Assembly: GCF_014217335.1 (NCBI RefSeq)
Contig: NZ_CP060092.1
Coordinates: 2,311,501 to 2,375,500, forward strand
Direction: 5' to 3'
DNA length: 64,000 nucleotides
Source of the DNA: Teredinibacter purpureus
GTDB lineage: Bacteria > Pseudomonadota > Gammaproteobacteria > Pseudomonadales > Cellvibrionaceae
The notes beneath the pieces are model-generated. The model saw nothing but the letters and a program-made list of their open reading frames with translations, searched no databases and had not been told where the DNA came from. Made by a program: the position numbers and the translations under genes. Positions 1 through 64,000 of this stretch are shown piece after piece (within the stretch, counting starts at the first letter, position 1; every line of letters starts with the position of its first letter).

Positions 1-1
1 T

Positions 2-652
2 ATTGATGACCCCACCGCGGCGCATTTTAGCCGTACGAATACGGTGATGAAGTGGTGGGGCTGGATACAAATGGGAGCCTTTGTTTCGCTGGGTGCTTTA
101 TTGATGAGTTCGTCAACGAAGTGGCTGCGTTATATTACCCTCATGGTACTGTTCGTGATTACAGCAACAGCGGGTTTCGAATTACAGCGTTATTGGCGTC
201 ATTCCGGGAAATTTTACGCGGGCGACTTAGATGGCCATCACTGGTACACGAATAATGCAACGAACCGGCAGATGTTCGAATATTTAGAGGCAGCGGAGTA
301 TGGAATTGTCTTGGAGCCGGTGTTAGATAATGCCTACAGCAACACTAGTATTTACGGTATTTTTAATGGCAAACCTGTTTTGTTGGGGTGGCCTTCGCAT
401 TTGCGAACATGGCACGGAAATGTGCCGCGAACGTGGATTTTAAAAGAGCAAATTGATCGGTTTTATCAAGGCGAGAAAGAAGACGCATTAGCGTGGTTAA
501 AAAGCCATGATGTGGAATATGTTGTTTTTAGTCCGCGAAGTGATAATGCAAAATTTGATGTAATAAACGATCAGATTAAAGAGGGGTTTGCTTGGCATGA
601 ATTTGAACATTCTCGTCAACGCCATACGGGAATCTGGGTTAAGGTAGACTAA
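2..652 (+). CDS. C-terminal part of DUF2298 (YYY-type) multi-spanning membrane protein, 5' truncated
   Basis: The reading frame is already open at base 2 and runs to the stop at 652, so only about the last 216 residues are present. The stretch TAAHFSRTNTVMKWW resembles the conserved 'RMNTVFKFY' segment that in DUF2298/Chlor_Arch_YYY proteins precedes the last membrane spans. Two hydrophobic segments follow, then a soluble tail with YGIFNGKPVLLGWPSH and later VEYVVFSPRS, which match the C-terminal extracytoplasmic part of that family. These proteins are poorly characterised and have been suggested to be glycosyltransferase-like. The downstream GT2, GtrA and NodB-type genes make a cell-envelope glycan role likely, but that is inference. 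A GTG at 44 could be read as a start, but the family similarity begins upstream of it. Confidence 0.6.
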   Translation: MDDPTAAHFSRTNTVMKWWGWIQMGAFVSLGALLMSSSTKWLRYITLMVLFVITATAGFELQRYWRHSGKFYAGDLDGHHWYTNNATNRQMFEYLEAAEYGIVLEPVLDNAYSNTSIYGIFNGKPVLLGWPSHLRTWHGNVPRTWILKEQIDRFYQGEKEDALAWLKSHDVEYVVFSPRSDNAKFDVINDQIKEGFAWHEFEHSRQRHTGIWVKVD

Positions 653-691
653 ACGATTGATGGGCTAAACAGTAGCTAAGCGGAAAATAAT

Positions 692-1654
692 ATGAACAAT
701 GATAACGCTGAAAATAATAACGATAAAAAAAGGCTGTCTTTATTGGTGCCGATGTATAACGAGTCGAGTGTTATACCCGTTTTTTTTGAGACAGTTTTAA
801 ATGTGTTGAAAGAGGTCACTTACGAACTCGAAATAGTGTGTGTTAATGATGGCTCTACGGATAATACATTAGCGTTACTTAAAAGTTACGCGGAGAAAGA
901 CGCACGCATAAAAGTTATATCATTCTCTCGCAATTTCGGAAAAGAGCCTGCAATGACGGCCGCTTTGGATTATGCGACCGGCGACGCAATAATACCCATC
1001 GATGCTGATTTGCAGGACCCTCCAGAGCTGATTCTCGAGATGCTCGAAAAATGGGAAGAGGGTTTCAGCGTTGTTTTTGCTCGGCGATCATCGCGCGAAT
1101 CAGACGGGCTTGTAAAACGCAACACTGCGTTATGGTTTTATTCTTTATTCAATAAAATGAGTGACACGTATATTCCGTCTAATGTTGGGGATTATCGGTT
1201 GATGGACCGTCGTGTTGTTGACGTGATTAAACGGCTGCCTGAAAAAGATCGATTTATGAAAGGCCTGTTTTGTTGGCCCGGATTTAAAAGTACAACGGTC
1301 GAATTTGAGCGCCCGGAAAGAGCCGAGGGCGAAACGAAATTTAATATGTGGAAACTCTGGAACTTTGCCATTAGCGGTATAGCCTCTTTTAGTACCATGC
1401 CTATTCGAGCGGGTATTTATGTAGGGTTAATGATTTCCGTTGCGTCCTTTGTTTACGCGATGTTTATCGTGACAAAAACATTGTTTATGGGGGTCGATGT
1501 TCCGGGTTATGCCTCTATTATGGTGGCGGTGCTTTTTTTAGGTGGTATTCAAATGTTCTTTTTAGGTTTGTTGGGCGAATATATTGGGCGCATCTACAAA
1601 GAAGTTAAAAATAGGCCTTTGTATGTGGTAGAAGAAACCATAGGTTTGGGCTAA
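692..1654 (+). CDS. GT2 family glycosyltransferase, polyprenyl-phosphate type (GtrB/DPM1-like)
   Basis: 320 residues. An N-terminal GT-A fold of the dolichol/undecaprenyl-phosphate sugar synthase type is followed by two C-terminal membrane spans (about residues 240-265 and 273-300). Visible motifs are VNDGSTDN (nucleotide-sugar site) and IDADLQDPPEL, the acidic metal-binding motif of DPM1/GtrB/ArnC-like enzymes. The expected activity is transfer of a hexose from a nucleotide sugar onto undecaprenyl phosphate at the inner face of the cytoplasmic membrane. The next gene encodes a GtrA-like flippase, and the pair is a classic arrangement. The sugar and final acceptor cannot be read from sequence. 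It begins 39 bases after the DUF2298 gene with a weak, A-rich leader. Confidence 0.85.
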   Translation: MNNDNAENNNDKKRLSLLVPMYNESSVIPVFFETVLNVLKEVTYELEIVCVNDGSTDNTLALLKSYAEKDARIKVISFSRNFGKEPAMTAALDYATGDAIIPIDADLQDPPELILEMLEKWEEGFSVVFARRSSRESDGLVKRNTALWFYSLFNKMSDTYIPSNVGDYRLMDRRVVDVIKRLPEKDRFMKGLFCWPGFKSTTVEFERPERAEGETKFNMWKLWNFAISGIASFSTMPIRAGIYVGLMISVASFVYAMFIVTKTLFMGVDVPGYASIMVAVLFLGGIQMFFLGLLGEYIGRIYKEVKNRPLYVVEETIGLG

Positions 1655-1679
1655 CGTTTTCACTTACTGAGGAGGCGTT

Positions 1680-2087
1680 TTGCCTATAACATTTATACGG
1701 CGTACCTTTAGCCGAGAATTAATAGTTCAATTATTGGTTTTTGGTGTTGTGGGTGTGCTCGCAACGTTAACTCATTACCTAGTGGCACTTTTTAGTTACG
1801 AAGGGCTTAACTTAAGCCTGTATTTCGCTAATCTTCTGGGTTACTTGTCGGCAGTTTTGGTGTCCTATTTCGGGCATGGTCGCTTTACGTTTAAGCAGTC
1901 TTTTCGTTGGGCGTTATTTGTCCGTTTTTCGGTTATGTCGGTTACCACCTTTTTGTGCAGCGAATTAATGTTAGTTGGGTTAGAAAACTATGCTCAACTG
2001 CCTGCGCGGTTTTCGCTGGCGGTGGTGGTGTGCACCATTCCTATCGTGACATTTGTTTTGAGTAAGTTATGGGTATTTAAGCCTTGA
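1680..2087 (+). CDS. GtrA-like family membrane protein (glycolipid flippase candidate)
   Basis: 135 residues with about four hydrophobic spans and the family features LVQLLVFGVVGVLATLTHY at the first span and ...VLSKLWVF at the C-terminus. GtrA-like proteins are thought to help move polyprenyl-phosphate-linked sugars across the cytoplasmic membrane, or to support the partner GT2. The start is a TTG at 1680, supported by a strong GAGGAGG ribosome-binding site at 1669-1675, and no ATG fits as well. It lies 25 bases after the GT2 gene, and its stop overlaps the TTG start of the deacetylase gene (TTGA), implying translational coupling in one operon. Confidence 0.82.
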   Translation: MPITFIRRTFSRELIVQLLVFGVVGVLATLTHYLVALFSYEGLNLSLYFANLLGYLSAVLVSYFGHGRFTFKQSFRWALFVRFSVMSVTTFLCSELMLVGLENYAQLPARFSLAVVVCTIPIVTFVLSKLWVFKP

Positions 2088-3016
2088 AACTATTGGCTAG
2101 CGTGTGTGCAATTTTCTACTGCTTTTTTAGCGTGCTATCAGTATCGGCAGGGGAAATAGCCATTACCTTTGACGATGCGCCGCGAGAAGATACGGCCTAT
2201 TTTAGCGGTAACGAGCGAACGCAAAGGCTTATTCATAACTTAGCCGCTGCAGGAATTCAAAGCACGCTGTTTTTTGTATTGGGTAAAAATATAGTGCCGC
2301 AAACACAAGGTCGCTTAGAGGCTTACGTTGCGGCAGGGCATTTTCTTGCGAATCATAGTTTCGACCATTTGTCGGCGAACACGGTGGTGATTGAGGATGT
2401 ACGAAAAGATATTGATACTGCTCATGCCTTGCTTACGAAACAAAATGGGTTCACGGCTTATTATCGACCACCTTATTTACATTACGGTGAGACCGAGACT
2501 AAACGGGACCAGCTATTGAGTCATTTGAAGACGCGTGGCTACCAATTAGGCTACGTTACGGTTGATAATTATGATTGGTATATGGACAGTATTTTTCAAA
2601 AGGCTGTTGCAAGCGGTAAAATAATTGACCATAAAGCCCTTGGCGACCTCTACGTCAATCTCCTATGGGAGTCGATTGTTTTTTATGATCAGTTAGCGTT
2701 AAAAACGCTAGGGCGTTCTCCTAAACACGTTTTGCTATTACATGAAAATGATTTGGCGGCGCTTTATGTCGGCCAATTGCAACGCTTTTTAAAGGCAAAA
2801 GGCTGGAAGATTATTACCCCAGAAGCGGCTTATAGCGATGCTATTGCTCATAAGGTTCCAGAGGTTCTCTTCCATAAGCAAGGCCGTGTAGCCGCGCTGG
2901 CTCGCGCTAAAGGCGTGCCTGAACCTGAGTTGCGTTCTGCTCCTGAATCTACGGCGTATCTGGACGAACAGTTTTCAAAACATCACGTATTTATTGACGC
3001 CCCCCTAGCTCATTAA
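2084..3016 (+). CDS. Secreted polysaccharide deacetylase (NodB homology domain)
   Basis: 310 residues. An N-terminal signal peptide (hydrophobic LLASVCAIFYCFFSVLSVSAG) is followed by a CE4/NodB-type domain with ITFDDAP (metal and catalytic Asp, motif 1), NHSFDH (metal-binding His pair, motif 2) and YYRPPYLHYG (motif 3). CE4 enzymes remove N- or O-acetyl groups from chitin oligomers, peptidoglycan, xylan or poly-GlcNAc. The linkage to GT2/GtrA genes suggests trimming of an exported envelope glycan, but with a xylanase next door acetylxylan is also possible. The TTG start overlaps the gtrA stop by four bases. The C-terminal 60 residues have no recognised domain. Confidence 0.8.
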   Translation: MKLLASVCAIFYCFFSVLSVSAGEIAITFDDAPREDTAYFSGNERTQRLIHNLAAAGIQSTLFFVLGKNIVPQTQGRLEAYVAAGHFLANHSFDHLSANTVVIEDVRKDIDTAHALLTKQNGFTAYYRPPYLHYGETETKRDQLLSHLKTRGYQLGYVTVDNYDWYMDSIFQKAVASGKIIDHKALGDLYVNLLWESIVFYDQLALKTLGRSPKHVLLLHENDLAALYVGQLQRFLKAKGWKIITPEAAYSDAIAHKVPEVLFHKQGRVAALARAKGVPEPELRSAPESTAYLDEQFSKHHVFIDAPLAH

Positions 3017-3683
3017 TCGTGTACGACACTGTTTGAATGTTGTTTTAAATTCATTTCCAGCGACTAGTAGCGCTTGGCTATCAAGCCTTTTAGGCTCAAT
3101 CCGGCGTTGTAATCTAGTACGTTGCTTCCATTATCTCATTCAGAAACACATTTTTTTGATTCCGTGCTTTTTGTCAGGCCGTTGAAGACCTCACTCAACA
3201 GCCTCTCGAACGGACCTACTTTTTCACGCTGGCGTTGTAGCACCGCTATTGTTTATCCCTTAGGCCATATCTCTAGCTTTAACGGCCGTAAACTCGTTTT
3301 ACACCGAAGAGGATTATAGGTAGACCATTCTGCGACTAAATATTGTAAGTCACGCCGTGTCGGCTGTTGTTGACGTCTAAGGGTGTGGTTATAGAGTATT
3401 TTTCAGTATTAGCGTATTGATATAAAAATACATTATAAGGCTTTAATCGAGAAGCCTTAGCGGTACTATACTTATGGTTTTAATGACCATATACTTATGG
3501 TTCTACTGACTATATAAGTGGAGGTCAGTTGATAACATTGTGCCGCTTCGCAATTTTAACAATAAGAGTATTGCGTGAGTGCACTCGATCAATATTGCCT
3601 GTTTGCAACAAACGGGACCAGCCTTGCAATTGTTTTGGCCCTTTGGGCTGTTGTGATTGTATAGGTGTATCTGGAGAAAAATA
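3017..3683. other. Non-coding intergenic leader upstream of the xylanase gene
   Basis: No convincing gene is present: the one open frame (3122-3319) has no ribosome-binding site or recognisable composition. The stretch holds a hairpin-capable inverted repeat (AAGGCTT at 3437-3443 with AAGCCTT at 3452-3458) and a pair of near-identical 20-base direct repeats starting at 3468 and 3491. It most likely carries the xylanase promoter and control sites. Confidence 0.6.
3468..3510. promoter_or_regulatory. Spaced direct repeats, putative regulator-binding sites for the xylanase gene
   Basis: ATACTTATGGTT occurs at 3468-3479 and 3491-3502. The match extends to 18 of 20 bases with a period of 23 bases, about two helical turns, as expected for tandem activator or repressor half-sites. 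The repeats lie about 175-215 bases upstream of the xylanase start. The cognate regulator is unknown. Confidence 0.4.
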
Positions 3684-5033
3684 ATGATTTTTACCAAAAT
3701 ACGAAGTCAAATGCTGAAGAACAGTTTAGCTGCGTTGGCAATGGCCGCTTTTTGTGTGCCTGCCGCTAACGCTCAAACCATCACCTCTAATCAAACGGGA
3801 ACACATAACGGATTTTATTATTCGTTCTGGAAAGATTCCGGCGACGCGACCTTTGGGTTACGTGAAGATGGTCGTTATACCTCTCAATGGAGCAACGGGA
3901 CTAATAATTGGGTTGGAGGCAAGGGGTGGAACCCTGGTGGTCGCAAGGTTGTAAATTACTCGGGGAACTACGGTGTTGATAGTTCACAAAATTCTTATTT
4001 GGCGTTGTATGGGTGGACAAAAAACCCACTAATTGAGTACTACGTTATTGAAAGTTATGGTTCGTATAACCCTGCTAGTTGTAGTGGCGGAACGGACTAC
4101 GGCAGCTTTCAAAGTGATGGCGCAACCTACAATGTACGTCGTTGTCAGCGCGTTAACCAGCCATCAATTGATGGTACCCAAACCTTTTATCAGTATTTCA
4201 GTGTAAGAACCCCGAAGAAAGGTTTTGGTAGCATTAGTGGCACGATCACGGTGGGTAATCACTTTGATTTTTGGGCGAGTAAAGGCCTGAATTTAGGTAG
4301 CCATGACTATATGGTGCTGGCAACTGAAGGCTACCAGAGTTCAGGTAGTTCAGATATCACCGTATGGGAAGGTGGTTCTAGTGGCGGCGGCAACAGTTCA
4401 AGTGTTTCTAGTAGTAGTTCAAGTTCTGTCGCGAGTAGTTCTAGCAGTGCGAGCGGAAGTGATATCGTTGTTCGTGCTCGCGGTACCGATGGGGCTGAGC
4501 ATATTAATTTAATTATTGGTGGTAACGTTGTTGCAGATTGGACCTTGAGCACTAACGCCCAAGACTACACTTATACCGGTAACGCTAGTGGCGACATTGA
4601 AGTTGAGTTCGACAATGACTCTAGCGGCTTAGACGTTATTCTGGATTCTGTGTATGTTAATGGTGAGACTCGCCAAGCTGAAGATATGGAATACAACACC
4701 GCAACTTACGATGGTGAGTGCGGCGGCGGTTCTTATTCAGAGACTATGCACTGTAGCGGTGTGATTGGCTTTGGCAGCACTAGCGATTGCTTTAGCGGTA
4801 ATTGTAACGGTGGTTCGGTGTCATCTAGCTCGTCATCTTCTTCGTCTGTTGCGAGTAGCAGTTCTTCCAGTTCAACAGGTGGCGGTTCTGCTTGTCAGTG
4901 TAACTGGTACGGTTCTTTGTACCCGAGCTGTAATAATCAGGCCAGTGGTTGGGGCTGGGAAAATTCAGCAAGCTGTATAGGGGATAGTACGTGTAACGGG
5001 CAATCTGGTAACGGTGGAATTGTTTGTAACTAA
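3684..5033 (+). CDS. Secreted GH11 endo-1,4-beta-xylanase with CBM60-like and CBM10 modules
   Basis: 449 residues, secreted and probably exported by Sec. The start is taken as ATG 3684, behind GGAGA at 3673-3677; a TTG nine codons earlier lacks support. A signal peptide ends around ANAQ (about residue 31). The GH11 catalytic domain (about 32-225) shows the nucleophile Glu in [13 protein letters not shown] and the acid/base Glu in [11 protein letters not shown] poly-Ser linker leads to a domain of about 110 residues ([15 protein letters not shown]... with [14 protein letters not shown]) resembling CBM60 xylan-binding modules. A second poly-Ser linker leads to a C-terminal CBM10 ([11 protein letters not shown]...[10 protein letters not shown]). 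It hydrolyses internal xylan linkages outside the cell. Poly-Ser linkers and CBM10 are typical of Cellvibrio, Saccharophagus and Teredinibacter plant-wall enzymes. Confidence 0.95.
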
Positions 5034-5060
5034 TCAACGTTAATGTTTGATGTGTTTAAT

Positions 5061-5096
5061 AGCCCTGGCTTAATCAAGCTGGGGCTTTTTTGTTTT
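5061..5096 (+). terminator. Rho-independent terminator after the xylanase gene
   Basis: AGCCC...AGCTGGGGCT forms a GC-rich stem around AATC, followed directly by TTTTTT, 28 bases after the xylanase stop. Confidence 0.8.
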
Positions 5097-5169
5097 CGGG
5101 AGCGATAAAAAAGAGGAATGTGGGTGCACGGTTGGTAATGCGTTAGCAGTGTTAACAATACGATTAAAG

Positions 5170-5451
5170 TCAGGTGATAAAACCATAATAGTGATAAAGC
5201 CACCAACCTAGCACGCCTGTTATTGCCGTCAAAACGGTGCCCGGCAGTAGCATTTTTGCTGGGTAGGCCGACTGCTTTTTGTGTTGAAGGCAGTAGGCGA
5301 TGGCGACGGGAAAACATAGTAAACAACATGCTCCGTAGAAATAATGTCGATTGCCTATGGCGGTGAGCGCTGTTATCAGTATGCCGACGAACATGAGTGC
5401 AATACCAATTCCACCGGTGATCGTCAGTATGATGACCCATTCAGAAGCCAC
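5170..5451 (-). CDS. Small membrane protein of unknown function, downstream of rnt
   Basis: 93 residues with three hydrophobic segments (about 5-30, 38-57 and 68-90) and a basic HKKQ loop between the last two. No family is recognised. It starts two bases after the rnt stop on the same strand, so it is almost certainly co-transcribed and translationally coupled with rnt and pyrC. An overlapping frame with a longer reading on the same strand (to 5440) is rich in His/Arg and is a shadow. Confidence 0.6.
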   Translation of the reverse strand: MASEWVIILTITGGIGIALMFVGILITALTAIGNRHYFYGACCLLCFPVAIAYCLQHKKQSAYPAKMLLPGTVLTAITGVLGWWLYHYYGFIT

Positions 5452-5453
5452 TG

Positions 5454-6203
5454 TTATTCCTCATTGTTTTCGGTAAGCGTTGCGTGGTCACTTTGTGTTG
5501 TGTCGGGTGCTGGTGTTGTGTCGGGCGCTGTGGCGGTATCGCTCTCAGCAGGAAGCGGCCAGCCGCCCAGTGCTTTCCATTTATTAACAATGGTGCAAAA
5601 TAAATCTGCGGTTTTTTCTGCATCGTAGGCGGCAGAGTGTGCTTCGCTATTATTGAATTCAATATTCGCGCGTTTGCAGCTGGTTGCCAGCACGGTATGG
5701 CCGAACGCAAGGCCGGAAAGGCTTGCGGTGTCCATGCAGGAAAAGGGGTGAAACGGGTTACGTTTTATATCGCATCTACTCGAGGCCGCATTTAGAAAAC
5801 CCAAATCGAAATGTGCATTATGGCCAACTAATACCGCGCGGTTGCAGCCGGTGGTTTTAACTGCTTTACGTACGGCTTGAAATACCTCGCCGAGTGCAAT
5901 CTGTTCTGGAACGGAGTGTCGGTCTTCGCAATCGAGATTGATTCCAGTAAAGTCCAGAGCTGTTTGTTCTATGTTCGCTCCTTCAAATGGGTCAACGTGA
6001 AATTCGAACGTTTCGTGGCGCACTAAAGTGCCGTCTTCTTCCATTTGTAATGTAACAGCGGCTATTTCAAGTAGGGCGTCGGTAGCACAGTTAAAGCCGC
6101 CGGTTTCGACGTCAATAATGACAGGTAAAAAGCCTCTAAAGCGCAAGGCAATGGGGGTTTTCTGTTTTTCTTCTGGGCTGGTTTGGGGTTGGGTGTCGCT
6201 CAC
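5454..6203 (-). CDS. rnt: Ribonuclease T
   Basis: 249 residues, cytoplasmic DEDDh 3'-5' exoribonuclease that trims the 3' ends of tRNA (end turnover), 5S and 23S rRNA and other small RNAs. The exonuclease motifs are clear: VIIDVETGGFN (ExoI), VGHNAHFDLGFL (ExoII) and HSAAYDAEKTA (ExoIII with the catalytic His). The last 35 residues are a low-complexity Asp/Thr/Pro tail (TATAPDTTPAPDTTQ) beyond the usual enzyme length of about 215-225. The gene follows pyrC by 29 bases and precedes the small membrane protein by two. The pyrC-rnt order is conserved in Pseudomonas relatives, where motY and argG lie alongside as here. Confidence 0.95.
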   Translation of the reverse strand: MSDTQPQTSPEEKQKTPIALRFRGFLPVIIDVETGGFNCATDALLEIAAVTLQMEEDGTLVRHETFEFHVDPFEGANIEQTALDFTGINLDCEDRHSVPEQIALGEVFQAVRKAVKTTGCNRAVLVGHNAHFDLGFLNAASSRCDIKRNPFHPFSCMDTASLSGLAFGHTVLATSCKRANIEFNNSEAHSAAYDAEKTADLFCTIVNKWKALGGWPLPAESDTATAPDTTPAPDTTQSDHATLTENNEE

Positions 6204-6232
6204 AAAACTCTCAGTATGGGTTGGTTAAATTG

Positions 6233-7270
6233 TTATTGTTGCTGCAATTGCCAGTTAAGCGTTTCGCCTGCTTTTACGGGTACTAACTGCTCGTCGCCAT
6301 AGTGGAGAGTTGTTGGAACCGTCCATTCTTTTCTCTCTAGCGTAATGGTGCCGGTATTTCGCGGTAATGCGTAAAAATCGGGGCCGTAAAAACTCGCGAA
6401 CGCTTCAAGCTTGTCGAGCGCGTTGTTGTCCTCAAAGGCTTGTGCATACAGTTCAATTGCGGCAAAAGCAGTGTAACTACCGGCGCATCCACAGGCGGTT
6501 TCTTTTTTATTTTTTGCGTGAGGAGCAGAATCGGTGCCTAAGAAAAATTTAGGGCTTGCGCTGGTAGCGGCGGCAATTAGTGCTTGTTGATGGCTCTGAC
6601 GCTTAAGGATGGGTAGGCAATAATAGTGCGGGCGAATGCCGCCTGCGAGCATATGATTGCGGTTATAGAGTAAATGGTGTGCCGTAATGGTGGCCGCAAT
6701 ATTAGTGGAGGCAGCAGCCACGAACTGAGCGGCTTGGGCCGTTGTTATGTGCTCGAGTACAATTTTTAGCGCGGGGAAGTCGAGCACTAAGGGGGCTAAA
6801 GTTCGGTCTATAAACGCGGCTTCTCGGTCAAAAATATCAATGTCGGCATCGGTTACTTCGCCATGTAACAGTAGCGGAACTTGGTGCGCTTGCATGGCCT
6901 CTAGCGCTGGATATAAATGCTTGATATGGGTAACACCCGAATCTGAATTGGTTGTTGCGCCTGCGGGGTAAAGCTTACAGGCAACTACTCCGGCTGCTTT
7001 CGCATCAATGATATCTTGCGCGCTAGTGTTGTCGGTTAGGTAAAGCACCATAAGAGGCTCAAATGTACTGCCTTCTGGCCGAGCGGCTTTAATGCGGGTT
7101 TTATACGCTAGCGCTTGGGTTGCGTTCATCACTGGCGGAACAAGGTTGGGCATAATTATTGCCCGCGAAAAACGACTTGCTGCGTGTGGAACCGTCGTGC
7201 GAAGGGCTTCGCCGTCTCGCAGGTGAATGTGCCAGTCGTCTGGTGTGGTAAGCGTGAGGGTGTCTGTCAT
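6233..7270 (-). CDS. pyrC: Dihydroorotase (class II)
   Basis: 345 residues, the usual length of the E. coli-type PyrC. It catalyses reversible cyclisation of N-carbamoyl-aspartate to dihydroorotate in de novo pyrimidine synthesis, in the cytoplasm as a dimer. Visible zinc-site residues are the HIHLRDG pair, the Lys to be carboxylated in [29 protein letters not shown], and the catalytic Asp in GTDSAPH. It is the first gene of a minus-strand unit pyrC-rnt-small membrane protein, divergent from motY. Confidence 0.97.
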
Positions 7271-7471
7271 GGAAACTGCATCTATCCTAAAGCGTGTGCT
7301 TGCCCGCGAGCTGCGGTGTTAGTGGAGCGAATGCTACCGGAAAACAGAGAGTCTTGCACTGGTCGTGTCTTAAGCTACCGCAGTTTTGGCCGATAACCAC
7401 TGTAGGTGTAATTGGATGATGAAATTATGGTAACGCGCTGCCTGCCGCGCAGCGGCTGAGGTTAGTTGAAT

Positions 7472-8413
7472 ATGGAAAGAGTTAAACAACGGCTATACGG
7501 TGTAGGTAAGCGTTGGTTTGTTGCTGGAGGCTGCTGCGCAATGCTGTGCGCGCCTTGGGTGATGGCAGCAACTGAATACACAAATGCTATCAATGATGGC
7601 CAGTGGCAAGCTTATACGTCAGTATTTGAATGCAGTATTGAGCAGCGAGTGCCCTATTTTGGAAAGGTCGTGTTTGAGACTAGGGCGGGACATAGCTCGT
7701 GTGTTTTTCTACAGTCGCAACCTGCGCGTTTTAAGGCGGGAACGGCCACCTTGGTGGCGCAATCGCCCGTATGGATGCCGGAAGAGCCTCCTTTTGATTT
7801 TGGTGCAATATCACTAAAACGCGGGGCTAAGCCTTTTTGGAAAGGTAGTGATTATGCTGAGAGTATGTTGGCGCAACTTCACGAAGGCCGTGAACTGGCG
7901 TTTACAAAAGATCGCTGGTTTGAGCCGCCCCATTCTGCCCCCTCAGAAGTGCGGCTGACGAGCATTGGTTTTAGGGAAGCGTATCGAAAGTATTTGAGTT
8001 GTTTGGGAGGCCTATTACCTGCCAGTTTTGATCAGGTAAGGCGTACAGCATTGTATTTTCCTCCCGGCAACCCTGAAGAGCTTAGTCATAAGATGTTGGC
8101 ACAAATCGATAAAATGCTCGCACTGGTAAAACATGACCCAAAAATTCGATTGTTTTATATTGATGGCCATACGGACGCCTTTGGCGATAGGGCTGAAAAT
8201 CTTGAACTTTCGAAAATGCGGGCCGAAATGGTGAGCCAGTATCTAACAGCTAGGGGCGTTCCAGAGGATTGGATTACGGTGCGTTGGCACGGTGAACGAT
8301 ACCCCGTGTCATCCAATAATTCTGCGGGAAACCGAGCAAAAAATCGGCGCGTAACGGTACGTATGGAAAAGGTGGAAGAGCTGGAAGTATTGCCGCTTGC
8401 CTCTGCGGGGTGA
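7472..8413 (+). CDS. motY: MotY-like sodium-type flagellar stator-associated protein (OmpA family)
   Basis: About 313 residues. A signal peptide (hydrophobic FVAGGCCAMLCAPWVMA) leads to an N-terminal domain that in MotY forms the T ring around the basal body, then a C-terminal OmpA-like peptidoglycan-binding domain (from about residue 205) with FYIDGHTDAFG, LSKMRAEMVSQYL and NRAKNRRVTVRM. MotY anchors PomAB/MotCD stators at the flagellar motor. The ATG at 7472 is chosen over a TTG two codons upstream; GAGG at 7457-7460 can serve either. The identification rests on the architecture plus the conserved pyrC-rnt-motY-argG neighbourhood. Confidence 0.85.
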   Translation: MERVKQRLYGVGKRWFVAGGCCAMLCAPWVMAATEYTNAINDGQWQAYTSVFECSIEQRVPYFGKVVFETRAGHSSCVFLQSQPARFKAGTATLVAQSPVWMPEEPPFDFGAISLKRGAKPFWKGSDYAESMLAQLHEGRELAFTKDRWFEPPHSAPSEVRLTSIGFREAYRKYLSCLGGLLPASFDQVRRTALYFPPGNPEELSHKMLAQIDKMLALVKHDPKIRLFYIDGHTDAFGDRAENLELSKMRAEMVSQYLTARGVPEDWITVRWHGERYPVSSNNSAGNRAKNRRVTVRMEKVEELEVLPLASAG

Positions 8414-8477
8414 TTGCCTATGCGGGCTTGAGGGTCGTGTCTGAGTATTGTGGTCCGCGTGAGGGTTGGTATTTGCC

Positions 8478-9179
8478 TCAATCCGTTTTTAGCGGGCTAA
8501 AGTGAGATAAGCCCTTAAAATACAGCAGTAAGCTCAGCGCAGAAGTTCCTGCGATCATGCTCATGACCATTATCTGATACCGAACCGCTTCCAACGGCGA
8601 GATACCCGAAAGAATTTGTCCTGTCATCATGCCCGGTAACGACACCAGCCCTACGGCTAATAACGCGTTAATTTGCGGAATCATGGCAGCATTGAAGGCG
8701 ATGGCACCAGCCTGCGTACTATTGCGCGCGTGTTCTGCCTCGTAACGTTCTGCCCCTAAGCTTAGGCTGTTCATACCATTAGCGAACACCATTCCTGCAA
8801 GAGGAATGACAATTTGCGGTTGATACCAAGGCGACAGCTTTAGCACCACCACAATTATCCACAGTAAATGCGCGCTTCCGGCAACGAAAAGTGCGAGAAC
8901 GGCCACATTAAAATGCACTATTGATCGATTTTTTAACGGCCGAATCGCAATAGCGGCCGAAACAAGTGTCATGAAAATAATGATCGCAAGGCCGATTAAC
9001 CCCCATTGGTAGTCGAATAGCAGCGCGAGAAGGTACCCCATCGCGATTAATTGCAGCACCATGCGTGCGCTGGCAATGATCAAATCACGACAATGGCTCA
9101 GCTTCCATTGGTAAATTACGATGGCAACCAACAGCGGAAGTGTAGAAAGTAACGTGTCGAATGGCGATAGGCTGATCAT
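8478..9179 (-). CDS. fetB: FetB/UPF0014 family ABC transporter permease
   Basis: About 233 residues with some seven hydrophobic segments. The central GMNSLSLGAERYEAE and MMTGQILSGISPLEAVRYQ stretches are characteristic of the FetB (YbbM) permease family, which with the ATPase FetA (YbbL) exports iron and protects against peroxide stress in E. coli. No ATPase gene is adjacent: the gene stands alone between motY (convergent) and argG (divergent), so a FetA partner would have to be encoded elsewhere. ATG 9179 is chosen over a TTG two codons earlier. The substrate is inferred from the family only. Confidence 0.8.
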   Translation of the reverse strand: MISLSPFDTLLSTLPLLVAIVIYQWKLSHCRDLIIASARMVLQLIAMGYLLALLFDYQWGLIGLAIIIFMTLVSAAIAIRPLKNRSIVHFNVAVLALFVAGSAHLLWIIVVVLKLSPWYQPQIVIPLAGMVFANGMNSLSLGAERYEAEHARNSTQAGAIAFNAAMIPQINALLAVGLVSLPGMMTGQILSGISPLEAVRYQIMVMSMIAGTSALSLLLYFKGLSHFSPLKTD

Positions 9180-9338
9180 GGTCAAATTCCATTAAGGGCC
9201 TTTTAGGCAAAATAGTGGTGAATAAACGCCTAAACTGTGTGTTTGCGGGTTCTTTTACGCTTAGCACTTGGCCTTGGCCAAGCTTCCATATAAAATTCGC
9301 GGCCTTCAGATCCTAACCTATCCATTTGTGGAGTTTCC

Positions 9339-10571
9339 ATGTCCGTAGATAAGTCTTCAATCAAAAAAGTTGTTCTCGCCTATTCCGGCGGCCTTGATAC
9401 ATCCGTGATCATTCGTTGGTTGGAAGAGACGTACGAGTGTGAAGTTGTCACCTTCACTGCCGATATTGGTCAAGGTGAAGAAGTTGAACCCGCTCGCGCC
9501 AAAGCTCAGGCGATGGGTATAAAAGAAATTTACATTGAAGACTTACGCGAAGAATTTGTTCGCGACTACGTGTTTCCAATGTTTCGCGCTAACGCTATTT
9601 ATGAAGGCGAATATTTACTTGGTACATCCATCGCTCGCCCGTTAATTTCTAAGCGTTTAGTTGAAATTGTGAAAGAAACCGGGGCCGATGCGATTTGTCA
9701 TGGCGCTACGGGTAAAGGTAATGATCAGGTGCGGTTTGAGCTAGGCGCCTACGCGTTACAGCCTGGGATACACATTATAGCGCCTTGGCGTGAATGGGAT
9801 TTAACCTCGCGCGAAACGCTTATGGCGTATTGTAAAGAGCGTGACATCCCTGTTGATTTCGCGAAAGCGAGTAAAAAATCCCCTTATTCTATGGATGCCA
9901 ACCTTTTACATATTTCCTATGAAGGCGATATTTTGGAAGATCCTTGGGAGGAAGCCGAGCCCGATATGTGGCGTTGGACGGTATCCCCAGAAGAAGCGCC
10001 TGATACCCCCGAATATATCGAACTTACCTTTGAAAAAGGTGACGTTGTGGCAATTAACGGTGAAGCAATGTCACCGGCAACCGTACTGGAAACACTTAAC
10101 AAGAAAGGTGGCGCACACGGAATTGGTCGATTAGATATCGTTGAAAACCGTTACGTGGGAATGAAGTCTCGAGGCTGTTATGAAACACCAGGGGGCACTA
10201 TATTGTTGCCCGCACATCGCGCTATTGAGTCGTTGACCCTTGATCGTGAAGCCGCACACCTTAAAGATTCAATAATGCCCAAATATGCTGAGTTAGTGTA
10301 CAACGGTTACTGGTGGAGCCCCGAACGTAAAATGTTGCAAGCCCTCATTGATAACAGCCAAGAATCGGTTAATGGTGAGGTTCGATTGAAATTGTACAAA
10401 GGTTCTGTAAGTGTGGTTGGCCGTCGTTCTGCGGATAGTTTGTTTGATGAAAGTATTGCAACGTTTGAAGACGACGCTGGTGCATACGACCAGAAAGATG
10501 CGGCCGGTTTCATTAAACTTAACGCGCTACGCATGCGCATAGCGGCCCAGAAGGGGCGCAAACTAGACTAG
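9339..10571 (+). CDS. argG: Argininosuccinate synthase
   Basis: 410 residues, the standard length. It ligates citrulline and aspartate with ATP to argininosuccinate, the penultimate step of arginine synthesis. The N-type ATP pyrophosphatase P-loop [11 protein letters not shown] is near the N-terminus, followed by [23 protein letters not shown] and the family segment [11 protein letters not shown]. The ATG at 9339 has GGAG at 9330-9333. A TATAAA at 9289-9294 is a plausible -10 element. A terminator follows about 85 bases downstream, so the gene is probably monocistronic. Confidence 0.98.
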
Positions 10572-10657
10572 TATGTACTTCCCGAGTACGGCTTTCGGCG
10601 GTGCTCGGTTCTACGCGGTTCTATTAATGTCTTCCCCGCATTCAGCCTCCTTGCAAT

Positions 10658-10697
10658 AAAAAAACCACTGAAACGTTCTGATGTTTGAGTGGTTTTT
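10658..10697. terminator. Bidirectional rho-independent terminator after argG
   Basis: AAAAACCACT and AGTGGTTTTT flank GAAAC/GTTT inner pairs around TTCTGAT. The stem is bounded by A and T runs on opposite sides, so it can work in both directions. Confidence 0.8.
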
Positions 10698-10705
10698 CGC
10701 GTCGA

Positions 10706-10746
10706 TTGATCGTGATCAAACAGAGATCGTGCTGAGAGCCTATAAT
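10706..10746 (+). promoter_or_regulatory. FNR/Anr-dependent class II promoter of the cco cluster
   Basis: TTGATCGTGATCAA at 10706-10719 is a perfect FNR/Anr box (TTGAT-N4-ATCAA). A TATAAT at 10741-10746 follows. If transcription starts near 10753-10754 the box is centred at about -41, the standard class II activation position. This predicts induction of ccoNOQP under low oxygen by an Anr/FNR-type [4Fe-4S] regulator, leaving a leader of about 140 bases. Confidence 0.85.
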
Positions 10747-10893
10747 CATCCGTAATTGCAGCCTGTAAAATGACAATTCCTTACCCTTTATGTGGGCTTG
10801 TCTGTTCTGTTGGAAAAAGCAGAGGGCTTTGGTAGTTTATGAATGACTTAAACCTTATTTCGTATCCAAACTTAAATAACGTAGGAACACACT

Positions 10894-12339
10894 ATGAGCA
10901 ATGGCTTGGCAACTGAGCAGCCACTCTACAACTACAAGGTCGTTCGTCAGTTTACGATTATGACTATTGTATGGGGTATTGTTGGTATGGCAGTGGGCGT
11001 GCTGCTGGCAGCACAACTTATGTGGCCAGAATTGAATGATATTCTGCAACCGTATTCGCATTTTGGGCGTTTGCGACCGCTCCACACGAATGCGGTAATC
11101 TTTGCCTTTGGTGGTTGTGCGCTATTTGCGACGTCTTTCTATGTTGTTCAGCGAACGTGTCAGGCTAAACTTTTCGGCGGTTTTCTAATCCCCTTTGTGT
11201 TTTGGGGATGGCAATTAGTGATCGTGCTTGCGGCCATTACGTTGCCTATGGGGTATACCTCAGCAAAAGAATATGCCGAGCTTGAATGGCCCATCGATAT
11301 TTTGATTACTTTTGTGTGGGTGGCGTACGGAATCGTATTTTTTGGCACCATTGTGATGCGTAAAACATCGCACATTTACGTGGCTAATTGGTTTTTTGGG
11401 GCCTTTATTATCACGGTTGCGTTGTTACATGTTGTGAACAGCATGGCAGTCCCTATTTCGCTGACAAAGTCGTATTCGGCTTATGCGGGTGCAATGGACG
11501 CAATGATCCAGTGGTGGTATGGCCACAATGCCGTAGGGTTCTTTTTAACCGCAGGTTTTCTGGGCATGATGTATTACTTTGTACCAAAGCAAGCGGGTCG
11601 GCCAGTATTTTCCTACCAGCTTTCTATCGTTCATTTTTGGGCGTTAATTGCCATTTATATTTGGGCGGGGCCTCACCACTTACATTATTCGGCGTTGCCT
11701 GATTGGGCGCAATCGTTAGGTATGGTGATGTCATTAGTCTTATTAGCGCCCAGTTGGGGCGGTATGATTAACGGTATTATGACGCTCTCGGGTGCATGGG
11801 ATAAATTGCGAACAGACCCAACGCTGCGCTTTCTTGTCGTGTCGTTATCTTTTTATGGGATGTCGACATTTGAGGGACCAATGATGTCTATCAAAACTGT
11901 TAACGCGCTCTCTCATGATACCGATTGGACGATTGGGCACGTGCACTCTGGTGCGTTGGGGTGGGTTGCAATGATATCGATCGGGGCGGTCTATCATTTA
12001 TTGCCGGTGCTCTTTAGTCGCGCTCGTATGTGGAGTATTCAGTTAGTGAATATTCATTTCTGGTTGTCCACCATTGGTACTGTTTTGTATATCTGCGCGA
12101 TGTGGGTGAATGGCATTATGCAGGGTTTAATGTGGCGAGCCTTTAACGCCGATGGCACCCTGACGTATAGTTTTGCGGCCTCTGTAGAGGCGAGTTATCC
12201 GGGCTATTTTGTGCGTTTTCTAGGCGGATTTATTTTCCTCGTTGGAATGCTAATCATGGCCTATAACGCGTATAAAACCATCGTTGAAGAAGAGCCCGCG
12301 GATGAAGCGCCGCTAGGCGCCGAGCCACAAGTTGCCTAA
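10894..12339 (+). CDS. ccoN: cbb3-type cytochrome c oxidase subunit I
   Basis: 481 residues, an integral membrane protein with about 12-14 spans. It carries the low-spin haem b and the haem b3-CuB site where oxygen is reduced. Visible family features include the haem b His in [32 protein letters not shown] with the CuB ligand His, [16 protein letters not shown], and the haem ligands in [13 protein letters not shown]. It is the first gene of ccoN-ccoO-ccoQ-ccoP, directly behind the FNR-type promoter, with AACGTAGGA upstream of the ATG. The high-affinity oxidase implies respiration at low oxygen. Confidence 0.97.
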
Positions 12340-12351
12340 GGGGAAGCCACA

Positions 12352-12963
12352 ATGAAAAATCATGACCTTGTAGAAAAAAATGTAGGTTTAATGGTGGTGT
12401 TGGTTGCCGTGGCCATTAGTTTTGGTGGTTTGGTGCAATTAGTACCTCAGTTTTTCCTTGAGGAAACCACCGAGCCTGTAGAAGGCTTAATGCCATTAAC
12501 GGCGGTTCAACTTGAAGGGCGCGATATTTATATTCGTGAGGGCTGTCATGTGTGCCATACACAGATGGTACGCCCACTACGCGCAGAGGTAGAGCGTTAC
12601 GGTCATTACTCTGTTGCTGGCGAATCCGTTTATGAGCACCCCTTCTTATGGGGATCAAAGCGTACCGGCCCAGATTTAGCGCGTGTGGGTAAGCGATACA
12701 GTGATACGTGGCATAAATTGCATTTATACAATCCGCGCAATGCCGTGCCGGAATCCAACATGCCAGCGTTTCCGTGGCTGTTTGATGCTGTGATCGACGG
12801 CAAACAAACCGCGACCAAAATGGAAGCGCTAAAATTTGTGGGCGTGCCTTATACCGCGGAAGATATTGCGGGCGCAGAACAGGCGGTGGCGGGTACCACT
12901 GAAGTGGATGCATTGGTGGCCTATTTGCAACAATTAGGCACTCTGTTAACGCACAAACGTTAG
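12352..12963 (+). CDS. ccoO: cbb3-type cytochrome c oxidase subunit II (mono-haem cytochrome c)
   Basis: 203 residues. One N-terminal membrane anchor (about residues 12-30) is followed by a periplasmic domain with a single haem c motif, [10 protein letters not shown], and the distal Met region [13 protein letters not shown] typical of CcoO. It passes electrons from CcoP to the CcoN haem b. It starts 12 bases after ccoN, with GGGGAAG as ribosome-binding site. Confidence 0.97.
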
Positions 12964-12972
12964 GTCAAAACA

Positions 12973-13173
12973 ATGGATATTAATGATTTAAGAAGTCTAT
13001 CTGTGGTGCTGGTGACGGTTGCGTTTGCGGGTATTTGCTGGTGGGCGTTTTCGCCAAGGCGTAAACAGGGGTTTGAGGACGCGGCAAATTTACCGTTTGC
13101 TGACGAAGAGCCGAAGGCAACAGAACAACAGAAAACTGAAGACCTTAATCTTCAGTCCGCTGACCAAAAATAA
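12973..13173 (+). CDS. ccoQ: cbb3-type cytochrome oxidase small subunit CcoQ
   Basis: 66 residues: a short N-terminus, one membrane span (SVVLVTVAFAGICWWAF), then the basic SPRRKQGFEDAANLPF segment typical of CcoQ/FixQ and an acidic, Gln-rich tail. It helps assembly and stability of the oxidase. It lies between ccoO (9-base gap) and ccoP. Confidence 0.93.
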   Translation: MDINDLRSLSVVLVTVAFAGICWWAFSPRRKQGFEDAANLPFADEEPKATEQQKTEDLNLQSADQK

Positions 13174-13187
13174 GGGCAGGGTTGATT

Positions 13188-14090
13188 ATGAGTACATTTT
13201 GGAGTTTATGGATTATTGTGCTGACATCCTTATGTTTAGCATTGGTTTGCTGGGTGTTGTTTGCCAACCGCAAAGTGGCTATACGGGATGACGAAGATCC
13301 CGAAAACAAAACAACGGGCCATGTATACGATGGTATTGAGGAATACGATAATCCATTGCCGCGCTGGTGGTTTATCTTGTTTGTTATCACGCTTATCTAT
13401 GCGGCTATTTACCTTGTGTTGTACCCGGGTATGGGTAGTTTTAAAGGTCTATTGGGGTGGAGCTCTACCGGCGAGTTACGCATGGACCAAGAAAAGGCAC
13501 AGGCAGATCTAGCCGAAACATTTGGTGTTTATTCGCAAATGCCACTAGAAGAACTTGTGCACGACGGGCGCGCAATGAAAATGGGCGTGCGCTTATTTGC
13601 GAATAACTGCGCAGTTTGTCACGGAGCGGATGCTGGCGGAAACTTTGGCTTCCCTAACCTTACCGATAATGCATGGTTACACGGCGGTAGCCCCGATGAG
13701 ATTCTTACTAGTATTCGCGATGGTCGTGAAGGTGCTATGCCTGCGTGGGGCGATATAATAGGTGAATCAAATGTTGTTGCCGTGAGTGAATACGTTTTAA
13801 AAACGTCTGGTCAAGAATACGATACGGTACTAGCCGAAACCGGTGAAACTGTTTTCACCCAAAATTGTGCAGCGTGCCATAACGGTGATGCTACGGGTAA
13901 TAAATTGCTTGGAGCGCCCAATTTGACGGATGATGATTGGCTGTATGACGGTTCTCGTGAAGGTATTCAACATTCTGTTCGGAACGGTTTGGCAAACAAA
14001 ATGCCCGCGCAAAGTGATATGCTACGCGCAGATAAAATCCATCTGTTAGCAGCCTATGTGTATTCGTTATCGTTCGATTACGATGAATAG
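13188..14090 (+). CDS. ccoP: cbb3-type cytochrome c oxidase subunit III (di-haem cytochrome c)
   Basis: About 300 residues. An N-terminal FixP_N region holds two spans (about 1-25 and 58-80) with YDGIEEYDNPLPRWW between them. The periplasmic part carries two cytochrome c domains with NCAVCHGADA and NCAACHNGDA motifs and distal Met residues in GAMPAWGD and NKMPAQSD. It accepts electrons from soluble or membrane cytochrome c. The ATG at 13188 behind AGGG is preferred to a TTG two codons earlier. Confidence 0.96.
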   Translation: MSTFWSLWIIVLTSLCLALVCWVLFANRKVAIRDDEDPENKTTGHVYDGIEEYDNPLPRWWFILFVITLIYAAIYLVLYPGMGSFKGLLGWSSTGELRMDQEKAQADLAETFGVYSQMPLEELVHDGRAMKMGVRLFANNCAVCHGADAGGNFGFPNLTDNAWLHGGSPDEILTSIRDGREGAMPAWGDIIGESNVVAVSEYVLKTSGQEYDTVLAETGETVFTQNCAACHNGDATGNKLLGAPNLTDDDWLYDGSREGIQHSVRNGLANKMPAQSDMLRADKIHLLAAYVYSLSFDYDE

Positions 14091-14105
14091 GTTATAGCAT
14101 TCAGA

Positions 14106-14137
14106 ACTGCGAAATCTCTTAAGTGAGTTTTCGCAGT
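14106..14137. terminator. Strong hairpin between ccoP and ccoG
   Basis: ACTGCGAAA pairs with TTTCGCAGT around CTCTTAAGTGAG, which can itself pair. There is no following T run, so it is more likely an attenuator or RNA-stability hairpin that lowers expression of ccoGHIS relative to ccoNOQP than a full terminator. Confidence 0.5.
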
Positions 14138-14199
14138 AGTGTTTCGTGCGGCAGAATCATTTGTTCGTAAGGCTTAATTCAATATTCGGAGTTCGCCAC

Positions 14200-15636
14200 G
14201 TGTCTGAGCAGTCTTCTTCCGATAAAGACAGCACCATCCGGTACCGCAATCTCTACGAATCACCGGGTAAAATATACACCCGAAAAATTTCTGGTTTTTA
14301 CCAATCTATTCGCCGCTATACTGGGCTGCCGTTAATTGCCGCCTTTATTTTAATACCGTGGCTGGTGATAGACGGTCGGCCCGCAATGCATTTCGATTTG
14401 CCTGCGCGTCAATTCCATATTTTTTGGCTTACATTCTGGCCGCAAGATTTCATGCTGTTGGCCTGGCTCCTGATTATTTCTGCCTTTGCGCTGTTTACGG
14501 TTACCGTATTACTTGGCCGCGTTTATTGCGGTTTTACGTGTCCCCAAACGGTATGGACATTAATGTTCATATCGGTAGAGCGTTTTTTTCAAGGGGACCG
14601 CAATAAGCAAATGAAGTTGGCGGGGCAGGCTTGGGGCTTTAATAAAGTGTGGCGTGTTGCCGCCACTCATTCGGTATGGGTGCTAATAGCGTTTATCACT
14701 GGCGTAACGTTTGTGGGCTATTTTGTTCCTATTCGAGAGTTGTTGTTGGGGTTGTTCCCCTATGCAGATCCTCAAACGGGTATTTTGACTATTGGAGCGC
14801 ATCCTGTTGCCGCGTTTTGGACACTGTTTTTCGCAGGAGCCACTTACCTCAACGCCGGCTGGATGCGTGAGCAAGTTTGTAAATATATGTGTCCCTATGC
14901 ACGTTTTCAGTCGGTTATGTACGATGAAAATACATTGGCGGTGCAATACGATCTGAAACGGGGTGAAGCGCGCGGCCCTCGAAAACCAAAAGACGATTAC
15001 AAAGCAAAGGGACTGGGTGATTGTATCGATTGCTCATGGTGCGTACAGGTGTGCCCCGTGGATATCGATATTCGCGACGGATTGCAGTACGAGTGTATTA
15101 ATTGTGGTCTGTGTGTCGATGCGTGTAACGCTGTAATGGATAAAATGGCATACCCTCAAGGTTTAATTCGTTTTACGTCTACAGATGAATTAGCCAGTGG
15201 GAAAACGAACTTCTTTCGCCCTCGTCTATTTGGCTATTCGTTTGCCGTATTGGCGATGATATCGGCGTTTGTCTATACCGTCGCGACACGAACGCCGTTG
15301 TCTGTCGATGTTATTCGAGACCGTGGTGTGAGAATGTATCGTGTTAGTGGTCAAGATATTCAAAACGTTTATACCGTAAAAATAAACAATATGGATCGTG
15401 ATGCGCATATCTATCGAGTGTCTGTAGACGGCGATTACCCCTTTTCTGTTAATAATTTCCGGCCTATCGAAATTGAAGGCGGAGAGATTTTTACGTTGCC
15501 GTTACGTATTTCTGTGCCTAGAAAGATGTTCGACCGAGAAAAAGCGATGGTTGTTGTGACCGTAACCGCACGTGATAACACCGCGCTTTCTGCTGTAGAA
15601 GAAGCCAGTTTTATTGGACCTGCGTCTCGACGCTAA
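14200..15636 (+). CDS. ccoG: CcoG/FixG cytochrome c oxidase accessory protein (ferredoxin-type, cupric reductase)
   Basis: About 478 residues. Five or so membrane spans lie in the first 250 residues, with CGFTCPQTVWT and CKYMCPYARFQS cysteine motifs, then a ferredoxin-like domain with two [4Fe-4S] motifs (CIDCSWCVQVCPVD and CINCGLCVDACN), and a C-terminal periplasmic Ig-like FixG_C domain. CcoG is reported to reduce Cu(II) to Cu(I) for loading the cbb3 CuB site. The GTG at 14200 with GGAG at 14188-14191 is chosen; a GTG 18 codons earlier lacks a ribosome-binding site. Confidence 0.95.
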   Translation: MSEQSSSDKDSTIRYRNLYESPGKIYTRKISGFYQSIRRYTGLPLIAAFILIPWLVIDGRPAMHFDLPARQFHIFWLTFWPQDFMLLAWLLIISAFALFTVTVLLGRVYCGFTCPQTVWTLMFISVERFFQGDRNKQMKLAGQAWGFNKVWRVAATHSVWVLIAFITGVTFVGYFVPIRELLLGLFPYADPQTGILTIGAHPVAAFWTLFFAGATYLNAGWMREQVCKYMCPYARFQSVMYDENTLAVQYDLKRGEARGPRKPKDDYKAKGLGDCIDCSWCVQVCPVDIDIRDGLQYECINCGLCVDACNAVMDKMAYPQGLIRFTSTDELASGKTNFFRPRLFGYSFAVLAMISAFVYTVATRTPLSVDVIRDRGVRMYRVSGQDIQNVYTVKINNMDRDAHIYRVSVDGDYPFSVNNFRPIEIEGGEIFTLPLRISVPRKMFDREKAMVVVTVTARDNTALSAVEEASFIGPASRR

Positions 15637-15667
15637 CCGCTATAAAACCTAAATATTGAGACTGTAA

Positions 15668-16177
15668 TTGACTAATGTAATGCCGGAAAAAAATTGGTAC
15701 CAAGAACCATGGGCATGGCTAGTAGCTGCGCCTTTAATATTGGTTTTTGTTGTGTGCGCCATTCTTGTTACCACGGCCATTAAATATGGCGATGATGTGG
15801 TTACGGATGATTATTATAAAGAAGGGAAAATGGTGAATAATCGTTTTGCCGCTGAAGCTTATGCGCTAGAGAACGGCATTAGCGGAGTGTTAACGTTGCA
15901 TGAATCCGAAAACCGGTTCAGTTTGACGTTAAGTGAGCCATTAAATTCCAATGATACGATTACGTTAATTTTGTCTCACCCCGTTGAGTCTGATTATGAT
16001 CATCACTTTGTCTTAAAACGAGATTCTCTTAAAGGCTACTCTGTACCTGCTCCGGCGATTAGAGCTGGGCGTTGGTACGTTCGCTTGGAGGGTTTTTCTG
16101 GGGATGCACAGCAATTGTTGTGGCGAATTGGTAACGAGATCGATTTTAGCCAATCGTTGATTGTGTCTTTACAGTAG
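15668..16177 (+). CDS. ccoH: FixH/CcoH family protein
   Basis: 169 residues. It has NWYQEPWAWLVAAPLI leading into one N-terminal span and a periplasmic domain with DDYYKEGKMVNNR, the FixH family signature. CcoH is needed for stable assembly of the cbb3 oxidase. It sits between ccoG and ccoI; its stop abuts the next reading frame. The start is a TTG at 15668 or, less likely, the ATG at 15680. Confidence 0.9.
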   Translation: MTNVMPEKNWYQEPWAWLVAAPLILVFVVCAILVTTAIKYGDDVVTDDYYKEGKMVNNRFAAEAYALENGISGVLTLHESENRFSLTLSEPLNSNDTITLILSHPVESDYDHHFVLKRDSLKGYSVPAPAIRAGRWYVRLEGFSGDAQQLLWRIGNEIDFSQSLIVSLQ

Positions 16178-16183
16178 GTGTCT

Positions 16184-18610
16184 ATGACGACCTGCTTTCA
16201 TTGCGGTCTGCCTGTTGAGCCTGCCGACACCTCTGTTCTCACTGCAAGCATAAACGATAAGCCTGAGCTTTTTTGTTGTCAAGGTTGCTTGGCCGTGGCG
16301 CAAACGATTCATGCAGGAGGTCTCGATAGTTATTATTGTTATCGGGATACCCTAGCGGAAAAACCGTCTTCCACACCGCAAAACTTTGCCGGCTACGATT
16401 TACCTGAAGTGCAAAAAGATTTCGTTTGCAACGATGGCGAACACTTTAAAATTGCGCGATTAAGTGTACAAGGTATTAGCTGCGCGGCCTGTGCGTGGCT
16501 AATCGAACATCATTTGGGGCGCAATTCTGCAGTAGATTCAGTGCGGGTTAATGCGACCAACCGAAGCTGTCTAATACGGTGGGATAATTCTAAACAAACG
16601 CTTAGCGTTTTAATGGATGAGCTACACGCTATTGGTTATCGCCCCCAGCCCGATAAACACGATACCCAACAGCTTGTCCGAAAGCAGGAATCTCAACAGG
16701 CGTTAATGCGGTTAGGGGTGGCAGGGATTGGCATGATGCAGGTCGGCATGGTTTCCGTTGCACTTTACGCCGGTGGTATTCAAGGGATCGCGGTAAATTG
16801 GGAAGTGTTTCTTCGGTGGGTAAGCTTGGTTATTGCAACCCCTGTTGTTCTTTTTTCGGCACAGCCCTTTTTTGCGAGCGCATGGCGAGCACTGCGCGCC
16901 CGGCATTTAACGATGGACGTTTCTGTGTCTCTGGCAATAGGGCTGGCCTATGGCGCTAGCGCGTGGGCAACCATTACACGTAGCGGCGATGTATATTTTG
17001 ATTCAGTGTCTATGTTTACCTTTTTCCTGCTATTGGGCCGACATCTTGAAATGCGCGCGCGTCACAGCAGTGCGTTTGCGAGTGAAAACCTTCAGCAGTT
17101 ATTACCGTTAACGGTGACACGGCTAGAGTTAAATGAGCGGTGCTCGGTTCCCCTGGCAGCGCTTGTAGCCGGAGACGATGTTTGGGTAGATGCAGGAGAG
17201 GTGGTGCCCGCCGACGGCGTAGTGATGTCTGACAACGCAAGAGTGGATGAGTCTTTACTGACGGGGGAATCGCTCCCCCGAAAGAAACAAAAGGGGAGCC
17301 ATGCTTACGCCGGTACCTTGAATGGTGAGGTCGCACTGAGGTTACAAGTAACGGCCGTGGGCGATGGTACACAGCTCTCGGCGATTGAACGTTTGGTCGA
17401 CCACGCTAGCCTTGTGAAGCCAAAGCAATTGGCGTTTGCCGATAGGGTAGCGGCTTGGTTTGTGGGGGCTACATTGATTCTGACCGTCATTGTGGGCGCT
17501 GTATGGTGGCAAATAGAGCCAGGCAAAGCGTTTTGGGTGGTGTTGTCGGTGTTGGTTGTCACTTGCCCTTGTGCGCTATCGCTGGCAACGCCTGCAGCGC
17601 TAACGGCTGGTTTGAATCGCGCACGAAAGATGGGCGTGTTAATTACCGGCCCGCAAGCGATGGAGTCGTTAGCGACTGTCGATCAAATTGTATTTGATAA
17701 AACGGGTACGCTCACAGAAGGGAAAGTAAGGGTGATCGATGTAGTGCTTGTAGAACCTACGAGTACATCAGGTACAGCATCCATAGACAGTAACTTACTA
17801 GACCCTGATAGGGTTCTAGCGGTTATTGCGGCATTAGAAGAGCATTCTCGCCACCCTATAGCGAAAGCCTTCAAACGCTATAGAGATCGATGCACCGTAA
17901 AACAGGTAGATGTCGAACAAGGCGAAGGGATAGAAGGCGTGGTTGAAAACCATCGGTATCGCTTTGGTCGCCCGACTTATGCCGTGGATTCAGTGCTCGC
18001 GCCAGAGCCTCCCTCCAGTAACGGAATGTGGCAATTGTTAACGGTGTGCTTAACGCAGCGTTATCAGCCGTTAGCTTGGGTGTGTTTGGCAGATGATATA
18101 CGGCCCTCTGCAATGGAAAGCGTTGCAGGTTTGTTTAGGCTTGGGCGTGACGTCGCGCTACTTAGTGGCGATAGGGCCGCTTCTGTTACAGTAATGGGTG
18201 AGCGGCTGGGTATTCAGACGCAAGTCGCTGAAGCTCGGCCACATGACAAATTAGCATGGCTAAGTACACAGCAAGCGGAAGCGCAAAAAGTGCTCATGGT
18301 GGGGGACGGAATAAATGATGTTCCTGTACTCAGTGCGGCTGATGTTTCAATGGCTATGGGGTCGGCTACACGTTTGGCGCAGTCTAAGGCCGATAGTATC
18401 TTGCTCAACGGCAACCTAGCCGCAATACCAGACGTTATTCGTCTATCGATACGGGTACAGCGGGTTATTCGTCAAAACCTAGGCTGGGCACTGCTATACA
18501 ATGGCATTGCTTTGCCGGTGGCGGTGATGGGCTTATTGCCGCCGTATTTGGCCGCTATTGGCATGTCGTTTAGTTCGTTGATTGTTGTGTTGAATGCTAT
18601 GCGCGTGTAG
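16184..18610 (+). CDS. ccoI: Copper-translocating P1B-type ATPase, CcoI/FixI
   Basis: About 808 residues. An N-terminal metal-binding region (CFHCGLPVEP and CCQGCLAVAQ) precedes an HMA domain with GISCAACAW, then eight membrane spans, the actuator TGES motif, the transmembrane TCPCALS copper site, the phosphorylation motif FDKTGTLTEG, the HP dipeptide in EEHSRHPIA, and the hinge GDGINDVP. It exports Cu(I) across the membrane for cbb3 maturation rather than for copper resistance. The ATG at 16184 follows the ccoH stop; a GTG two codons earlier is an alternative. Confidence 0.95.
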   Translation: MTTCFHCGLPVEPADTSVLTASINDKPELFCCQGCLAVAQTIHAGGLDSYYCYRDTLAEKPSSTPQNFAGYDLPEVQKDFVCNDGEHFKIARLSVQGISCAACAWLIEHHLGRNSAVDSVRVNATNRSCLIRWDNSKQTLSVLMDELHAIGYRPQPDKHDTQQLVRKQESQQALMRLGVAGIGMMQVGMVSVALYAGGIQGIAVNWEVFLRWVSLVIATPVVLFSAQPFFASAWRALRARHLTMDVSVSLAIGLAYGASAWATITRSGDVYFDSVSMFTFFLLLGRHLEMRARHSSAFASENLQQLLPLTVTRLELNERCSVPLAALVAGDDVWVDAGEVVPADGVVMSDNARVDESLLTGESLPRKKQKGSHAYAGTLNGEVALRLQVTAVGDGTQLSAIERLVDHASLVKPKQLAFADRVAAWFVGATLILTVIVGAVWWQIEPGKAFWVVLSVLVVTCPCALSLATPAALTAGLNRARKMGVLITGPQAMESLATVDQIVFDKTGTLTEGKVRVIDVVLVEPTSTSGTASIDSNLLDPDRVLAVIAALEEHSRHPIAKAFKRYRDRCTVKQVDVEQGEGIEGVVENHRYRFGRPTYAVDSVLAPEPPSSNGMWQLLTVCLTQRYQPLAWVCLADDIRPSAMESVAGLFRLGRDVALLSGDRAASVTVMGERLGIQTQVAEARPHDKLAWLSTQQAEAQKVLMVGDGINDVPVLSAADVSMAMGSATRLAQSKADSILLNGNLAAIPDVIRLSIRVQRVIRQNLGWALLYNGIALPVAVMGLLPPYLAAIGMSFSSLIVVLNAMRV

Positions 18611-18630
18611 CGCCTTATTAAGAGCCTCTT

Positions 18631-18828
18631 ATGCAAAGCCTTTTAATTTTAATTCCAATTGCCTTGGTATTTGTTGTAATCGCGATAGGTATTTTTTTCT
18701 GGGCTGTTCGCTCAGGCCAGTACGACGATTTAGATACAGAGGCAAGACGTATTTTGTTCGAGGAAGATCCAGCCAAGCAGGCACCATCAGCGATTGAAGA
18801 AAACGATTCCGTATCGAGCAAAAAATAA
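18631..18828 (+). CDS. ccoS: cbb3-type cytochrome oxidase assembly protein CcoS
   Basis: 65 residues: one N-terminal span (LILIPIALVFVVIAIGIFFW) followed by AVRSGQYDDLDTEARRILFEED, the CcoS family signature. It is required for insertion of redox cofactors into the oxidase. Its TAA stop overlaps the next ATG (TAATG), so the following gene is translationally coupled. Confidence 0.93.
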   Translation: MQSLLILIPIALVFVVIAIGIFFWAVRSGQYDDLDTEARRILFEEDPAKQAPSAIEENDSVSSKK

Positions 18829-19547
18829 TGAATATAGACACATTACTAGCCGCTTTCGTATTGGGGCTGATGGGAGCAGGGCATTGCTTAGGAATGTGTG
18901 GTGGCGTAGTCGCGGCGCTCTCGTTTGCGAACAAAGCGGCTGCATCTAGCCGAAGAATTGGGATTATGGTGGCCTATAACGTGGGCCGTATCCTGAGTTA
19001 TGGCAGTATCGGTTTCTTATTGGGATTGGTTGCATCAGGCGCTAGCGCGTTTACACCGTTACCCATTCTCCGAATGTTGTCTGGCTTGTTATTAATTGCA
19101 ATGGGCTTGTATCTAACCCATTGGTGGAAGGTACTGACTCGCCTTGAAGCTTTTGGCGCGTTGATCTGGCGTTATATTTCGCCTTTCGCAAAAAGTTTGA
19201 TGCCCGTTACGCGCATACGCTCAGCGTTATTGCTTGGTATGCTGTGGGGGTGGCTACCCTGTGGCTTGGTGTATTCAATGTTAGGCTTCGCGGCCAGTCA
19301 AGGTACGGGTGTTGCGTCCTCTATGGTGATGATAGCCTTTGGGTTGGGCACCTTGCCCGCCGTTGTGGCGGGAGGCGTTGCCAGCGGTGCTATTAAGCGT
19401 TTCATCGCTCATATTTGGGTGAGAAATATTTTTGGTGTGGTATTTGTTCTGTATGGTTTTTTTACATTGTTACCTGTGGTTGCTGTGCTGTTGAGCGCCC
19501 TTGGGTTCGACGCGGGTAGTGCGTTGCACGATACACACCATCACTAG
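18828..19547 (+). CDS. TauE/SafE-like membrane protein of the cco-associated family
   Basis: 239 residues with about six membrane spans. Two family motifs are clear: MGAGHCLGMCGGVVAAL near the N-terminus and GMLWGWLPCGLVYSML after the middle; the His/Cys/Met cluster suggests a metal-handling role. The C-terminus ends in HDTHHH. Members are regularly found directly after ccoS and are annotated as sulfite exporter TauE/SafE family; a link to copper or haem delivery for cbb3 is inference. It is the last gene of the cco cluster. Confidence 0.8.
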   Translation: MNIDTLLAAFVLGLMGAGHCLGMCGGVVAALSFANKAAASSRRIGIMVAYNVGRILSYGSIGFLLGLVASGASAFTPLPILRMLSGLLLIAMGLYLTHWWKVLTRLEAFGALIWRYISPFAKSLMPVTRIRSALLLGMLWGWLPCGLVYSMLGFAASQGTGVASSMVMIAFGLGTLPAVVAGGVASGAIKRFIAHIWVRNIFGVVFVLYGFFTLLPVVAVLLSALGFDAGSALHDTHHH

Positions 19548-19584
19548 CGTTTTTATTTGTGGCGCGACAGCGCGACCATCAGAT

Positions 19585-19608
19585 CACTCCCACTCCCACT
19601 CCCACTCC
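19585..19608 (+). repeat. Tandem CACTCC repeat, four units
   Basis: Four perfect copies of CACTCC lie about 40 bases after the TauE/SafE-like stop. A short pyrimidine-rich microsatellite without evident function. Confidence 0.8.
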
Positions 19609-20136
19609 CTTCTCGTCGTCATTAGTGGCACCTTGTTTGGCGGACGCTAGCTCCTTAAAACGCCTAATTCTTATCTCTTATTGATATAAATATATCGATA
19701 TATATTCGTATTAGTTTGGTTGTTTTTAACGATGAGAATTTAGGCACCACAGTATCCTTATGTTGAGTCGCTTGATTACTGTTTTCTGTGCACGGAAAAA
19801 CGTCAGGTTGCGTCAAAATGTTTGCCCCGAGTAAGAATAAAAGTCGACTGGCTCTTCGATCGGGCTCTTAGTCACCAAGAAAACATTAATGGACGTTTGT
19901 GCTTTTAAAAATCTTACGTTATGCGTTGTATTCTTTTGATTGGCTCTGGTGACTTTAATCACTGTATTGCAGTGACACACTAAATCTGGCCACATTTCTA
20001 GCTGGGTTTTCCGTAGATTTGTTATTTTTTATCGAAAATAAATACGCTGCAATATGGGATTTTTACACTCCCGTTAAAGTATGTTCATTGTAGGGCGCCA
20101 ATAGCTATAGCTAAAAATAGTGCAAAAGCGTGTAAT

Positions 20137-20150
20137 GTATACATGTATAC
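20137..20150. promoter_or_regulatory. Perfect 14-base palindrome, putative operator
   Basis: GTATACATGTATAC is identical to its reverse complement and lies about 430 bases upstream of the receptor start. The TGTATACA-like core resembles operators of GntR-type regulators, but no regulator gene is adjacent. Confidence 0.35.
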
Positions 20151-20358
20151 CTAGCTGTAATTAGGGGGGCATTGTTTGTTTTGCAGGGTTATCGGGGGCA
20201 AATTGGTATGAAAGTACGAGTTGGGGGCGAGAGGGGGTTTTTGTTCTCAGTCCCCGCTGAAAGTGAATTCAAAACGCTTTACAACTTATTCTAAGGGAAG
20301 TTCCCGAAGATATTGACAGTACAATCAGTAGGAGTAATATGCCCACTCCGCTGAATCA

Positions 20359-20443
20359 TTTATGTTTATTATCAAAATAAAAGTAATGAACCTTATAAAG
20401 GTCTGTGTGGGGAGCCGCATAAGGTTTACCTGATAAACATAAA
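20359..20443 (+). promoter_or_regulatory. Nested stem structure in the presumed 5' leader of the receptor gene
   Basis: TTTATGTTTAT (20359-20369) pairs perfectly with ATAAACATAAA (20433-20443), and inside it AACCTTAT (20389-20396) pairs with ATAAGGTT (20419-20426), leaving a G-rich loop of 22 bases. Two coaxial stems of 11 and 8 pairs in non-coding DNA suggest a structured RNA leader. No known riboswitch class is recognised. Confidence 0.4.
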
Positions 20444-20580
20444 ATAGTGGTAAAGGAATAATAAAAATTTAATTACGCCCAAAACCCACCATCTACACCC
20501 AGTTGCGAAATTCTTTAAATTTCGATGCTATGGACGTATCTAAAAATAAAATCAACTCTAATCGAGGAGTGAGAGTGTCT

Positions 20581-23500
20581 ATGTTTACTAAAAATAAATT
20601 ATCTATCGCAGTAGTTGGCGTATTAGCAGCTTCAGCTGTAATGCCGGCATTGGCTCAAAACGACAACATTGAAGAAGTGTTTGTAACTGGCATGCGTGCC
20701 AGCTTAGAAGCAGCAATGGATATTAAACGTAATGCTGCTGGTGTTGTTGACGCAATTAGTGCTGAAGACATTGGTAAATTCCCAGATTCTAACCTTGCTG
20801 AATCACTTCAGCGTATCACCGGTGTATCCATCAGCCGTGTTAATGGTGAAGGTGCTGAAATCACCGTTCGAGGCTTCGGTGGCGAATACAACATGGTGAC
20901 CTTAAATGGTCGTACTATGCCTGGTGCAAGTGTATACGGTGGTGGTAGTGGCGCTGGCGGTACTTGGGGTGGTTCAACTCGTGCGTTTGATTTCTCCAAC
21001 CTTGCATCTGAAAGTGTTTCTGGTGTAGAAGTATATAAAACCGGTAAAGCTTCAATAGCCACTGGTGGTATTGGTGCCACTGTTAACGTTAAAACCGCTA
21101 AACCGTTAGATAACCCAGGCTTAAACGCTTCTTTTGGTGCAAAGGCGCTTAGCGATAGCACTAACCGTACCGGTAGCGACATTACACCAGAATTATCCGG
21201 TGTGGTTAGCTGGGCAGATGACACCGAAACTTTCGGTATTGCTGTTTCGGGTAGTTACCAAGAACGTGACTCTGGCTCTACTGGTGCTTCTGAAAATGCT
21301 TGGAATATAGGCGTTTGGGGTGAAGATAACTTATATTCCTTTACTGATGATGCGGTTATTGTTAACGCACCTCAAGACGGTCAGCTATACGGTCGTCCAA
21401 ACGATATCCGTTACGTATTCTCTGATACTCAGCGTACTCGTACCAATGCTCACGTGGCTTTGCAGTGGGCGCCCTCAGAAGCCATTACCACAAGCTTGGA
21501 TTACACCTTTGCTGAAAATGAAATTCTTGAGCGTCGTGGTGAGTCAACAAGCTGGTTAGCGAACGGTAACTCTATCGATCGCGTTGAATTCGATACCGGT
21601 TCTGTTGTTGCGGCACCTTTGTACATTCATGAAACTGCTGGTCCGCGTGACCAAGGTTATGAGCAGCAATTGCGTCAACAGGTCAATACGTTGAGCTCCG
21701 TGGGCTTTAATGTTGATTGGGCCGTTTCAGACCGTTTAACGCTGAACTTCGATTTGCATAATTCAAGCATGGAAAGCCTTCCAAATGGCCCCGGCAATAG
21801 CGGTGAGATTGCCGCAAGTTTAGGTGCTCCTGTTCAGACCTCTCATTGGCTTGATTTCAGTGGTGATATGCCGCTTTACGACTTTGAGATTAATGACGGT
21901 ATTCAGGGCACATCTACTGTTCGCGACCCTAGCTCTCCAGACTTCGCCCCAACAAACTATCAAGACGCTGATGGCAATGATATTCGTTACCCTAATTGGG
22001 TAGAGGCGTGGACTGTTGATGCAGCTGACCCAGCGGTTCAGGTGTTTACCAATGGTGAAACAACTGATACAGCAACAGCCGTTTACCGTGGTAATAACAA
22101 CGGTGAGCTAGATGCTGGTGATATCGGTTCACAGGTAGTGCGGGTATTCTATGCCGCTCAAACGACCGATCTCACGCAAATGAAGTTGGATGGTTCATTC
22201 GAATTCGATAATGGCCGTTTCGACTTTGGTGTTGAATCTCGTTCTATGGAAATGACTCAGCAAGCATCTGATCGTTACATGGGTATGGGCGATTGGGGTA
22301 TTGCTAATGTTGGCGACGTTCCTGTTGAACTTTTTGAAGAGTATAACCTTTCAGATTTTGAAGATTACGACGCTTCTGCCTCTATGCAGCGTGGCTTTAA
22401 AGGTAATGCAGAAGATATTGCTCAAAGCCTAGTCGATACCTATGGTACGGCTGATAACGGTTATGTGGTTGCTTATAATCCTAATTTCTCACAAAACAAC
22501 GTAGTGAAAGAAGACATTAATGCCGTTTACGTTGAGGTCGCGTTGGAAGGTTCTTTGGGTGACATGCCTACCAACATTTTGGCCGGTTTGCGTTATGAGT
22601 CTACTGAAGTTACGTCGTCTACAGATATGTTGGTACCAACCCATCTAAGGTGGCTGGATAATAATGACTTTAATACTCAGCGTCAAAGTGATGCTACTCG
22701 TTTAGATGCAGTTGAAAGCTACGACAATTTATTGCCAAGCTTAGACTTTGATATCGCTATTACGGACGCTATTAAAGCACGTGCTTCTTTTAGCCAGACC
22801 ATTGCGCGTACTACATTCAGCAACTTATCGCCAGCGGCAAGTAACTTCGCTTCTGGTGGCGGGTCTGTCTACAATGGTGCACAGCCAACGGCTAACTTAG
22901 GTAACCCCGGCCTGCTTCCATTAGAGTCAAATAACTTTGACTTGTCTGCAGAATGGTACTTCGATGACACTAGCTATGTTTCTGCGGGTGTTTTCGAGAA
23001 GCGAGTGAAAAACTTCGTAGGTACTGAGCAAACTAATAGAACCTTGTCTGAGTTTGGTGTTATCCAAGATGTAACCAGTGGCCCACGTGTTCAGCGTGCA
23101 GCGCAAGCGTTACAGGATGAAGGTATTGCTTTAGACGACACTTCATTGTTCGTAATGACGGCAATTTTGGATAACCCAACAGCATTCCCGAATGGTGCTG
23201 CTGATTACGCTTCTGCTGTTGCCGAAGAAGTTGCCTTTACTTACGATATTGATGCGGTTACCACTGGCGCCGATATGGACCCAGAAACCGTATGGCAGAT
23301 TAGTTCGCCAATTAACAACCGAGAAGCGAAATTGTACGGTGCAGAATTTGCCGTTCAGCACTTCTTTGGCGAATCTGGTTTTGGTGTACAGGCTAACTAC
23401 ACGGTCGTAAATGGTGATATATCTTATGATAATGGTGCACACCCAAGCGAAAGCCAGTTTGCGCTGCTTGGTTTGAGTGACACAGCCAACATCGTGGGTA

Positions 23501-23784
23501 TGTACGAAAAAGATGGTCTTCAGGCACGTATCGCTTATAACTGGCGTGATCAGTACCTAGACGATGCTAGCCGTAACAGCTCAAGAAACCCTGTATACAT
23601 TGAAGCGTATTCACAGATCGACTTGAATGTTAGCTACGATGTTACTGATGAGCTTGTTGTATTTGCTGAAGGCTTGAACATTACGGGTGAAAACTCTCGT
23701 AGCCATCAGCGTAACGTTCACATGATCGAAGAGCTTTACGATCTTGGTGCTCGTTATACTGTAGGTGCTCGTTACAGCTTCTAA
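20581..23784 (+). CDS. TonB-dependent outer-membrane receptor (Xanthomonas/Caulobacter carbohydrate type)
   Basis: 1067 residues from ATG 20581; GAGGAG at 20564-20569 supports this or the GTG at 20575, while an upstream in-frame TTG (20503) would destroy the signal peptide. The signal peptide (VVGVLAASAVMPALAQ) is followed by a short region with IEEVFVTGMRASL, a TonB-box-like segment, then the plug domain with GKFPDSNLAESLQRITGVSI, VNGEGAEITVRGFG and NMVTLNGRTMPGA, and a 22-stranded barrel ending in GARYTVGARYSF with a terminal Phe. This signature is that of receptors that import oligosaccharides in marine gammaproteobacteria. The following halogenase-like gene is a frequent partner. Substrate unknown. 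Confidence 0.93.
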   Translation: MFTKNKLSIAVVGVLAASAVMPALAQNDNIEEVFVTGMRASLEAAMDIKRNAAGVVDAISAEDIGKFPDSNLAESLQRITGVSISRVNGEGAEITVRGFGGEYNMVTLNGRTMPGASVYGGGSGAGGTWGGSTRAFDFSNLASESVSGVEVYKTGKASIATGGIGATVNVKTAKPLDNPGLNASFGAKALSDSTNRTGSDITPELSGVVSWADDTETFGIAVSGSYQERDSGSTGASENAWNIGVWGEDNLYSFTDDAVIVNAPQDGQLYGRPNDIRYVFSDTQRTRTNAHVALQWAPSEAITTSLDYTFAENEILERRGESTSWLANGNSIDRVEFDTGSVVAAPLYIHETAGPRDQGYEQQLRQQVNTLSSVGFNVDWAVSDRLTLNFDLHNSSMESLPNGPGNSGEIAASLGAPVQTSHWLDFSGDMPLYDFEINDGIQGTSTVRDPSSPDFAPTNYQDADGNDIRYPNWVEAWTVDAADPAVQVFTNGETTDTATAVYRGNNNGELDAGDIGSQVVRVFYAAQTTDLTQMKLDGSFEFDNGRFDFGVESRSMEMTQQASDRYMGMGDWGIANVGDVPVELFEEYNLSDFEDYDASASMQRGFKGNAEDIAQSLVDTYGTADNGYVVAYNPNFSQNNVVKEDINAVYVEVALEGSLGDMPTNILAGLRYESTEVTSSTDMLVPTHLRWLDNNDFNTQRQSDATRLDAVESYDNLLPSLDFDIAITDAIKARASFSQTIARTTFSNLSPAASNFASGGGSVYNGAQPTANLGNPGLLPLESNNFDLSAEWYFDDTSYVSAGVFEKRVKNFVGTEQTNRTLSEFGVIQDVTSGPRVQRAAQALQDEGIALDDTSLFVMTAILDNPTAFPNGAADYASAVAEEVAFTYDIDAVTTGADMDPETVWQISSPINNREAKLYGAEFAVQHFFGESGFGVQANYTVVNGDISYDNGAHPSESQFALLGLSDTANIVGMYEKDGLQARIAYNWRDQYLDDASRNSSRNPVYIEAYSQIDLNVSYDVTDELVVFAEGLNITGENSRSHQRNVHMIEELYDLGARYTVGARYSF

Positions 23785-23817
23785 GTATTAATGTTTAACT
23801 AGACACTGTTCTAAATA

Positions 23818-23847
23818 AAGGCCCCTATTTTAGGGGCTTTTTTTTTG
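23818..23847 (+). terminator. Rho-independent terminator after the receptor gene
   Basis: GCCCCT-ATTTT-AGGGGC stem followed by a run of nine T. It separates the receptor gene from the halogenase-like gene and should keep most transcripts from running on. Confidence 0.9.
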
Positions 23848-23984
23848 TAGCGTTTTATTGCGGCGTTGTAGTAAAACTCTGTTAGTAAGTGTCTTTAAGG
23901 TGTGATATTTTTTAGTGGGTTTCAATGTCCGTGAAGGCTTCTTTTTCGAGCTAAATTTGATCGATTATCCAAAATAGGTGTGTA

Positions 23985-25478
23985 GTGGAAACTAAACCAA
24001 TAAAAAACATTGTTATTGCAGGTGGCGGCACCGCGGGCTGGATAGCAGCTGTTGCGTTATCTAAAAAACTCAGTGGTGCTGTTAGTTCTATAACGCTAGT
24101 TGAGTCTGATGATATTGGCACGGTGGGCGTAGGTGAGGCCACTATCCCACCCATTCGTGTCTTTCATAAACTTATGCAAATAGATGAGCAGGAGTTTATG
24201 CGTGAAACCGATGCGACGTTTAAATTGGGGATCTCGTTCGAAGGCTGGAAGAATATTGGGGCCGATTATATCCACTCTTTTGGAAAAACAGGGAAGGAAG
24301 CTTGGCTGGCAGAATTCGTTCATTTTTGGCTGAGAGCGAAAGAAAAAGGTTTTGCCGGTGATTTCGGAGATTATTGTTATGAACTGCAAGCGGCAAAGCA
24401 GAATAAGTTTGGTCTCTCCCCCGGCGCCGATATTAATTATGCGTACCATTTAGACGCGACGAAATATGCAAAATATTTGAGAAAAATTAGCGAATCTCAC
24501 GGTGTAAAAAGGGTTGAAGGAAAAATATCCTCTGTGAATCAGGATGCGTCCACCGGTTTTATTAATTCTTTGCAGCTTGATTCCGGTACGCTTATTGAGG
24601 GAGACTTGTTTATAGATTGCACAGGCTTTAGTGGGTTGTTGATCGAGAAAACACTCCATACGGGTTATGAGGATTGGAGTCACTGGCTGCCATGCGATTC
24701 GGCAGTGGCCATGCAAACGGAATTAACCGAACCGGCTATTCCGTATACACGGTCTGTTGCACATAGGGCTGGGTGGCGCTGGAAAATTCCGCTGCAGCAT
24801 AGAGTTGGCAACGGCTTGGTCTATAGTCGTCAGCACATGTCTGATGAAAGCGCGCGAGAAAAAATACTGAGTGACGTCAATGGAAAGCCACTTAACGACC
24901 CACGAGTAATACGGTTTAGAACGGGCTGTAGACGTAAGAATTGGAATAAAAACTGTATTGCATTGGGCTTGTCCAGTGGTTTTATTGAGCCGTTAGAGTC
25001 TACAAGTATTCATTTGTTTATTATGGGCGTGACCCGATTAATGCAAATGTTTCCGTTTGCGGGCGTGCACGATTCGGTTGTGGAAGAGTTTAATACGCAG
25101 TCTAGAAAAGAGCTTGAGATGGTTCGAGATTTTATAATTTTACATTATAAGGTTACTAATCGCACCGACAGCTCGTTTTGGTCTTACTGCAAAAATATGG
25201 ACGTACCCAGTAGCTTAGCTCGGCGTATAGAGGTGTTTCAAGAGGCCGCGCTCGCGTTCCAGCGAGAAGGTGAATTGTTTCGAGTGGATTCTTGGTCGCA
25301 AGTGATGTTGGGGCAAGGGATTATGCCGTCACATTATCATCGCATCGCGGATCAAATGAGCGATAAGGAGTTAAAGCGATTCTTAGAGACGATGAAATTC
25401 GGCATCGATAATGCTGTGGATAAACTACCGTTGCATCACAACTTTATAGAGCAATATTGCAAAACGAAACCCCATTAA
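23985..25478 (+). CDS. Tryptophan halogenase-like flavoprotein
   Basis: 497 residues. FAD-binding motif IVIAGGGTAGWIAA at the N-terminus, GTVGVGEATIPPI, a Lys in the position of the catalytic Lys (ATFKLGISFEGW), and a WxWxIP-type motif (GWRWKIPLQHR) that marks flavin-dependent tryptophan halogenases. SGFIEPLESTSIHL is also conserved. In marine polysaccharide degraders such genes commonly sit beside TonB-dependent receptors; whether those enzymes halogenate a small molecule or have another task is not settled. The start is GTG 23985. A terminator lies between it and the receptor gene, so it may have its own promoter. Confidence 0.88.
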   Translation: METKPIKNIVIAGGGTAGWIAAVALSKKLSGAVSSITLVESDDIGTVGVGEATIPPIRVFHKLMQIDEQEFMRETDATFKLGISFEGWKNIGADYIHSFGKTGKEAWLAEFVHFWLRAKEKGFAGDFGDYCYELQAAKQNKFGLSPGADINYAYHLDATKYAKYLRKISESHGVKRVEGKISSVNQDASTGFINSLQLDSGTLIEGDLFIDCTGFSGLLIEKTLHTGYEDWSHWLPCDSAVAMQTELTEPAIPYTRSVAHRAGWRWKIPLQHRVGNGLVYSRQHMSDESAREKILSDVNGKPLNDPRVIRFRTGCRRKNWNKNCIALGLSSGFIEPLESTSIHLFIMGVTRLMQMFPFAGVHDSVVEEFNTQSRKELEMVRDFIILHYKVTNRTDSSFWSYCKNMDVPSSLARRIEVFQEAALAFQREGELFRVDSWSQVMLGQGIMPSHYHRIADQMSDKELKRFLETMKFGIDNAVDKLPLHHNFIEQYCKTKPH

Positions 25479-25746
25479 ACGTGTGGCTGAGAACCGCAAA
25501 AGGCACCGTTTTAGGTTCAGAGCCCTGTAACTGCCGAGTTCGGCGCGCGTAGTGTGGCGAACGCAATAAATCTTGTAGGCGAAAGGTTTGCCGCTACAGA
25601 GGTGGGCTAAGCTATAAGCTAGAGGTACGAAGGGTAGGTTACCTATAGCGTAAATGCTCTCTGGCGTTTGTGATGTTTGCCTAACGGGTGGCGCTAAAGG
25701 TATGCTTCGCGCCTTACAACACTCTAAAAACTTGGATGCTCTCATT

Positions 25747-26139
25747 ATGCGCTTGTTACACACCATGCTTCGCGTTGGCGACCTCGAAAAATCTCTAGCA
25801 TTTTATACCGATATTTTGGGGATGAACCTCCTGCGTAAAAATGACTACCCCGAAGGGAAGTTCACATTGGCATTTGTAGGCTACGGTAGTGAAGAGGATA
25901 CCGCTGTTCTTGAGTTAACCCATAATTGGGAAACGCAAGATTACACTCATGGAAATGCTTTTGGGCATATTGCCATTGGGGTTGATGATGTCTATGACGC
26001 GTGTAATAAAATAAAAGCCGCAGGTGGAAAAGTTGTGCGTGAAGCGGGGCCAATGCAACACAGCACAACCATACTAGCGTTTGTAGAAGACCCTGACGGG
26101 TATAAAATTGAATTGCTAATGAATAATCGCAGTCGTTAG
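25747..26139 (+). CDS. gloA: Lactoylglutathione lyase (glyoxalase I)
   Basis: 130 residues from ATG 25747. It converts the methylglyoxal-glutathione hemithioacetal to S-lactoylglutathione in the cytoplasm. The metal ligands are visible: His in [14 protein letters not shown], Glu in VLELTHNW, His in GHIAIGVDD and Glu in GYKIELL, with the family segment [12 protein letters not shown]. The reading frame is open to an ATG at 25654, but that extension has no homology to the family and is dismissed. The enzyme gene lies 17 bases before the pabAB gene. Confidence 0.93.
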
Positions 26140-26156
26140 TTCGCGAGCGACCTTCC

Positions 26157-28259
26157 TTGAAAACCTTATTAATTGATAATTTCGATTCCTTTACCTACAA
26201 CCTCTACCAATTAATTGCTGAGGTTAATCGCGTTGCGCCAGTTGTTGTAAAGAACAACGAATATTCTTGGGCGGAGTTAAAAGCACAGGGGTTTGATAAT
26301 ATTGTTATCAGCCCCGGGCCTGGGCGGCCAGAACGCTCAGCGGACTTTGGTATTTGCGAACAAGTCATATTGGATGCGGATATCCCAGTACTGGGTGTGT
26401 GCCTTGGGCACCAAGGGCTTTGTCATTTTACGGGTGGGCGAATTGACTACGCGGCAAAGGTAATGCATGGTCGCATAAGCGCAATTCATCATTCCAAATC
26501 AGATCTGTTTAAAAGTTTACCGTCGCCGTTTAATGCGGTGCGATACCATTCTTTAATTGCCACGGAAATTACAGAAGACTTAGAGGTTACGGCTTTCACC
26601 TCAGACCATATCCCTATGGCCGTGCGGCACAAAACTAGGCCAATGTGGGGTGTTCAATTTCATCCGGAATCCATATGCTCGGAATTTGGTTTTCAGCTGC
26701 TGCAGAATTTTCGCGATCTAACGGTTGAATATTACAAGCAGCATTCACGTGTTACGCAAAAAATTGTTGTAGAAATGCCAAGTGACTTGAGTGTGAAACG
26801 GCCGGAAAGTGTTGGTTCCATTGGTATTAAACCCGTCTTGTACCACCGACGGCTTGCTTTCAATGTAGACACCGCTGAGATATTTAAAACATTGTATGGC
26901 GCTTCTTCGTCGGCGTACTGGCTAGATTCTGCATTGTCCGATAAAAATGCTCGGTTCTCGTTTCTAGGCGATAATGCGGGCCCACTGTCCGAATCCTTGC
27001 GGTATTGCAGTGTTGAAAAAGCATTGACGATTACGGCTGGCGATACGGTTACCGTCTTAGCTGAAAGTATTTTTAGCTATCTGAAACGACGCACCCAAGA
27101 ACTACAGTGTTTTGATGATAGCCTGCCGTTTGACTTTAACCTGGGCTATGTCGGCTATTTTGGGTATGAATTAAAAGGTGAATGTGGCTTCTCCGATCAG
27201 TTTAAAAGCGAGCGGCCTGATGCTTGCTGGATGCTGGCCGACAGAGCGGTTGCTGTCGATCATGAAGAAGATGTGATTTATTTAGTGGGGCTAGAATACC
27301 CAGAAAATAGAGAACGACTAGATTGTTGGTTTAATGAAACAGAAAAAGCCCTCGCTAAGTTAGTTAACACTTGCGTTAGGCGAGAACAAGATTATTCCTT
27401 TCTTAGCGTACATAGTGAAAACTCACAGCCATTTGAGCGGGCTCTATCTGAAGACCGCTACCTCGATGCTATAGCGCGCGCAAAAAAAGCGATTCAGGAA
27501 GGTGAAAGCTACGAAATATGTTTAACAAATAAGCTAACAAAAAAATGTGATGCATCGCCATTAGAGGTCTACCTTGAATTGCGGCGAGATAATCCGGCCC
27601 CCTACGCGAGCTTTTTGAGGTTCAATCATCTTGCCATTCTCTGCTCCTCCCCCGAGCGATTCCTCACTATCGATCGTCATGGCGTTGTTGAAACAAAACC
27701 GATAAAAGGCACGCGTAAGCGCGGAAAAACGCCTGTAGAGGACGAAGCGCTAGTCTCCGATTTAATCAACAGTGAAAAAGATCGGTCGGAAAATTTAATG
27801 ATTGTTGATTTACTGCGTAATGATTTGGGGCAAATCTGTGATATTGGCAGTGTCGACGTTAAAAAACTGTTTGCTATCGAAAGCTATGCCACGGTTCATC
27901 AATTGGTAAGTACCGTTAGAGGGCACTTAAAGCGCGGTAAAACGGCTATTGATTGCGTACAGGCCTGTTTTCCGGGCGGCAGTATGACCGGTGCACCGAA
28001 AAAAAGAACCTTGTCTATTCTTGATGAGCTAGAGAGCGGTGCACGAGGTATTTATTCCGGTAGTATTGGGTATTTGGCGCTGAATGGCTGTGCAGATTTA
28101 AATATTGTGATTCGAACCATCGTACTGGAAGATGGAGTGGCGGAAATCGGCGTAGGGGGTGCTATTGTCGACTTGTCTGAGCCGCAACAAGAGCTAGATG
28201 AAACCCTACTGAAAGGGCAAGCTTTGCTCGCCGTACTCGATCGGTATACGAGCGACTAA
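26157..28259 (+). CDS. pabAB: Fused aminodeoxychorismate synthase (PabA-PabB)
   Basis: 700 residues. Residues 1-195 are a class I glutamine amidotransferase (IDNFDSFTYNLYQ, SPGPGRPE, the nucleophile Cys in GVCLGHQGL, and VQFHPES). Residues 230-700 are a chorismate-utilising domain with YEICLTNKL, KPIKGTRKRG and GSMTGAPKKR. The Lys in PIKGT is the PabB signature (TrpE has PIAGT), so the product should be 4-amino-4-deoxychorismate for folate rather than anthranilate. Amidotransferase-first fusion is known from actinomycetes, plants and protists but is unusual for a core gammaproteobacterial locus, where pabA and pabB are separate. The start is TTG 26157, 17 bases behind gloA. Confidence 0.85.
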   Translation: MKTLLIDNFDSFTYNLYQLIAEVNRVAPVVVKNNEYSWAELKAQGFDNIVISPGPGRPERSADFGICEQVILDADIPVLGVCLGHQGLCHFTGGRIDYAAKVMHGRISAIHHSKSDLFKSLPSPFNAVRYHSLIATEITEDLEVTAFTSDHIPMAVRHKTRPMWGVQFHPESICSEFGFQLLQNFRDLTVEYYKQHSRVTQKIVVEMPSDLSVKRPESVGSIGIKPVLYHRRLAFNVDTAEIFKTLYGASSSAYWLDSALSDKNARFSFLGDNAGPLSESLRYCSVEKALTITAGDTVTVLAESIFSYLKRRTQELQCFDDSLPFDFNLGYVGYFGYELKGECGFSDQFKSERPDACWMLADRAVAVDHEEDVIYLVGLEYPENRERLDCWFNETEKALAKLVNTCVRREQDYSFLSVHSENSQPFERALSEDRYLDAIARAKKAIQEGESYEICLTNKLTKKCDASPLEVYLELRRDNPAPYASFLRFNHLAILCSSPERFLTIDRHGVVETKPIKGTRKRGKTPVEDEALVSDLINSEKDRSENLMIVDLLRNDLGQICDIGSVDVKKLFAIESYATVHQLVSTVRGHLKRGKTAIDCVQACFPGGSMTGAPKKRTLSILDELESGARGIYSGSIGYLALNGCADLNIVIRTIVLEDGVAEIGVGGAIVDLSEPQQELDETLLKGQALLAVLDRYTSD

Positions 28260-28513
28260 CCTCCCATGTTTGGCGGCATACGTTAACAGGCGCCGCCTTA
28301 TCTCATATCTCCTCACCTCTTCTCACCGTTCAAGCTATTGTATAGGCTCCATTCTTGCTATTAAGAATACCACCTGCTGTTATCTAGCCAAATATTCGGC
28401 TGAAGTTTGGCGTATCTGCTATAAATAGAGAGCGTTCTACTTAATAATAAATGCAGCCGTAGAGCTGTCCTTTCGTCTCGCGAGATACAACCCTCAAGGA
28501 CTCACTCAGCCGT
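28260..28513. other. Intergenic region between pabAB and the ParA-like gene
   Basis: 254 bases without a gene. A GGCGGC/GCCGCC hairpin (28272-28297) shortly after the pabAB stop may end that transcript, although the T run is poor. CTCAAGGA near 28493 is upstream of the parA-like start. Confidence 0.4.
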
Positions 28514-29137
28514 ATGAATCAGGTATTTATTGCCAATCCAAAAGGCGGATGTGGAAAGACAACCATCACCACACAGTTAGCGGCTTATTTTGCGAATACA
28601 GGGCAAAAAGTGTTGTTGGTGGATCACGATGCTCAGCGATCAAGTTCTGATTGGCTGGGGAGCCGGCCTAAAAACTATTCCGCCATTAGCCTTATTGCCA
28701 CGGCCTTAGACGAACCCTGCGACACTAACGGTGCTGAATTAGTCTTGCATGATATGCCTGCTGCATGGGATCTAGAGCATGTGGCAGATATTATTCATGA
28801 CGGTGACCACGTATTAATCCCTGTTTTGTCATCGCCTACGGACATAAAAGCGTGCCTACGATTTATTATGGGGTTGTACCGCACTGGAATTATGGAATCA
28901 TCAATAAAAATCGGTTTGGTCGCTAATCGAGCGCGTGTGAACACCCGCTATTTTCAGGTGTTAATGGCATTTATGGAGAGGGTGGAGCTACCCTTGATCG
29001 CAACGTTACGTGACACGCAAATATATGTGCGCGCGATGGACAAAGGGCTAACAATATTTGATTTACCACCAGGGCGTGTTGCGGTTGAAGTTGCGCAATG
29101 GCAGCCGCTGCTCGATTGGTTACAAGCCGAGCACTAA
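28514..29137 (+). CDS. Orphan ParA/MinD-family ATPase
   Basis: 207 residues. Deviant Walker A NPKGGCGKTTITTQLA at the N-terminus and LLVDHDAQRSSSDW (Walker A' region), with VLHDMPAAWD in the Walker B position. The short length and absence of a DNA-binding N-terminal domain match small ParA-like ATPases (VirC1/Soj type). No parB, parS-like repeats, chemotaxis or cellulose-synthesis genes lie beside it, so its cargo is unknown. It is convergent with rnfE. Confidence 0.7.
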   Translation: MNQVFIANPKGGCGKTTITTQLAAYFANTGQKVLLVDHDAQRSSSDWLGSRPKNYSAISLIATALDEPCDTNGAELVLHDMPAAWDLEHVADIIHDGDHVLIPVLSSPTDIKACLRFIMGLYRTGIMESSIKIGLVANRARVNTRYFQVLMAFMERVELPLIATLRDTQIYVRAMDKGLTIFDLPPGRVAVEVAQWQPLLDWLQAEH

Positions 29138-29154
29138 TCTTTATTGAAAAGACT

Positions 29155-29865
29155 CTACGCGACGTGCCCGGTTGTTCTGACTCGTTTAGCGCCTTTCGTG
29201 GCCTTCACCTTGTTTTTAGACGCTTGATTTTTCAACTGAATATCGACCATGTTTTTAATCGCAATTAATAACCCCGCAATGAAAAAAGCACCGGGGGGTA
29301 ATACTGCGACCAAAAAGCCTTTGTAGTTATCACCGAACAGGGTCAGCGTCCAAGCGCGCGCGCTTTCACCTAGCAATAAATGCATATTGTCGAATAGCGT
29401 TCCTGCGCCAAGAATTTCTCTCAGTGCGCCAATGGTCACAAGCACCAGTAAAAACCCTAAGCCCATCATAAAGCCATCAATCGCCGAAGGGAGTAGGGGG
29501 TTCTTGCAGGCGAACGCGTCTGCGCGCCCGAGAATGGCACAGTTGGTTACAATTAGCGGGATAAAAATACCTAGAATTTGGTACAGCTCATAAGTAAAGG
29601 CCTGCATTAGCAGTTCTGTACATGTTGTAAATGCTGCAATAATCATTACAAAGGCCGGTAGCTTAACGGCATCGCTCACTGCGTGACGAATAAGCGAAAC
29701 GGCAATATTGGACCCTACTAATACGAGCATGGTTGCGATACCGAGGCCCAACGCATTTACTACAGACCCTGTCACCGCTAGCAAGGGACATAAGCCCAAT
29801 AACTGAACCAGTGCTGGGTTGTTCTTCCACAAACCATTGGACGTTATTTCTTTATAATTAGCCAT
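29155..29865 (-). CDS. rnfE: Rnf electron-transport complex subunit E
   Basis: 236 residues with six or so membrane spans, a homologue of RnfA and NqrD. Visible family features are [22 protein letters not shown] at the N-terminus and [19 protein letters not shown]. Together with RnfA it forms the membrane core that holds an iron-sulfur centre in the Rnf complex, which couples NADH:ferredoxin electron transfer to ion movement. The C-terminal 30 residues are basic and extend past the last span. It is the last gene of rnfABCDGE, four bases after rnfG. Confidence 0.95.
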
Positions 29866-29869
29866 TATC

Positions 29870-30502
29870 TTATTCGCTCGCTGCTTGCGGGAAGAGTAAC
29901 GCTTTGTGCTGGTTAAAAAATTCCAGCGTCAGTTTTACCCGTTTGACTACCGCGCGCGGTGTAATGGTTGCGCCGGTAAACTGGTCAAAATCGCCGCCAT
30001 CCTTTTTTACCGCCCATTGTTTTGCGGTAGGGTTGTGTAGTGATGTTCCGTCAAAATTCAAAATCCAAGGGCTTTTACGTAAATCAACTTTATCGCCTAA
30101 CCCTGGTGTTTCTTTGTGGGCCAACACGCGTACACCGGCTACAGAGCCGTCGTAATTTACGCCAACAATAAGTTTAATATCACCGCTGTAACCGTCAGGT
30201 GCAATCATGGGAATAATCGCGGCAACGGGTTGCGCCTCTTTGAAGGCTAAATAAATATCGGCATCGTCTTTTAAACCCAGCTCACCCAGCAATTGAGCGG
30301 GAATGGGGAAGGTCGTGTCGAGCATATCGTTGTCATGCCGTGAACGCGGTACTATTTCTAGTAGCGCAGCTTGCGCGGCTTTTCGTTCCGCAGCGGCAAT
30401 ACGATCAGCCGTAGATTGATAGGTTGTAGCGAGAATGCCCGCTGTAACCAACGCGAAAGCCGCTAAAATAAAACTGTTTTTACTAATGGATTGTCCTAAC
30501 AC
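29870..30502 (-). CDS. rnfG: Rnf electron-transport complex subunit G
   Basis: 210 residues: an N-terminal span ([21 protein letters not shown]) and a periplasmic FMN-binding domain. The flavinylation motif is [11 protein letters not shown], where FMN is attached to the Thr by ApbE. The segment [19 protein letters not shown] is characteristic of RnfG/NqrC. It lies between rnfD and rnfE with only a few bases on either side. Confidence 0.95.
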
Positions 30503-30505
30503 GCG

Positions 30506-31540
30506 CTAACCTGCTTTATGGCCATATGTTTTTGGCTTGGTGTAATAATCAATAAAGGGTGCTGCAAAATTCATCAGTAGCACGGCAAACGCGACGGCAT
30601 CGGGATAATTTCCCCAGACACGAATAATAAATACGAGAGCACCAACGACGGCACCATAAATTATTCTGCCTCGATTGCTCACGGCGCTGGTTACGGGGTC
30701 CGTTACAATAAAAAATGCGCCGAGCATAGTGGCGCCCGAGAGCAGATGAAAAAGCGGAGAACCGGCGCTGCTGGAACTACCGCCATCGTAAAATAATGCA
30801 GACAAAACGGTGAGACTTGCCAGCATCGATATGGGGGCGTGCCAGGTAAATATTTTTTTATAGAGCAAGAAAATACCACCGATCAAAAACGCGATATTGA
30901 CCCATTCCCAACCAGCTCCGGCCCAGCGACCGGCGAGAAAACTCGTGTCTTCGCGGTAAAGCTCCGACACACTTAGACTATTATTTTGTTTTAAAACATC
31001 CAGCGCAGTCGCAGCAGTATAACCGTCTAAGCTTTCATAGCTTAATACGTGCTGAAGAGCTTGCCCAAGGCCAGGCAGAGTTTGGCCCTCTGTGAGTGTG
31101 GAAACTGCCGCTGGCCACTGGCTCATTTCGAGTGGAAATGAAATCAGTAATACAATATAGCCAACCATTGCAGGGTTGAACGGATTGTAACCGAGCCCAC
31201 CATACAGTTGTTTCGCGACAACAATGGCAAAAAAACAACCAGTGGCAATGAGCCACCAAGACGAATATGGCGGTAGAGCAAGGGCCAATAGAACGGCGGT
31301 AAGTAGCGCACTCAAATCCCGTAAATAAAAACCAACGGGTTTTTTGCGTAGCGTGAGAAACGCGGCTTCAAATGCGAGACAAAAGGCGCTTGCGATAACA
31401 ATATTTAGCAATGTTCCATAACCAAAAAACATGCTGAGAATAGCGATGCCCGGAACGGTAGCCAGTAGCACGGTTTTCATGACCGAACCCGTATTGCCGG
31501 GTTTATGTGCGTGAGGTGAACTCACTTTAATAAAAGCCAT
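30506..31540 (-). CDS. rnfD: Rnf electron-transport complex subunit D
   Basis: 344 residues with about nine to ten membrane spans. The covalent FMN site is in LLSGATMLGAFFIVTDPVTS, and GGLGYNPFNPAMVGY is the second family motif. It is homologous to NqrB and carries a covalently bound flavin on the pathway from RnfC to the membrane core. Two bases separate it from rnfC, so the two are translationally coupled. Confidence 0.96.
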   Translation of the reverse strand: MAFIKVSSPHAHKPGNTGSVMKTVLLATVPGIAILSMFFGYGTLLNIVIASAFCLAFEAAFLTLRKKPVGFYLRDLSALLTAVLLALALPPYSSWWLIATGCFFAIVVAKQLYGGLGYNPFNPAMVGYIVLLISFPLEMSQWPAAVSTLTEGQTLPGLGQALQHVLSYESLDGYTAATALDVLKQNNSLSVSELYREDTSFLAGRWAGAGWEWVNIAFLIGGIFLLYKKIFTWHAPISMLASLTVLSALFYDGGSSSSAGSPLFHLLSGATMLGAFFIVTDPVTSAVSNRGRIIYGAVVGALVFIIRVWGNYPDAVAFAVLLMNFAAPFIDYYTKPKTYGHKAG

Positions 31541-31542
31541 TG

Positions 31543-33822
31543 TTAGACGGTACCTTCTTTTATTGCGGCATGAGTGGCGGCAAGCTTAATTTTTAACTTT
31601 TCGAGGGCCGACCGAAAGGCATCAATATGCTCGTCGTTCTCCTCTTCGGCCTTTTGTAGTTTTAACGTTGCCTTTGCAACGCGCGCCTCTAGCGATTTCA
31701 ATTGCTCGCGAATTTTCTCTTCTGGCGACATAGCGGCTTGCGCGGCCGCTTTAGCTTTTGCACGTTCAATGGCCGCTGAGGCGGCGTTTTTCGCAGGTAC
31801 GGCATCGGTAGCGGCGCGGCTATCGGCTGAAGTGTCGGGTGGGGTGTTTTCTATCAGTGCAGATAACTCTTTTTGATTAGCGGCTAGCTTTTCTGTGAGT
31901 TTAGTTACACCTTGTTCCAGCGCGCCAAGCGTGGGCGAATGATTGGTTTTGGCTTCTATAATTTTTTCTTGTGCGGTGGTGATACGCTTCTCTAAGGTCG
32001 TAATGGTTTTTTCCAGTTGCGCGCGTGGCGATGCGGCCATTTTGTTGGCGATTGTTTTCGCGCTTTTGTCCACCGATGTTTGTTGTTGCGTGAAGGTGTC
32101 GAGTTTTACTTTTGCTTCGGCTGCTTTTTGTTGCGCTTGCTTTAATCTTGCCTGAAGCGATTCAATTCGAGCGTTATCGGTGCCTTCACTAATGGCTTCG
32201 GCAATGGATTTTTCTGCGCGCGCTACACGGCTTTCTGCACTGGAAACTGCGCGTTCAAGTTTTGCGCTTTCTTTTGCGGGGTCTATTTCTTGTGCGCTGG
32301 TTTTCGCCGTGGCAACGGCTTCGCTCACAATATCTTTTGGAACTTCGCCAGCGGCCGCCTTCTGTGCTTGCATCTTTTTCGCTTTTTCGGCGGCGGCTTT
32401 ACGGGCCACGCGTTTCGCTTCTTTTTCGGCGTCGGCTTGCGCCATGCGCGCTTGTCTTGCTTCAAAGCGTAAACGAGCGCGGTCTGAATTGGCCTTTTCT
32501 GCATCGAGGTTTTTAATCTCGCTTTTAGAAGCGCGATAATACTGAACTAAGGGGATATTGCTGGGGCATACAAACGAGCAGGCACCACACTCAATACAGT
32601 CGAAAAGATTGTGCTCGCGAAGCTGATCAAAATTTTCACTTTGGGCATACCAAAATAATTGTTGAGGTAGCAAGCTAGCAGGGCACGCTTGTTCACACAT
32701 ACCACATCGAATACACGGCTGAGCGGGCGGTTGCGAGGGCATTTCAGATAACGAAGGCGCAAGAATACAGTTCGTGGTTTTAATCACCGGCGCGCGAGGA
32801 GCTAGCAGCGTAAAGCCCATCATTGGGCCGCCAATAATTAAGCGCGGGCACTGCTCTTGTTGCCAGCCATGAGCCTCTAGTATGTGTTCGACCGGCGTGC
32901 CGAGCAGAACGTCAATATTACGTTGTGATTGTAACGACTCACCCACAACGGTGGTTACTCGGCTGATAAGGGGTTCGCCAAAGCGTACGGCGCGGTAGGC
33001 GGCAACAGCGGTTCCTACATTTTGCACAACAATCCCTATTTGGGCGGGTATGCCGCCGCTCGGGACTTGTTTGCCCGTAAGAATTTCGATTAATTGTTTT
33101 TCACCACCCGAGGGGTACTTTGTGGGGAAGACGACAATGGTGATTTTGGTACCGGTGGCGGCTTTTCGCATGGCCGCTATTGCTTCGGGTTTGTTGTCCT
33201 CAATGCCAATTAAGAGGGTGGCAGGGTTATCCAGCAGTATGGCTAATAGTTGTGCTCCCGCAATAATGTCGCTGGCGCGTTCACGCATCAGCATGTCGTC
33301 GGCGGTAATATAGGGTTCACACTCGGTGCCATTTAAAATGAGCGTATCAATCTTATTGTCGGCTCGGGGGTTAAGTTTTACCGCTGTTGGGAAACCCGCG
33401 CCGCCCATACCGGCAATACCGGCTTCGCGAATTTTACTCACGAGCACATGATGTTCTAGTTCGTCAAAATTTTCGCAGGGTGAGAGTGTTGCCCATGTGT
33501 CGGTATTGTCGGGCGTAATCACAATACAGGGTGCTTTCATACCAGAGGTGTGGGGAATTGGCCTGTCTTCAATGGCCGCAACCGTACCGGAGGTTGAAGC
33601 GTGAACGGTAGCACTGAAGACACCCTCGGCATCGGCAATTTTTTCGCCTTTGAGTACCGTTTGGCCTACGCTCACAATGGCTTGTGCTGGCGCACCAATA
33701 TGTTGGTTCAACGGTAAAATAATTTCGCTTGGCAATGGAATTGTGCCAATAGCTTCGCCGGTGGATTGATGCTTATTTTCCGCTGGATGCACGCCGCCGT
33801 GAATATTAAATACTTTAATCAT
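31543..33822 (-). CDS. rnfC: Rnf electron-transport complex subunit C with long coiled-coil tail
   Basis: 759 residues. The conserved part (about 1-440) binds NADH/FMN and carries [22 protein letters not shown], and two [4Fe-4S] motifs, [18 protein letters not shown] and [17 protein letters not shown]. After about residue 450 follows a 300-residue Ala/Lys/Glu-rich region with repeated coiled-coil heptads (for example [10 protein letters not shown]...[16 protein letters not shown]), much longer than in many homologues. Long Ala/Lys tails are known in proteobacterial RnfC, but their role is unclear. It overlaps rnfB by four bases. Confidence 0.95.
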
Positions 33823-34424
33823 GCCGCATGCTCCTGATTTTTATCAGTTGCAATAATGTTGGTGGGTGTTGGCAACGACCACTTCCAGCTACCAATGCCG
33901 TGTTCTACTGGCAACATATCAATACAGTCAACGGGGCAAGGTTCTACACATAAATCGCAACCGGTACATTCAGAGCCTATCACTGTGTGCATTTGTTTTG
34001 CCGCGCCTAAAATGGCGTCTACAGGGCAGGCTTGTATACACTTGGTGCAGCCGATGCATTCGTCTTCGCGGATGTAGGCCACTTTTTTAACTTCAGATTC
34101 TTCACCGTGCTCTTCATCGAGCGCGGGCGCTTCAACGTCCAATAAATTGGCGAGCGCCGCGATGGTGGTGTGCCCACCGGGAGGGCACTTATTAATAGGG
34201 TCGCCATCAACGATTGCTTGTGCGTAAGGGCGGCAACCTGGGTAGCCGCATTGACCACATTGGGTTTGCGGTAACAGCTCATCTATTTGCTCTACGAGTG
34301 GGTCGCCCTCTACTTTAAAACGAATAGCGGCAAAGCCAAGTACACCGCCAAAAATGGCGGCCATAGAGCCAAGCGCAATGAGAGCGCCGAGAATAGGGTA
34401 TTGTAGGAGTAGTTCGATCATCAT
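33819..34424 (-). CDS. rnfB: Rnf electron-transport complex subunit B (ferredoxin-like)
   Basis: 201 residues. An N-terminal membrane span is followed by a [4Fe-4S] domain with [16 protein letters not shown] and a two-cluster ferredoxin domain ([16 protein letters not shown] and [16 protein letters not shown]). RnfB is the electron entry or exit point for ferredoxin. It overlaps rnfC by four bases (ATGA) and follows rnfA by two. Confidence 0.96.
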
Positions 34425-34426
34425 TA

Positions 34427-35020
34427 TTATACGAGGCCAGCAAATCCCATAAAGGCTAGCGACATTAAGCCCGCGGTTATCATGCCAATGGCTGCGCCTT
34501 TAAAGGCATCAGGCACATCGGCTACGGCGAGTCTTTCGCGCATGGCAGAAAATAAAATAAGTACCAGAGAAAAACCAACGGCAGCGCCAAAACCATAAAA
34601 AGTCGATTCGAGAAAATTATGGGCTTTATTGGTGTTTTGTAAGGCAACGCCCAGTACCGCGCAATTGGTGGTAATAAGGGGTAAAAATACACCCAGCACG
34701 CGGTAAAGCAGCGGGCTGGTTTTTTCGATAAACATTTTTGCAAACTGCACAACCGCTGCAATAACCAAAATAAACGAAATGGTTTTTAAATAGGTTAAGT
34801 CCAGCGGCCTTAATACCCATTCGTACACCATGTAGCTGCACACGGACGCAAGCGTCAGCACGAAGGTTGTGGCGGTACTCATGCCAATGGCCGTTTCCAG
34901 TTTATTGGACACGCCCATAAAAGGGCACAGCCCTAAAAATTGAACTAGCACAAAATTGTTAACCAGTACTGTGCTTAATAAAATAACCGCAAATTCGGTC
35001 ATGCTGCTCTCTTGTGTCAA
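34427..35020 (-). CDS. rnfA: Rnf electron-transport complex subunit A
   Basis: 197 residues, six spans, homologous to RnfE and NqrE. Family features include [20 protein letters not shown] and [17 protein letters not shown] with the Cys residues that hold the intramembrane iron-sulfur centre. It is the first gene of rnfABCDGE on the minus strand. The ATG at 35005 (TEFAVILL) may be the real start, because family members begin with the sequence MTEF; the upstream ATG at 35020 adds five residues. Confidence 0.95.
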
Positions 35021-35101
35021 TTAGCGCGATAAGTGGTGGTTTACCAACTGTAAGCGAATGCGTGTATTAGCCGTAGGTGCGGCGCGAATAAATATAGGCG
35101 G

Positions 35102-37132
35102 TTACATTACGCGCATACCAGGCTCTGCACCTGCGTGTGGCTCGAGAATATATAGTGCTTTGCCGCCGGGGCCAGCCGCCAGCACCATGCCTTCAGATAA
35201 ACCAAATTTCATTTTTCGTGGCTTAAGGTTCGCGACCATAATAGTATGTTTACCTATTAGATCTTCAGGCTTATAAGCGCCTTTAATACCGGCAAAAACG
35301 TTTTTAGAGTCACCCCCTAAATCCAGGGTGAGGCGTAGGAGCTTGTCGGCACCTTCTACATGCTCTGCGTTCGCAATAAGCGCTATGCGCAAATCTACTT
35401 TGGCAAAATCAGCAAATTCAATTTCGTCGGCTACGGGTTCTTTATCAAGCCACGTATCGTTTGTGGCGGCTTGCGGTTCTGCGTGCGGGGCCTCGTCTTT
35501 ACTTGCTTCAATCATGGCGTCAACCTTTTCGCGTTCAACGCGAACCATAAGAGGTTTGAATTTGTTAATAGTATGTTCGCCGTAAAACGAAAGAGGGGTA
35601 GACCAATCGAACGTGGTATTTAAAAAGGTTTCTGCCGCTAAGGCCGTAGACGGTAATACGGGTTTTAAATAGGTCATTAATGCCTTAAAGCAGTTAATGC
35701 CTAACGTGCAAATATCCAATACTTTTTGTTCATTTCCTTCTTGCTTGGCTAAACTCCACGGCGCTTGTTCTGCAATGTATTCGTTCGCGGCATCGGCTAG
35801 CGCCATTATTTCGCGCATGGCTTTACTGAACTCTCTATTTTCGTAGGCCTCTGCAATAATGGGGTCCGCGGCTACAAAAGTATTCCACAACTTTTCGTCT
35901 GCAATGGTAGAGGATAAGGTGCCGCCCGATTTCGCAATAAATTTGGCCGTGCGGCTGGCAATATTCACAACCTTGCCAACCAAATCCGAGTTCACCTTGG
36001 TAACGAAATCGTCTAGATTTAAATCTAAGTCATCAACGCTATTGGTTAATTTTGTGGCGTAATAGTAGCGCAGGTACTCGGGCGTTAAGTGTTCTAAATA
36101 GGTTCTAGCATTGATGAACGTGCCGCGAGATTTAGACATTTTCTTACCGTCGACAGTAAGAAAACCGTGAACACAGACTTTGGTGGGGGTACGGAAGCCT
36201 GCACTGCTGAGTACGGCTGGCCAAAATAGCGCATGGAAATTGATGATGTCTTTGCCAATAAAGTGGTAAAGCTCGTGGGTGGAATCTTTTTTCCAATAGT
36301 CGTCGAACACTAATGTGTCGTTTTTATCGCACAAGTTTTTAAAACTGGCCATATAGCCTATGGGTGCATCTAGCCATACATAAAAATATTTGCCAGGGTG
36401 TTCGGGTATTTCAAACCCAAAGTAGGGCGCATCGCGCGAAATATCCCATTCCTGTAAACCGCTATCTAGCCATTCGGCAAGCTTGTTGGCAACTTCATCT
36501 TGTAAGTGGCCAGCGCGTGTCCATGTTTTTAAAAAATCGGTAAATTCCGGTAGGGTAAAGAAGAAATGGTCCGATTTCTTTTCAATGGGTGTCGCGCCCG
36601 AAATAACGGAAACAGGGTTGATAAGCTCCATAGGCGAATAGGTCGCGCTACAAGCTTCGCAGTTGTCGCCGTATTGGTCGGGCGTTTTGCATTTAGGGCA
36701 ACTGCCTTTTACGTAGCGATCGGCGAGAAATAATTCTTTTTCAGGATCAAATGCCTGTGTGACCGAGCGCGTGGCAATATGGCCGTTTGCAACGAGTTGT
36801 TCGTAAATATGGCTGGAAAGCGCTTTATTTTCGTTTGAATGTGTTGAATGGTAATTATCAAACTCGATTAAAAAATCGTTAAAGTCAGCTTGGTGTTCGG
36901 CACTCACCTTAGCAATCTGCTGCTCAGGCGTTAAGCCGAGCTGCTCGGCTTTAAGCATAATGGCGGTACCATGGGCATCGTCAGCGCATACGTACGTGCA
37001 GTGGTGACCGCGCAATTTCTGAAAGCGCACCCAAATGTCCGTTTGGATGGTTTCGACCATGTGCCCCAAATGAATAGAGCCATTGGCGTAGGGGAGGGCG
37101 CTTGTTACGAGAATTTTGCGTTGTTCAGTCAT
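35102..37132 (-). CDS. metG: Methionyl-tRNA synthetase
   Basis: 676 residues, the long class with a C-terminal tRNA-binding domain. Class I motifs are the HIGH-type [12 protein letters not shown] and KMSKSRG; the zinc knuckle is [17 protein letters not shown]. The last 110 residues ([19 protein letters not shown] to the C-terminus) form the EMAP/Trbp111-like dimerisation and tRNA-binding domain. It charges both initiator and elongator tRNA-Met. It is divergent from apbC/mrp, with a 220-base shared upstream region, the same order as in many gammaproteobacteria. Confidence 0.98.
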
Positions 37133-37352
37133 GGTTGCTTATTGATCGCTGCCGGTGTAAAGAATGTATGCCCACTGTTGGCGGGCTTTTCGGGCGCGGA
37201 ACTATACCACTAAATTGGCGAATTTTCCGCCTTCAGGTGGGGATTATCTCGCGTAATAAGGTGAGTAGTAGGGTGTGTAAATTGAATCAAACGCGCAGCG
37301 GTGGTAATTTGCCTGCCTTATTCCGCCTCAAACCTTTTTTGTTGGAGTTTTC

Positions 37353-38441
37353 ATGAGTTGTGACCTGTTGCAGGAAGTTCAATCCGCTTTACAGAGCGTT
37401 GCTTTACCAGAATTGGGTGGGCAAAGTTTACGCACCATCTGCGACGTGGCGACCCACGAAGGTGCTGTTCGAATACTAATCAAACAGGGCGTAAACGGTG
37501 AGGCCCTCACCGAGCGTCTTCAGGCTTTAGTGGCGAATGCCGTTGCCGCATTACCGCAGGACACCATCGAGGTTGGTGTAGAGGTAAAAGTACTGCCAGC
37601 GAAGTCTCTGCAATCGGCTAGCGTCAGCAGCGTGCCGGGCGTTAAGAATATTGTGGCCGTTGCGTCTGGCAAAGGTGGGGTGGCTAAATCTACTACCGCG
37701 GTCAATATTGCGCTAGCGCTTGCTCAATCGGGTGCGAAAGTAGGCATGCTCGATGCCGACATATACGGCCCTAGTCAGCCTCAAATGCTAGGTGTGGCCG
37801 ATAAACGGCCCGAAATGTACGGCCCCAATATGATCGAACCTATTAATGGGTTAGGTGTGCATGTGGTGTCTATGGGTAACCTCGTTACGGACAAAACGCC
37901 CATGGTATGGCGTGGGCCAATGGTAAGTGGTGCCTTACAGCAGCTACTGCAAAATACTCATTGGGTCGATATTGATTATTTAGTGATCGATATGCCTCCC
38001 GGTACTGGTGATATTCAGTTGACACTATCGCAGGCCGTACCTGTGTCGGGCTCCGTAATTGTGACAACCCCACAAGATATTGCGCTTCTGGATGCGAGAA
38101 AAGGTATTGAAATGTTCAATAAAGTGAATATTCCGGTATTCGGTGTTGTTGAGAATATGGCTACGCATATCTGCGCTAACTGTGGCCATGCAGAAGCCAT
38201 CTTTGGCGAAAAAGGTGGCGAAGCGTTAGCGGCTGAGTATGGTGTGGGCGTACTAGGCCGGTTACCGCTTACACGCTCCATTCGAGAGCAAACCGATGCC
38301 GGAACCCCGCCCGTATTTGCCGAGCCTGAATCGGCTATTAGCCTTGAGTATCGAAGCATTGCCAATAGCGTGGCTATGGCACTGTGGGAGCAGTCATTGG
38401 TGGGCAGCGCAGGCCCAGAAATTTCTTTTTCAGATGATTAG
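37353..38441 (+). CDS. apbC: Mrp/ApbC iron-sulfur cluster carrier ATPase
   Basis: 362 residues. An N-terminal DUF59/MIP18-like domain (about 1-95) is followed by a ParA/MinD-type ATPase with the deviant P-loop [39 protein letters not shown] and the CxxC cluster-binding pair in ICANCGHAE. It binds and transfers [4Fe-4S] clusters to apo-proteins as a dimer. The P-loop has Ala where Gly is usual (GKGGVGKS). GTTGGAG lies upstream of the ATG. It is divergent from metG and is followed by dcd. Confidence 0.95.
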
Positions 38442-38536
38442 AATCGCATAGCTTGCGATGCAGCGCAGCCGCTACTATTATCCCCGCAACTAAATTCGTC
38501 AACCTAACCCTTGGCGCCCAAGTAGAGAGAAGCACC

Positions 38537-39106
38537 ATGAGTATTAAATCCGACCATTGGATTCGCCGAATGGCAGAAAATGAAGGCATGATCGAGCCAT
38601 TCGAGCCGGGCCAAGTGCGTTACGATAGTAACGATAAACGGCTTATTTCTTACGGAACATCCAGCTACGGCTACGATGTTCGTTGCTCCAATGAGTTTAA
38701 AATTTTTACCAACGTCCACTCTGCAGTTGTAGACCCTAAAAATTTCGACGCGAACAGTTTTGTCGATATTCAAAGTGACGTGTGTGTCATTCCGCCAAAC
38801 TCGTTTGCATTGGCTCGTACGGTAGAATTTTTTCGTATTCCTCGTTCGGTCTTAACGGTGTGCTTGGGTAAATCTACTTACGCGCGTTGCGGTATTATCG
38901 TGAATGTAACGCCTTTAGAGCCCGAGTGGGAAGGCCATGTTACCTTGGAGTTTTCCAACACCACGCCATTGCCGGCAAAGATATACGCGAACGAAGGCGT
39001 TGCTCAAATGTTGTTTTTTGAAAGCGACGAGCCGTGCGAAACCTCGTATAAAGATCGCGGTGGGAAGTACCAAGGCCAAACAGGTGTAACCCTTCCAAAA
39101 ACCTAG
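38537..39106 (+). CDS. dcd: dCTP deaminase
   Basis: 189 residues from ATG 38537. It deaminates dCTP to dUTP on the way to dTMP. Family motifs are [56 protein letters not shown] containing the catalytic Glu, and the nucleotide-closing C-terminus [18 protein letters not shown]. An open extension to 38453 has no similarity to the family and is excluded. Often found near apbC/metG in this group. Confidence 0.97.
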
Positions 39107-39162
39107 TGCGGTTTAAGGTTGGCTGGCGGTAATAAAGCATGTGAATAGTGAGCCATAAATAC

Positions 39163-39196
39163 AACGTCGATGCGGAAACGGGTCGGCGTTTTTTTG
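39163..39196 (+). terminator. Probable rho-independent terminator after dcd
   Basis: AACGTCGA pairs with TCGGCGTT (one T-G wobble) around a 12-base loop and is followed by a T run. Confidence 0.6.
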
Positions 39197-39403
39197 TGGC
39201 TGCATGACCTCAACGCTCGGGTGCGTCCCTGTAATTTTCGGATTTATGCGTTTCCATTTTCAGTCAAAAAAACGCAGACAAATGTCTAGCGGGTGGCTGT
39301 TTAATATTCACGCCTTAAGTGCAGAGGGCAACGCCCTTCTCTTTCTTTCCAAACTCTATCCGTGTTCAAATGGCGGTTTTCGAAATAGATAAAAGGTATT
39401 TTT

Positions 39404-40015
39404 ATGGCTAAAGCTGTGGTCGCGCTAACACGTACGCTATGTATCGGTATGCTTTTTTTGTTCCAGCAATCGTGTGGCGTTATTCAAACAGAAAAATCCC
39501 CATTGCCGTTAGTTACCGTAGCAGTAGAAGATGATTTTCGAGTAGGGTTTTCGGGGAAAGGTGCGGGCGCAGGCGTCATGTTATCGGCATCAATGGGGCC
39601 TATGGGTATCGCCATTGGCGTGGCTATAGATGAAGGGATTGCCAAAAAAATACGTGAAAACATCGCGAAAACCGACATCACTATAGAGCGCTCAATACGC
39701 TTGGCACTGCAACCGTTAGCCAACAACCTTGCGCATGATATTGCCGTAACTCTCGAAGAGCTTAAATTTGTTACTACCTCTAAAGAGGGATTTAACGACG
39801 CGGTTAAAATAGTGGTTACCCTAAAAGTACCAGCACAGAATAATACTCCCGCTAACAGTTTTAACACCGCTACCGCCGTACAAAACGGAACATGTACTAC
39901 CGACTATTACGAGCTGAACGCAATAAAACAAGAACCCGCCGCTGTGGGGCTGGCGCTCACACAAGCGGCGGCGTGTGTGAGTAATATACTAAACATGTAT
40001 TATGGGCGAGCTTAG
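39404..40015 (+). CDS. Predicted lipoprotein of unknown function
   Basis: 203 residues. The N-terminus (ALTRTLCIGMLFLFQQSC) reads as a type II signal peptide with a lipobox-like FQQSC, so the protein is probably a membrane-anchored periplasmic lipoprotein. A Gly/Ala/Met-rich stretch (GKGAGAGVMLSASMGPMG) is followed by a helical part and then beta-rich sequence. No known domain is recognised. It stands between dcd and the accessory RHS region, with its own start and no near upstream gene. Confidence 0.55.
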   Translation: MAKAVVALTRTLCIGMLFLFQQSCGVIQTEKSPLPLVTVAVEDDFRVGFSGKGAGAGVMLSASMGPMGIAIGVAIDEGIAKKIRENIAKTDITIERSIRLALQPLANNLAHDIAVTLEELKFVTTSKEGFNDAVKIVVTLKVPAQNNTPANSFNTATAVQNGTCTTDYYELNAIKQEPAAVGLALTQAAACVSNILNMYYGRA

Positions 40016-40547
40016 TCGCCAGGGCTTTCGTTTAATTAATGTGTCTTATACGTGCGCAAGAGCACATTGCCGTTTAGGTGTCGTACTCTTGGTTTCGTGT
40101 GATAAATATCATAGCTAAAAGTAAAAACAAATACCCGAAGCTGCGGTGCATTGTAATCGCGGCAAAGGCGATAATACTATCGGCCGTGTATACGCTCAAT
40201 CAGCAAACAATATTATAAGAACTTTAGTACAACCTGAAAACAGCACCATGGATGGGCTACGTAAATACGTGTTAAACGTGCTTGCCGAATATTCCACCTC
40301 ACTACCTACTTAACTGAAAGGTGTCGCCACCGGTTTTTTTACGCCATCGCCACCAACCTTTAGTTCGAAAAATGTACAGATATAACGTTTGGCTTCTAAC
40401 GGATTGCTTCCAACAGCCTAGGCGCTAAAAAAGGTAAGGCTGAGGCCCAACAAGCAAAATACCCGTACCCACTATCAATATGAATTTATCGCTAAATATT
40501 TGTAGGGTTATTGTTCGAACAACCACTACCAATACTAGGAGAGGGTA
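40016..40547. other. Intergenic region upstream of the first RHS gene, with a possible gene remnant
   Basis: 532 bases. The only coding-like part is a 55-codon frame (40146-40313), listed separately. The 3' end carries AGGAGAGG at 40537-40544, the ribosome-binding site of the broken SpvB/RHS gene. Nothing else was identified. Confidence 0.5.
40146..40313 (+). pseudogene. Short coding-like fragment, possible C-terminal remnant of a larger gene
   Basis: A 55-codon frame beginning GTG and ending TAA reads HCNRGKGDNTIGRVYAQSAN and then IRTLVQPENSTMDGLRKYVL, with protein-like composition but no ribosome-binding site or ATG. The pattern slightly recalls C-terminal parts of caspase-like peptidases; this is weak. 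It may be non-coding. Confidence 0.2.
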
Positions 40548-41790
40548 ATGCCAGAGAATGAACTTTGTCGCGCAGTAAAAAGTTTTCCTGTAAACGGAAT
40601 TAACCGTGTAGTCGCGGCATTATTCTCGGTATGCCTCTCCGCCTTTGCCTTTGGCGACACGCTAAATGAAAATGCATACGAAGTGTATTATGGCGATTTT
40701 AACGATGACGGCAGGGCGGGCGATGTTTACTACCACCGCAAAGATACTTTTGTATTAATACACGGTGAAATCGCCATACCACTCTCCGTTGCCAACGAAG
40801 GTAGTTATGTTGTTTACGAAGGCTCGAACGGAACAGTAACCGAACTTGTGTTATCAAAATCCAGCCTCGGCAATTATACGCTGGGTGAATTAAACAGCGA
40901 TTATTATTTTACAGACACCAATGGCGATGGCCTGCCCGATATAGTCGCCGTAGCGCTCGGAACATCTGGTCAGTCGGTGACATTGCTGGGGAGTGATACG
41001 GGTGTTCTCACTGCAACTATCAATGAAAGGCCTCCAGAAAATATTGAATCTCCACCGAGCGCACGTATTGCAACAAGTGCAATAGTAACGGCTGAGGAAC
41101 GCATCGCTATCGATAAGCTTCAATCTTTAGGGGGTTCGTTCAGGGTGGATGAAAGTGGTGCGGCTACCTACTCAATACCTATCGTTGCTCCTGCTGGTTC
41201 GGCGGGTGTTGCACCTGGAATCAGTCTTAACTATTCCAGTATGGCAGGCAACGGTATTGCCGGTAAAGGGTGGTCATTGGGTGGGTTTGGGTCAATTTCC
41301 CGATGCCGTCAAACGCTTTTCCAAGATGGCGCCTCGAAGCCTATTTCTTGGGGGCAGACGATCGTTTTTGTTTAAATGGCGTGCGATTGTTACTGGTTAG
41401 TGGTGGGGAATACGGCGCACCAGGCAGCCTGTATCGAACAGAAGTAGACTCCTATGTCGTAGTTACTGCAATAGGCGGTACGCTGGGAGAGCCCGATTAT
41501 TTTAGTGTGCGCGCAAAAGATGGTTCTACTACCTACTATGGAGGAGAGGGTGCTCATAATTCCGAGCAAACGGCCTATAACGCAAGCGGGGACGCGCAAC
41601 TGGATAAGGTTTTATCCTGGAAAATCCAAGAGTTTAAAGATAGTACTTCAAACCCTATTCGATACTTCTACTCTGTGCTGGAGAGTGAACATTTCCCAAC
41701 GGAAGTTCGGTATGCCTACAGTCGTAATGGGGTAGAACATGCAAAAGTCGTTTTTGGATATGCTGTGGGTGCCCGCCCAGATGCGGCTTG
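40548..41790 (+). pseudogene. Broken SpvB/RHS-type toxin gene: frameshifted and truncated by IS66
   Basis: A strong AGGAGAGG ribosome-binding site precedes ATG 40548. The product has a signal peptide (VVAALFSVCLSAFAFG), VCBS/FG-GAP-like motifs (GDFNDDGRAGDVYY and DTNGDGLPDIVAV) and then an SpvB-type domain (GISLNYSSMAGNGIAGKGWS, ISRCRQT). The frame stops at 41373, but the other frame continues the same domain (GADDRFCLNGVRLLLVSGG to about VVFGYAVGARPD). Restoring one G in the G5 run at 41350-41354 would join them as ISWGADDRFCLNG, matching the intact paralogue downstream. The similarity ends near 41790, where an IS66 remnant begins, so the RHS repeats and toxin tip are lost. Confidence 0.85.
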
Positions 41791-42038
41791 CATTTTCGCT
41801 CGTGCGATTTTACGGTTGTTGTTACCGATTCATCCTCAGTGGATACATCTTCGGCGAGAGATTCAGCCTCGTTAAAGAGGCCGAGTTGATCTGGTGATAT
41901 TTTTTCGCTGGAAGCGGAAAATTTTTTATGAAGAAAAAGACGGATTTGTTCCTTTAACGATTCTACTTGCACATCACGCCTTGCAAGCTCTTCTCGCAAT
42001 AATTCATTTTCTTTTTCTAGCTTCGCCACGTCATTCAT
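41790..42038 (-). pseudogene. tnpC: IS66 TnpC transposase, N-terminal fragment
   Basis: About 83 residues of the IS66 large transposase remain: a coiled-coil N-terminus (KLEKENELLREELARRD) and HKKFSASSEKISPDQLGLFNEAE, the characteristic zf-IS66-linked N-terminal region. After KSHERK the sequence leaves the family and reads antisense into the SpvB/RHS gene until a chance stop at 41655. The DDE catalytic domain is absent, so it cannot transpose. Confidence 0.85.
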
Positions 42039-42061
42039 GGCTGTGGATTATACCAAAATAC

Positions 42062-42418
42062 CTATCCTACAGCACTATAGATGAGCTGCTTATGAGGTTT
42101 TATTTGTGTGATATCGAACCCGCGTAATAGCCAATGCCATTGTTCACTATCGATTTTTATGGTTTCGCTACTTGAGCGCTTTGGCCATTTAAACTTCTCT
42201 TTCTCTAAGCGCTTTTGCCAGAGAACGAAGCCTGTTTCATCCCAATAAAGTACTTTGAGCTGAGAGCGGCGCTTATTACAGAAAACGAAAATGGCGCGGT
42301 CAAAAGGCGATAACGCCATATCATCTGATACGATCAACGATAGACCGTTAATGGCTTTTCTGAAGTCCACAGGGTCTCGATGCAAATAAACGTTGATGGA
42401 GTTTGACCACTTAATCAT
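42062..42418 (-). CDS. tnpB: IS66 family accessory protein TnpB
   Basis: 118 residues from ATG 42418. It has family features YLHRDPVDFRKAINGLS, IFVFCNKRRSQLKVLYWDETG and FVLWQKRLEKEKFKWP. TnpB is a small IS66 protein required for efficient transposition. The start overlaps the tnpA stop by four bases, as is normal for IS66. A longer reading to 42472 overlaps tnpA more extensively and is not used. Confidence 0.9.
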   Translation of the reverse strand: MIKWSNSINVYLHRDPVDFRKAINGLSLIVSDDMALSPFDRAIFVFCNKRRSQLKVLYWDETGFVLWQKRLEKEKFKWPKRSSSETIKIDSEQWHWLLRGFDITQIKPHKQLIYSAVG

Positions 42419-42708
42419 GCGAGACTGTGCACTAGAGTCGTAAAAGGCTGTAACGGCATGCTGGTAGGGCATTCGATTTTACATCGACCTACGACGATTA
42501 TTAGGCTGGTTTTTGCGGTGGCCGTTTGCTGCGGCTCGACCTCCAACTCGATGAACTTGGTTTTATCTTGGTTGCGGTGTTTATGTAGCTGTTGATTGAA
42601 ATAGCGTGAGTTTATGTCACGCTCCTTGCAAAATTGAGTTTGGGTTTTATCGCTAGCCTCAAAATCTACAATTAGCTTTGGCCAATCGTATTTACGGTAT
42701 TTTCTCAT
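42415..42708 (-). CDS. tnpA: IS66 family accessory protein TnpA (helix-turn-helix)
   Basis: 97 residues. The N-terminal helix-turn-helix reads WPKLIVDFEASDKTQTQFC then KERDINSRYFNQQL, as in IS66 TnpA. It is the first of the three IS66 genes and overlaps tnpB by four bases. Probably intact but without a working transposase. Confidence 0.85.
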   Translation of the reverse strand: MRKYRKYDWPKLIVDFEASDKTQTQFCKERDINSRYFNQQLHKHRNQDKTKFIELEVEPQQTATAKTSLIIVVGRCKIECPTSMPLQPFTTLVHSLA

Positions 42709-42869
42709 GATGCCTCCTTCGGTGTTATGGGAGGCATTAGAATATCGGGTTATTGAGGTCTCGATAAGGTGTGGTTGGTTTGGCGCTTACTTAAGTTTTT
42801 ATTTTGTTGTATTGTTAAGATAAATTAATGTTTTTTTCTTATAAAGCAAATGAATGTTTTTTTTGTATA

Positions 42870-44023
42870 GGAACATCTGATTAACCCGAGAGTTCCTACA
42901 AACGTTATTTAAATCTATAAGCACACAATATTTCAGCTAAATATTAACGTTTTCTTATCGCCATTGAGGCGATAAGCCGTTTTCAGGCGTACCTCGCCTG
43001 TTAAATTGTCATTAAATGACGTCTAGCCAAAAACAAATTGGTTAATGCACATTTCGTAAATACCGCTTGTGCGTTTTTAGCCAAACCTTTATAACGCACT
43101 TTGCGAAAACCAAATTGATGTTTGATTACACCAAACAAATGCTCTACCCGTGGTCGAATTTTTGACTTGTTACGATTTTCCTGGCGCTCTTTATTTGTAA
43201 GTGGGTGATTGCGACGACCACGCTTATGAGTAAAGTCTTTGGCATGTTGTGCACTGGCCTTTATTTGCGATTTTTGTCCCGTATAGGCCGAGTCACCATA
43301 GACGCGCCGCTCCTCTCCATGAAGTAAATCCCCAAGTACTTGTGAGTCATGAACGTTCGCGGACGTTACCCGTACGGAATGGATTAGCTTTGTTTGACTA
43401 TCAACGCCAATATGGGCTTTCATACCAAAATACCATTGCCCCCCTTTCTGAGTAGATTTCATGTCGGGATCTCGTTGACGCGCTTTGTTTTTGGTCGAGC
43501 GTGGTGCATCAATAATCGTGGCATCCACAATGGTGCCGCGGTTGAGCTTAAGGCCATTTTCTTGAAGGTACGCATTCACCAACCGAAATAACTCACCGCC
43601 CAAATTATGACGTTCCATTAAATGACGAAATTTACACATTGTTGTTTCATCAGGAACAGGCTCTTTGCCCAAATCGATACCGACAAACTGTCGCATAGCT
43701 CGTGAATCATAAAGTGCTTCTTCGGCACTTGGGTCAGACAATTCAAACCAATGCTGCAAGAAATGAATGCGTAGCATGCGCTCTATACCAATCGTTGGGC
43801 GCCCACCCAAGCTGGATGCCTTGGGATAAAAGGGTTCGATCGCTTCACAAAGCTCTTCCCAGGGAAGAATCTCGTTCATTTGATCCAGAAATATCTCTTT
43901 ACGCGTTTTCTTGCGGTATTTTTCAAATCCACTGGCTTCAAGGCTTTGTTGTTTCATATCATTCGGGCTTAAGTTATGAGGTGTTTTTATTATCGCATTT
44001 TTGATAGGTTAATCAGAGGTTCC
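42870..44023 (-). mobile_element. Complete IS5-family insertion sequence
   Basis: 1154 bases with 17-base terminal inverted repeats GGAACATCTGATTAACC (42870-42886) and GGTTAATCAGAGGTTCC (44007-44023), 16 of 17 matching. TATA flanks both ends and may be a target duplication, but it is itself a palindrome so the call is ambiguous. It sits between the IS66 remnant and the intact RHS gene, with one intact transposase gene. Confidence 0.9.
43001..43957 (-). CDS. IS5 family DDE transposase
   Basis: 318 residues. N-terminal DUF772-type region (GRPTIGIERMLRIHFLQHWF, PDETTMCKFRHLME) and a DDE domain with TIVDATIIDAPR, VYGDSAYTG and RPRVEHLFGVIKHQFGFRKV supplying the three acidic residues. The reading frame has no interruption, so the element may be active. 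Its start is 66 bases inside the right inverted repeat. Confidence 0.95.
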   Translation of the reverse strand: MKQQSLEASGFEKYRKKTRKEIFLDQMNEILPWEELCEAIEPFYPKASSLGGRPTIGIERMLRIHFLQHWFELSDPSAEEALYDSRAMRQFVGIDLGKEPVPDETTMCKFRHLMERHNLGGELFRLVNAYLQENGLKLNRGTIVDATIIDAPRSTKNKARQRDPDMKSTQKGGQWYFGMKAHIGVDSQTKLIHSVRVTSANVHDSQVLGDLLHGEERRVYGDSAYTGQKSQIKASAQHAKDFTHKRGRRNHPLTNKERQENRNKSKIRPRVEHLFGVIKHQFGFRKVRYKGLAKNAQAVFTKCALTNLFLARRHLMTI

Positions 44024-44131
44024 TATAAACTGTTCGATGTTGAATAGTGGCTGGTTTTTATTTTAATGAATTGTTGTATTGATATTTTTTGGTAATGATG
44101 ATTGTGTTAGGGGGTTGTTTAGGTTTTTGTT

Positions 44132-44182
44132 ATGAAATACATAAAGGATTTTATATGCGGTTCGTTGTGAATTTTTCTATTG
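44132..44182 (+). pseudogene. Disrupted start and signal peptide of the giant RHS gene
   Basis: In the same frame as the giant gene, an ATG at 44132 would give MKYIKDFICGSL, then an in-frame TGA at 44168-44170, then IFLLGVALFFASALVNAG. Alternatively the ATG at 44155, which has AAGGA seven to eight bases upstream, joins the main frame if the T5 run at 44172-44176 loses one T, giving MRFVVNFLLGVALFFASA. Either repair yields a good signal peptide; the only uninterrupted start, TTG 44180, has no ribosome-binding site. A point mutation, a frameshift or a sequence error is likely here. Confidence 0.55.
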
Positions 44183-47100
44183 GGAGTGGCTTTATTCTTT
44201 GCGTCTGCGTTAGTTAATGCTGGTACATTTAACCTTGGCGGTAGTGCGAACGGAGGAAAAGTCGATTACGATGGGACTTATACAATCACTTGGTCGGGCT
44301 ATGAAAGCCCCACGAGTTATGAAGATGTAACGGTTAAATTGTATAGAGGATCCAGTTCATCGGGAACTTTTCTAAGAAGCGGTACATCTGGAAGTTATAC
44401 CGAAACCAACAAAAGTAATGGTAAATACAGCTATTTCCTGCATGTATGTCGTCGCTCAATATATTATCAAGGAGCTGGATGCAGTAGCACTTCTGGTAGT
44501 GTGGTGTCGGCCATTGAGGTGGCGAAAACACCCAGCGCACCTAGCACTATTACTTTGACCGGTGGCACGCTGGATTGTGATCAGTCCATTGGTGTTAGCT
44601 GGTCGTCTGCTTCAGGTGGAAATCGCTATTCGCTTGAAGAAAGAAAAAGAAAAAATTCATCGAGTTCTTGGAGTTCCTGGAGCAATGTATCGTCAAATAT
44701 TGACAAGACATCATACGGGGCTCCGGCTTCTGATGCAGGTTATGACTATCAATATAGGGTGGCTGCCCGGTATTTAACTCCAAATGGAAATTACAGCGGG
44801 TATAGTTCTTGGGTGCTTTCGTCAGTCAAAACTAAACTTTTGTGCCGGAGTCCGCAACCACCTTCTGTTTCGACTACGATTTCTTCGGACGGAGATTATT
44901 CTATCTCGTTCAATGGTGGAACGGGTGCTAATAAGCTTAATGAGATTTCGGGCGGAGTAACCAAAGTTGTTGGAACGTCACGTGGACTGGGTTCAAAAGA
45001 AATTAGTTTGTCCAAGGGTAATGGTATTTATGAATACTATGTAACAGGATGTACGAAAAAGGGAACCTGCTTGGATTCAACCCGAGTTAAGGTTACGGCG
45101 AAAATGGTTGTTCCCAAGCCAACAGTAGATACGCTGGTTTCTAGATTTGGAAGTGTGGGAATAACGTATAACGGGTTCTCTGGCACAAATACTTTGTATA
45201 GAAATGGGGCTGCACTGGTTACCGCTAGCGGTACTGGAGCTAAATTTGTGCAGCGCTCGGAAGATAACGGCCTAAGCACTTACCACTTAACGGCGTGTAA
45301 TGTGGGCGGCAGTTGTGAGAACTCAGGAAGTGTTAGTGTCAAGGTGGTAAAAATTCCTGGAATACCAGGAGCTGTCCAGTTTTTCCCATTAAATTCGTCC
45401 ATGGAATGCGATACAAATTTTGAGCTTTCATGGGGGGCTGCAAGTGTGGGATCCCACTATCAAGTGCAAGAGCGAGCCCGTGCGCCGAGTGGTATGTGGT
45501 CGTCATGGACAACTAAAGCAACGGATATCAACGCGGGTAGTTATTCTCCAACAAATAGTTTGAGCTATATACCGTCGTCGCTTCCCGCTAATAGGGAATA
45601 TCAGTATCAGGTAAAGTCTAGGTATATCCTGCAAGGAGAGCATAGTGATTACAGCGGTTGGCAAATTTCAGCGGTGCAGTTGAAACCGCCCTGTGAGAAT
45701 CCCCCGAAGCCGATAATTGGAGAAAAACCCAGTTATGATGGTGTATTCGATATCACCTTTAAAGGGTTTGGCGGTACTAATGAACTCCTTTATAAAAAGG
45801 TTTCCGATGGATCGACAGGCGTATTGGCAACGCATTCCGGCTCATCAAATAAAGCAGTGTCTGTTCGATTGTCGAACGGCCAATACAAAATATTTGTAAG
45901 GGCTTGTACTCAGTTGGGGTCATGTTTTAACTCAGAAGATGTAGAGCAAGTCGTTGTTAAAGCGCCATCAATGCCATCAAACTTAAGAATTTCCGGGGTT
46001 ATGCCTAACTGTTGGGACGATGTTAAATTGGCATGGGACGGAACCATGTCGGACAGTGTTAGATACACAATTCAGCTTCTTGTGAATTCAGAATATGAAA
46101 ATGTTTGGGCAACTGTAGCTCAGGTTACAAACAGTAATGAAAAACCCTTAATAGATCTCGACGCCGGATATTCACGGATAAGCTATACATTTCGTATAGG
46201 CGCTCAATCTATTATAGGTGGCTATGTAAGCGATATGAGTGCCTATGCTCTCTATTCTGGATTCATCGGCCCACCTAAATGTCCTACTAATTTGGCGGCG
46301 CCTTCATCAGACGATCCGGTAAGTAAAGATGGAATTTACTCGATTGATTTCACTGGTTTTGAAACAAGCGAGTTATTTGAACGAAAGGTTGGTGGGGTGT
46401 GGGTGTCGGTGAAAACCGGGGGGGGAACGGGTGTTTATGTCGTTCCAGGCGCGAAGGGTTCGGGCATATACGAGTATTATGCAAGGGGGTGTTACAGCGA
46501 AGGTGTTAATACGGAGGGAGGTTGTCTTTCATCAGATATATATAAAGTATCGGTGGTACGAACGCCTGAAGTTCCAGGGTCGATTTCGTTCTCAGATGCA
46601 GACCCAGAGTGCGATACGGAGTTCGACCTCAATTGGGGGGCGTCTAACGGTGCAAATCGCTATACCATTAAAGAAAGGTCAAAATCAGTAGGTGCGTCAT
46701 CGTCGAAATCAGTAGGTGCGTCATCGTGGAGTCCTAACTGGCAAGTTATTGCAGAGGATGTAGTGGAAACACAGTTTGACCTACAAGGTATTGGGGCTGG
46801 TCGAGATTATCAGTATCAAGTATTGGCGAGATATAAAATAGAAGAAGCTTGGAGTGATAATAGTGCGGCTTCAATATCGGCCATTATCAGGAAGCCTGAG
46901 TGTTTCATTAGCGCTCCGACATTATCAGCGAATCGTTCTTTAGGTGAAAAATACACAGTAGCGTACGAAAGTTTTAAAGGGGCGAGTGCGCTGTTTGAAA
47001 GACGCGTCGATACTCAGTCGTGGAATGAAGTAGCATCGTCAAGCGGCAAGGGGCTTCATCAGTGGGAAGCAAACCATTCAAGCGGCGCTTACGAGTATTA

Positions 47101-50100
47101 CAGTCGGGCATGTACGGTTAGTGAAACTTGTATCGATTCGAAAGTCTCATCTCGTGTCTTCATAATAGCAAGCTCCGAAGATGGGCATGTTGAAGTTCCA
47201 GTATCTCCAGTTCTAGCCAGTCCCGCACTGGTAAGTGACGTAGAAAAAAATGCCACCGATCAAACGCTCAAGTTTAAAGGTGAAGCTTCTGTATCACCAA
47301 GCGGGTCGTTTACATACAGCATTTCGTTGAATGTCGCCCAAGGCACAGCCGCTTATAGTCCTTCAGTATCATTAAATTATGATAGCGCAGCAGGTAATGG
47401 TTTGGTTGGCCAGGGGTGGTCATTACGTGCGGCTGGAGCAATAAGTCGTTGTAGGCAGACGCTGAGTTTCGAGAGAAATGCTCAATCCATTGATTGGAGT
47501 GATAGTGATCGCTTCTGTTTAAATGGCGAACGTTTGGTTCTGGTATCTGGTGATACATACGGTGCGGTCGGTGCGGAATATAAAACAGCGGTTGATTCCC
47601 TGAATAAAGTGTACTCATTGGGTGGAACGAGGGGGCATCCGGATCGTTTTCGTGTTGAAAATAGAGGTGGTTCAATTTATCTATATGGTGGTGAGGGGCT
47701 GCATAATTCGGAGCTTGTTACGCAGGATGAACTCGCAGGCTCAAATGCTTCACAGGTGCTCACCTGGAAATTGTCAGAAACAAAAAATAAAGCCGGAAAT
47801 AGTATTGTTTATCAATATGGTAATCAGGACGTAACGGGGCATCGCTTGTCGAGTATTTATTATGCCTATGGCAGTGCTGATCCGGCTTTCAGTGTGCAAT
47901 CTTACAATGCACATGTTGAGTTTGAGTATAGTGACAGGCCAGATAAATTATATCGGTATGTGGGTGGTTATCAGTTCAATGAGCTTAAAAGGTTGTCTGG
48001 AATATTTGTCTACGCAAACGCAGGCTCCAGCGAAGCAGATATTTATCGATATTACAAAATTAATTATGAAGAAAGTGTGGAATTATCAAATGTTAAGAGT
48101 CATGTAGATTCTATTGAGGAGTGTATATCGTCAACAAATTGTATCGCGCCTATTGAATTTGAGCGGGTTGAAGCGCCCACACTAAATTTGACAACAGCGT
48201 TAAGCAGTATTGATTTAGGTGGCTGGGAAGCGCTTGTATGTAATTGTAATGAATCTGCCGATATGGTGCCTGATTATGTAAAAGCGTTCGCGGATATAAA
48301 TGGAGATGGCCTGCAAGATTTAATTTGGTATAAGGCAGGAAACGGCTTGAAATATGCTGTTCAATCCGATGCAGGTGTGTTTGTAGAGGAAAATTTTGAA
48401 AACGGACAGGCTATATCGCCCTACAGCCTTGGAATGGGCTCTAGTTGGGTACCGTTAAAGGTTAAGCTAGAACCGATGGATATTAACAACGATGGGCGAA
48501 TGGATATAGCGGTGTTTGTATCCGATCACGTAAACAGTATGTCTGTTGGGGAGTGGTCATTATTTTTATCGGTATATACAAACGATAAATGGCAGCTTAA
48601 GAAAATGACAGACTTTGTCATGCCGTCCAATAGCGGCAGGCTTCAGTTTGCCGATCTGAATACAGATGGATTGATAGATGCTGTTAAAGGCCCTGGTGAT
48701 GGGGCAATGGAGTTCTACTACCTTGAAAGAGATCCTGCAAAAAGTGTAACAAGTAACCTGCCTTACAGATTTTCGGAACAAAAAGTACCGGCAAATAATT
48801 CAGCGGTATTGAGTGGTACGGATGAAGAACTTGATTTTCGAGGGTATGTAGGAGGTGATCCGGTTATTCGAGAAGTCGACTGGCTGGCAAGCGGTGATTT
48901 CAATCGAGATGGACGGCTGGATTTCGTGGGCTTTGCCCACTTTAAAGAAAACCTTGGGCCGACCAGTGTATATGCTGATTGTAAATTTAGAGATTATTTG
49001 TTTGTTGCAAATATAACGGGTGATTTTAATAGTCCGGAGTTGAGCGTCAGCTCGGTTTTGTGGCAAAACGGTCCATATTCATTTGAGAGGGTTGGGCTTA
49101 GCGGTTACTACGATTGCGAGTCAGTAACCTCCTCGAACCGAATGACCGGTGGTGTGGTTTCCACTTCAGATATAAATGGCGATGGTATATCCGATATCGT
49201 TTTCACGGATACCATCACCGCGTACTACGGTAGTACGGGGTTTAGAAACGTTTATGTTTCGCTTGGTACTGATAGGCAAGGTGAATTTTTGCCGGCGGTG
49301 AATGTTCTGACGGAAAACGATTTTGTTCCGGGAACTTTTGAAACGGATGATCTTGCTCAATCAGACACCTTTAATCTGCAAGTTGTCGATTGGGATAATG
49401 ACGGAGACAAAGATCTGATATGGCAAGTCAAGAGCTCAGGTAAAGTTTATCTTAAGCGTTGGGATGAAGAGGGGTACGAGTCGGGTTATAGTGTTTTATT
49501 TGCTGATGATACACGCAAGGTTATAAATCAGTTTATAGACATTAATGGAGATGGGCAGGTAGACCGCTTGCGCACAGATAGCACCACCGGAAGCGAGTAT
49601 TTTTACGAAGGTGAAGATCAAACAGTATCTGACCTTGTTTACAAAGTAATGTTGGGCGATGGCGAAGAAGTGAGTGTTCAATATGAAAAGATGAACCGGT
49701 CAGATAGCTACATCGGATTTGGCGAAACTGTTATAACAACCGCTTCGCAAGAAGTTATTGGTTTTGGTAGCGGCCCCTTATGTTCAGAGGTTCCGCCTGG
49801 GGCGTCTGAATGCAGGGAAGAAATAAGAACAGGGCGTGTTCTTTACTCTACAAATAGATCCTTTTCTGCTGACGAGATGTACGCTGAGCTGGGCGATCCG
49901 TTTGCCAATTTAAGATCGGAAGAAACATCTCTGGAGCAGACGACAGCCCACAGTCGGATACCTGTATGGGAAATGTCTGGTGCACTGCCTTTGGTCGTTA
50001 ATTTGAGTCGCTCGGTTCCAAAAGCATTAGTAGGTCCTGGAGCTATTTCCGCGCAAAATAAGGAACAGCAAGAGTACACCTATAGCGGTGCGCGTATACA

Positions 50101-53100
50101 GGCAGGAGGCAGAGGGTTTCTTGGTTTTGAGCAGGTGTCGGTATTTGATTCACGCTCTGCATTGCTTACCGTTACAGGTTATCGGCAGGATTGGCCTTTC
50201 ATTGGTAAAAAGCGCTTCGAGTCGGTGTTTACAGATACGGGAAGTAAATTAGTCGAGTCGGCTTTTATCTCATCCATTAGCGGATTTCAGAGCGACTGGG
50301 TGCAAACCTCGCAAATAAGTGGAAGCGCCAGTTTGGGGGCGCTGCTTGTCTACGAAAAACAGGTCGATCAAAGCAAATATGACCTTGCTGAAAACGGTAC
50401 CGTTCAAGGCGCTTTGCTTTTGCGTGAGCAAAATGAAGTTATTGATATTGATGTGTTTGGAAATATCATTGAAGAACAGAAAGCGCTATACGATAGCGCT
50501 AATACGTTATTTGAGCGAATTACCACTACCAATACCTACGGTGCTGACGATAAAGATAAATTTTGGGGTTTGTTACAAACCCAGTCGGTAGCGACGCACC
50601 GCCCATCAGCAGAAGTGCAAACACAAACCCGCGCAACCCAGTATAGCTATTACGACAGAGATGGAGAGTGTTTTAGTAGCAGCTTTGGTTATGCGGCAAA
50701 CAAACTCGAAGGCTTGCTGTGCAACCAAACAGTAGAACCGGATAGTGTCGAATTGGCCGTAACCACCACCTTTATATACGATGAAAATGGCAACCTTCAA
50801 TTCTCTTTGGCAAGTGACGTAAATCAATCAGATTATCGTTTATCACCCTTCACGCAATATGATCCGGCAGGGCGCTATGTAGAGGCTGTTTATGGCGTAT
50901 TCAGCCAGAGTGCGGGTGAATTATCAGGGGGTTCGGATTATTACCAGAGTCTTGCTGCAGAAATGGATCTGTCTGTGCAATGGCAAACCCAAGTGATAAG
51001 CCGTGACCGCTTCGGTACACCAACAGAAACGCAAACCCATTTGGGTAATGGAGCCGTTCTCACCAGTGTTGTAGGTACATCAAATTACGGCATTCCTGTT
51101 TTTACCGCTGATGATACGGGTAACGCTATTATCAATACCGCCTATGATGCTGGGGGTGATCCAGAAAGTCTATGTCCTGCTAGCGCTACCATTCTGCGTG
51201 CTCAAACAATGGCTGGTGGCAGCGAAACTCGTGTGTGTGAAGACATGCGAGGCCGTAACATCCGTACCTTAACAAAAAGTTTTAACGGTGGCTGGTCGGT
51301 TATCGATACCGAATATGACAGTTTGGACAGAATACGCCATCAATCAGAGCCTTATGCCCTTTCTCAGGGGGATGCTCTTTCTGAGGGGGGCGGAGTATGG
51401 ACAAGCACGGTCTACGACCTGCTTGGTCGTCCAACGCGTATCAACCACGCTTTCCATGTAGTCGACGATGAGGGCGAAAGCACGGGCGCTCGTGCATATT
51501 CGCGGTTTAGATATAGCGGGTTTATCACCGTTTCTGACAGCCCAGAGCGCAAACTCACAACAAAAACGGTCAATGTGAAAGGCGAATTAACCAGTGTTCA
51601 GGATCACGATGGCAACATCGTTCAATATGAGCACGATGTCTACGGTAATTTGACCCTGATGAATGATGCCGGAACAGGAGGGAACAGTACACATATTCAA
51701 TACGATGCGCTCGGGCGCAAAACCGGCATGACGGACCCAGATAAAGGTACCTGGGCCTATAGCTACACAGTCTTTGGTGAGTTGGAATGCCAAACGGACG
51801 CCAAAGGTCAAACGCAACGATACATATACGATGGAAGAGGCCGTGCAACGCAACGGATAGACAGCAATAACAACAGTGACTGTAGCGCTACCGGTAGTGG
51901 CACTACCAGCTATTGGGAATACGACCTTGCAGCGAACGGTTTGGGCAAACTGAGTGATGAATATATATCGGATTCAGGCTTCCAGCGCATCTATTCCTAC
52001 GATGCTTTGGGTCGTAATACTGTTACAGAAACGGTGATACAGGGTGTGGGCAGCGAAATCAGTCATTTCAGCAAAACAACCTACGACGAATACGGGCGAA
52101 TCTGGCAAAGCTTCGATGCCGGTCGAAAAGGAGAAGACTTTACTCATAATGGCGTAAAAACCTTGTACAACAGTTATGGGTATGTATCGGCCCTTGTGGA
52201 TGCCAGCGTGAGCGAAGCGGGCGAACCGGTTCGCCATTACTATGAAATTCAGGAAACCGACGCCCGTGGTAATGTAACGCAAGCCGTGTTAGGTGAAGGC
52301 GTGATAACCACCAACGCCACCTACAATGCGCGAACGGGCAGGGTGGAAAATATAACGGCCAGCAACCTCTATGGCACAGCCGTTGGCAATCCCATACAAA
52401 ACCTGAATGTGCGCTGGAGCACAGTGGGCAATGTGGTGTACCGGGAGGAAACCGGCTGGGGAGAACGCGTAGACAGGCCGCAAAACATTAAGGAGCAGTT
52501 CCAATACGATAACCTCAATCGCCTCCGGTACTACACACTAAGCGGCGATGCGAGCGGAACTCAGGAAGTTACCTACAATGCCATTGGCAACATCCTCAGC
52601 AAAACAGACGTTGCCGAGGGCGCGCAATACAGCTACGGAACAGGCAACACTAGCGCCGCCAACGATGCCGGCCCCCATGCTGTCACGGCGATAGGCAATG
52701 TTAGCTACCTGTACGACAACAACGGTAATCTGCTATATGAAAGGGAAAATAACGAAGTTAAACGTAGCTTTAGCTACACCCTTGCAGACCAGATAAGCCA
52801 AATCAGCACTTCTGCCGGAAGGGTGCAATTCAGCTATGGTCCGGACAGGCAGCGCTTTAAGCGGGTCGATACCACTGCGGGTAATAAAACCACCACCACC
52901 CTGTACCTGGGAGGTACAGAAAAAATCTATTACAGCGATGCGGTTGAGTGGAAGCGGACAATAGGTGGCATTGCACAAGTCACCCACACGCTGGATCTTA
53001 CCGAAACCTCCGAACAAGGCCAGCAGCTCCACTTCCTGCTGCGTGATCACCTCGGGTCTATCACCCATATTGTTGATCAGTTCGGGCTGCCGGTGCAGAG

Positions 53101-54232
53101 CATGGCCTTCGACCCCTGGGGTAAGCGCAGAAATGCAAGCGACTGGGCAGCGTTAGAAGAAGGGGGACTGAACAGTTTTGCCAAGGCCGCCAAGCCCATC
53201 ACCTCCCGCGGGTTTACTGGGCATGAAATGATTGATGGCGCCGACATTATTCACATGAACGGGCGCATCTACGACAGCCACCTGGCAAGGTTTGTTCAGG
53301 CCGACCCGATCATACAGGCGCCAGAAGTACTGGGCAGCTTGAACCGTTATTCGTATGTGTGGAACAATCCGCTAAACATGACCGACCCGAGTGGATATAT
53401 GGGGTGTCGTGTGCCACCGGATATGCAACGGGCGATGCCGATATATGACGTGTATAGCGAATCTTCAAGCGGGTATGATGTCACCCTGACTTATGACGAT
53501 GGTTCTCCACAAACCTTCTTTTTGTCTGATTCATTTGTTGATTCGGCTACTGGTGAAGTGGATCAGGGCTGGGCCGATGCGGTGGTTGATGCTTCTGGGG
53601 GGAGGTTTGGTAGAAACGTTACGGGGTATTTTAACGAACAGGGCGAGCCCTTATTGGCTTCGGATAATGGGCCAAGTGGAAATTTGGTAGAAGATCCGAC
53701 GCTGAAGTCGGCGTTGGAGGTTGTGGAGGGTGAGGTTGCACAAAAGGGAAAATTTGAACCAGTTGTTGATACAAGTATACCGTTTGCTACGGAAGAAGGC
53801 GCAATGAGGGCGTTAGATACTGTAGTTCAAAACGAATACAATAAAACAAACGGCCAATACGAATATATGGGATTTGTTGTTAAAAATAGTGATGGGCAAT
53901 ATTTTATGACTGATGTAGGGACAACTAATGATGCGTATGGGGTAACGTTTAATCCGACCAAAGTTTATCAAGCGGGTTATACCGTTGAGGTAATTCATCA
54001 TCACCACACGGCGACTGCAATATTTTCACCCGCTGACATAAGTGTTTCTGGTGATCCTATCTATCTTCGGGCTTTCCCCAATATGAGAGTAACTTTAAGG
54101 TATCAAAATGAACTTCGATTTTATCAATCCGGGGCGGGAATGAAAACTTTAAGCAGAACGCGGGCGCAGTCCTTGGGTGTTCAGCCGGGCTCGTCACGTG
54201 GTCAGTCTTGTGAAAAATATAAGTGTTATTAA
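44180..54232 (+). CDS. Giant SpvB/FG-GAP/RHS polymorphic toxin with a DUF4329-like C-terminal tip
   Basis: 3350 residues. Residues 1-15 (GVALFFASALVNAG) look like the end of a signal peptide. About 20-1010 hold alternating fibronectin-III-like and Ig-like modules (EYQYQV and YEYY...C repeats). About 1030-1290 is SpvB-like; 1370-1800 carries FG-GAP/VCBS motifs (DINGDGLQDL, DINNDGRMDI, DFNRDGRLDF, DINGDGISDI, DWDNDGDKDL). RHS repeats occupy about 2400-3000 and the RHS core ends YVWNNPLNMTDPSGY (about 3055-3070). A 120-residue linker precedes the variable tip (from about 3189) with VEVIHHHHTATAIFSPADI, which resembles DUF4329/JAB-like toxins. The RHS shell normally encloses and releases the tip. 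The TTG at 44180 is a poor start, see the entry at 44132. Confidence 0.85.
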   Translation: MGVALFFASALVNAGTFNLGGSANGGKVDYDGTYTITWSGYESPTSYEDVTVKLYRGSSSSGTFLRSGTSGSYTETNKSNGKYSYFLHVCRRSIYYQGAGCSSTSGSVVSAIEVAKTPSAPSTITLTGGTLDCDQSIGVSWSSASGGNRYSLEERKRKNSSSSWSSWSNVSSNIDKTSYGAPASDAGYDYQYRVAARYLTPNGNYSGYSSWVLSSVKTKLLCRSPQPPSVSTTISSDGDYSISFNGGTGANKLNEISGGVTKVVGTSRGLGSKEISLSKGNGIYEYYVTGCTKKGTCLDSTRVKVTAKMVVPKPTVDTLVSRFGSVGITYNGFSGTNTLYRNGAALVTASGTGAKFVQRSEDNGLSTYHLTACNVGGSCENSGSVSVKVVKIPGIPGAVQFFPLNSSMECDTNFELSWGAASVGSHYQVQERARAPSGMWSSWTTKATDINAGSYSPTNSLSYIPSSLPANREYQYQVKSRYILQGEHSDYSGWQISAVQLKPPCENPPKPIIGEKPSYDGVFDITFKGFGGTNELLYKKVSDGSTGVLATHSGSSNKAVSVRLSNGQYKIFVRACTQLGSCFNSEDVEQVVVKAPSMPSNLRISGVMPNCWDDVKLAWDGTMSDSVRYTIQLLVNSEYENVWATVAQVTNSNEKPLIDLDAGYSRISYTFRIGAQSIIGGYVSDMSAYALYSGFIGPPKCPTNLAAPSSDDPVSKDGIYSIDFTGFETSELFERKVGGVWVSVKTGGGTGVYVVPGAKGSGIYEYYARGCYSEGVNTEGGCLSSDIYKVSVVRTPEVPGSISFSDADPECDTEFDLNWGASNGANRYTIKERSKSVGASSSKSVGASSWSPNWQVIAEDVVETQFDLQGIGAGRDYQYQVLARYKIEEAWSDNSAASISAIIRKPECFISAPTLSANRSLGEKYTVAYESFKGASALFERRVDTQSWNEVASSSGKGLHQWEANHSSGAYEYYSRACTVSETCIDSKVSSRVFIIASSEDGHVEVPVSPVLASPALVSDVEKNATDQTLKFKGEASVSPSGSFTYSISLNVAQGTAAYSPSVSLNYDSAAGNGLVGQGWSLRAAGAISRCRQTLSFERNAQSIDWSDSDRFCLNGERLVLVSGDTYGAVGAEYKTAVDSLNKVYSLGGTRGHPDRFRVENRGGSIYLYGGEGLHNSELVTQDELAGSNASQVLTWKLSETKNKAGNSIVYQYGNQDVTGHRLSSIYYAYGSADPAFSVQSYNAHVEFEYSDRPDKLYRYVGGYQFNELKRLSGIFVYANAGSSEADIYRYYKINYEESVELSNVKSHVDSIEECISSTNCIAPIEFERVEAPTLNLTTALSSIDLGGWEALVCNCNESADMVPDYVKAFADINGDGLQDLIWYKAGNGLKYAVQSDAGVFVEENFENGQAISPYSLGMGSSWVPLKVKLEPMDINNDGRMDIAVFVSDHVNSMSVGEWSLFLSVYTNDKWQLKKMTDFVMPSNSGRLQFADLNTDGLIDAVKGPGDGAMEFYYLERDPAKSVTSNLPYRFSEQKVPANNSAVLSGTDEELDFRGYVGGDPVIREVDWLASGDFNRDGRLDFVGFAHFKENLGPTSVYADCKFRDYLFVANITGDFNSPELSVSSVLWQNGPYSFERVGLSGYYDCESVTSSNRMTGGVVSTSDINGDGISDIVFTDTITAYYGSTGFRNVYVSLGTDRQGEFLPAVNVLTENDFVPGTFETDDLAQSDTFNLQVVDWDNDGDKDLIWQVKSSGKVYLKRWDEEGYESGYSVLFADDTRKVINQFIDINGDGQVDRLRTDSTTGSEYFYEGEDQTVSDLVYKVMLGDGEEVSVQYEKMNRSDSYIGFGETVITTASQEVIGFGSGPLCSEVPPGASECREEIRTGRVLYSTNRSFSADEMYAELGDPFANLRSEETSLEQTTAHSRIPVWEMSGALPLVVNLSRSVPKALVGPGAISAQNKEQQEYTYSGARIQAGGRGFLGFEQVSVFDSRSALLTVTGYRQDWPFIGKKRFESVFTDTGSKLVESAFISSISGFQSDWVQTSQISGSASLGALLVYEKQVDQSKYDLAENGTVQGALLLREQNEVIDIDVFGNIIEEQKALYDSANTLFERITTTNTYGADDKDKFWGLLQTQSVATHRPSAEVQTQTRATQYSYYDRDGECFSSSFGYAANKLEGLLCNQTVEPDSVELAVTTTFIYDENGNLQFSLASDVNQSDYRLSPFTQYDPAGRYVEAVYGVFSQSAGELSGGSDYYQSLAAEMDLSVQWQTQVISRDRFGTPTETQTHLGNGAVLTSVVGTSNYGIPVFTADDTGNAIINTAYDAGGDPESLCPASATILRAQTMAGGSETRVCEDMRGRNIRTLTKSFNGGWSVIDTEYDSLDRIRHQSEPYALSQGDALSEGGGVWTSTVYDLLGRPTRINHAFHVVDDEGESTGARAYSRFRYSGFITVSDSPERKLTTKTVNVKGELTSVQDHDGNIVQYEHDVYGNLTLMNDAGTGGNSTHIQYDALGRKTGMTDPDKGTWAYSYTVFGELECQTDAKGQTQRYIYDGRGRATQRIDSNNNSDCSATGSGTTSYWEYDLAANGLGKLSDEYISDSGFQRIYSYDALGRNTVTETVIQGVGSEISHFSKTTYDEYGRIWQSFDAGRKGEDFTHNGVKTLYNSYGYVSALVDASVSEAGEPVRHYYEIQETDARGNVTQAVLGEGVITTNATYNARTGRVENITASNLYGTAVGNPIQNLNVRWSTVGNVVYREETGWGERVDRPQNIKEQFQYDNLNRLRYYTLSGDASGTQEVTYNAIGNILSKTDVAEGAQYSYGTGNTSAANDAGPHAVTAIGNVSYLYDNNGNLLYERENNEVKRSFSYTLADQISQISTSAGRVQFSYGPDRQRFKRVDTTAGNKTTTTLYLGGTEKIYYSDAVEWKRTIGGIAQVTHTLDLTETSEQGQQLHFLLRDHLGSITHIVDQFGLPVQSMAFDPWGKRRNASDWAALEEGGLNSFAKAAKPITSRGFTGHEMIDGADIIHMNGRIYDSHLARFVQADPIIQAPEVLGSLNRYSYVWNNPLNMTDPSGYMGCRVPPDMQRAMPIYDVYSESSSGYDVTLTYDDGSPQTFFLSDSFVDSATGEVDQGWADAVVDASGGRFGRNVTGYFNEQGEPLLASDNGPSGNLVEDPTLKSALEVVEGEVAQKGKFEPVVDTSIPFATEEGAMRALDTVVQNEYNKTNGQYEYMGFVVKNSDGQYFMTDVGTTNDAYGVTFNPTKVYQAGYTVEVIHHHHTATAIFSPADISVSGDPIYLRAFPNMRVTLRYQNELRFYQSGAGMKTLSRTRAQSLGVQPGSSRGQSCEKYKCY
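46679..46726 (+). repeat. In-frame 24-base tandem duplication within the giant RHS gene
   Basis: Two copies of a 24-base unit ending in AAATCAGTAGGTGCGTCATCG, differing at one base, encode KSVGASSS and KSVGASSW in a fibronectin-III-like module. It adds eight residues to a loop and looks like a recent slippage or unequal-exchange event. Confidence 0.85.
53124..53748 (+). repeat. RHS core 3' segment, first copy of a long direct repeat
   Basis: This stretch is repeated at 57073-57697 with, by eye, one synonymous change (GAT/GAC in EVDQGW) and one difference at the last shared codons (Q/H). It spans the end of the RHS core, DPSGY and the 120-residue linker. The sequences diverge completely after the KG codons, where the two toxin tips begin. 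Confidence 0.9.
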
Positions 54233-54292
54233 AAAGCCTGTACATGGACTTGCCCAATTGAGCAATTGGTGTAATTTTATTGTGGATAATTT

Positions 54293-54547
54293 ATGAAAAT
54301 TTTCGTGATCTATTTTTTTACTGTTTTTATTTTGTATTCTTCTCCATCGTTTTCATTGCCTGACGCGTGTGCGAAATACGTAAACGATTTTGTCCAAACA
54401 ATGGAGAAAGACAGTGTTCGTTTAGAAACAACAAAGGACCGAAAAGAGTGGATTTATAAGGAATTGCAGCGAATAAAGCAACTACGTGAAAAATTACCGG
54501 ATTGTGATGTAAAGCATAAGTTGGAATTACCAGATAGCCACACCTGA
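54293..54547 (+). CDS. Small signal-peptide protein: immunity candidate, or N-terminal half of a TGA-interrupted gene
   Basis: 84 codons: a signal peptide (IFVIYFFTVFILYSSPSFS) and a short charged, probably helical region (RKEWIYKELQRIKQLREK) with two Cys. It starts 60 bases after the giant RHS stop. One reading is that it is the immunity protein for the DUF4329-like tip, in the usual place. The other is that it is the N-terminal half of the next gene: the TGA at 54545-54547 is in the same frame as the DUF2778 sequence, and the frame is otherwise open from 54293 to 55012. The second seems slightly more likely because the region after the stop (LCAQKTQEQLENGYARV) continues the same helical character. 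Confidence 0.5.
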   Translation: MKIFVIYFFTVFILYSSPSFSLPDACAKYVNDFVQTMEKDSVRLETTKDRKEWIYKELQRIKQLREKLPDCDVKHKLELPDSHT

Positions 54548-55012
54548 GACAACAATAATAGTAAAGGACAACTTTGTGCACAAAAGACGCAGGAGCAGCT
54601 AGAAAATGGCTATGCACGGGTTTTAGCTACAACCGAGAATATTGAAGATGGGTTGGTGTGGAATACTGAATTTGGGCGTTGGGAGCACTATAGGGATGGA
54701 GAGCTTTTTCAGTCAGGTAAGGGGTATTCTGGGGGCGGAAACGGGGAAAATGCTTTTGCGTATAACAACCCGAGAGCAGATGTTTTAAAAGATATCGGGC
54801 CCGCTCCTGCCGGTACATACATTGCTGAAAGGCGCACTTCCGACGGTTGGATTCGCTTATGGCCTGCACCCGATAACCAGATGTATGGGCGAGATGATAT
54901 TTTTATACATGGAGATGCTGGTTTCTTCGGTGATGCTTCACGGGGATGTTTGATTATTCAGCAAAGTCAGAGGAAGTATATACGTACTGGAACCATGGTG
55001 TGGATAAAATGA
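54548..55012 (+). CDS. DUF2778-like (Tlde1-type L,D-transpeptidase fold) toxin domain, start unclear
   Basis: The frame is open from 54548; the first plausible start is TTG 54653, without a ribosome-binding site. The domain reads WNTEFGRWEHYRDGELFQSG, GKGYSGGG, IGPAPAGTYI and ends with a catalytic-type IHGDAGFFGDASRGCLI, matching the His...Ser-x-Gly-Cys signature of DUF2778. Family members such as Tlde1 act in the periplasm on peptidoglycan tetrapeptides and are type VI effectors or RHS tips. Here it is either a displaced RHS tip or the C-terminal half of a secreted protein interrupted by a TGA. Its stop overlaps the next gene (ATGA), as expected for a toxin-immunity pair. Confidence 0.65.
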   Translation, partial: DNNNSKGQLCAQKTQEQLENGYARVLATTENIEDGLVWNTEFGRWEHYRDGELFQSGKGYSGGGNGENAFAYNNPRADVLKDIGPAPAGTYIAERRTSDGWIRLWPAPDNQMYGRDDIFIHGDAGFFGDASRGCLIIQQSQRKYIRTGTMVWIK

Positions 55013-55689
55013 TTTTGAAATGTAAGGGTTTTGTAAAATTACTTGCGCTTTCAATTAGTTTAGTTGTTTGTTTTCCGGGTTTTGGCGACGAGCAAGACTT
55101 AAACTATCTGGGTGTGATATTGAATAAAGAATTACGGCTTTTCCCTAAGAATATTGGTGGTGTTGATGTTTCGGATTTTCTAATAGATGGAATGACCGGG
55201 AAGTTATGTCTTGTAGATGAAGGGAAGGTCGTCGTTTTTTTGATTGACGGTAACCCCGAAAAGAAAACTTATTCTGTTAGAGGAGTAAAAAACCTTCCAA
55301 AAACTGACAATGTCGTTGATTGTTTTGTTAGTGCTGAGGAGTTGCATAGCATCGAAGGCATTTCTTTTGGGGAAAGGGTCAACTCTGTTGTTAGCAGGTT
55401 TATGGGAGCTGGTTTCGTTCTATCAAAGAAATCTGATGAGAGAACTATTTACCTGTATAAAACAATAGCAGGCCAAGCAAGCTGCCATTATTTTAACGAT
55501 CCGTTTGAGGGCGAATATTCGGTGTATGGTGAACCGAAAAGCCTAGTATCTTATGTGCTTAAAAGTGACTCGGAGAGTAAAGTTGTAGCGGTGGAGATGT
55601 ACGCATCTCGCGATATAGAGCCCATGTCAGGAACATGCCCAGAAAAGAATGACGAAAAGAATATAAAAGGGACATCCACAAATTATTAA
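55009..55689 (+). CDS. Signal-peptide protein, candidate immunity protein to the DUF2778-like toxin
   Basis: 226 residues from ATG 55009, which overlaps the toxin stop by four bases (ATGA). A Sec signal peptide (LLALSISLVVCFPGFG) sends it to the periplasm, where a peptidoglycan-acting DUF2778 toxin would have to be neutralised. The mature part is a mix of beta and helix with four Cys (LCLVDE, VDCFV, SCHYF, GTCPE). No known immunity family is recognised. The coupling and location are the evidence. A terminator follows. Confidence 0.6.
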   Translation: MILKCKGFVKLLALSISLVVCFPGFGDEQDLNYLGVILNKELRLFPKNIGGVDVSDFLIDGMTGKLCLVDEGKVVVFLIDGNPEKKTYSVRGVKNLPKTDNVVDCFVSAEELHSIEGISFGERVNSVVSRFMGAGFVLSKKSDERTIYLYKTIAGQASCHYFNDPFEGEYSVYGEPKSLVSYVLKSDSESKVVAVEMYASRDIEPMSGTCPEKNDEKNIKGTSTNY

Positions 55690-55736
55690 GCCTTGACTAT
55701 TTTTCTCAAAGCCCAGCCCGAAAGCTGGGCTTTTTG
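55669..55736. terminator. Terminator with shared cassette-end sequence (first copy)
   Basis: GCCCAGC-CCGAAA-GCTGGGC followed by TTTTT at 55711-55735. The preceding GGGACATCCACAAATTA (55669-55685) and CTTGAC recur exactly upstream of the second cassette's terminator at 58669, suggesting a common 3' end for these toxin-immunity modules. Confidence 0.75.
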
Positions 55737-55739
55737 GTT

Positions 55740-55814
55740 TTAGCGAGCAAGGCTCTTAACCATTTGTTTGGTTTGGTGCTTCACCAACATTCCTTCGATC
55801 ATTTCCCCGCCCAA
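55740..55814 (-). pseudogene. 3' fragment of an unidentified minus-strand gene cut off by the RAYT element
   Basis: Read on the minus strand, the last 24 codons before a TAA give LGGEMIEGMLVKHQTKQMVK plus SLAR, protein-like and ending against the bidirectional terminator. The frame is cut at 55815 exactly where the RAYT element starts. The equivalent place in the second module holds a helix-turn-helix gene. No family is identified. Confidence 0.3.
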
Positions 55815-57069
55815 CAAATAATCGGACAGCCACGTTAAGTGAAAAACAATCAGTTTAGTTGTGGTTTTTATTAAACCCATCACGCCATAGGCGCTATTTC
55901 ATTACTGTTTGTTTTTGGCGTGAAATATTTGATTTTTCTGAATTTCAGACGAGTCTAGCCGCTCTCTAGGTTCGAGAAAGGTAGGGTTTATTGCCGGATG
56001 GGGTGTTAGTGGAAAATGGCTTCGCAATTCGCGAAGGCCGGTCTTCTTTTCAATCCTAGAACTTTGGCAGCGAGCATGAGTTTTGCTTTGCAGCCGACTA
56101 AGCTTTTGAATGTGGATTCGAATTGGGTGGTGAGTGTGAGCCATTCGCGGCTGGTTATATTCAATCGCTCTAGAATGGGTGGCAAGTTGTTGTCGATAAA
56201 ACCACGTTTGTTTTCTCGAATCGCTCTGCCTGTTATGTCCACGAGCTGAATGTAATCCTTCAGGTGAAAGGGTAAGCCTTGGGGCATGGGTTCTCTTGGG
56301 TTGCCTACAAATTTAGCCAGTTTTAAAGGTTGAGTGTTAGCCGCTTTAAGGGCCTCAATACGCCGTTTTATAGAGGTATGTTCCGAGCTTTCTGGGGTTG
56401 TCGCCATTTTGGCTCGAACAGGATTTAAATCGACATAAGCCATGCAAGCGGCGAGTGCTTTTTCATCCAGTAACGCCTGTGATTTAAACCGGCTTTCCCA
56501 AAAACGACCTGTGCAGTGGTCTTCTGCATTTGCCCTGCGGGCAATGGGTTCGTTTAAAGCCCACATGAAACGACTTATGCTGGCGAGTTCCAAGCGCCAT
56601 TGGTCCAGCTTTTCTTTCACGGCCTGCCGCTGGGCGTCATCTAACGGCCCACCTTTTACAAACGCTTGCGTTAAGGGGGTACCTTTGTAAAGGGTGTGCC
56701 AGCGTTTGGCTACCTCTAAATCGCTTAACGTGTGAGCCTCTGCGGCATTAATATGCAATACCAGATGGTGGTGATTACTCATTACGGCGTAAGCACAGAT
56801 GTCAATGCAAAACACTTCCCCCAGGAATACAATACGGTCTTCAACCCACTGTCGGCGGTGTTCGTAGTCGTTACCGGTTAACGCATCTAGGCCGCAAAGA
56901 AACGCGCGGCGCACACAGCGAGATGTGCAGTGATAGTAGGGTGTGGCATCTAGTGAGATTTGTTGCTTCCTTGGGCGGGGCATGGCTCATTCCTTGAGTT
57001 AACTTTTGCTGTTTTAATATACAGCGTTGTTTTTCTTGGATCAAGCGGTGGTGTGGGTGTCCGAGAAAC
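55815..57069 (-). mobile_element. RAYT (REP-associated tyrosine transposase) element, copy 1
   Basis: 1255 bases repeated at 59201-60479 with roughly 1% differences plus one 24-base insertion. Near the ends lie 12-base inverted repeats, TCGGACAGCCAC (55822-55833) and GTGGGTGTCCGA (57053-57064), with 11 of 12 paired. A second inverted repeat TCACGCCA/TGGCGTGA (55880-55887, 55916-55923) lies inside the left end. It encodes one Y1 transposase. The right end sits three bases before the displaced RHS core copy. Confidence 0.75.
56006..56983 (-). CDS. REP-associated tyrosine (Y1/HUH) transposase, copy 1
   Basis: 325 residues. N-terminal Y1_Tnp domain with ATPYYHCTSRCVRRAFLCG, the HUH motif in YAVMSNHHHLVLHI, and family segments DHCTGRFWESRFKSQ and AYVDLNPVRAKMA. 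RAYT enzymes are single-strand DNA transposases related to IS200/IS605 that mobilise REP palindromes; most are single-copy and immobile in a genome, so two nearly identical copies here are notable. The C-terminal part (DYIQLVDITGRAI, LKRRPAFANCEAIFH) is the extension found in gammaproteobacterial members. Confidence 0.9.
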   Translation of the reverse strand: MPRPRKQQISLDATPYYHCTSRCVRRAFLCGLDALTGNDYEHRRQWVEDRIVFLGEVFCIDICAYAVMSNHHHLVLHINAAEAHTLSDLEVAKRWHTLYKGTPLTQAFVKGGPLDDAQRQAVKEKLDQWRLELASISRFMWALNEPIARRANAEDHCTGRFWESRFKSQALLDEKALAACMAYVDLNPVRAKMATTPESSEHTSIKRRIEALKAANTQPLKLAKFVGNPREPMPQGLPFHLKDYIQLVDITGRAIRENKRGFIDNNLPPILERLNITSREWLTLTTQFESTFKSLVGCKAKLMLAAKVLGLKRRPAFANCEAIFH

Positions 57070-57072
57070 TTT

Positions 57073-57697
57073 AGCGCAGAAATGCAAGCGACTGGGCAGC
57101 GTTAGAAGAAGGGGGACTGAACAGTTTTGCCAAGGCCGCCAAGCCCATCACCTCCCGCGGGTTTACTGGGCATGAAATGATTGATGGCGCCGACATTATT
57201 CACATGAACGGGCGCATCTACGACAGCCACCTGGCAAGGTTTGTTCAGGCCGACCCGATCATACAGGCGCCAGAAGTACTGGGCAGCTTGAACCGTTATT
57301 CGTATGTGTGGAACAATCCGCTAAACATGACCGACCCGAGTGGATATATGGGGTGTCGTGTGCCACCGGATATGCAACGGGCGATGCCGATATATGACGT
57401 GTATAGCGAATCTTCAAGCGGGTATGATGTCACCCTGACTTATGACGATGGTTCTCCACAAACCTTCTTTTTGTCTGATTCATTTGTTGATTCGGCTACT
57501 GGTGAAGTGGACCAGGGCTGGGCCGATGCGGTGGTTGATGCTTCTGGGGGGAGGTTTGGTAGAAACGTTACGGGGTATTTTAACGAACAGGGCGAGCCCT
57601 TATTGGCTTCGGATAATGGGCCAAGTGGAAATTTGGTAGAAGATCCGACGCTGAAGTCGGCGTTGGAGGTTGTGGAGGGTGAGGTTGCACATAAGGG
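57073..57697 (+). repeat. Displaced RHS core 3' segment, second copy
   Basis: Nearly identical to 53124-53748. In-frame codons upstream of the first ATG (57177) run back to a TAG at 57072-57074, so the copy begins abruptly at the RAYT edge. It supplies homology by which recombination could swap the following toxin tip onto the intact gene. Confidence 0.9.
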
Positions 57698-58154
57698 TGT
57701 AAGTACAAACTTGCTTAGCTTTTTTCAAGATGAAGCGTTTCACAAGGAGTTTGCTGAACAGTATCCATTTGAATATTCAAAATGGTTGGAGTTTGCATCA
57801 AGCTATGAGATTTCTGCTTTCAATGCTGCAAATTTTGGTGGGGAGATTCGGCAGCTAGCGTGGCTAGAATTTAATGACCATATCACTGATGTCTCGATGA
57901 CGGTTCACTTGAAGGGTATAGCCGGGTCGTTCTCCGGACATGTTATTCCAGGGCCATTGAATAAAGCCGAGGTGTGGCATATAAAAGATATTTATGATGG
58001 GGTTGGAAAGATTTCTAGCAATCAGGTTTTGATGGAGACTTCTTTGATAATTGCGAAAGGCCCCCAATATTTTAATGAAAACCTATTCCGTTCCTATTAT
58101 GGCAGTGGGTTTGATTCTAGGCTCACAGGTATATATAAGGAGACACGAAAATGA
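57177..58154 (+). CDS. Orphan RHS C-terminal tip with unrecognised toxin domain
   Basis: 325 residues from ATG 57177, which has no ribosome-binding site, as expected for a silent displaced tip. Residues 1-172 repeat the end of the giant RHS protein (RIYDSHLARFVQADP, NNPLNMTDPSGY and the linker). From about 173 the sequence is new: LSFFQDEAFHKEFAEQYPFE, then WLEFNDHITDVSMTVHLKG, SGHVIPGPLNKAEVWHIKD. I recognise no family. The D/H/E content of WLEFNDHITD and SGHVIPG could be catalytic, but this is a guess. The stop overlaps the next ATG by four bases. Confidence 0.75.
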   Translation: MIDGADIIHMNGRIYDSHLARFVQADPIIQAPEVLGSLNRYSYVWNNPLNMTDPSGYMGCRVPPDMQRAMPIYDVYSESSSGYDVTLTYDDGSPQTFFLSDSFVDSATGEVDQGWADAVVDASGGRFGRNVTGYFNEQGEPLLASDNGPSGNLVEDPTLKSALEVVEGEVAHKGVSTNLLSFFQDEAFHKEFAEQYPFEYSKWLEFASSYEISAFNAANFGGEIRQLAWLEFNDHITDVSMTVHLKGIAGSFSGHVIPGPLNKAEVWHIKDIYDGVGKISSNQVLMETSLIIAKGPQYFNENLFRSYYGSGFDSRLTGIYKETRK

Positions 58155-58648
58155 AGAATAGTTCAAATGTGATGGTCGTTAATATTGCACGGTTGTTAGT
58201 TATATTTGGTGTATTAATTGGCTTTTCTCACCAAGCTGCATCTAAGGGTGCGGGTGCCGAAATGCAAGGGTTTGATAAAAACTTTGTGGTGGATCTACTT
58301 TTATTAGATTTGGGTGAAGATCTTAAAGTATTCGGTGAGATTGCAATGGTAGAAGGGGTTTCCCAATCTACGATATTGGTTATGCAGCAATCAATTTTCA
58401 GGAAGCTTTTACTTGTCTATTCTTACAAACCTCAGCTGCCTGAATTGAAAGGTGAACCATTGGAATCGCTGTGTATCATCTCTACTGGTAGCGTGGCGAG
58501 CTTATTAAATGGAGGTGGTTTCAAAAAAGAATTAGTATCTATTTTGGATGAGTATTTCAGCTCATTTCAAGATGATGTGAAAGGGAAGATTGCTGATATT
58601 CAGAGTTCCTTGAAAGGGGATGGGTGCTTTATAGGCGGCTCTCAATAG
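58151..58648 (+). CDS. Signal-peptide protein, candidate immunity protein of the orphan tip
   Basis: 165 residues with a strong AAGGAGA ribosome-binding site at 58137-58143 and a start overlapping the toxin stop (ATGA). The N-terminus (VVNIARLLVIFGVLIGFSHQAAS) is a signal peptide, so the product is periplasmic or membrane-linked; the rest is mostly helical (VVDLLLLDLGEDLKVFGEIA, CFIGGS at the end). Location and coupling suggest immunity. Having its own ribosome-binding site means it can be made even when the tip is silent. No family recognised. Confidence 0.65.
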   Translation: MKNSSNVMVVNIARLLVIFGVLIGFSHQAASKGAGAEMQGFDKNFVVDLLLLDLGEDLKVFGEIAMVEGVSQSTILVMQQSIFRKLLLVYSYKPQLPELKGEPLESLCIISTGSVASLLNGGGFKKELVSILDEYFSSFQDDVKGKIADIQSSLKGDGCFIGGSQ

Positions 58649-58668
58649 CCATCAGGCAAAAATACTCT

Positions 58669-58735
58669 GGGACATCCACAAATTAAAAAAACTTGACAAA
58701 CTCTTCTCCAAGCCCAGTCTATCGCTGGGCTTTTT
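58669..58735. terminator. Terminator with shared cassette-end sequence (second copy)
   Basis: AGCCCAG-TCTATCG-CTGGGCT followed by TTTT, preceded by the same GGGACATCCACAAATTA found at 55669. Convergent with the helix-turn-helix gene. Confidence 0.75.
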
Positions 58736-58738
58736 GGT

Positions 58739-59107
58739 TTAAGGAGCTGCTTGCTGGATAACGGTATCGAGCATATCCATCACAAATTTTTGCTTGGACT
58801 TGGGTAGCTGGCTGATCTGTTCTACCTGCTTTAGCAGCTTGGGCGCGGGGCCGCGTTTTTTGCTGTTGTCTTTGCTGTCGCTGTTGGTAATCCCGATTAA
58901 CTCTTCCACCGATACCGCCAGCACCTCTGCCAGCGTTGGCAGCATGGACGATGGCACCTTCCTCCTGCCCGCTTCAAACGCCTGCATGTACTGCTGGGAG
59001 ATTCCCAGAATCTCTGCCAGTTGCACCTGCGTAATCTGCTGTTCCTTTCGCAAAGACGCAATCTTGCGTCCCAGTTGCTTGAAAAAGTCGTTGTCGTTCT
59101 GAGTCAT
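58739..59107 (-). CDS. XRE-family helix-turn-helix regulator
   Basis: 122 residues from ATG 59107. The Cro/CI-type helix-turn-helix is LGRKIASLRKEQQITQVQLA then EILGISQQYMQAFEAGRRKV, followed by MLPTLAEVLAVSVEELIG and a basic, helical C-terminus ending FVMDMLDTVIQQAAP. The frame stays open upstream through two copies of the RAYT left end, but that extension is translated repeat and is excluded. It is convergent with the immunity gene and lies between the orphan cassette and RAYT copy 2; it may regulate neighbouring genes or be an antitoxin-like protein without partner. Confidence 0.8.
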   Translation of the reverse strand: MTQNDNDFFKQLGRKIASLRKEQQITQVQLAEILGISQQYMQAFEAGRRKVPSSMLPTLAEVLAVSVEELIGITNSDSKDNSKKRGPAPKLLKQVEQISQLPKSKQKFVMDMLDTVIQQAAP

Positions 59108-59131
59108 CTTGTCTAGGTAGTGGGCTATCAC

Positions 59132-59200
59132 CAAATAATCGGACAGCCACGTTAAGTGAAAAACAATCAGTTTAGTTGTGGTTTTTATTAAACCCATAGG
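59132..59200. repeat. Solo copy of the RAYT element left end
   Basis: The first 65 bases of the RAYT element, including TCGGACAGCCAC (59139-59150), are repeated directly in front of RAYT copy 2, followed by TAGG. Compared with the full element, the solo copy lacks TCACGCCA, one arm of the internal inverted repeat. It looks like a trace of an earlier insertion or of end duplication. Confidence 0.8.
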
Positions 59201-60479
59201 CAAATAATCGGACAGCCACGTTAAGTGAAAAACAATCAGTTTAGTTGTGGTTTTTATTAAACCCATCACGCCATAGGCGCTATTTCATTACTGTTTGTTT
59301 TTGGCGTGAAATATTTGATTTTTCTGAATTTCAGACGAGTCTAGCCGCTCTCTAGGTTCGAGAAAGGTAGGGTTTATTGCCGGATGGGGTGTTAGTGGAA
59401 AATGGCTTCGCAATTCGCGAAGGCCGGTCTTCTTTTCAATCCTAGAACTTTGGCAGCGAGCATGAGTTTTGCTTTGCAGCCGACTAAGCTTTTGAATGTG
59501 GATTCGAACTGGGTGGTGAGTGTGAGCCATTCGTGGCTGGTTATATTCAATCGTTCTAGAATGGGTGGCAAGTTGTTGTCGATAAAACCACGTTTGTGTT
59601 CTCTAATCGCTCTGCCTGTTATGTCCACGAGCTGAATGTAATCCTTCAGGTGAAAGGGTAAGCCTTGGGGCATGGGTTCTCTTGGGTTGCCTACAAATTC
59701 AGCCAGTTTTAAAGGTTGAGTTGAGGGGTGAGTTAAGGGGTGAGTGTTAGCCGCTTTAAAGGTCTCAATACGCCGTTTTATAGAGGTATGTTCCGAGCTT
59801 TCTGGGGTTGTCGCCATTTTGGCTCGAACAGGATTTAAATCGACATAAGCCATGCAAGCGGCGAGTGCTTTTTCATCCAGTAACGCCTGTGATTTAAACC
59901 GGCTTTCCCAAAAGCGACCTGTGCAGTGGTCTTCTGCATTTGCCCTGCGGGCAATGGGTTCGTTTAAAGCCCACATGAAACGACTTATGCTGGCGAGTTC
60001 CAAGCGCCATTGGTCCAGCTTTTCTTTCACGGCCTGCCGCTGGGCGTCATCTAACGGCCCACCTTTTACAAACGCTTGCGTTAAGGGGGTACCTTTGTAA
60101 AGGGTGTGCCAGCGTTTGGCTACCTCTAAATCGCTTAACGTGTGAGCCTCTGCGGCATTAATATGCAATACCAGATGGTGGTGATTACTCATTACGGCGT
60201 AAGCACAGATGTCAATGCAAAACACTTCCCCCAGGAATACAATACGGTCTTCAACCCACTGTCGGCGGTGTTCGTAGTCGTTACCGGTTAACGCATCTAG
60301 GCCGCAAAGAAACGCGCGGCGCACACAGCGAGATGTGCAGTGATAGTAGGGTGTGGCATCTAGTGAGATTTGTTGCTTCCTTGGGCGGGGCATGGCTCAT
60401 TCCTTGAGTTAACTTTTGCTGTTTTAAAATACAGTTTTGTTTTTCTTAGATCAAGCGGTGGTGTGGGTGTCCGAGAAAC
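59201..60479 (-). mobile_element. RAYT element, copy 2
   Basis: 1279 bases, same orientation as copy 1, with the same ends TCGGACAGCCAC (59208-59219) and GTGGGTGTCCGA (60463-60474). With copy 1 it brackets the orphan tip, its immunity gene and the helix-turn-helix gene, giving a structure like a composite transposon of about 4.7 kb. Confidence 0.75.
59392..60393 (-). CDS. REP-associated tyrosine (Y1/HUH) transposase, copy 2
   Basis: 333 residues, nearly identical to copy 1. The HUH motif SNHHHLVLHI is retained. It differs by an eight-residue insertion (repeat of the type THPLTHPSTQPL) caused by a 24-base GGGGTGAGTT-type duplication, and by a few substitutions (such as KL for AL region, E for K in LAEFVG, H for N in REHKRG). 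Both copies look intact. Confidence 0.9.
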   Translation of the reverse strand: MPRPRKQQISLDATPYYHCTSRCVRRAFLCGLDALTGNDYEHRRQWVEDRIVFLGEVFCIDICAYAVMSNHHHLVLHINAAEAHTLSDLEVAKRWHTLYKGTPLTQAFVKGGPLDDAQRQAVKEKLDQWRLELASISRFMWALNEPIARRANAEDHCTGRFWESRFKSQALLDEKALAACMAYVDLNPVRAKMATTPESSEHTSIKRRIETFKAANTHPLTHPSTQPLKLAEFVGNPREPMPQGLPFHLKDYIQLVDITGRAIREHKRGFIDNNLPPILERLNITSHEWLTLTTQFESTFKSLVGCKAKLMLAAKVLGLKRRPAFANCEAIFH

Positions 60480-60745
60480 CTGAAACCTTCCTTTGAATCG
60501 CCAATCCTCCAGTCGCGTCATGTATCATAACCATAATCGATATAGGCAGTTTAATAGTTACTATAGGTTTTAAACAATAGAAATTGGGCCGTAAAAAAAC
60601 GAGGACATATATCTCTAAGAAACCTTTTATTTGGGCTCCTACTCATATATTTTTTCATCTCACATTTAGCGTCTATAACAAGACAATGTTGTTATCTATA
60701 TTCGATCTTAAGTATATGCTTTGCTCTGTTCACTCGAGCATGCGG
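60480..60745. other. Intergenic region right of RAYT copy 2
   Basis: 266 bases of AT-rich sequence. A 69-codon open frame starting at 60584 has no ribosome-binding site or recognisable sequence and partly overlaps the next gene antisense. No feature identified. Confidence 0.4.
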
Positions 60746-61138
60746 TTAATGTGGTCTGTTTTTTGGAACTGCACGAGCGGTATTGCAGGCTAATCGTTTC
60801 CCCCAATCGCCTTGGTGGCAGGCTGCACAGGCTTGCTCACTGTCAAATGCTACTTGTTTTCCCAGCGCTTTAAATTTTATACCAGCTTTTAACAGCTTAG
60901 CTTGAATATTTTTTTCGATAGTGGTTTTACTGCCGTTGTTTAATGCAATATTCTTTTCGTTTTCGGTGTTAAATACACAGGTGATGAATAGGCTAGCGGG
61001 GAAGTTGGTATAATTGGCCTGATGCGTTAACCACGCGAAGCCGGGTATAGTCTTTTGCGATTGGGTACAAATATCTGTTAGTGCCGTTCGAATATTGTTG
61101 TCAATTTTCTTTTCGGTTTTACTCTTGGGTTTTGTCAT
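60746..61138 (-). CDS. Conserved protein of unknown function (often labelled Fis family)
   Basis: 130 residues, soluble. The N-terminus is basic (TKPKSKTEKKIDNNIRTAL), the middle has PGFAWLTHQANYTNFPASL and the C-terminus has CAACHQGDWGKRLACN. The CAACH sequence fits a CxxCH pattern, but there is no signal peptide, so haem attachment is unlikely. I recall similar proteins in Pseudomonas-like bacteria annotated as hypothetical or Fis family without a real Fis domain. Ordinary codon use suggests a core gene. Confidence 0.55.
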   Translation of the reverse strand: MTKPKSKTEKKIDNNIRTALTDICTQSQKTIPGFAWLTHQANYTNFPASLFITCVFNTENEKNIALNNGSKTTIEKNIQAKLLKAGIKFKALGKQVAFDSEQACAACHQGDWGKRLACNTARAVPKNRPH

Positions 61139-61255
61139 AGCGTAATTTGGTGGTGAATAATCAATGGGGTAGAATTATGCATAAGATACCTTTCGAAAGA
61201 TAGCTGGCGTGGTTTTTTGATGGTTAAGCTTCAAAGGTGGGGCGCCGTATGGGTT

Positions 61256-62155
61256 TTAATGTTGTTGGATGAGCAGTGGTGTTTGCGATGCATCGAGGGA
61301 GGACATAGAGTCATTCTTTAATGTAAAAAACTTAATATTTGATTGGTTTATGGTCGCTATTTCATTGTAAAAATGAAGCGCGAACAGGCTGTCGAAGCTG
61401 CCGTCTTTCTTGGCTTTTCGAATGCCGTAGGTTAATCGTTCGGCCAGCTCGGGGTGTTGTGTATTTACGTAGAAATAAACAGACATAGGGAAAAAAAGTA
61501 CAATATTCGGTTCTATTATTAAGTCTGGGTATTGCGCTATAACGGTTTCAAGAGTGCCTTCAGCTTCATTGATGCCGAGAGATATAGCGTCGAACCTTTT
61601 TTTGTTTAGCATTGCGAATAGGCTATCGATACTGTGCGTTTGAACAACGGAAATATTGTTCGCGCGAAGAACCGCTACATCGGGCCAGCGTACGCCTTGA
61701 CCTACCGAGAGCGTTTGGAGCTTGCTTAGCGAATCAATTTGCTTAAATTTGTCGGCGTCTGCTTTGCGAATAATTAAGCGCCTGTAACCCAGTATTCCCT
61801 TTATCACAGACTCTTTTATTCGGATAAGCGACCCTGCACTTTCTTCCATTACTTCGTCATTTGGGGATATATGCACCTGAAAACGATCGGCACGTGCAGC
61901 CTCAATACGCGCCCGCTCTATTCCGGGGCGGTGCTCAATGGTATGGAGACTGTAGGGCCCATATTTAACACGGCTTTTTTCCATAGCAAGCCATGTCACG
62001 GCCTTGTCATAGGCATGTCGACCTTTAGCCCCGCCCATCCACATGGTATAGGAGGGAATGGGGTCTGAGGGCAGTAGTTCTTGCGAGCTGAGGTCGCTAG
62101 CGTCTGAGTCGGTGCCTATTAGGAATAGTAAGCCAAGAATCAACAGGTGGCGCAT
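61256..62155 (-). CDS. Periplasmic amino-acid-binding-like protein (SBP_bac_3 fold)
   Basis: About 299 residues from ATG 62155, with signal peptide RHLLILGLLFLIGTDSDAS. An open extension to 62218 lacks support. The mature protein resembles extracellular solute-binding family 3 proteins: KQIDSLSKLQTLSVGQGVRW, QTHSIDSLFAMLNKKRFDAI, and AERLTYGIRKAKKDGSFDSL near the end. No transporter genes lie nearby, so it may be a stand-alone sensor or binding protein, as is common for such genes in marine gammaproteobacteria. The ligand is unknown. Confidence 0.65.
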   Translation of the reverse strand: MRHLLILGLLFLIGTDSDASDLSSQELLPSDPIPSYTMWMGGAKGRHAYDKAVTWLAMEKSRVKYGPYSLHTIEHRPGIERARIEAARADRFQVHISPNDEVMEESAGSLIRIKESVIKGILGYRRLIIRKADADKFKQIDSLSKLQTLSVGQGVRWPDVAVLRANNISVVQTHSIDSLFAMLNKKRFDAISLGINEAEGTLETVIAQYPDLIIEPNIVLFFPMSVYFYVNTQHPELAERLTYGIRKAKKDGSFDSLFALHFYNEIATINQSNIKFFTLKNDSMSSLDASQTPLLIQQH

Positions 62156-62291
62156 TGCAGTAAAGCCGTAACAAGTAGTGAGATGATAGTCTCTTATTCT
62201 AGACGTAATTGGCGACACTTGCCTATGTCAGAGGGCTTTTTTTACTCTGCACTAAAAATGCTTAGGGCCATATTTTGTTGTACAAATATAG

Positions 62292-62323
62292 CGACAATCT
62301 ACCGCTGCAGCGGTAGATTGTCG
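62292..62323. repeat. Perfect 32-base palindrome between the binding-protein gene and can
   Basis: CGACAATCTACCGCTG is followed directly by its exact reverse complement, with no spacer. As RNA it would give a stem with only a forced minimal loop; as DNA it is a perfectly symmetric site that could bind a dimeric protein or extrude a cruciform. No T run follows on either side, so a classic terminator is unlikely. Confidence 0.85.
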
Positions 62324-62377
62324 GCGGGGAGATATCGCGTGGTCTTGGTATGGCGAAGAGTCAAGGGACGCTAGAGG

Positions 62378-62413
62378 CTCTTGTATAGCATAAGCTACAC
62401 AAGAGTGGCCTTT
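62378..62413. terminator. Hairpin directly after the can stop codon
   Basis: CTCTTGT-A-TAGC-ATAA-GCTA-C-ACAAGAG forms an 11-pair stem with one mismatch. A TTTTT follows on the plus strand (62409-62413), so as an intrinsic terminator it works best for plus-strand reading; it may still stabilise the 3' end of the can transcript. Confidence 0.5.
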
Positions 62414-63055
62414 TTACTTGGGGAGTTCCGCTACACGATATTGCTCGGGTACTTGGCTAAGATTATCGAAGGTGTCAGTAATTTTTTTAAGTAAGCCATC
62501 TTTAATGTCGTAAATCCAGCCGTGTACTGCGAGTGGCTGGCGTGCGCTCCAAGCATTTTGTATGGCTGGAATATGACAAACATTGGCGACTTGTTGCTTA
62601 ACATTTAATTCGCACATTAAATTTAGGCGTTCTTTCTCGTCGGCAATACAAGCCATCTTTTTTCGGCTGTGGTAATAAACGTCTCGTATATTTCGCACCC
62701 ACTGGTCTACTAGCCCAAACTGTTCGTTTAGCATAGCGGCCTGCACGCCACCACAGTTGTAATGCCCGCAAACAATAATGTGTTTAACTTTTAATACTTG
62801 TACGGCGTAGTAAATAACGCTCAGACAGTTTAAGTCGGTATGGACAACGCAGTTGGCTATATTACGGTGCACAAATAATTCACCGGGCATAAGGCCTACA
62901 ATTTCATTTGCGGGCACACGGCTGTCGGCACAACCTATCCATAAATACTCGGGTTTTTGCTGTTTTGATAATTTTTCGAAAAAGGTGGGGTCTTCGGCTT
63001 TTATCGCGTCGGCCCATTGCTGGTTATTCTGGAAAAGATTCTCGAGTTCGTTCAT
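62414..63055 (-). CDS. can: Beta-class carbonic anhydrase
   Basis: 213 residues, typical for the E. coli Can type. The zinc ligands and catalytic pair are visible: CADSRVPANEIVG (Cys, Asp, Arg) and VCGHYNCGGVQA (His, Cys). It interconverts carbon dioxide and bicarbonate in the cytoplasm to supply bicarbonate for biosynthesis. The gene is divergent from sbcB with an 83-base intergenic space. Confidence 0.96.
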   Translation of the reverse strand: MNELENLFQNNQQWADAIKAEDPTFFEKLSKQQKPEYLWIGCADSRVPANEIVGLMPGELFVHRNIANCVVHTDLNCLSVIYYAVQVLKVKHIIVCGHYNCGGVQAAMLNEQFGLVDQWVRNIRDVYYHSRKKMACIADEKERLNLMCELNVKQQVANVCHIPAIQNAWSARQPLAVHGWIYDIKDGLLKKITDTFDNLSQVPEQYRVAELPK

Positions 63056-63138
63056 AGTGCGGCTCTAGTAAAGTGACTAATGGCAGCTGTGTTCGTGAGC
63101 AGCGAGTATACCCAAAAGAACGAAAAAGGGACAAGCCG

Positions 63139-64000
63139 ATGAAAAGCTTTTATTGGCACGATTATGAGACCTGGGGGACAAACCCAGCTATTGACCGGCC
63201 AAGCCAGTTTGCCGGCGTGCGCACTGACGAAAATTTAAACATTATTGGGGACCCGCTGGTGATGTATTGCCAGCCGCCAGAGGATATCTGGCCACAGCCG
63301 TTAGCGTGTATGGTTACTGGTATTACTCCCCAGTTAGCCTTGCAAGAAGGCTTGCCTGAACACGCGTTTATTAAAAAAATTCATCGAGAATTTTCTCAGC
63401 CGGGCACTTGTGGCGTTGGTTATAATTCACTTCGGTTTGACGACGAAGTTACACGCTATGCCTTGTACCGCAACTTCTATGACCCGTATGAGCGTGAGTG
63501 GCGTAACGGTAATTCCCGTTGGGATATTATAGATATGGTGCGGCTTGCCTATGCGCTACGGCCAGAGGGTATCGAGTGGCCTATAGTCGATGGCCGACCG
63601 AGTTTTCGGTTAGAAAACCTTACTGTAGCGAATAACATAGCGCATCAATCGGCTCATGATGCCTATTCTGATGTTGAAGCTACTATAGAAATGGCAAAAT
63701 TGGTACGCAGTGCGCAACCGGATTTATACCAGTACGCGCTAGCAAACAAGACAAAGCAAAAAGTCGCAGCCATGATGGATGTGGCCAACAAAAAGCCGCT
63801 GTTGCATATTTCATCGCGCTTCTCTGCGGAACACGGTTGTGCGGCACTTATCGTACCTTTATCGATGCATCCAACCAATAAAAATGCGGTGGTTGTCTAT
63901 GATCTGTCAATAGACCCTACACCGCTGTTAACACTGGATGCTGACGCCATTGCCGAACGAGTTTTTACTGCAACGGCTGACTTACCCGAAGGGGTAGCGC
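63139..64000 (+). CDS. sbcB: Exodeoxyribonuclease I, 3' truncated by the window end
   Basis: The first 287 codons are present. ATG 63139 is preceded by AAAAAGGGA. The DEDD exonuclease motifs are FYWHDYETWGTNP (ExoI), GVGYNSLRFDDEV (ExoII) and HQSAHDAYSDVEATI (ExoIII with catalytic His). The enzyme degrades single-stranded DNA 3' to 5' and acts in mismatch repair and recombination. The SH3-like domain has begun; the C-terminal helical part lies beyond the window. Confidence 0.95.
   Translation, partial: MKSFYWHDYETWGTNPAIDRPSQFAGVRTDENLNIIGDPLVMYCQPPEDIWPQPLACMVTGITPQLALQEGLPEHAFIKKIHREFSQPGTCGVGYNSLRFDDEVTRYALYRNFYDPYEREWRNGNSRWDIIDMVRLAYALRPEGIEWPIVDGRPSFRLENLTVANNIAHQSAHDAYSDVEATIEMAKLVRSAQPDLYQYALANKTKQKVAAMMDVANKKPLLHISSRFSAEHGCAALIVPLSMHPTNKNAVVVYDLSIDPTPLLTLDADAIAERVFTATADLPEGVA

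Follow-up and report, generated by a model that had tools for sequence, protein, structure and literature searches.

Several kinds of mobile DNA resemble parts of the locus described here. IS91 and ISCR elements have Y2 rolling-circle enzymes, IS2-like elements have DDE enzymes, and arrays of orphan RHS tips were reportedly ascribed by Jackson in 2009 to C-terminal displacement. In the available parts of one account, such arrays hold a core fragment, tip and immunity gene in tandem, and tip gain and storage in RHS/polymorphic toxins are usually ascribed to recombination with stand-alone cassettes (PMC3482391). Same-type IS2-like copies surround the polymorphic-toxin CDI system of Burkholderia thailandensis in a 210-kb composite transposon, for which the available text reports an experimentally shown circle (PMC6350997). 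IS200/IS605 elements (IS608, ISDra2) share an HUH/Y1 core, have enzymes of about 150 aa and are known, as the available text has it, to target the lagging-strand template (PMC6006769). TIRYT/TIRtron elements carry Y1 transposase genes between terminal inverted repeats (motif GGGGWSAS) that also occur alone or clustered, and the accessible account mentions no toxin link (Di Nocera et al. 2013, PMC3733652). The closest counterparts are gammaproteobacterial transposases of TnpA_Y1 subclass 2.3, which are reported in the available text as multicopy, with a mean copy identity of 74.8%, an NHYH HuH motif and no identifiable REP-like structures by the gene (Quentin et al. 2018, PMC6006769). So far as available, that 2018 classification leaves the role of the subclass open, and the word rhs is absent from its text (PMC6006769). 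A literature search (mostly non-subscription papers, judged largely by title and start of abstract) found no link between REP-associated tyrosine transposases (RAYTs) and rhs.

The window analysed here is a 64,000-nucleotide stretch of the genome of Teredinibacter purpureus, a marine bacterium. An earlier note had described in it two same-orientation RAYT elements with shared inverted ends that enclose an orphan RHS tip, its immunity candidate and a helix-turn-helix (HTH) gene, and had proposed that they form a composite-transposon-like unit. The arrangement is real: both copies carry minus-strand transposases, both have the ends TCGGACAGCCAC (left) and GTGGGTGTCCGA (right), and they enclose 57073-59107. 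On a narrow balance of probability, we favour a different history for it, in which RHS arrays take repeated insertions of single-strand elements and cassettes are reshuffled as element copies recombine, so that the unit is not a one-piece transposon. The features are as follows, in window coordinates.

44180-54232, plus strand: full-length RHS gene with tip A, an ORF of 3350 aa with an RHS core match at contig positions 2364611-2364895
53124-53748, plus strand: repeated RHS core stretch, with one further copy at 57073-57697 and two at 4.51 Mb
54293-54547, plus strand: immunity candidate A, 84 aa, directly 3' of tip A, no Pfam match
54577-55807, plus strand: orphan Tlde1 cassette between the RHS gene and element copy 1
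54653-55012, plus strand: Tlde1-domain ORF of the orphan cassette, PF10908 above cut-off
54946-55689, plus strand: immunity candidate of the Tlde1 cassette, an ORF overlapping the Tlde1-domain ORF
55815-57070, minus strand: element copy 1 (RAYT1), 1256 bp, with a transposase gene at 56006-56983 (325 aa)
57073-57697, plus strand: RHS core fragment, 625 bp, starting just past the right end of element copy 1, junction read
57177-58154, plus strand: ORF comprising the core fragment and orphan tip B, Rhs_assc_core TIGR03696 above cut-off
58151-58648, plus strand: immunity candidate B, with a 4-bp overlap with the tip B ORF
58739-59107, minus strand: HTH gene, best NCBIfam match the RstR family, below cut-off
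59132-59197, minus strand: partial left end (element positions 1-66), 66 bp, 100% identical, abutting copy 2
59201-60479, minus strand: element copy 2 (RAYT2), 1279 bp, with a transposase gene at 59392-60393 (333 aa)

The RHS modules follow the known pattern of tandem core fragment, tip and immunity gene, with the difference that mobile-element ends lie at module borders here. The core fragment at 57073-57697 matches the full-length gene at 53124-53748 with 99.7% identity, and one RHS core is followed by different tips at different loci. With its TIGR03696 core, variable tip and small neighbour as candidate immunity gene, 57177-58154 appears to be an orphan-tip RHS ORF. By its position directly after tip A, 54293-54547 is a candidate immunity gene for that tip, which itself has a DUF4329 match below the Pfam cut-off only. 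Pfam searches of ten tips and small ORFs gave weak matches or none, immunity candidate B has no match in Pfam or NCBIfam, and a search with residues 172-325 of tip B retrieved only the tip B protein itself. The border TGCACA(A/T)AAG is common to tips and has no element adjoining it.

Judged by length, motif and copy number rather than by the authors' HMM, the transposase fits subclass 2.3 of TnpA_Y1, whose members are multicopy relatives of RAYTs, as it has about 325 aa, YVDLNP and several copies per genome, the features given for that subclass (PMC6006769 Table 1, available text). It departs from the published description in its HuH motif, which is NHHH in the window transposases and NHYH in the consensus of 23 relatives, in the 97-100% identity within the main family and in its defined ends. 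Residues H71, H73, Y183, N187 and P188 are invariant across 23 aligned sequences, and the HUH and Y---NP motifs are present. A fold model built from the 23-sequence alignment (mean pLDDT 83.2; a single-sequence model reached 39.1 and was useless) has the RAYT structure 4er8 as its sole PDB match at E <= 0.001 (E 2.3e-4, probability 1.00, TM 0.58 by target, rmsd 10.6), which is consistent with the HUH/Y1 fold of RAYT/TnpA_REP. The score against NCBIfam REP_Tyr_transpos, 40.7 bits, misses the curated cut-off of 80, so the enzyme is RAYT-like rather than an NCBI-named RAYT. It shares the HUH/Y1 core of IS200/IS605 enzymes, but is twice as long (325 aa), and its ENDs, as the left ends are called here, form nested arrays; its GGACAnCC end motif separates it from TIRYTs. 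The premise of the earlier note, a mostly single-copy domesticated RAYT, does not hold for an enzyme that fits a subclass reported as multicopy (PMC6006769, available text) and is multicopy here. Near-identical copies across the genome rule out a single-copy domesticated RAYT, and 43 exact, clustered ENDs in 19 loci rule out hundreds of dispersed REP-type repeats; the elements look mobile, unlike RAYTs.

Within this genome, transposase matches occur at 10 places (97-100% identity over at least 200 aa), 7 of them within 5 kb of an RHS core. Eight near-complete copies were counted, including one (L013) whose right end is without the last bases, and five carry the same ISL3 IS at about element position 1206. 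The two window copies are 97.1% identical with one gap. Chance is excluded as a source of the element copies because identity spans kilobases and the 16-mer AAATAATCGGACANCC occurs exactly 43 times genome-wide compared to 0 for a reversed control pattern. These ENDs lie on the plus strand between 0.83 and 2.98 Mb (26) and on the minus strand between 3.76 and 4.51 Mb (17). They have one sense relative to replication in 19/19 loci if the origin is placed at the GC-skew turn and in 17/19 if it is placed at dnaA, as in lagging-strand transposition of the IS200/IS605 type. An enzyme acting on the lagging-strand template in its single-stranded state would yield such a bias, since insertions would then face the same way with respect to the replication fork. 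Against this strand rule, a diverged transposase at 4501132 breaks it and an IstB control already reaches 6/8. Among END-anchored partial copies of at least 60 bp that stop short, 8/8 end no more than 8 bp from another END-like site; L009:11066-11394 is excluded because the rest of the element comes after it, which makes it an internal deletion. New copies would join through the left END at numerous sites, many of them within older copies. Among seven copies compared, four-gamete conflict affects 15 of the 36 informative site pairs, as recombination between copies would leave, although recurrent mutation could produce it too.

Pieces of the window recur far away. Copy 1 and 624 bp of RHS core form 1882 bp that are 100% identical at 4.508-4.510 Mb, 2.1 Mb away, with a different tip there; this identity begins at the END, where recombination need not start, which counts against the reading we favour. 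The Tlde1 cassette (1231 bp) is 100% identical at a third locus, 1.4856-1.4869 Mb. Copy 1 sits where the homology of this cassette with locus L014 stops (55807), and the L014 break lies inside an HTH gene of that locus. That both copies move 55815-60479 as one piece, in the manner of the B. thailandensis IS2-like CDI element, would suit a toxin cassette flanked by two same-orientation copies and has that precedent (PMC6350997, available text). It is nevertheless very improbable. The 40 of 63 candidates scored in this genome include no second copy of the unit, and a classical composite transposon is therefore not supported and is rejected as the main reading; what the genome repeats is only the left 1,882 bp, joined to another tip. 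The copies also differ by 2.9% and a gap, the unit contains a partial END, and the sequences on either side of copy 1 stem from different sources. The further proposal that the near-identical copies act as direct repeats stands as something they could do. Two 100% identical places of 1882 bp are the repeat type that misleads short-read assembly, but a wrong joining of repeats is extremely improbable: the genome is in 2 contigs and 100% complete, two contigs are listed for the tip B protein (the longer one of 4,662,140 bp, compared to 4,643,613 bp here), and similar arrangements have counterparts in other genomes. No movement of the cassette or elements was observed.

A possible but doubtful alternative is polar, one-ended mobilization from a fixed left END with a variable far side, with tips as cargo. 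On this reading, the fixed terminus and variable far side resemble IS91/ISCR, but with a Y1 enzyme and a putative capture of adjoining DNA. With the left END fixed and the other side variable, the transposase would carry the adjoining RHS core, tip and immunity gene. The 1882-bp identity with the 4.5-Mb locus starts at the copy 1 END and continues past the right end of that copy into RHS core, partial copies are mostly END-anchored among the 40 of 63 candidates scored (one right-end relic, at 2751143), and in L009 a 25-bp END lies directly against an RHS core. In a congener (G148), a tip-like frame stays open up to and through an END (L173:5979-5992). All 20 end matches (<=3 mismatches) in another genome (G069) lie between an RHS-linked ORF and a transposase, which also fits, although, as a single array holds all 20 sites, they carry no information about replication. 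Several points count against polar mobilization: older copies that receive an insertion and lose their right part could show the same pattern, END loci were partly picked by END search, with the genome-wide search covering left ends, and the L014 cassette does not adjoin element ends. It is similarly doubtful that subclass 2.3 elements in general are polar vehicles for polymorphic-toxin tips, with an enzyme that cuts the lagging-strand template at a fixed END. If so, variable lengths of neighbouring RHS core, tip and immunity DNA would be moved, chiefly beside existing ENDs, and END arrays behind RHS genes would grow as a record of tip turnover.

Other genomes place the element near RHS cores more often than random placement predicts. 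When 8,472 bp of the region were compared with 37 other genomes, 24 matched, mainly in the transposase gene and with some short HTH-side and RHS-core stretches, and no empty site was seen among these matches. In 28 other genomes of the order, 11/66 transposases (of 89 non-own copies, the 23 from genomes that have no RHS core were left out) have such a core no more than 5 kb away, compared to 0.59 expected under random placement with contig breaks ignored, and the element is beside RHS cores in 9 of these genomes. Both orientations relative to RHS occur (9 same, 2 opposite), and 55/66 copies are not within 5 kb of a core, which counts against the reading we favour. An RHS core frame is present in at least six further loci among the 80 listed of 591 confirmed stretches, a set whose species may overlap with the 28 genomes and in which two loci (L084 and L087) share one genome. 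The earlier note took copies at unrelated sites in relatives as evidence against its reading, and this is borne out in part: none of the six stretches analysed around copies in a congener (G150) has an RHS core frame. L174, L175 and L177 have none either, and together with the G150 stretches they count against the reading we favour. Arrangements similar to that of the window also occur in other genomes. That RHS loci are hot spots for any mobile element, with tips displaced by ordinary RHS C-terminal displacement, is rather unlikely. The element differs from the pooled control families (11/66 compared to 3/105, Fisher p 0.0027) and from rve (1/81), but not from IS110 alone (2/24, p 0.50), so RHS loci may attract mobile elements generally. 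ISL3, IS66-like (named by eye) and IS110 elements also occur in these regions, and the shared tip border has no element beside it, as such hot spots would allow; the exact truncation of RHS core, tips and HTH or primase-like genes at ENDs or right ends argues against them.

In the favoured reading of repeated insertion and recombination, new copies would also often land in or beside RHS toxin-immunity arrays and sever tip modules from the RHS gene, which would leave orphan cassettes. Near-identical elements and RHS-core fragments would offer repeated homology through which ordinary homologous recombination may duplicate, delete or swap cassettes between distant loci, with possible effects on toxin use, and the bracketed unit would be both product of and substrate for this shuffling. 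A multicopy single-strand-type transposase with recognisable ends beside RHS cores is a concrete, testable agent for tip turnover, and the link would bear on the role of TnpA_Y1 subclass 2.3. Repeated element copies between spare toxin-immunity pairs suggest a route by which bacterial weapons could be duplicated and shuffled.

Two same-orientation copies of a Y1 HUH transposase element bracket an orphan RHS cassette in the window (C1:2311501-2375500; the genome comprises two contigs). An earlier note had described positions 55815-60479 as a composite-transposon-like unit around an RHS toxin-immunity cassette, and its coordinates and element ends are correct.

Features around the two element copies (window positions)
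44180-54232, full-length RHS gene
54293-54547, immunity candidate after the full-length RHS gene
54577-55807, orphan cassette: ORF with a Tlde1 domain and an overlapping immunity candidate
55815-57070, element copy 1
57073-58648, RHS core fragment, orphan tip B and immunity candidate B
58739-59107, minus strand, HTH gene
59132-59197, left-end piece of the element, 66 bp
59201-60479, element copy 2

A decayed RHS relic lies ahead of the RHS gene (41040-41719; two stretches in different frames, 41-46% similarity to the RHS protein), and 62292-62323 is a perfect 32-bp palindrome. Tip B (57692-58154), the variable C-terminal part between the element copies, matched only itself in a search of 5.8 billion proteins and is possibly a new toxin domain.

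A Pfam search at E 0.01 gave no match for the transposase, and REP_Tyr_transpos scored 40.7 bits, under its cut-off of 80. Residues H71, H73, Y183, N187 and P188 are invariant across 23 aligned relatives. At E <= 0.001, a structure predicted from the 23-sequence alignment (mean pLDDT 83.2) matched a single PDB entry, RAYT 4er8 with bound REP (TM 0.58 by target, rmsd 10.6). Protein length and a YVDLNP motif agree with TnpA_Y1 subclass 2.3 in the classification of Quentin et al. (PMC6006769). That source describes the subclass as multicopy, with 74.8% mean identity between copies, and its available text reports no identifiable REP-like structures for it. The main transposase family occurs at 10 places in the genome (97-100% over at least 200 aa), and a second family has three copies with equal scores at 55%. 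Eight copies span the left end of the element (END) to the right-end region; among these, the copy at L013 is without its last bases and that at L009 has an internal deletion. Five of the eight (loci L009, L010, L011, L012 and L013) have the same insertion at element position about 1206, whose product is an ISL3-family transposase. The shared position points to joint spread of element and insertion; repeated insertion into one site could also account for it. Among 106 transposase hits on 94 loci, exact GGACACCC lies within 260 bp upstream of 27, GGGTGTCC or GGCTGTCC within 500 bp downstream of 15, and both upstream and downstream words accompany 12, so such ends are common to part of the family. 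In at least six genomic places (e.g., C1:829840, 1477814, 2591274, 2631691 and 2949625; L043, L046, L049, L050 and L052) a repeat element of ~295 bp is headed by another END type, AAATAATCGGACACCCATGTTAACG; no transposase gene was seen in this element.

The transposase was found at E 1e-60 in 38 of 145 genomes sampled from the order, including T. purpureus itself; the other 37 contain 89 copies. RHS cores are present in 28 of these 37, with 66 of the 89 copies, and 11 of the 66, spread over nine genomes, have an RHS core no more than 5 kb away, against 0.59 expected. Controls in the same 28 genomes gave 2/24 for IS110 and 1/81 for rve (Fisher p = 0.50 and 0.0012, respectively; 0.0027 pooled). 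The count thus clearly exceeds chance and the rve control, though not IS110 taken alone. Each of the 11 nearby transposases lies on the tip side, in part a forced result, as the RHS gene itself occupies the other side; nine have the same orientation as RHS and two the opposite. An RHS core frame occurs in six among 80 loci listed, and in all six the transposase is found on the side of the tip. In T. purpureus, an RHS core is present within 5 kb for 7 of 10 copies.

Parallel arrangements occur elsewhere, with tips and immunity genes labelled from position and by eye. L173, from a congener (G148), has RHS and a small ORF, the transposase, a tip-like frame open up to and through END 5979-5992, and a small ORF. 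Next come an element that looks IS66-like by eye, one more END (9876-9889), and a shorter RHS ORF followed by its own small ORF; last is a transposase interrupted by another element of that look. At L145 the order is RHS, small ORF, second HINT-type tip (PT-HINT match under cut-off), small ORF and transposase. L132 has an RHS ORF and three transposase copies, one shortened, alternating with small secreted paralogues (11115-16776). Such paralogues also lie beside the transposase in L149:4235-5123, and one is near DUF5992, under cut-off. By contrast, the six stretches from congener G150 and loci L174, L175 and L177 had no RHS core frame.

Cassette pieces recur at distant loci. At L014 (1.48 Mb) window 54577-55807 is matched at 100%, flanked by two second-family element copies without contact to their ends. 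At L010 (4.50-4.51 Mb) window 52229-54586 (99.5%) is followed by END pieces, window 55815-57696 (100%), a different tip with a small ORF, and a truncated element. Because the copy at 4.5 Mb starts at its END and continues past the right end into RHS core, polar carriage of adjoining RHS DNA by the element is a less likely but possible reading. In the six places read, the border at which a tip begins is TGCACA(A/T)AAG. Integron-cassette-like strings of small genes with ~110-126 bp repeats (by eye) occur at L014:1-5700, L011:3600-6900 and L013:800-3000, and L012:11788-12733 is a HINT and EndoU-type toxin ORF followed by a small ORF, with an element copy ~4 kb away and a relic of an RHS core nearby.

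Across 20 loci of the genome, all eight END-anchored partial copies (at least 60 bp) that stop short do so within 8 bp of another same-orientation AAATAATC; a ninth piece, an internal deletion, was excluded. A 53-bp unit with a 27-bp END is present three times ahead of a full copy at L010, where ENDs also terminate two tip-like stretches. Other genes, too, are interrupted by ENDs. Window homology to the HTH gene of L014 breaks off at copy 1. At L009 a 25-bp END adjoins the RHS core frame, and an END terminates a frame resembling, by eye, the DnaG-type zinc-finger ORF of L014 (PF01807). An HTH gene followed by such an ORF, shortened at an element end, occurs at L014:8813-9475 and L009:10439-11066, and the pair may be an old mobile element next to the cassettes. 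In genome G069 the 20 matches to its end, with three mismatches at most, all fall in a 1.85-kb stretch that separates an RHS-linked ORF from the transposase. The nearest description found for END arrays is the 2013 TIRYT paper (PMC3733652), whose accessible text describes terminal repeats alone, as dimers or grouped. Among seven full copies, 15/36 informative-site pairs fail the four-gamete test, which fits exchange between copies or recurrent mutation.

The element ends also show a strand sense relative to replication. Exact AAATAATCGGACANCC occurs 43 times in the genome: the 26 plus-strand sites all lie within 0.83-2.98 Mb and the 17 minus-strand sites all within 3.76-4.51 Mb; its reversed control occurs 0 times. 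One more site, at 2682851, carries a mismatch and lies on the minus strand, and a diverged transposase at 4501132 is an exception to the strand sense. GC skew has one turn near 0.83 Mb (5-kb steps) and another within 3.25-3.48 Mb (20 samples), and dnaA is at 875 kb. With the sites grouped into 19 loci, one sense relative to replication fits 19/19 if the origin is at the skew turn and 17/19 if it is at dnaA; control hits taken to be IstB, of which one was confirmed, give 6/8. Given such an origin, the strand reading AAATAATCGG is the lagging-strand template.

No mobility of element or cassette was observed at any step of this sequence analysis. Composite transposition of the bracketed unit, for which a CDI system offers a precedent in the available text of PMC6350997, finds no support here. 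The evidence favours repeated insertion of element copies at RHS arrays, which would proceed by a single-strand route and be followed by recombination between the copies.
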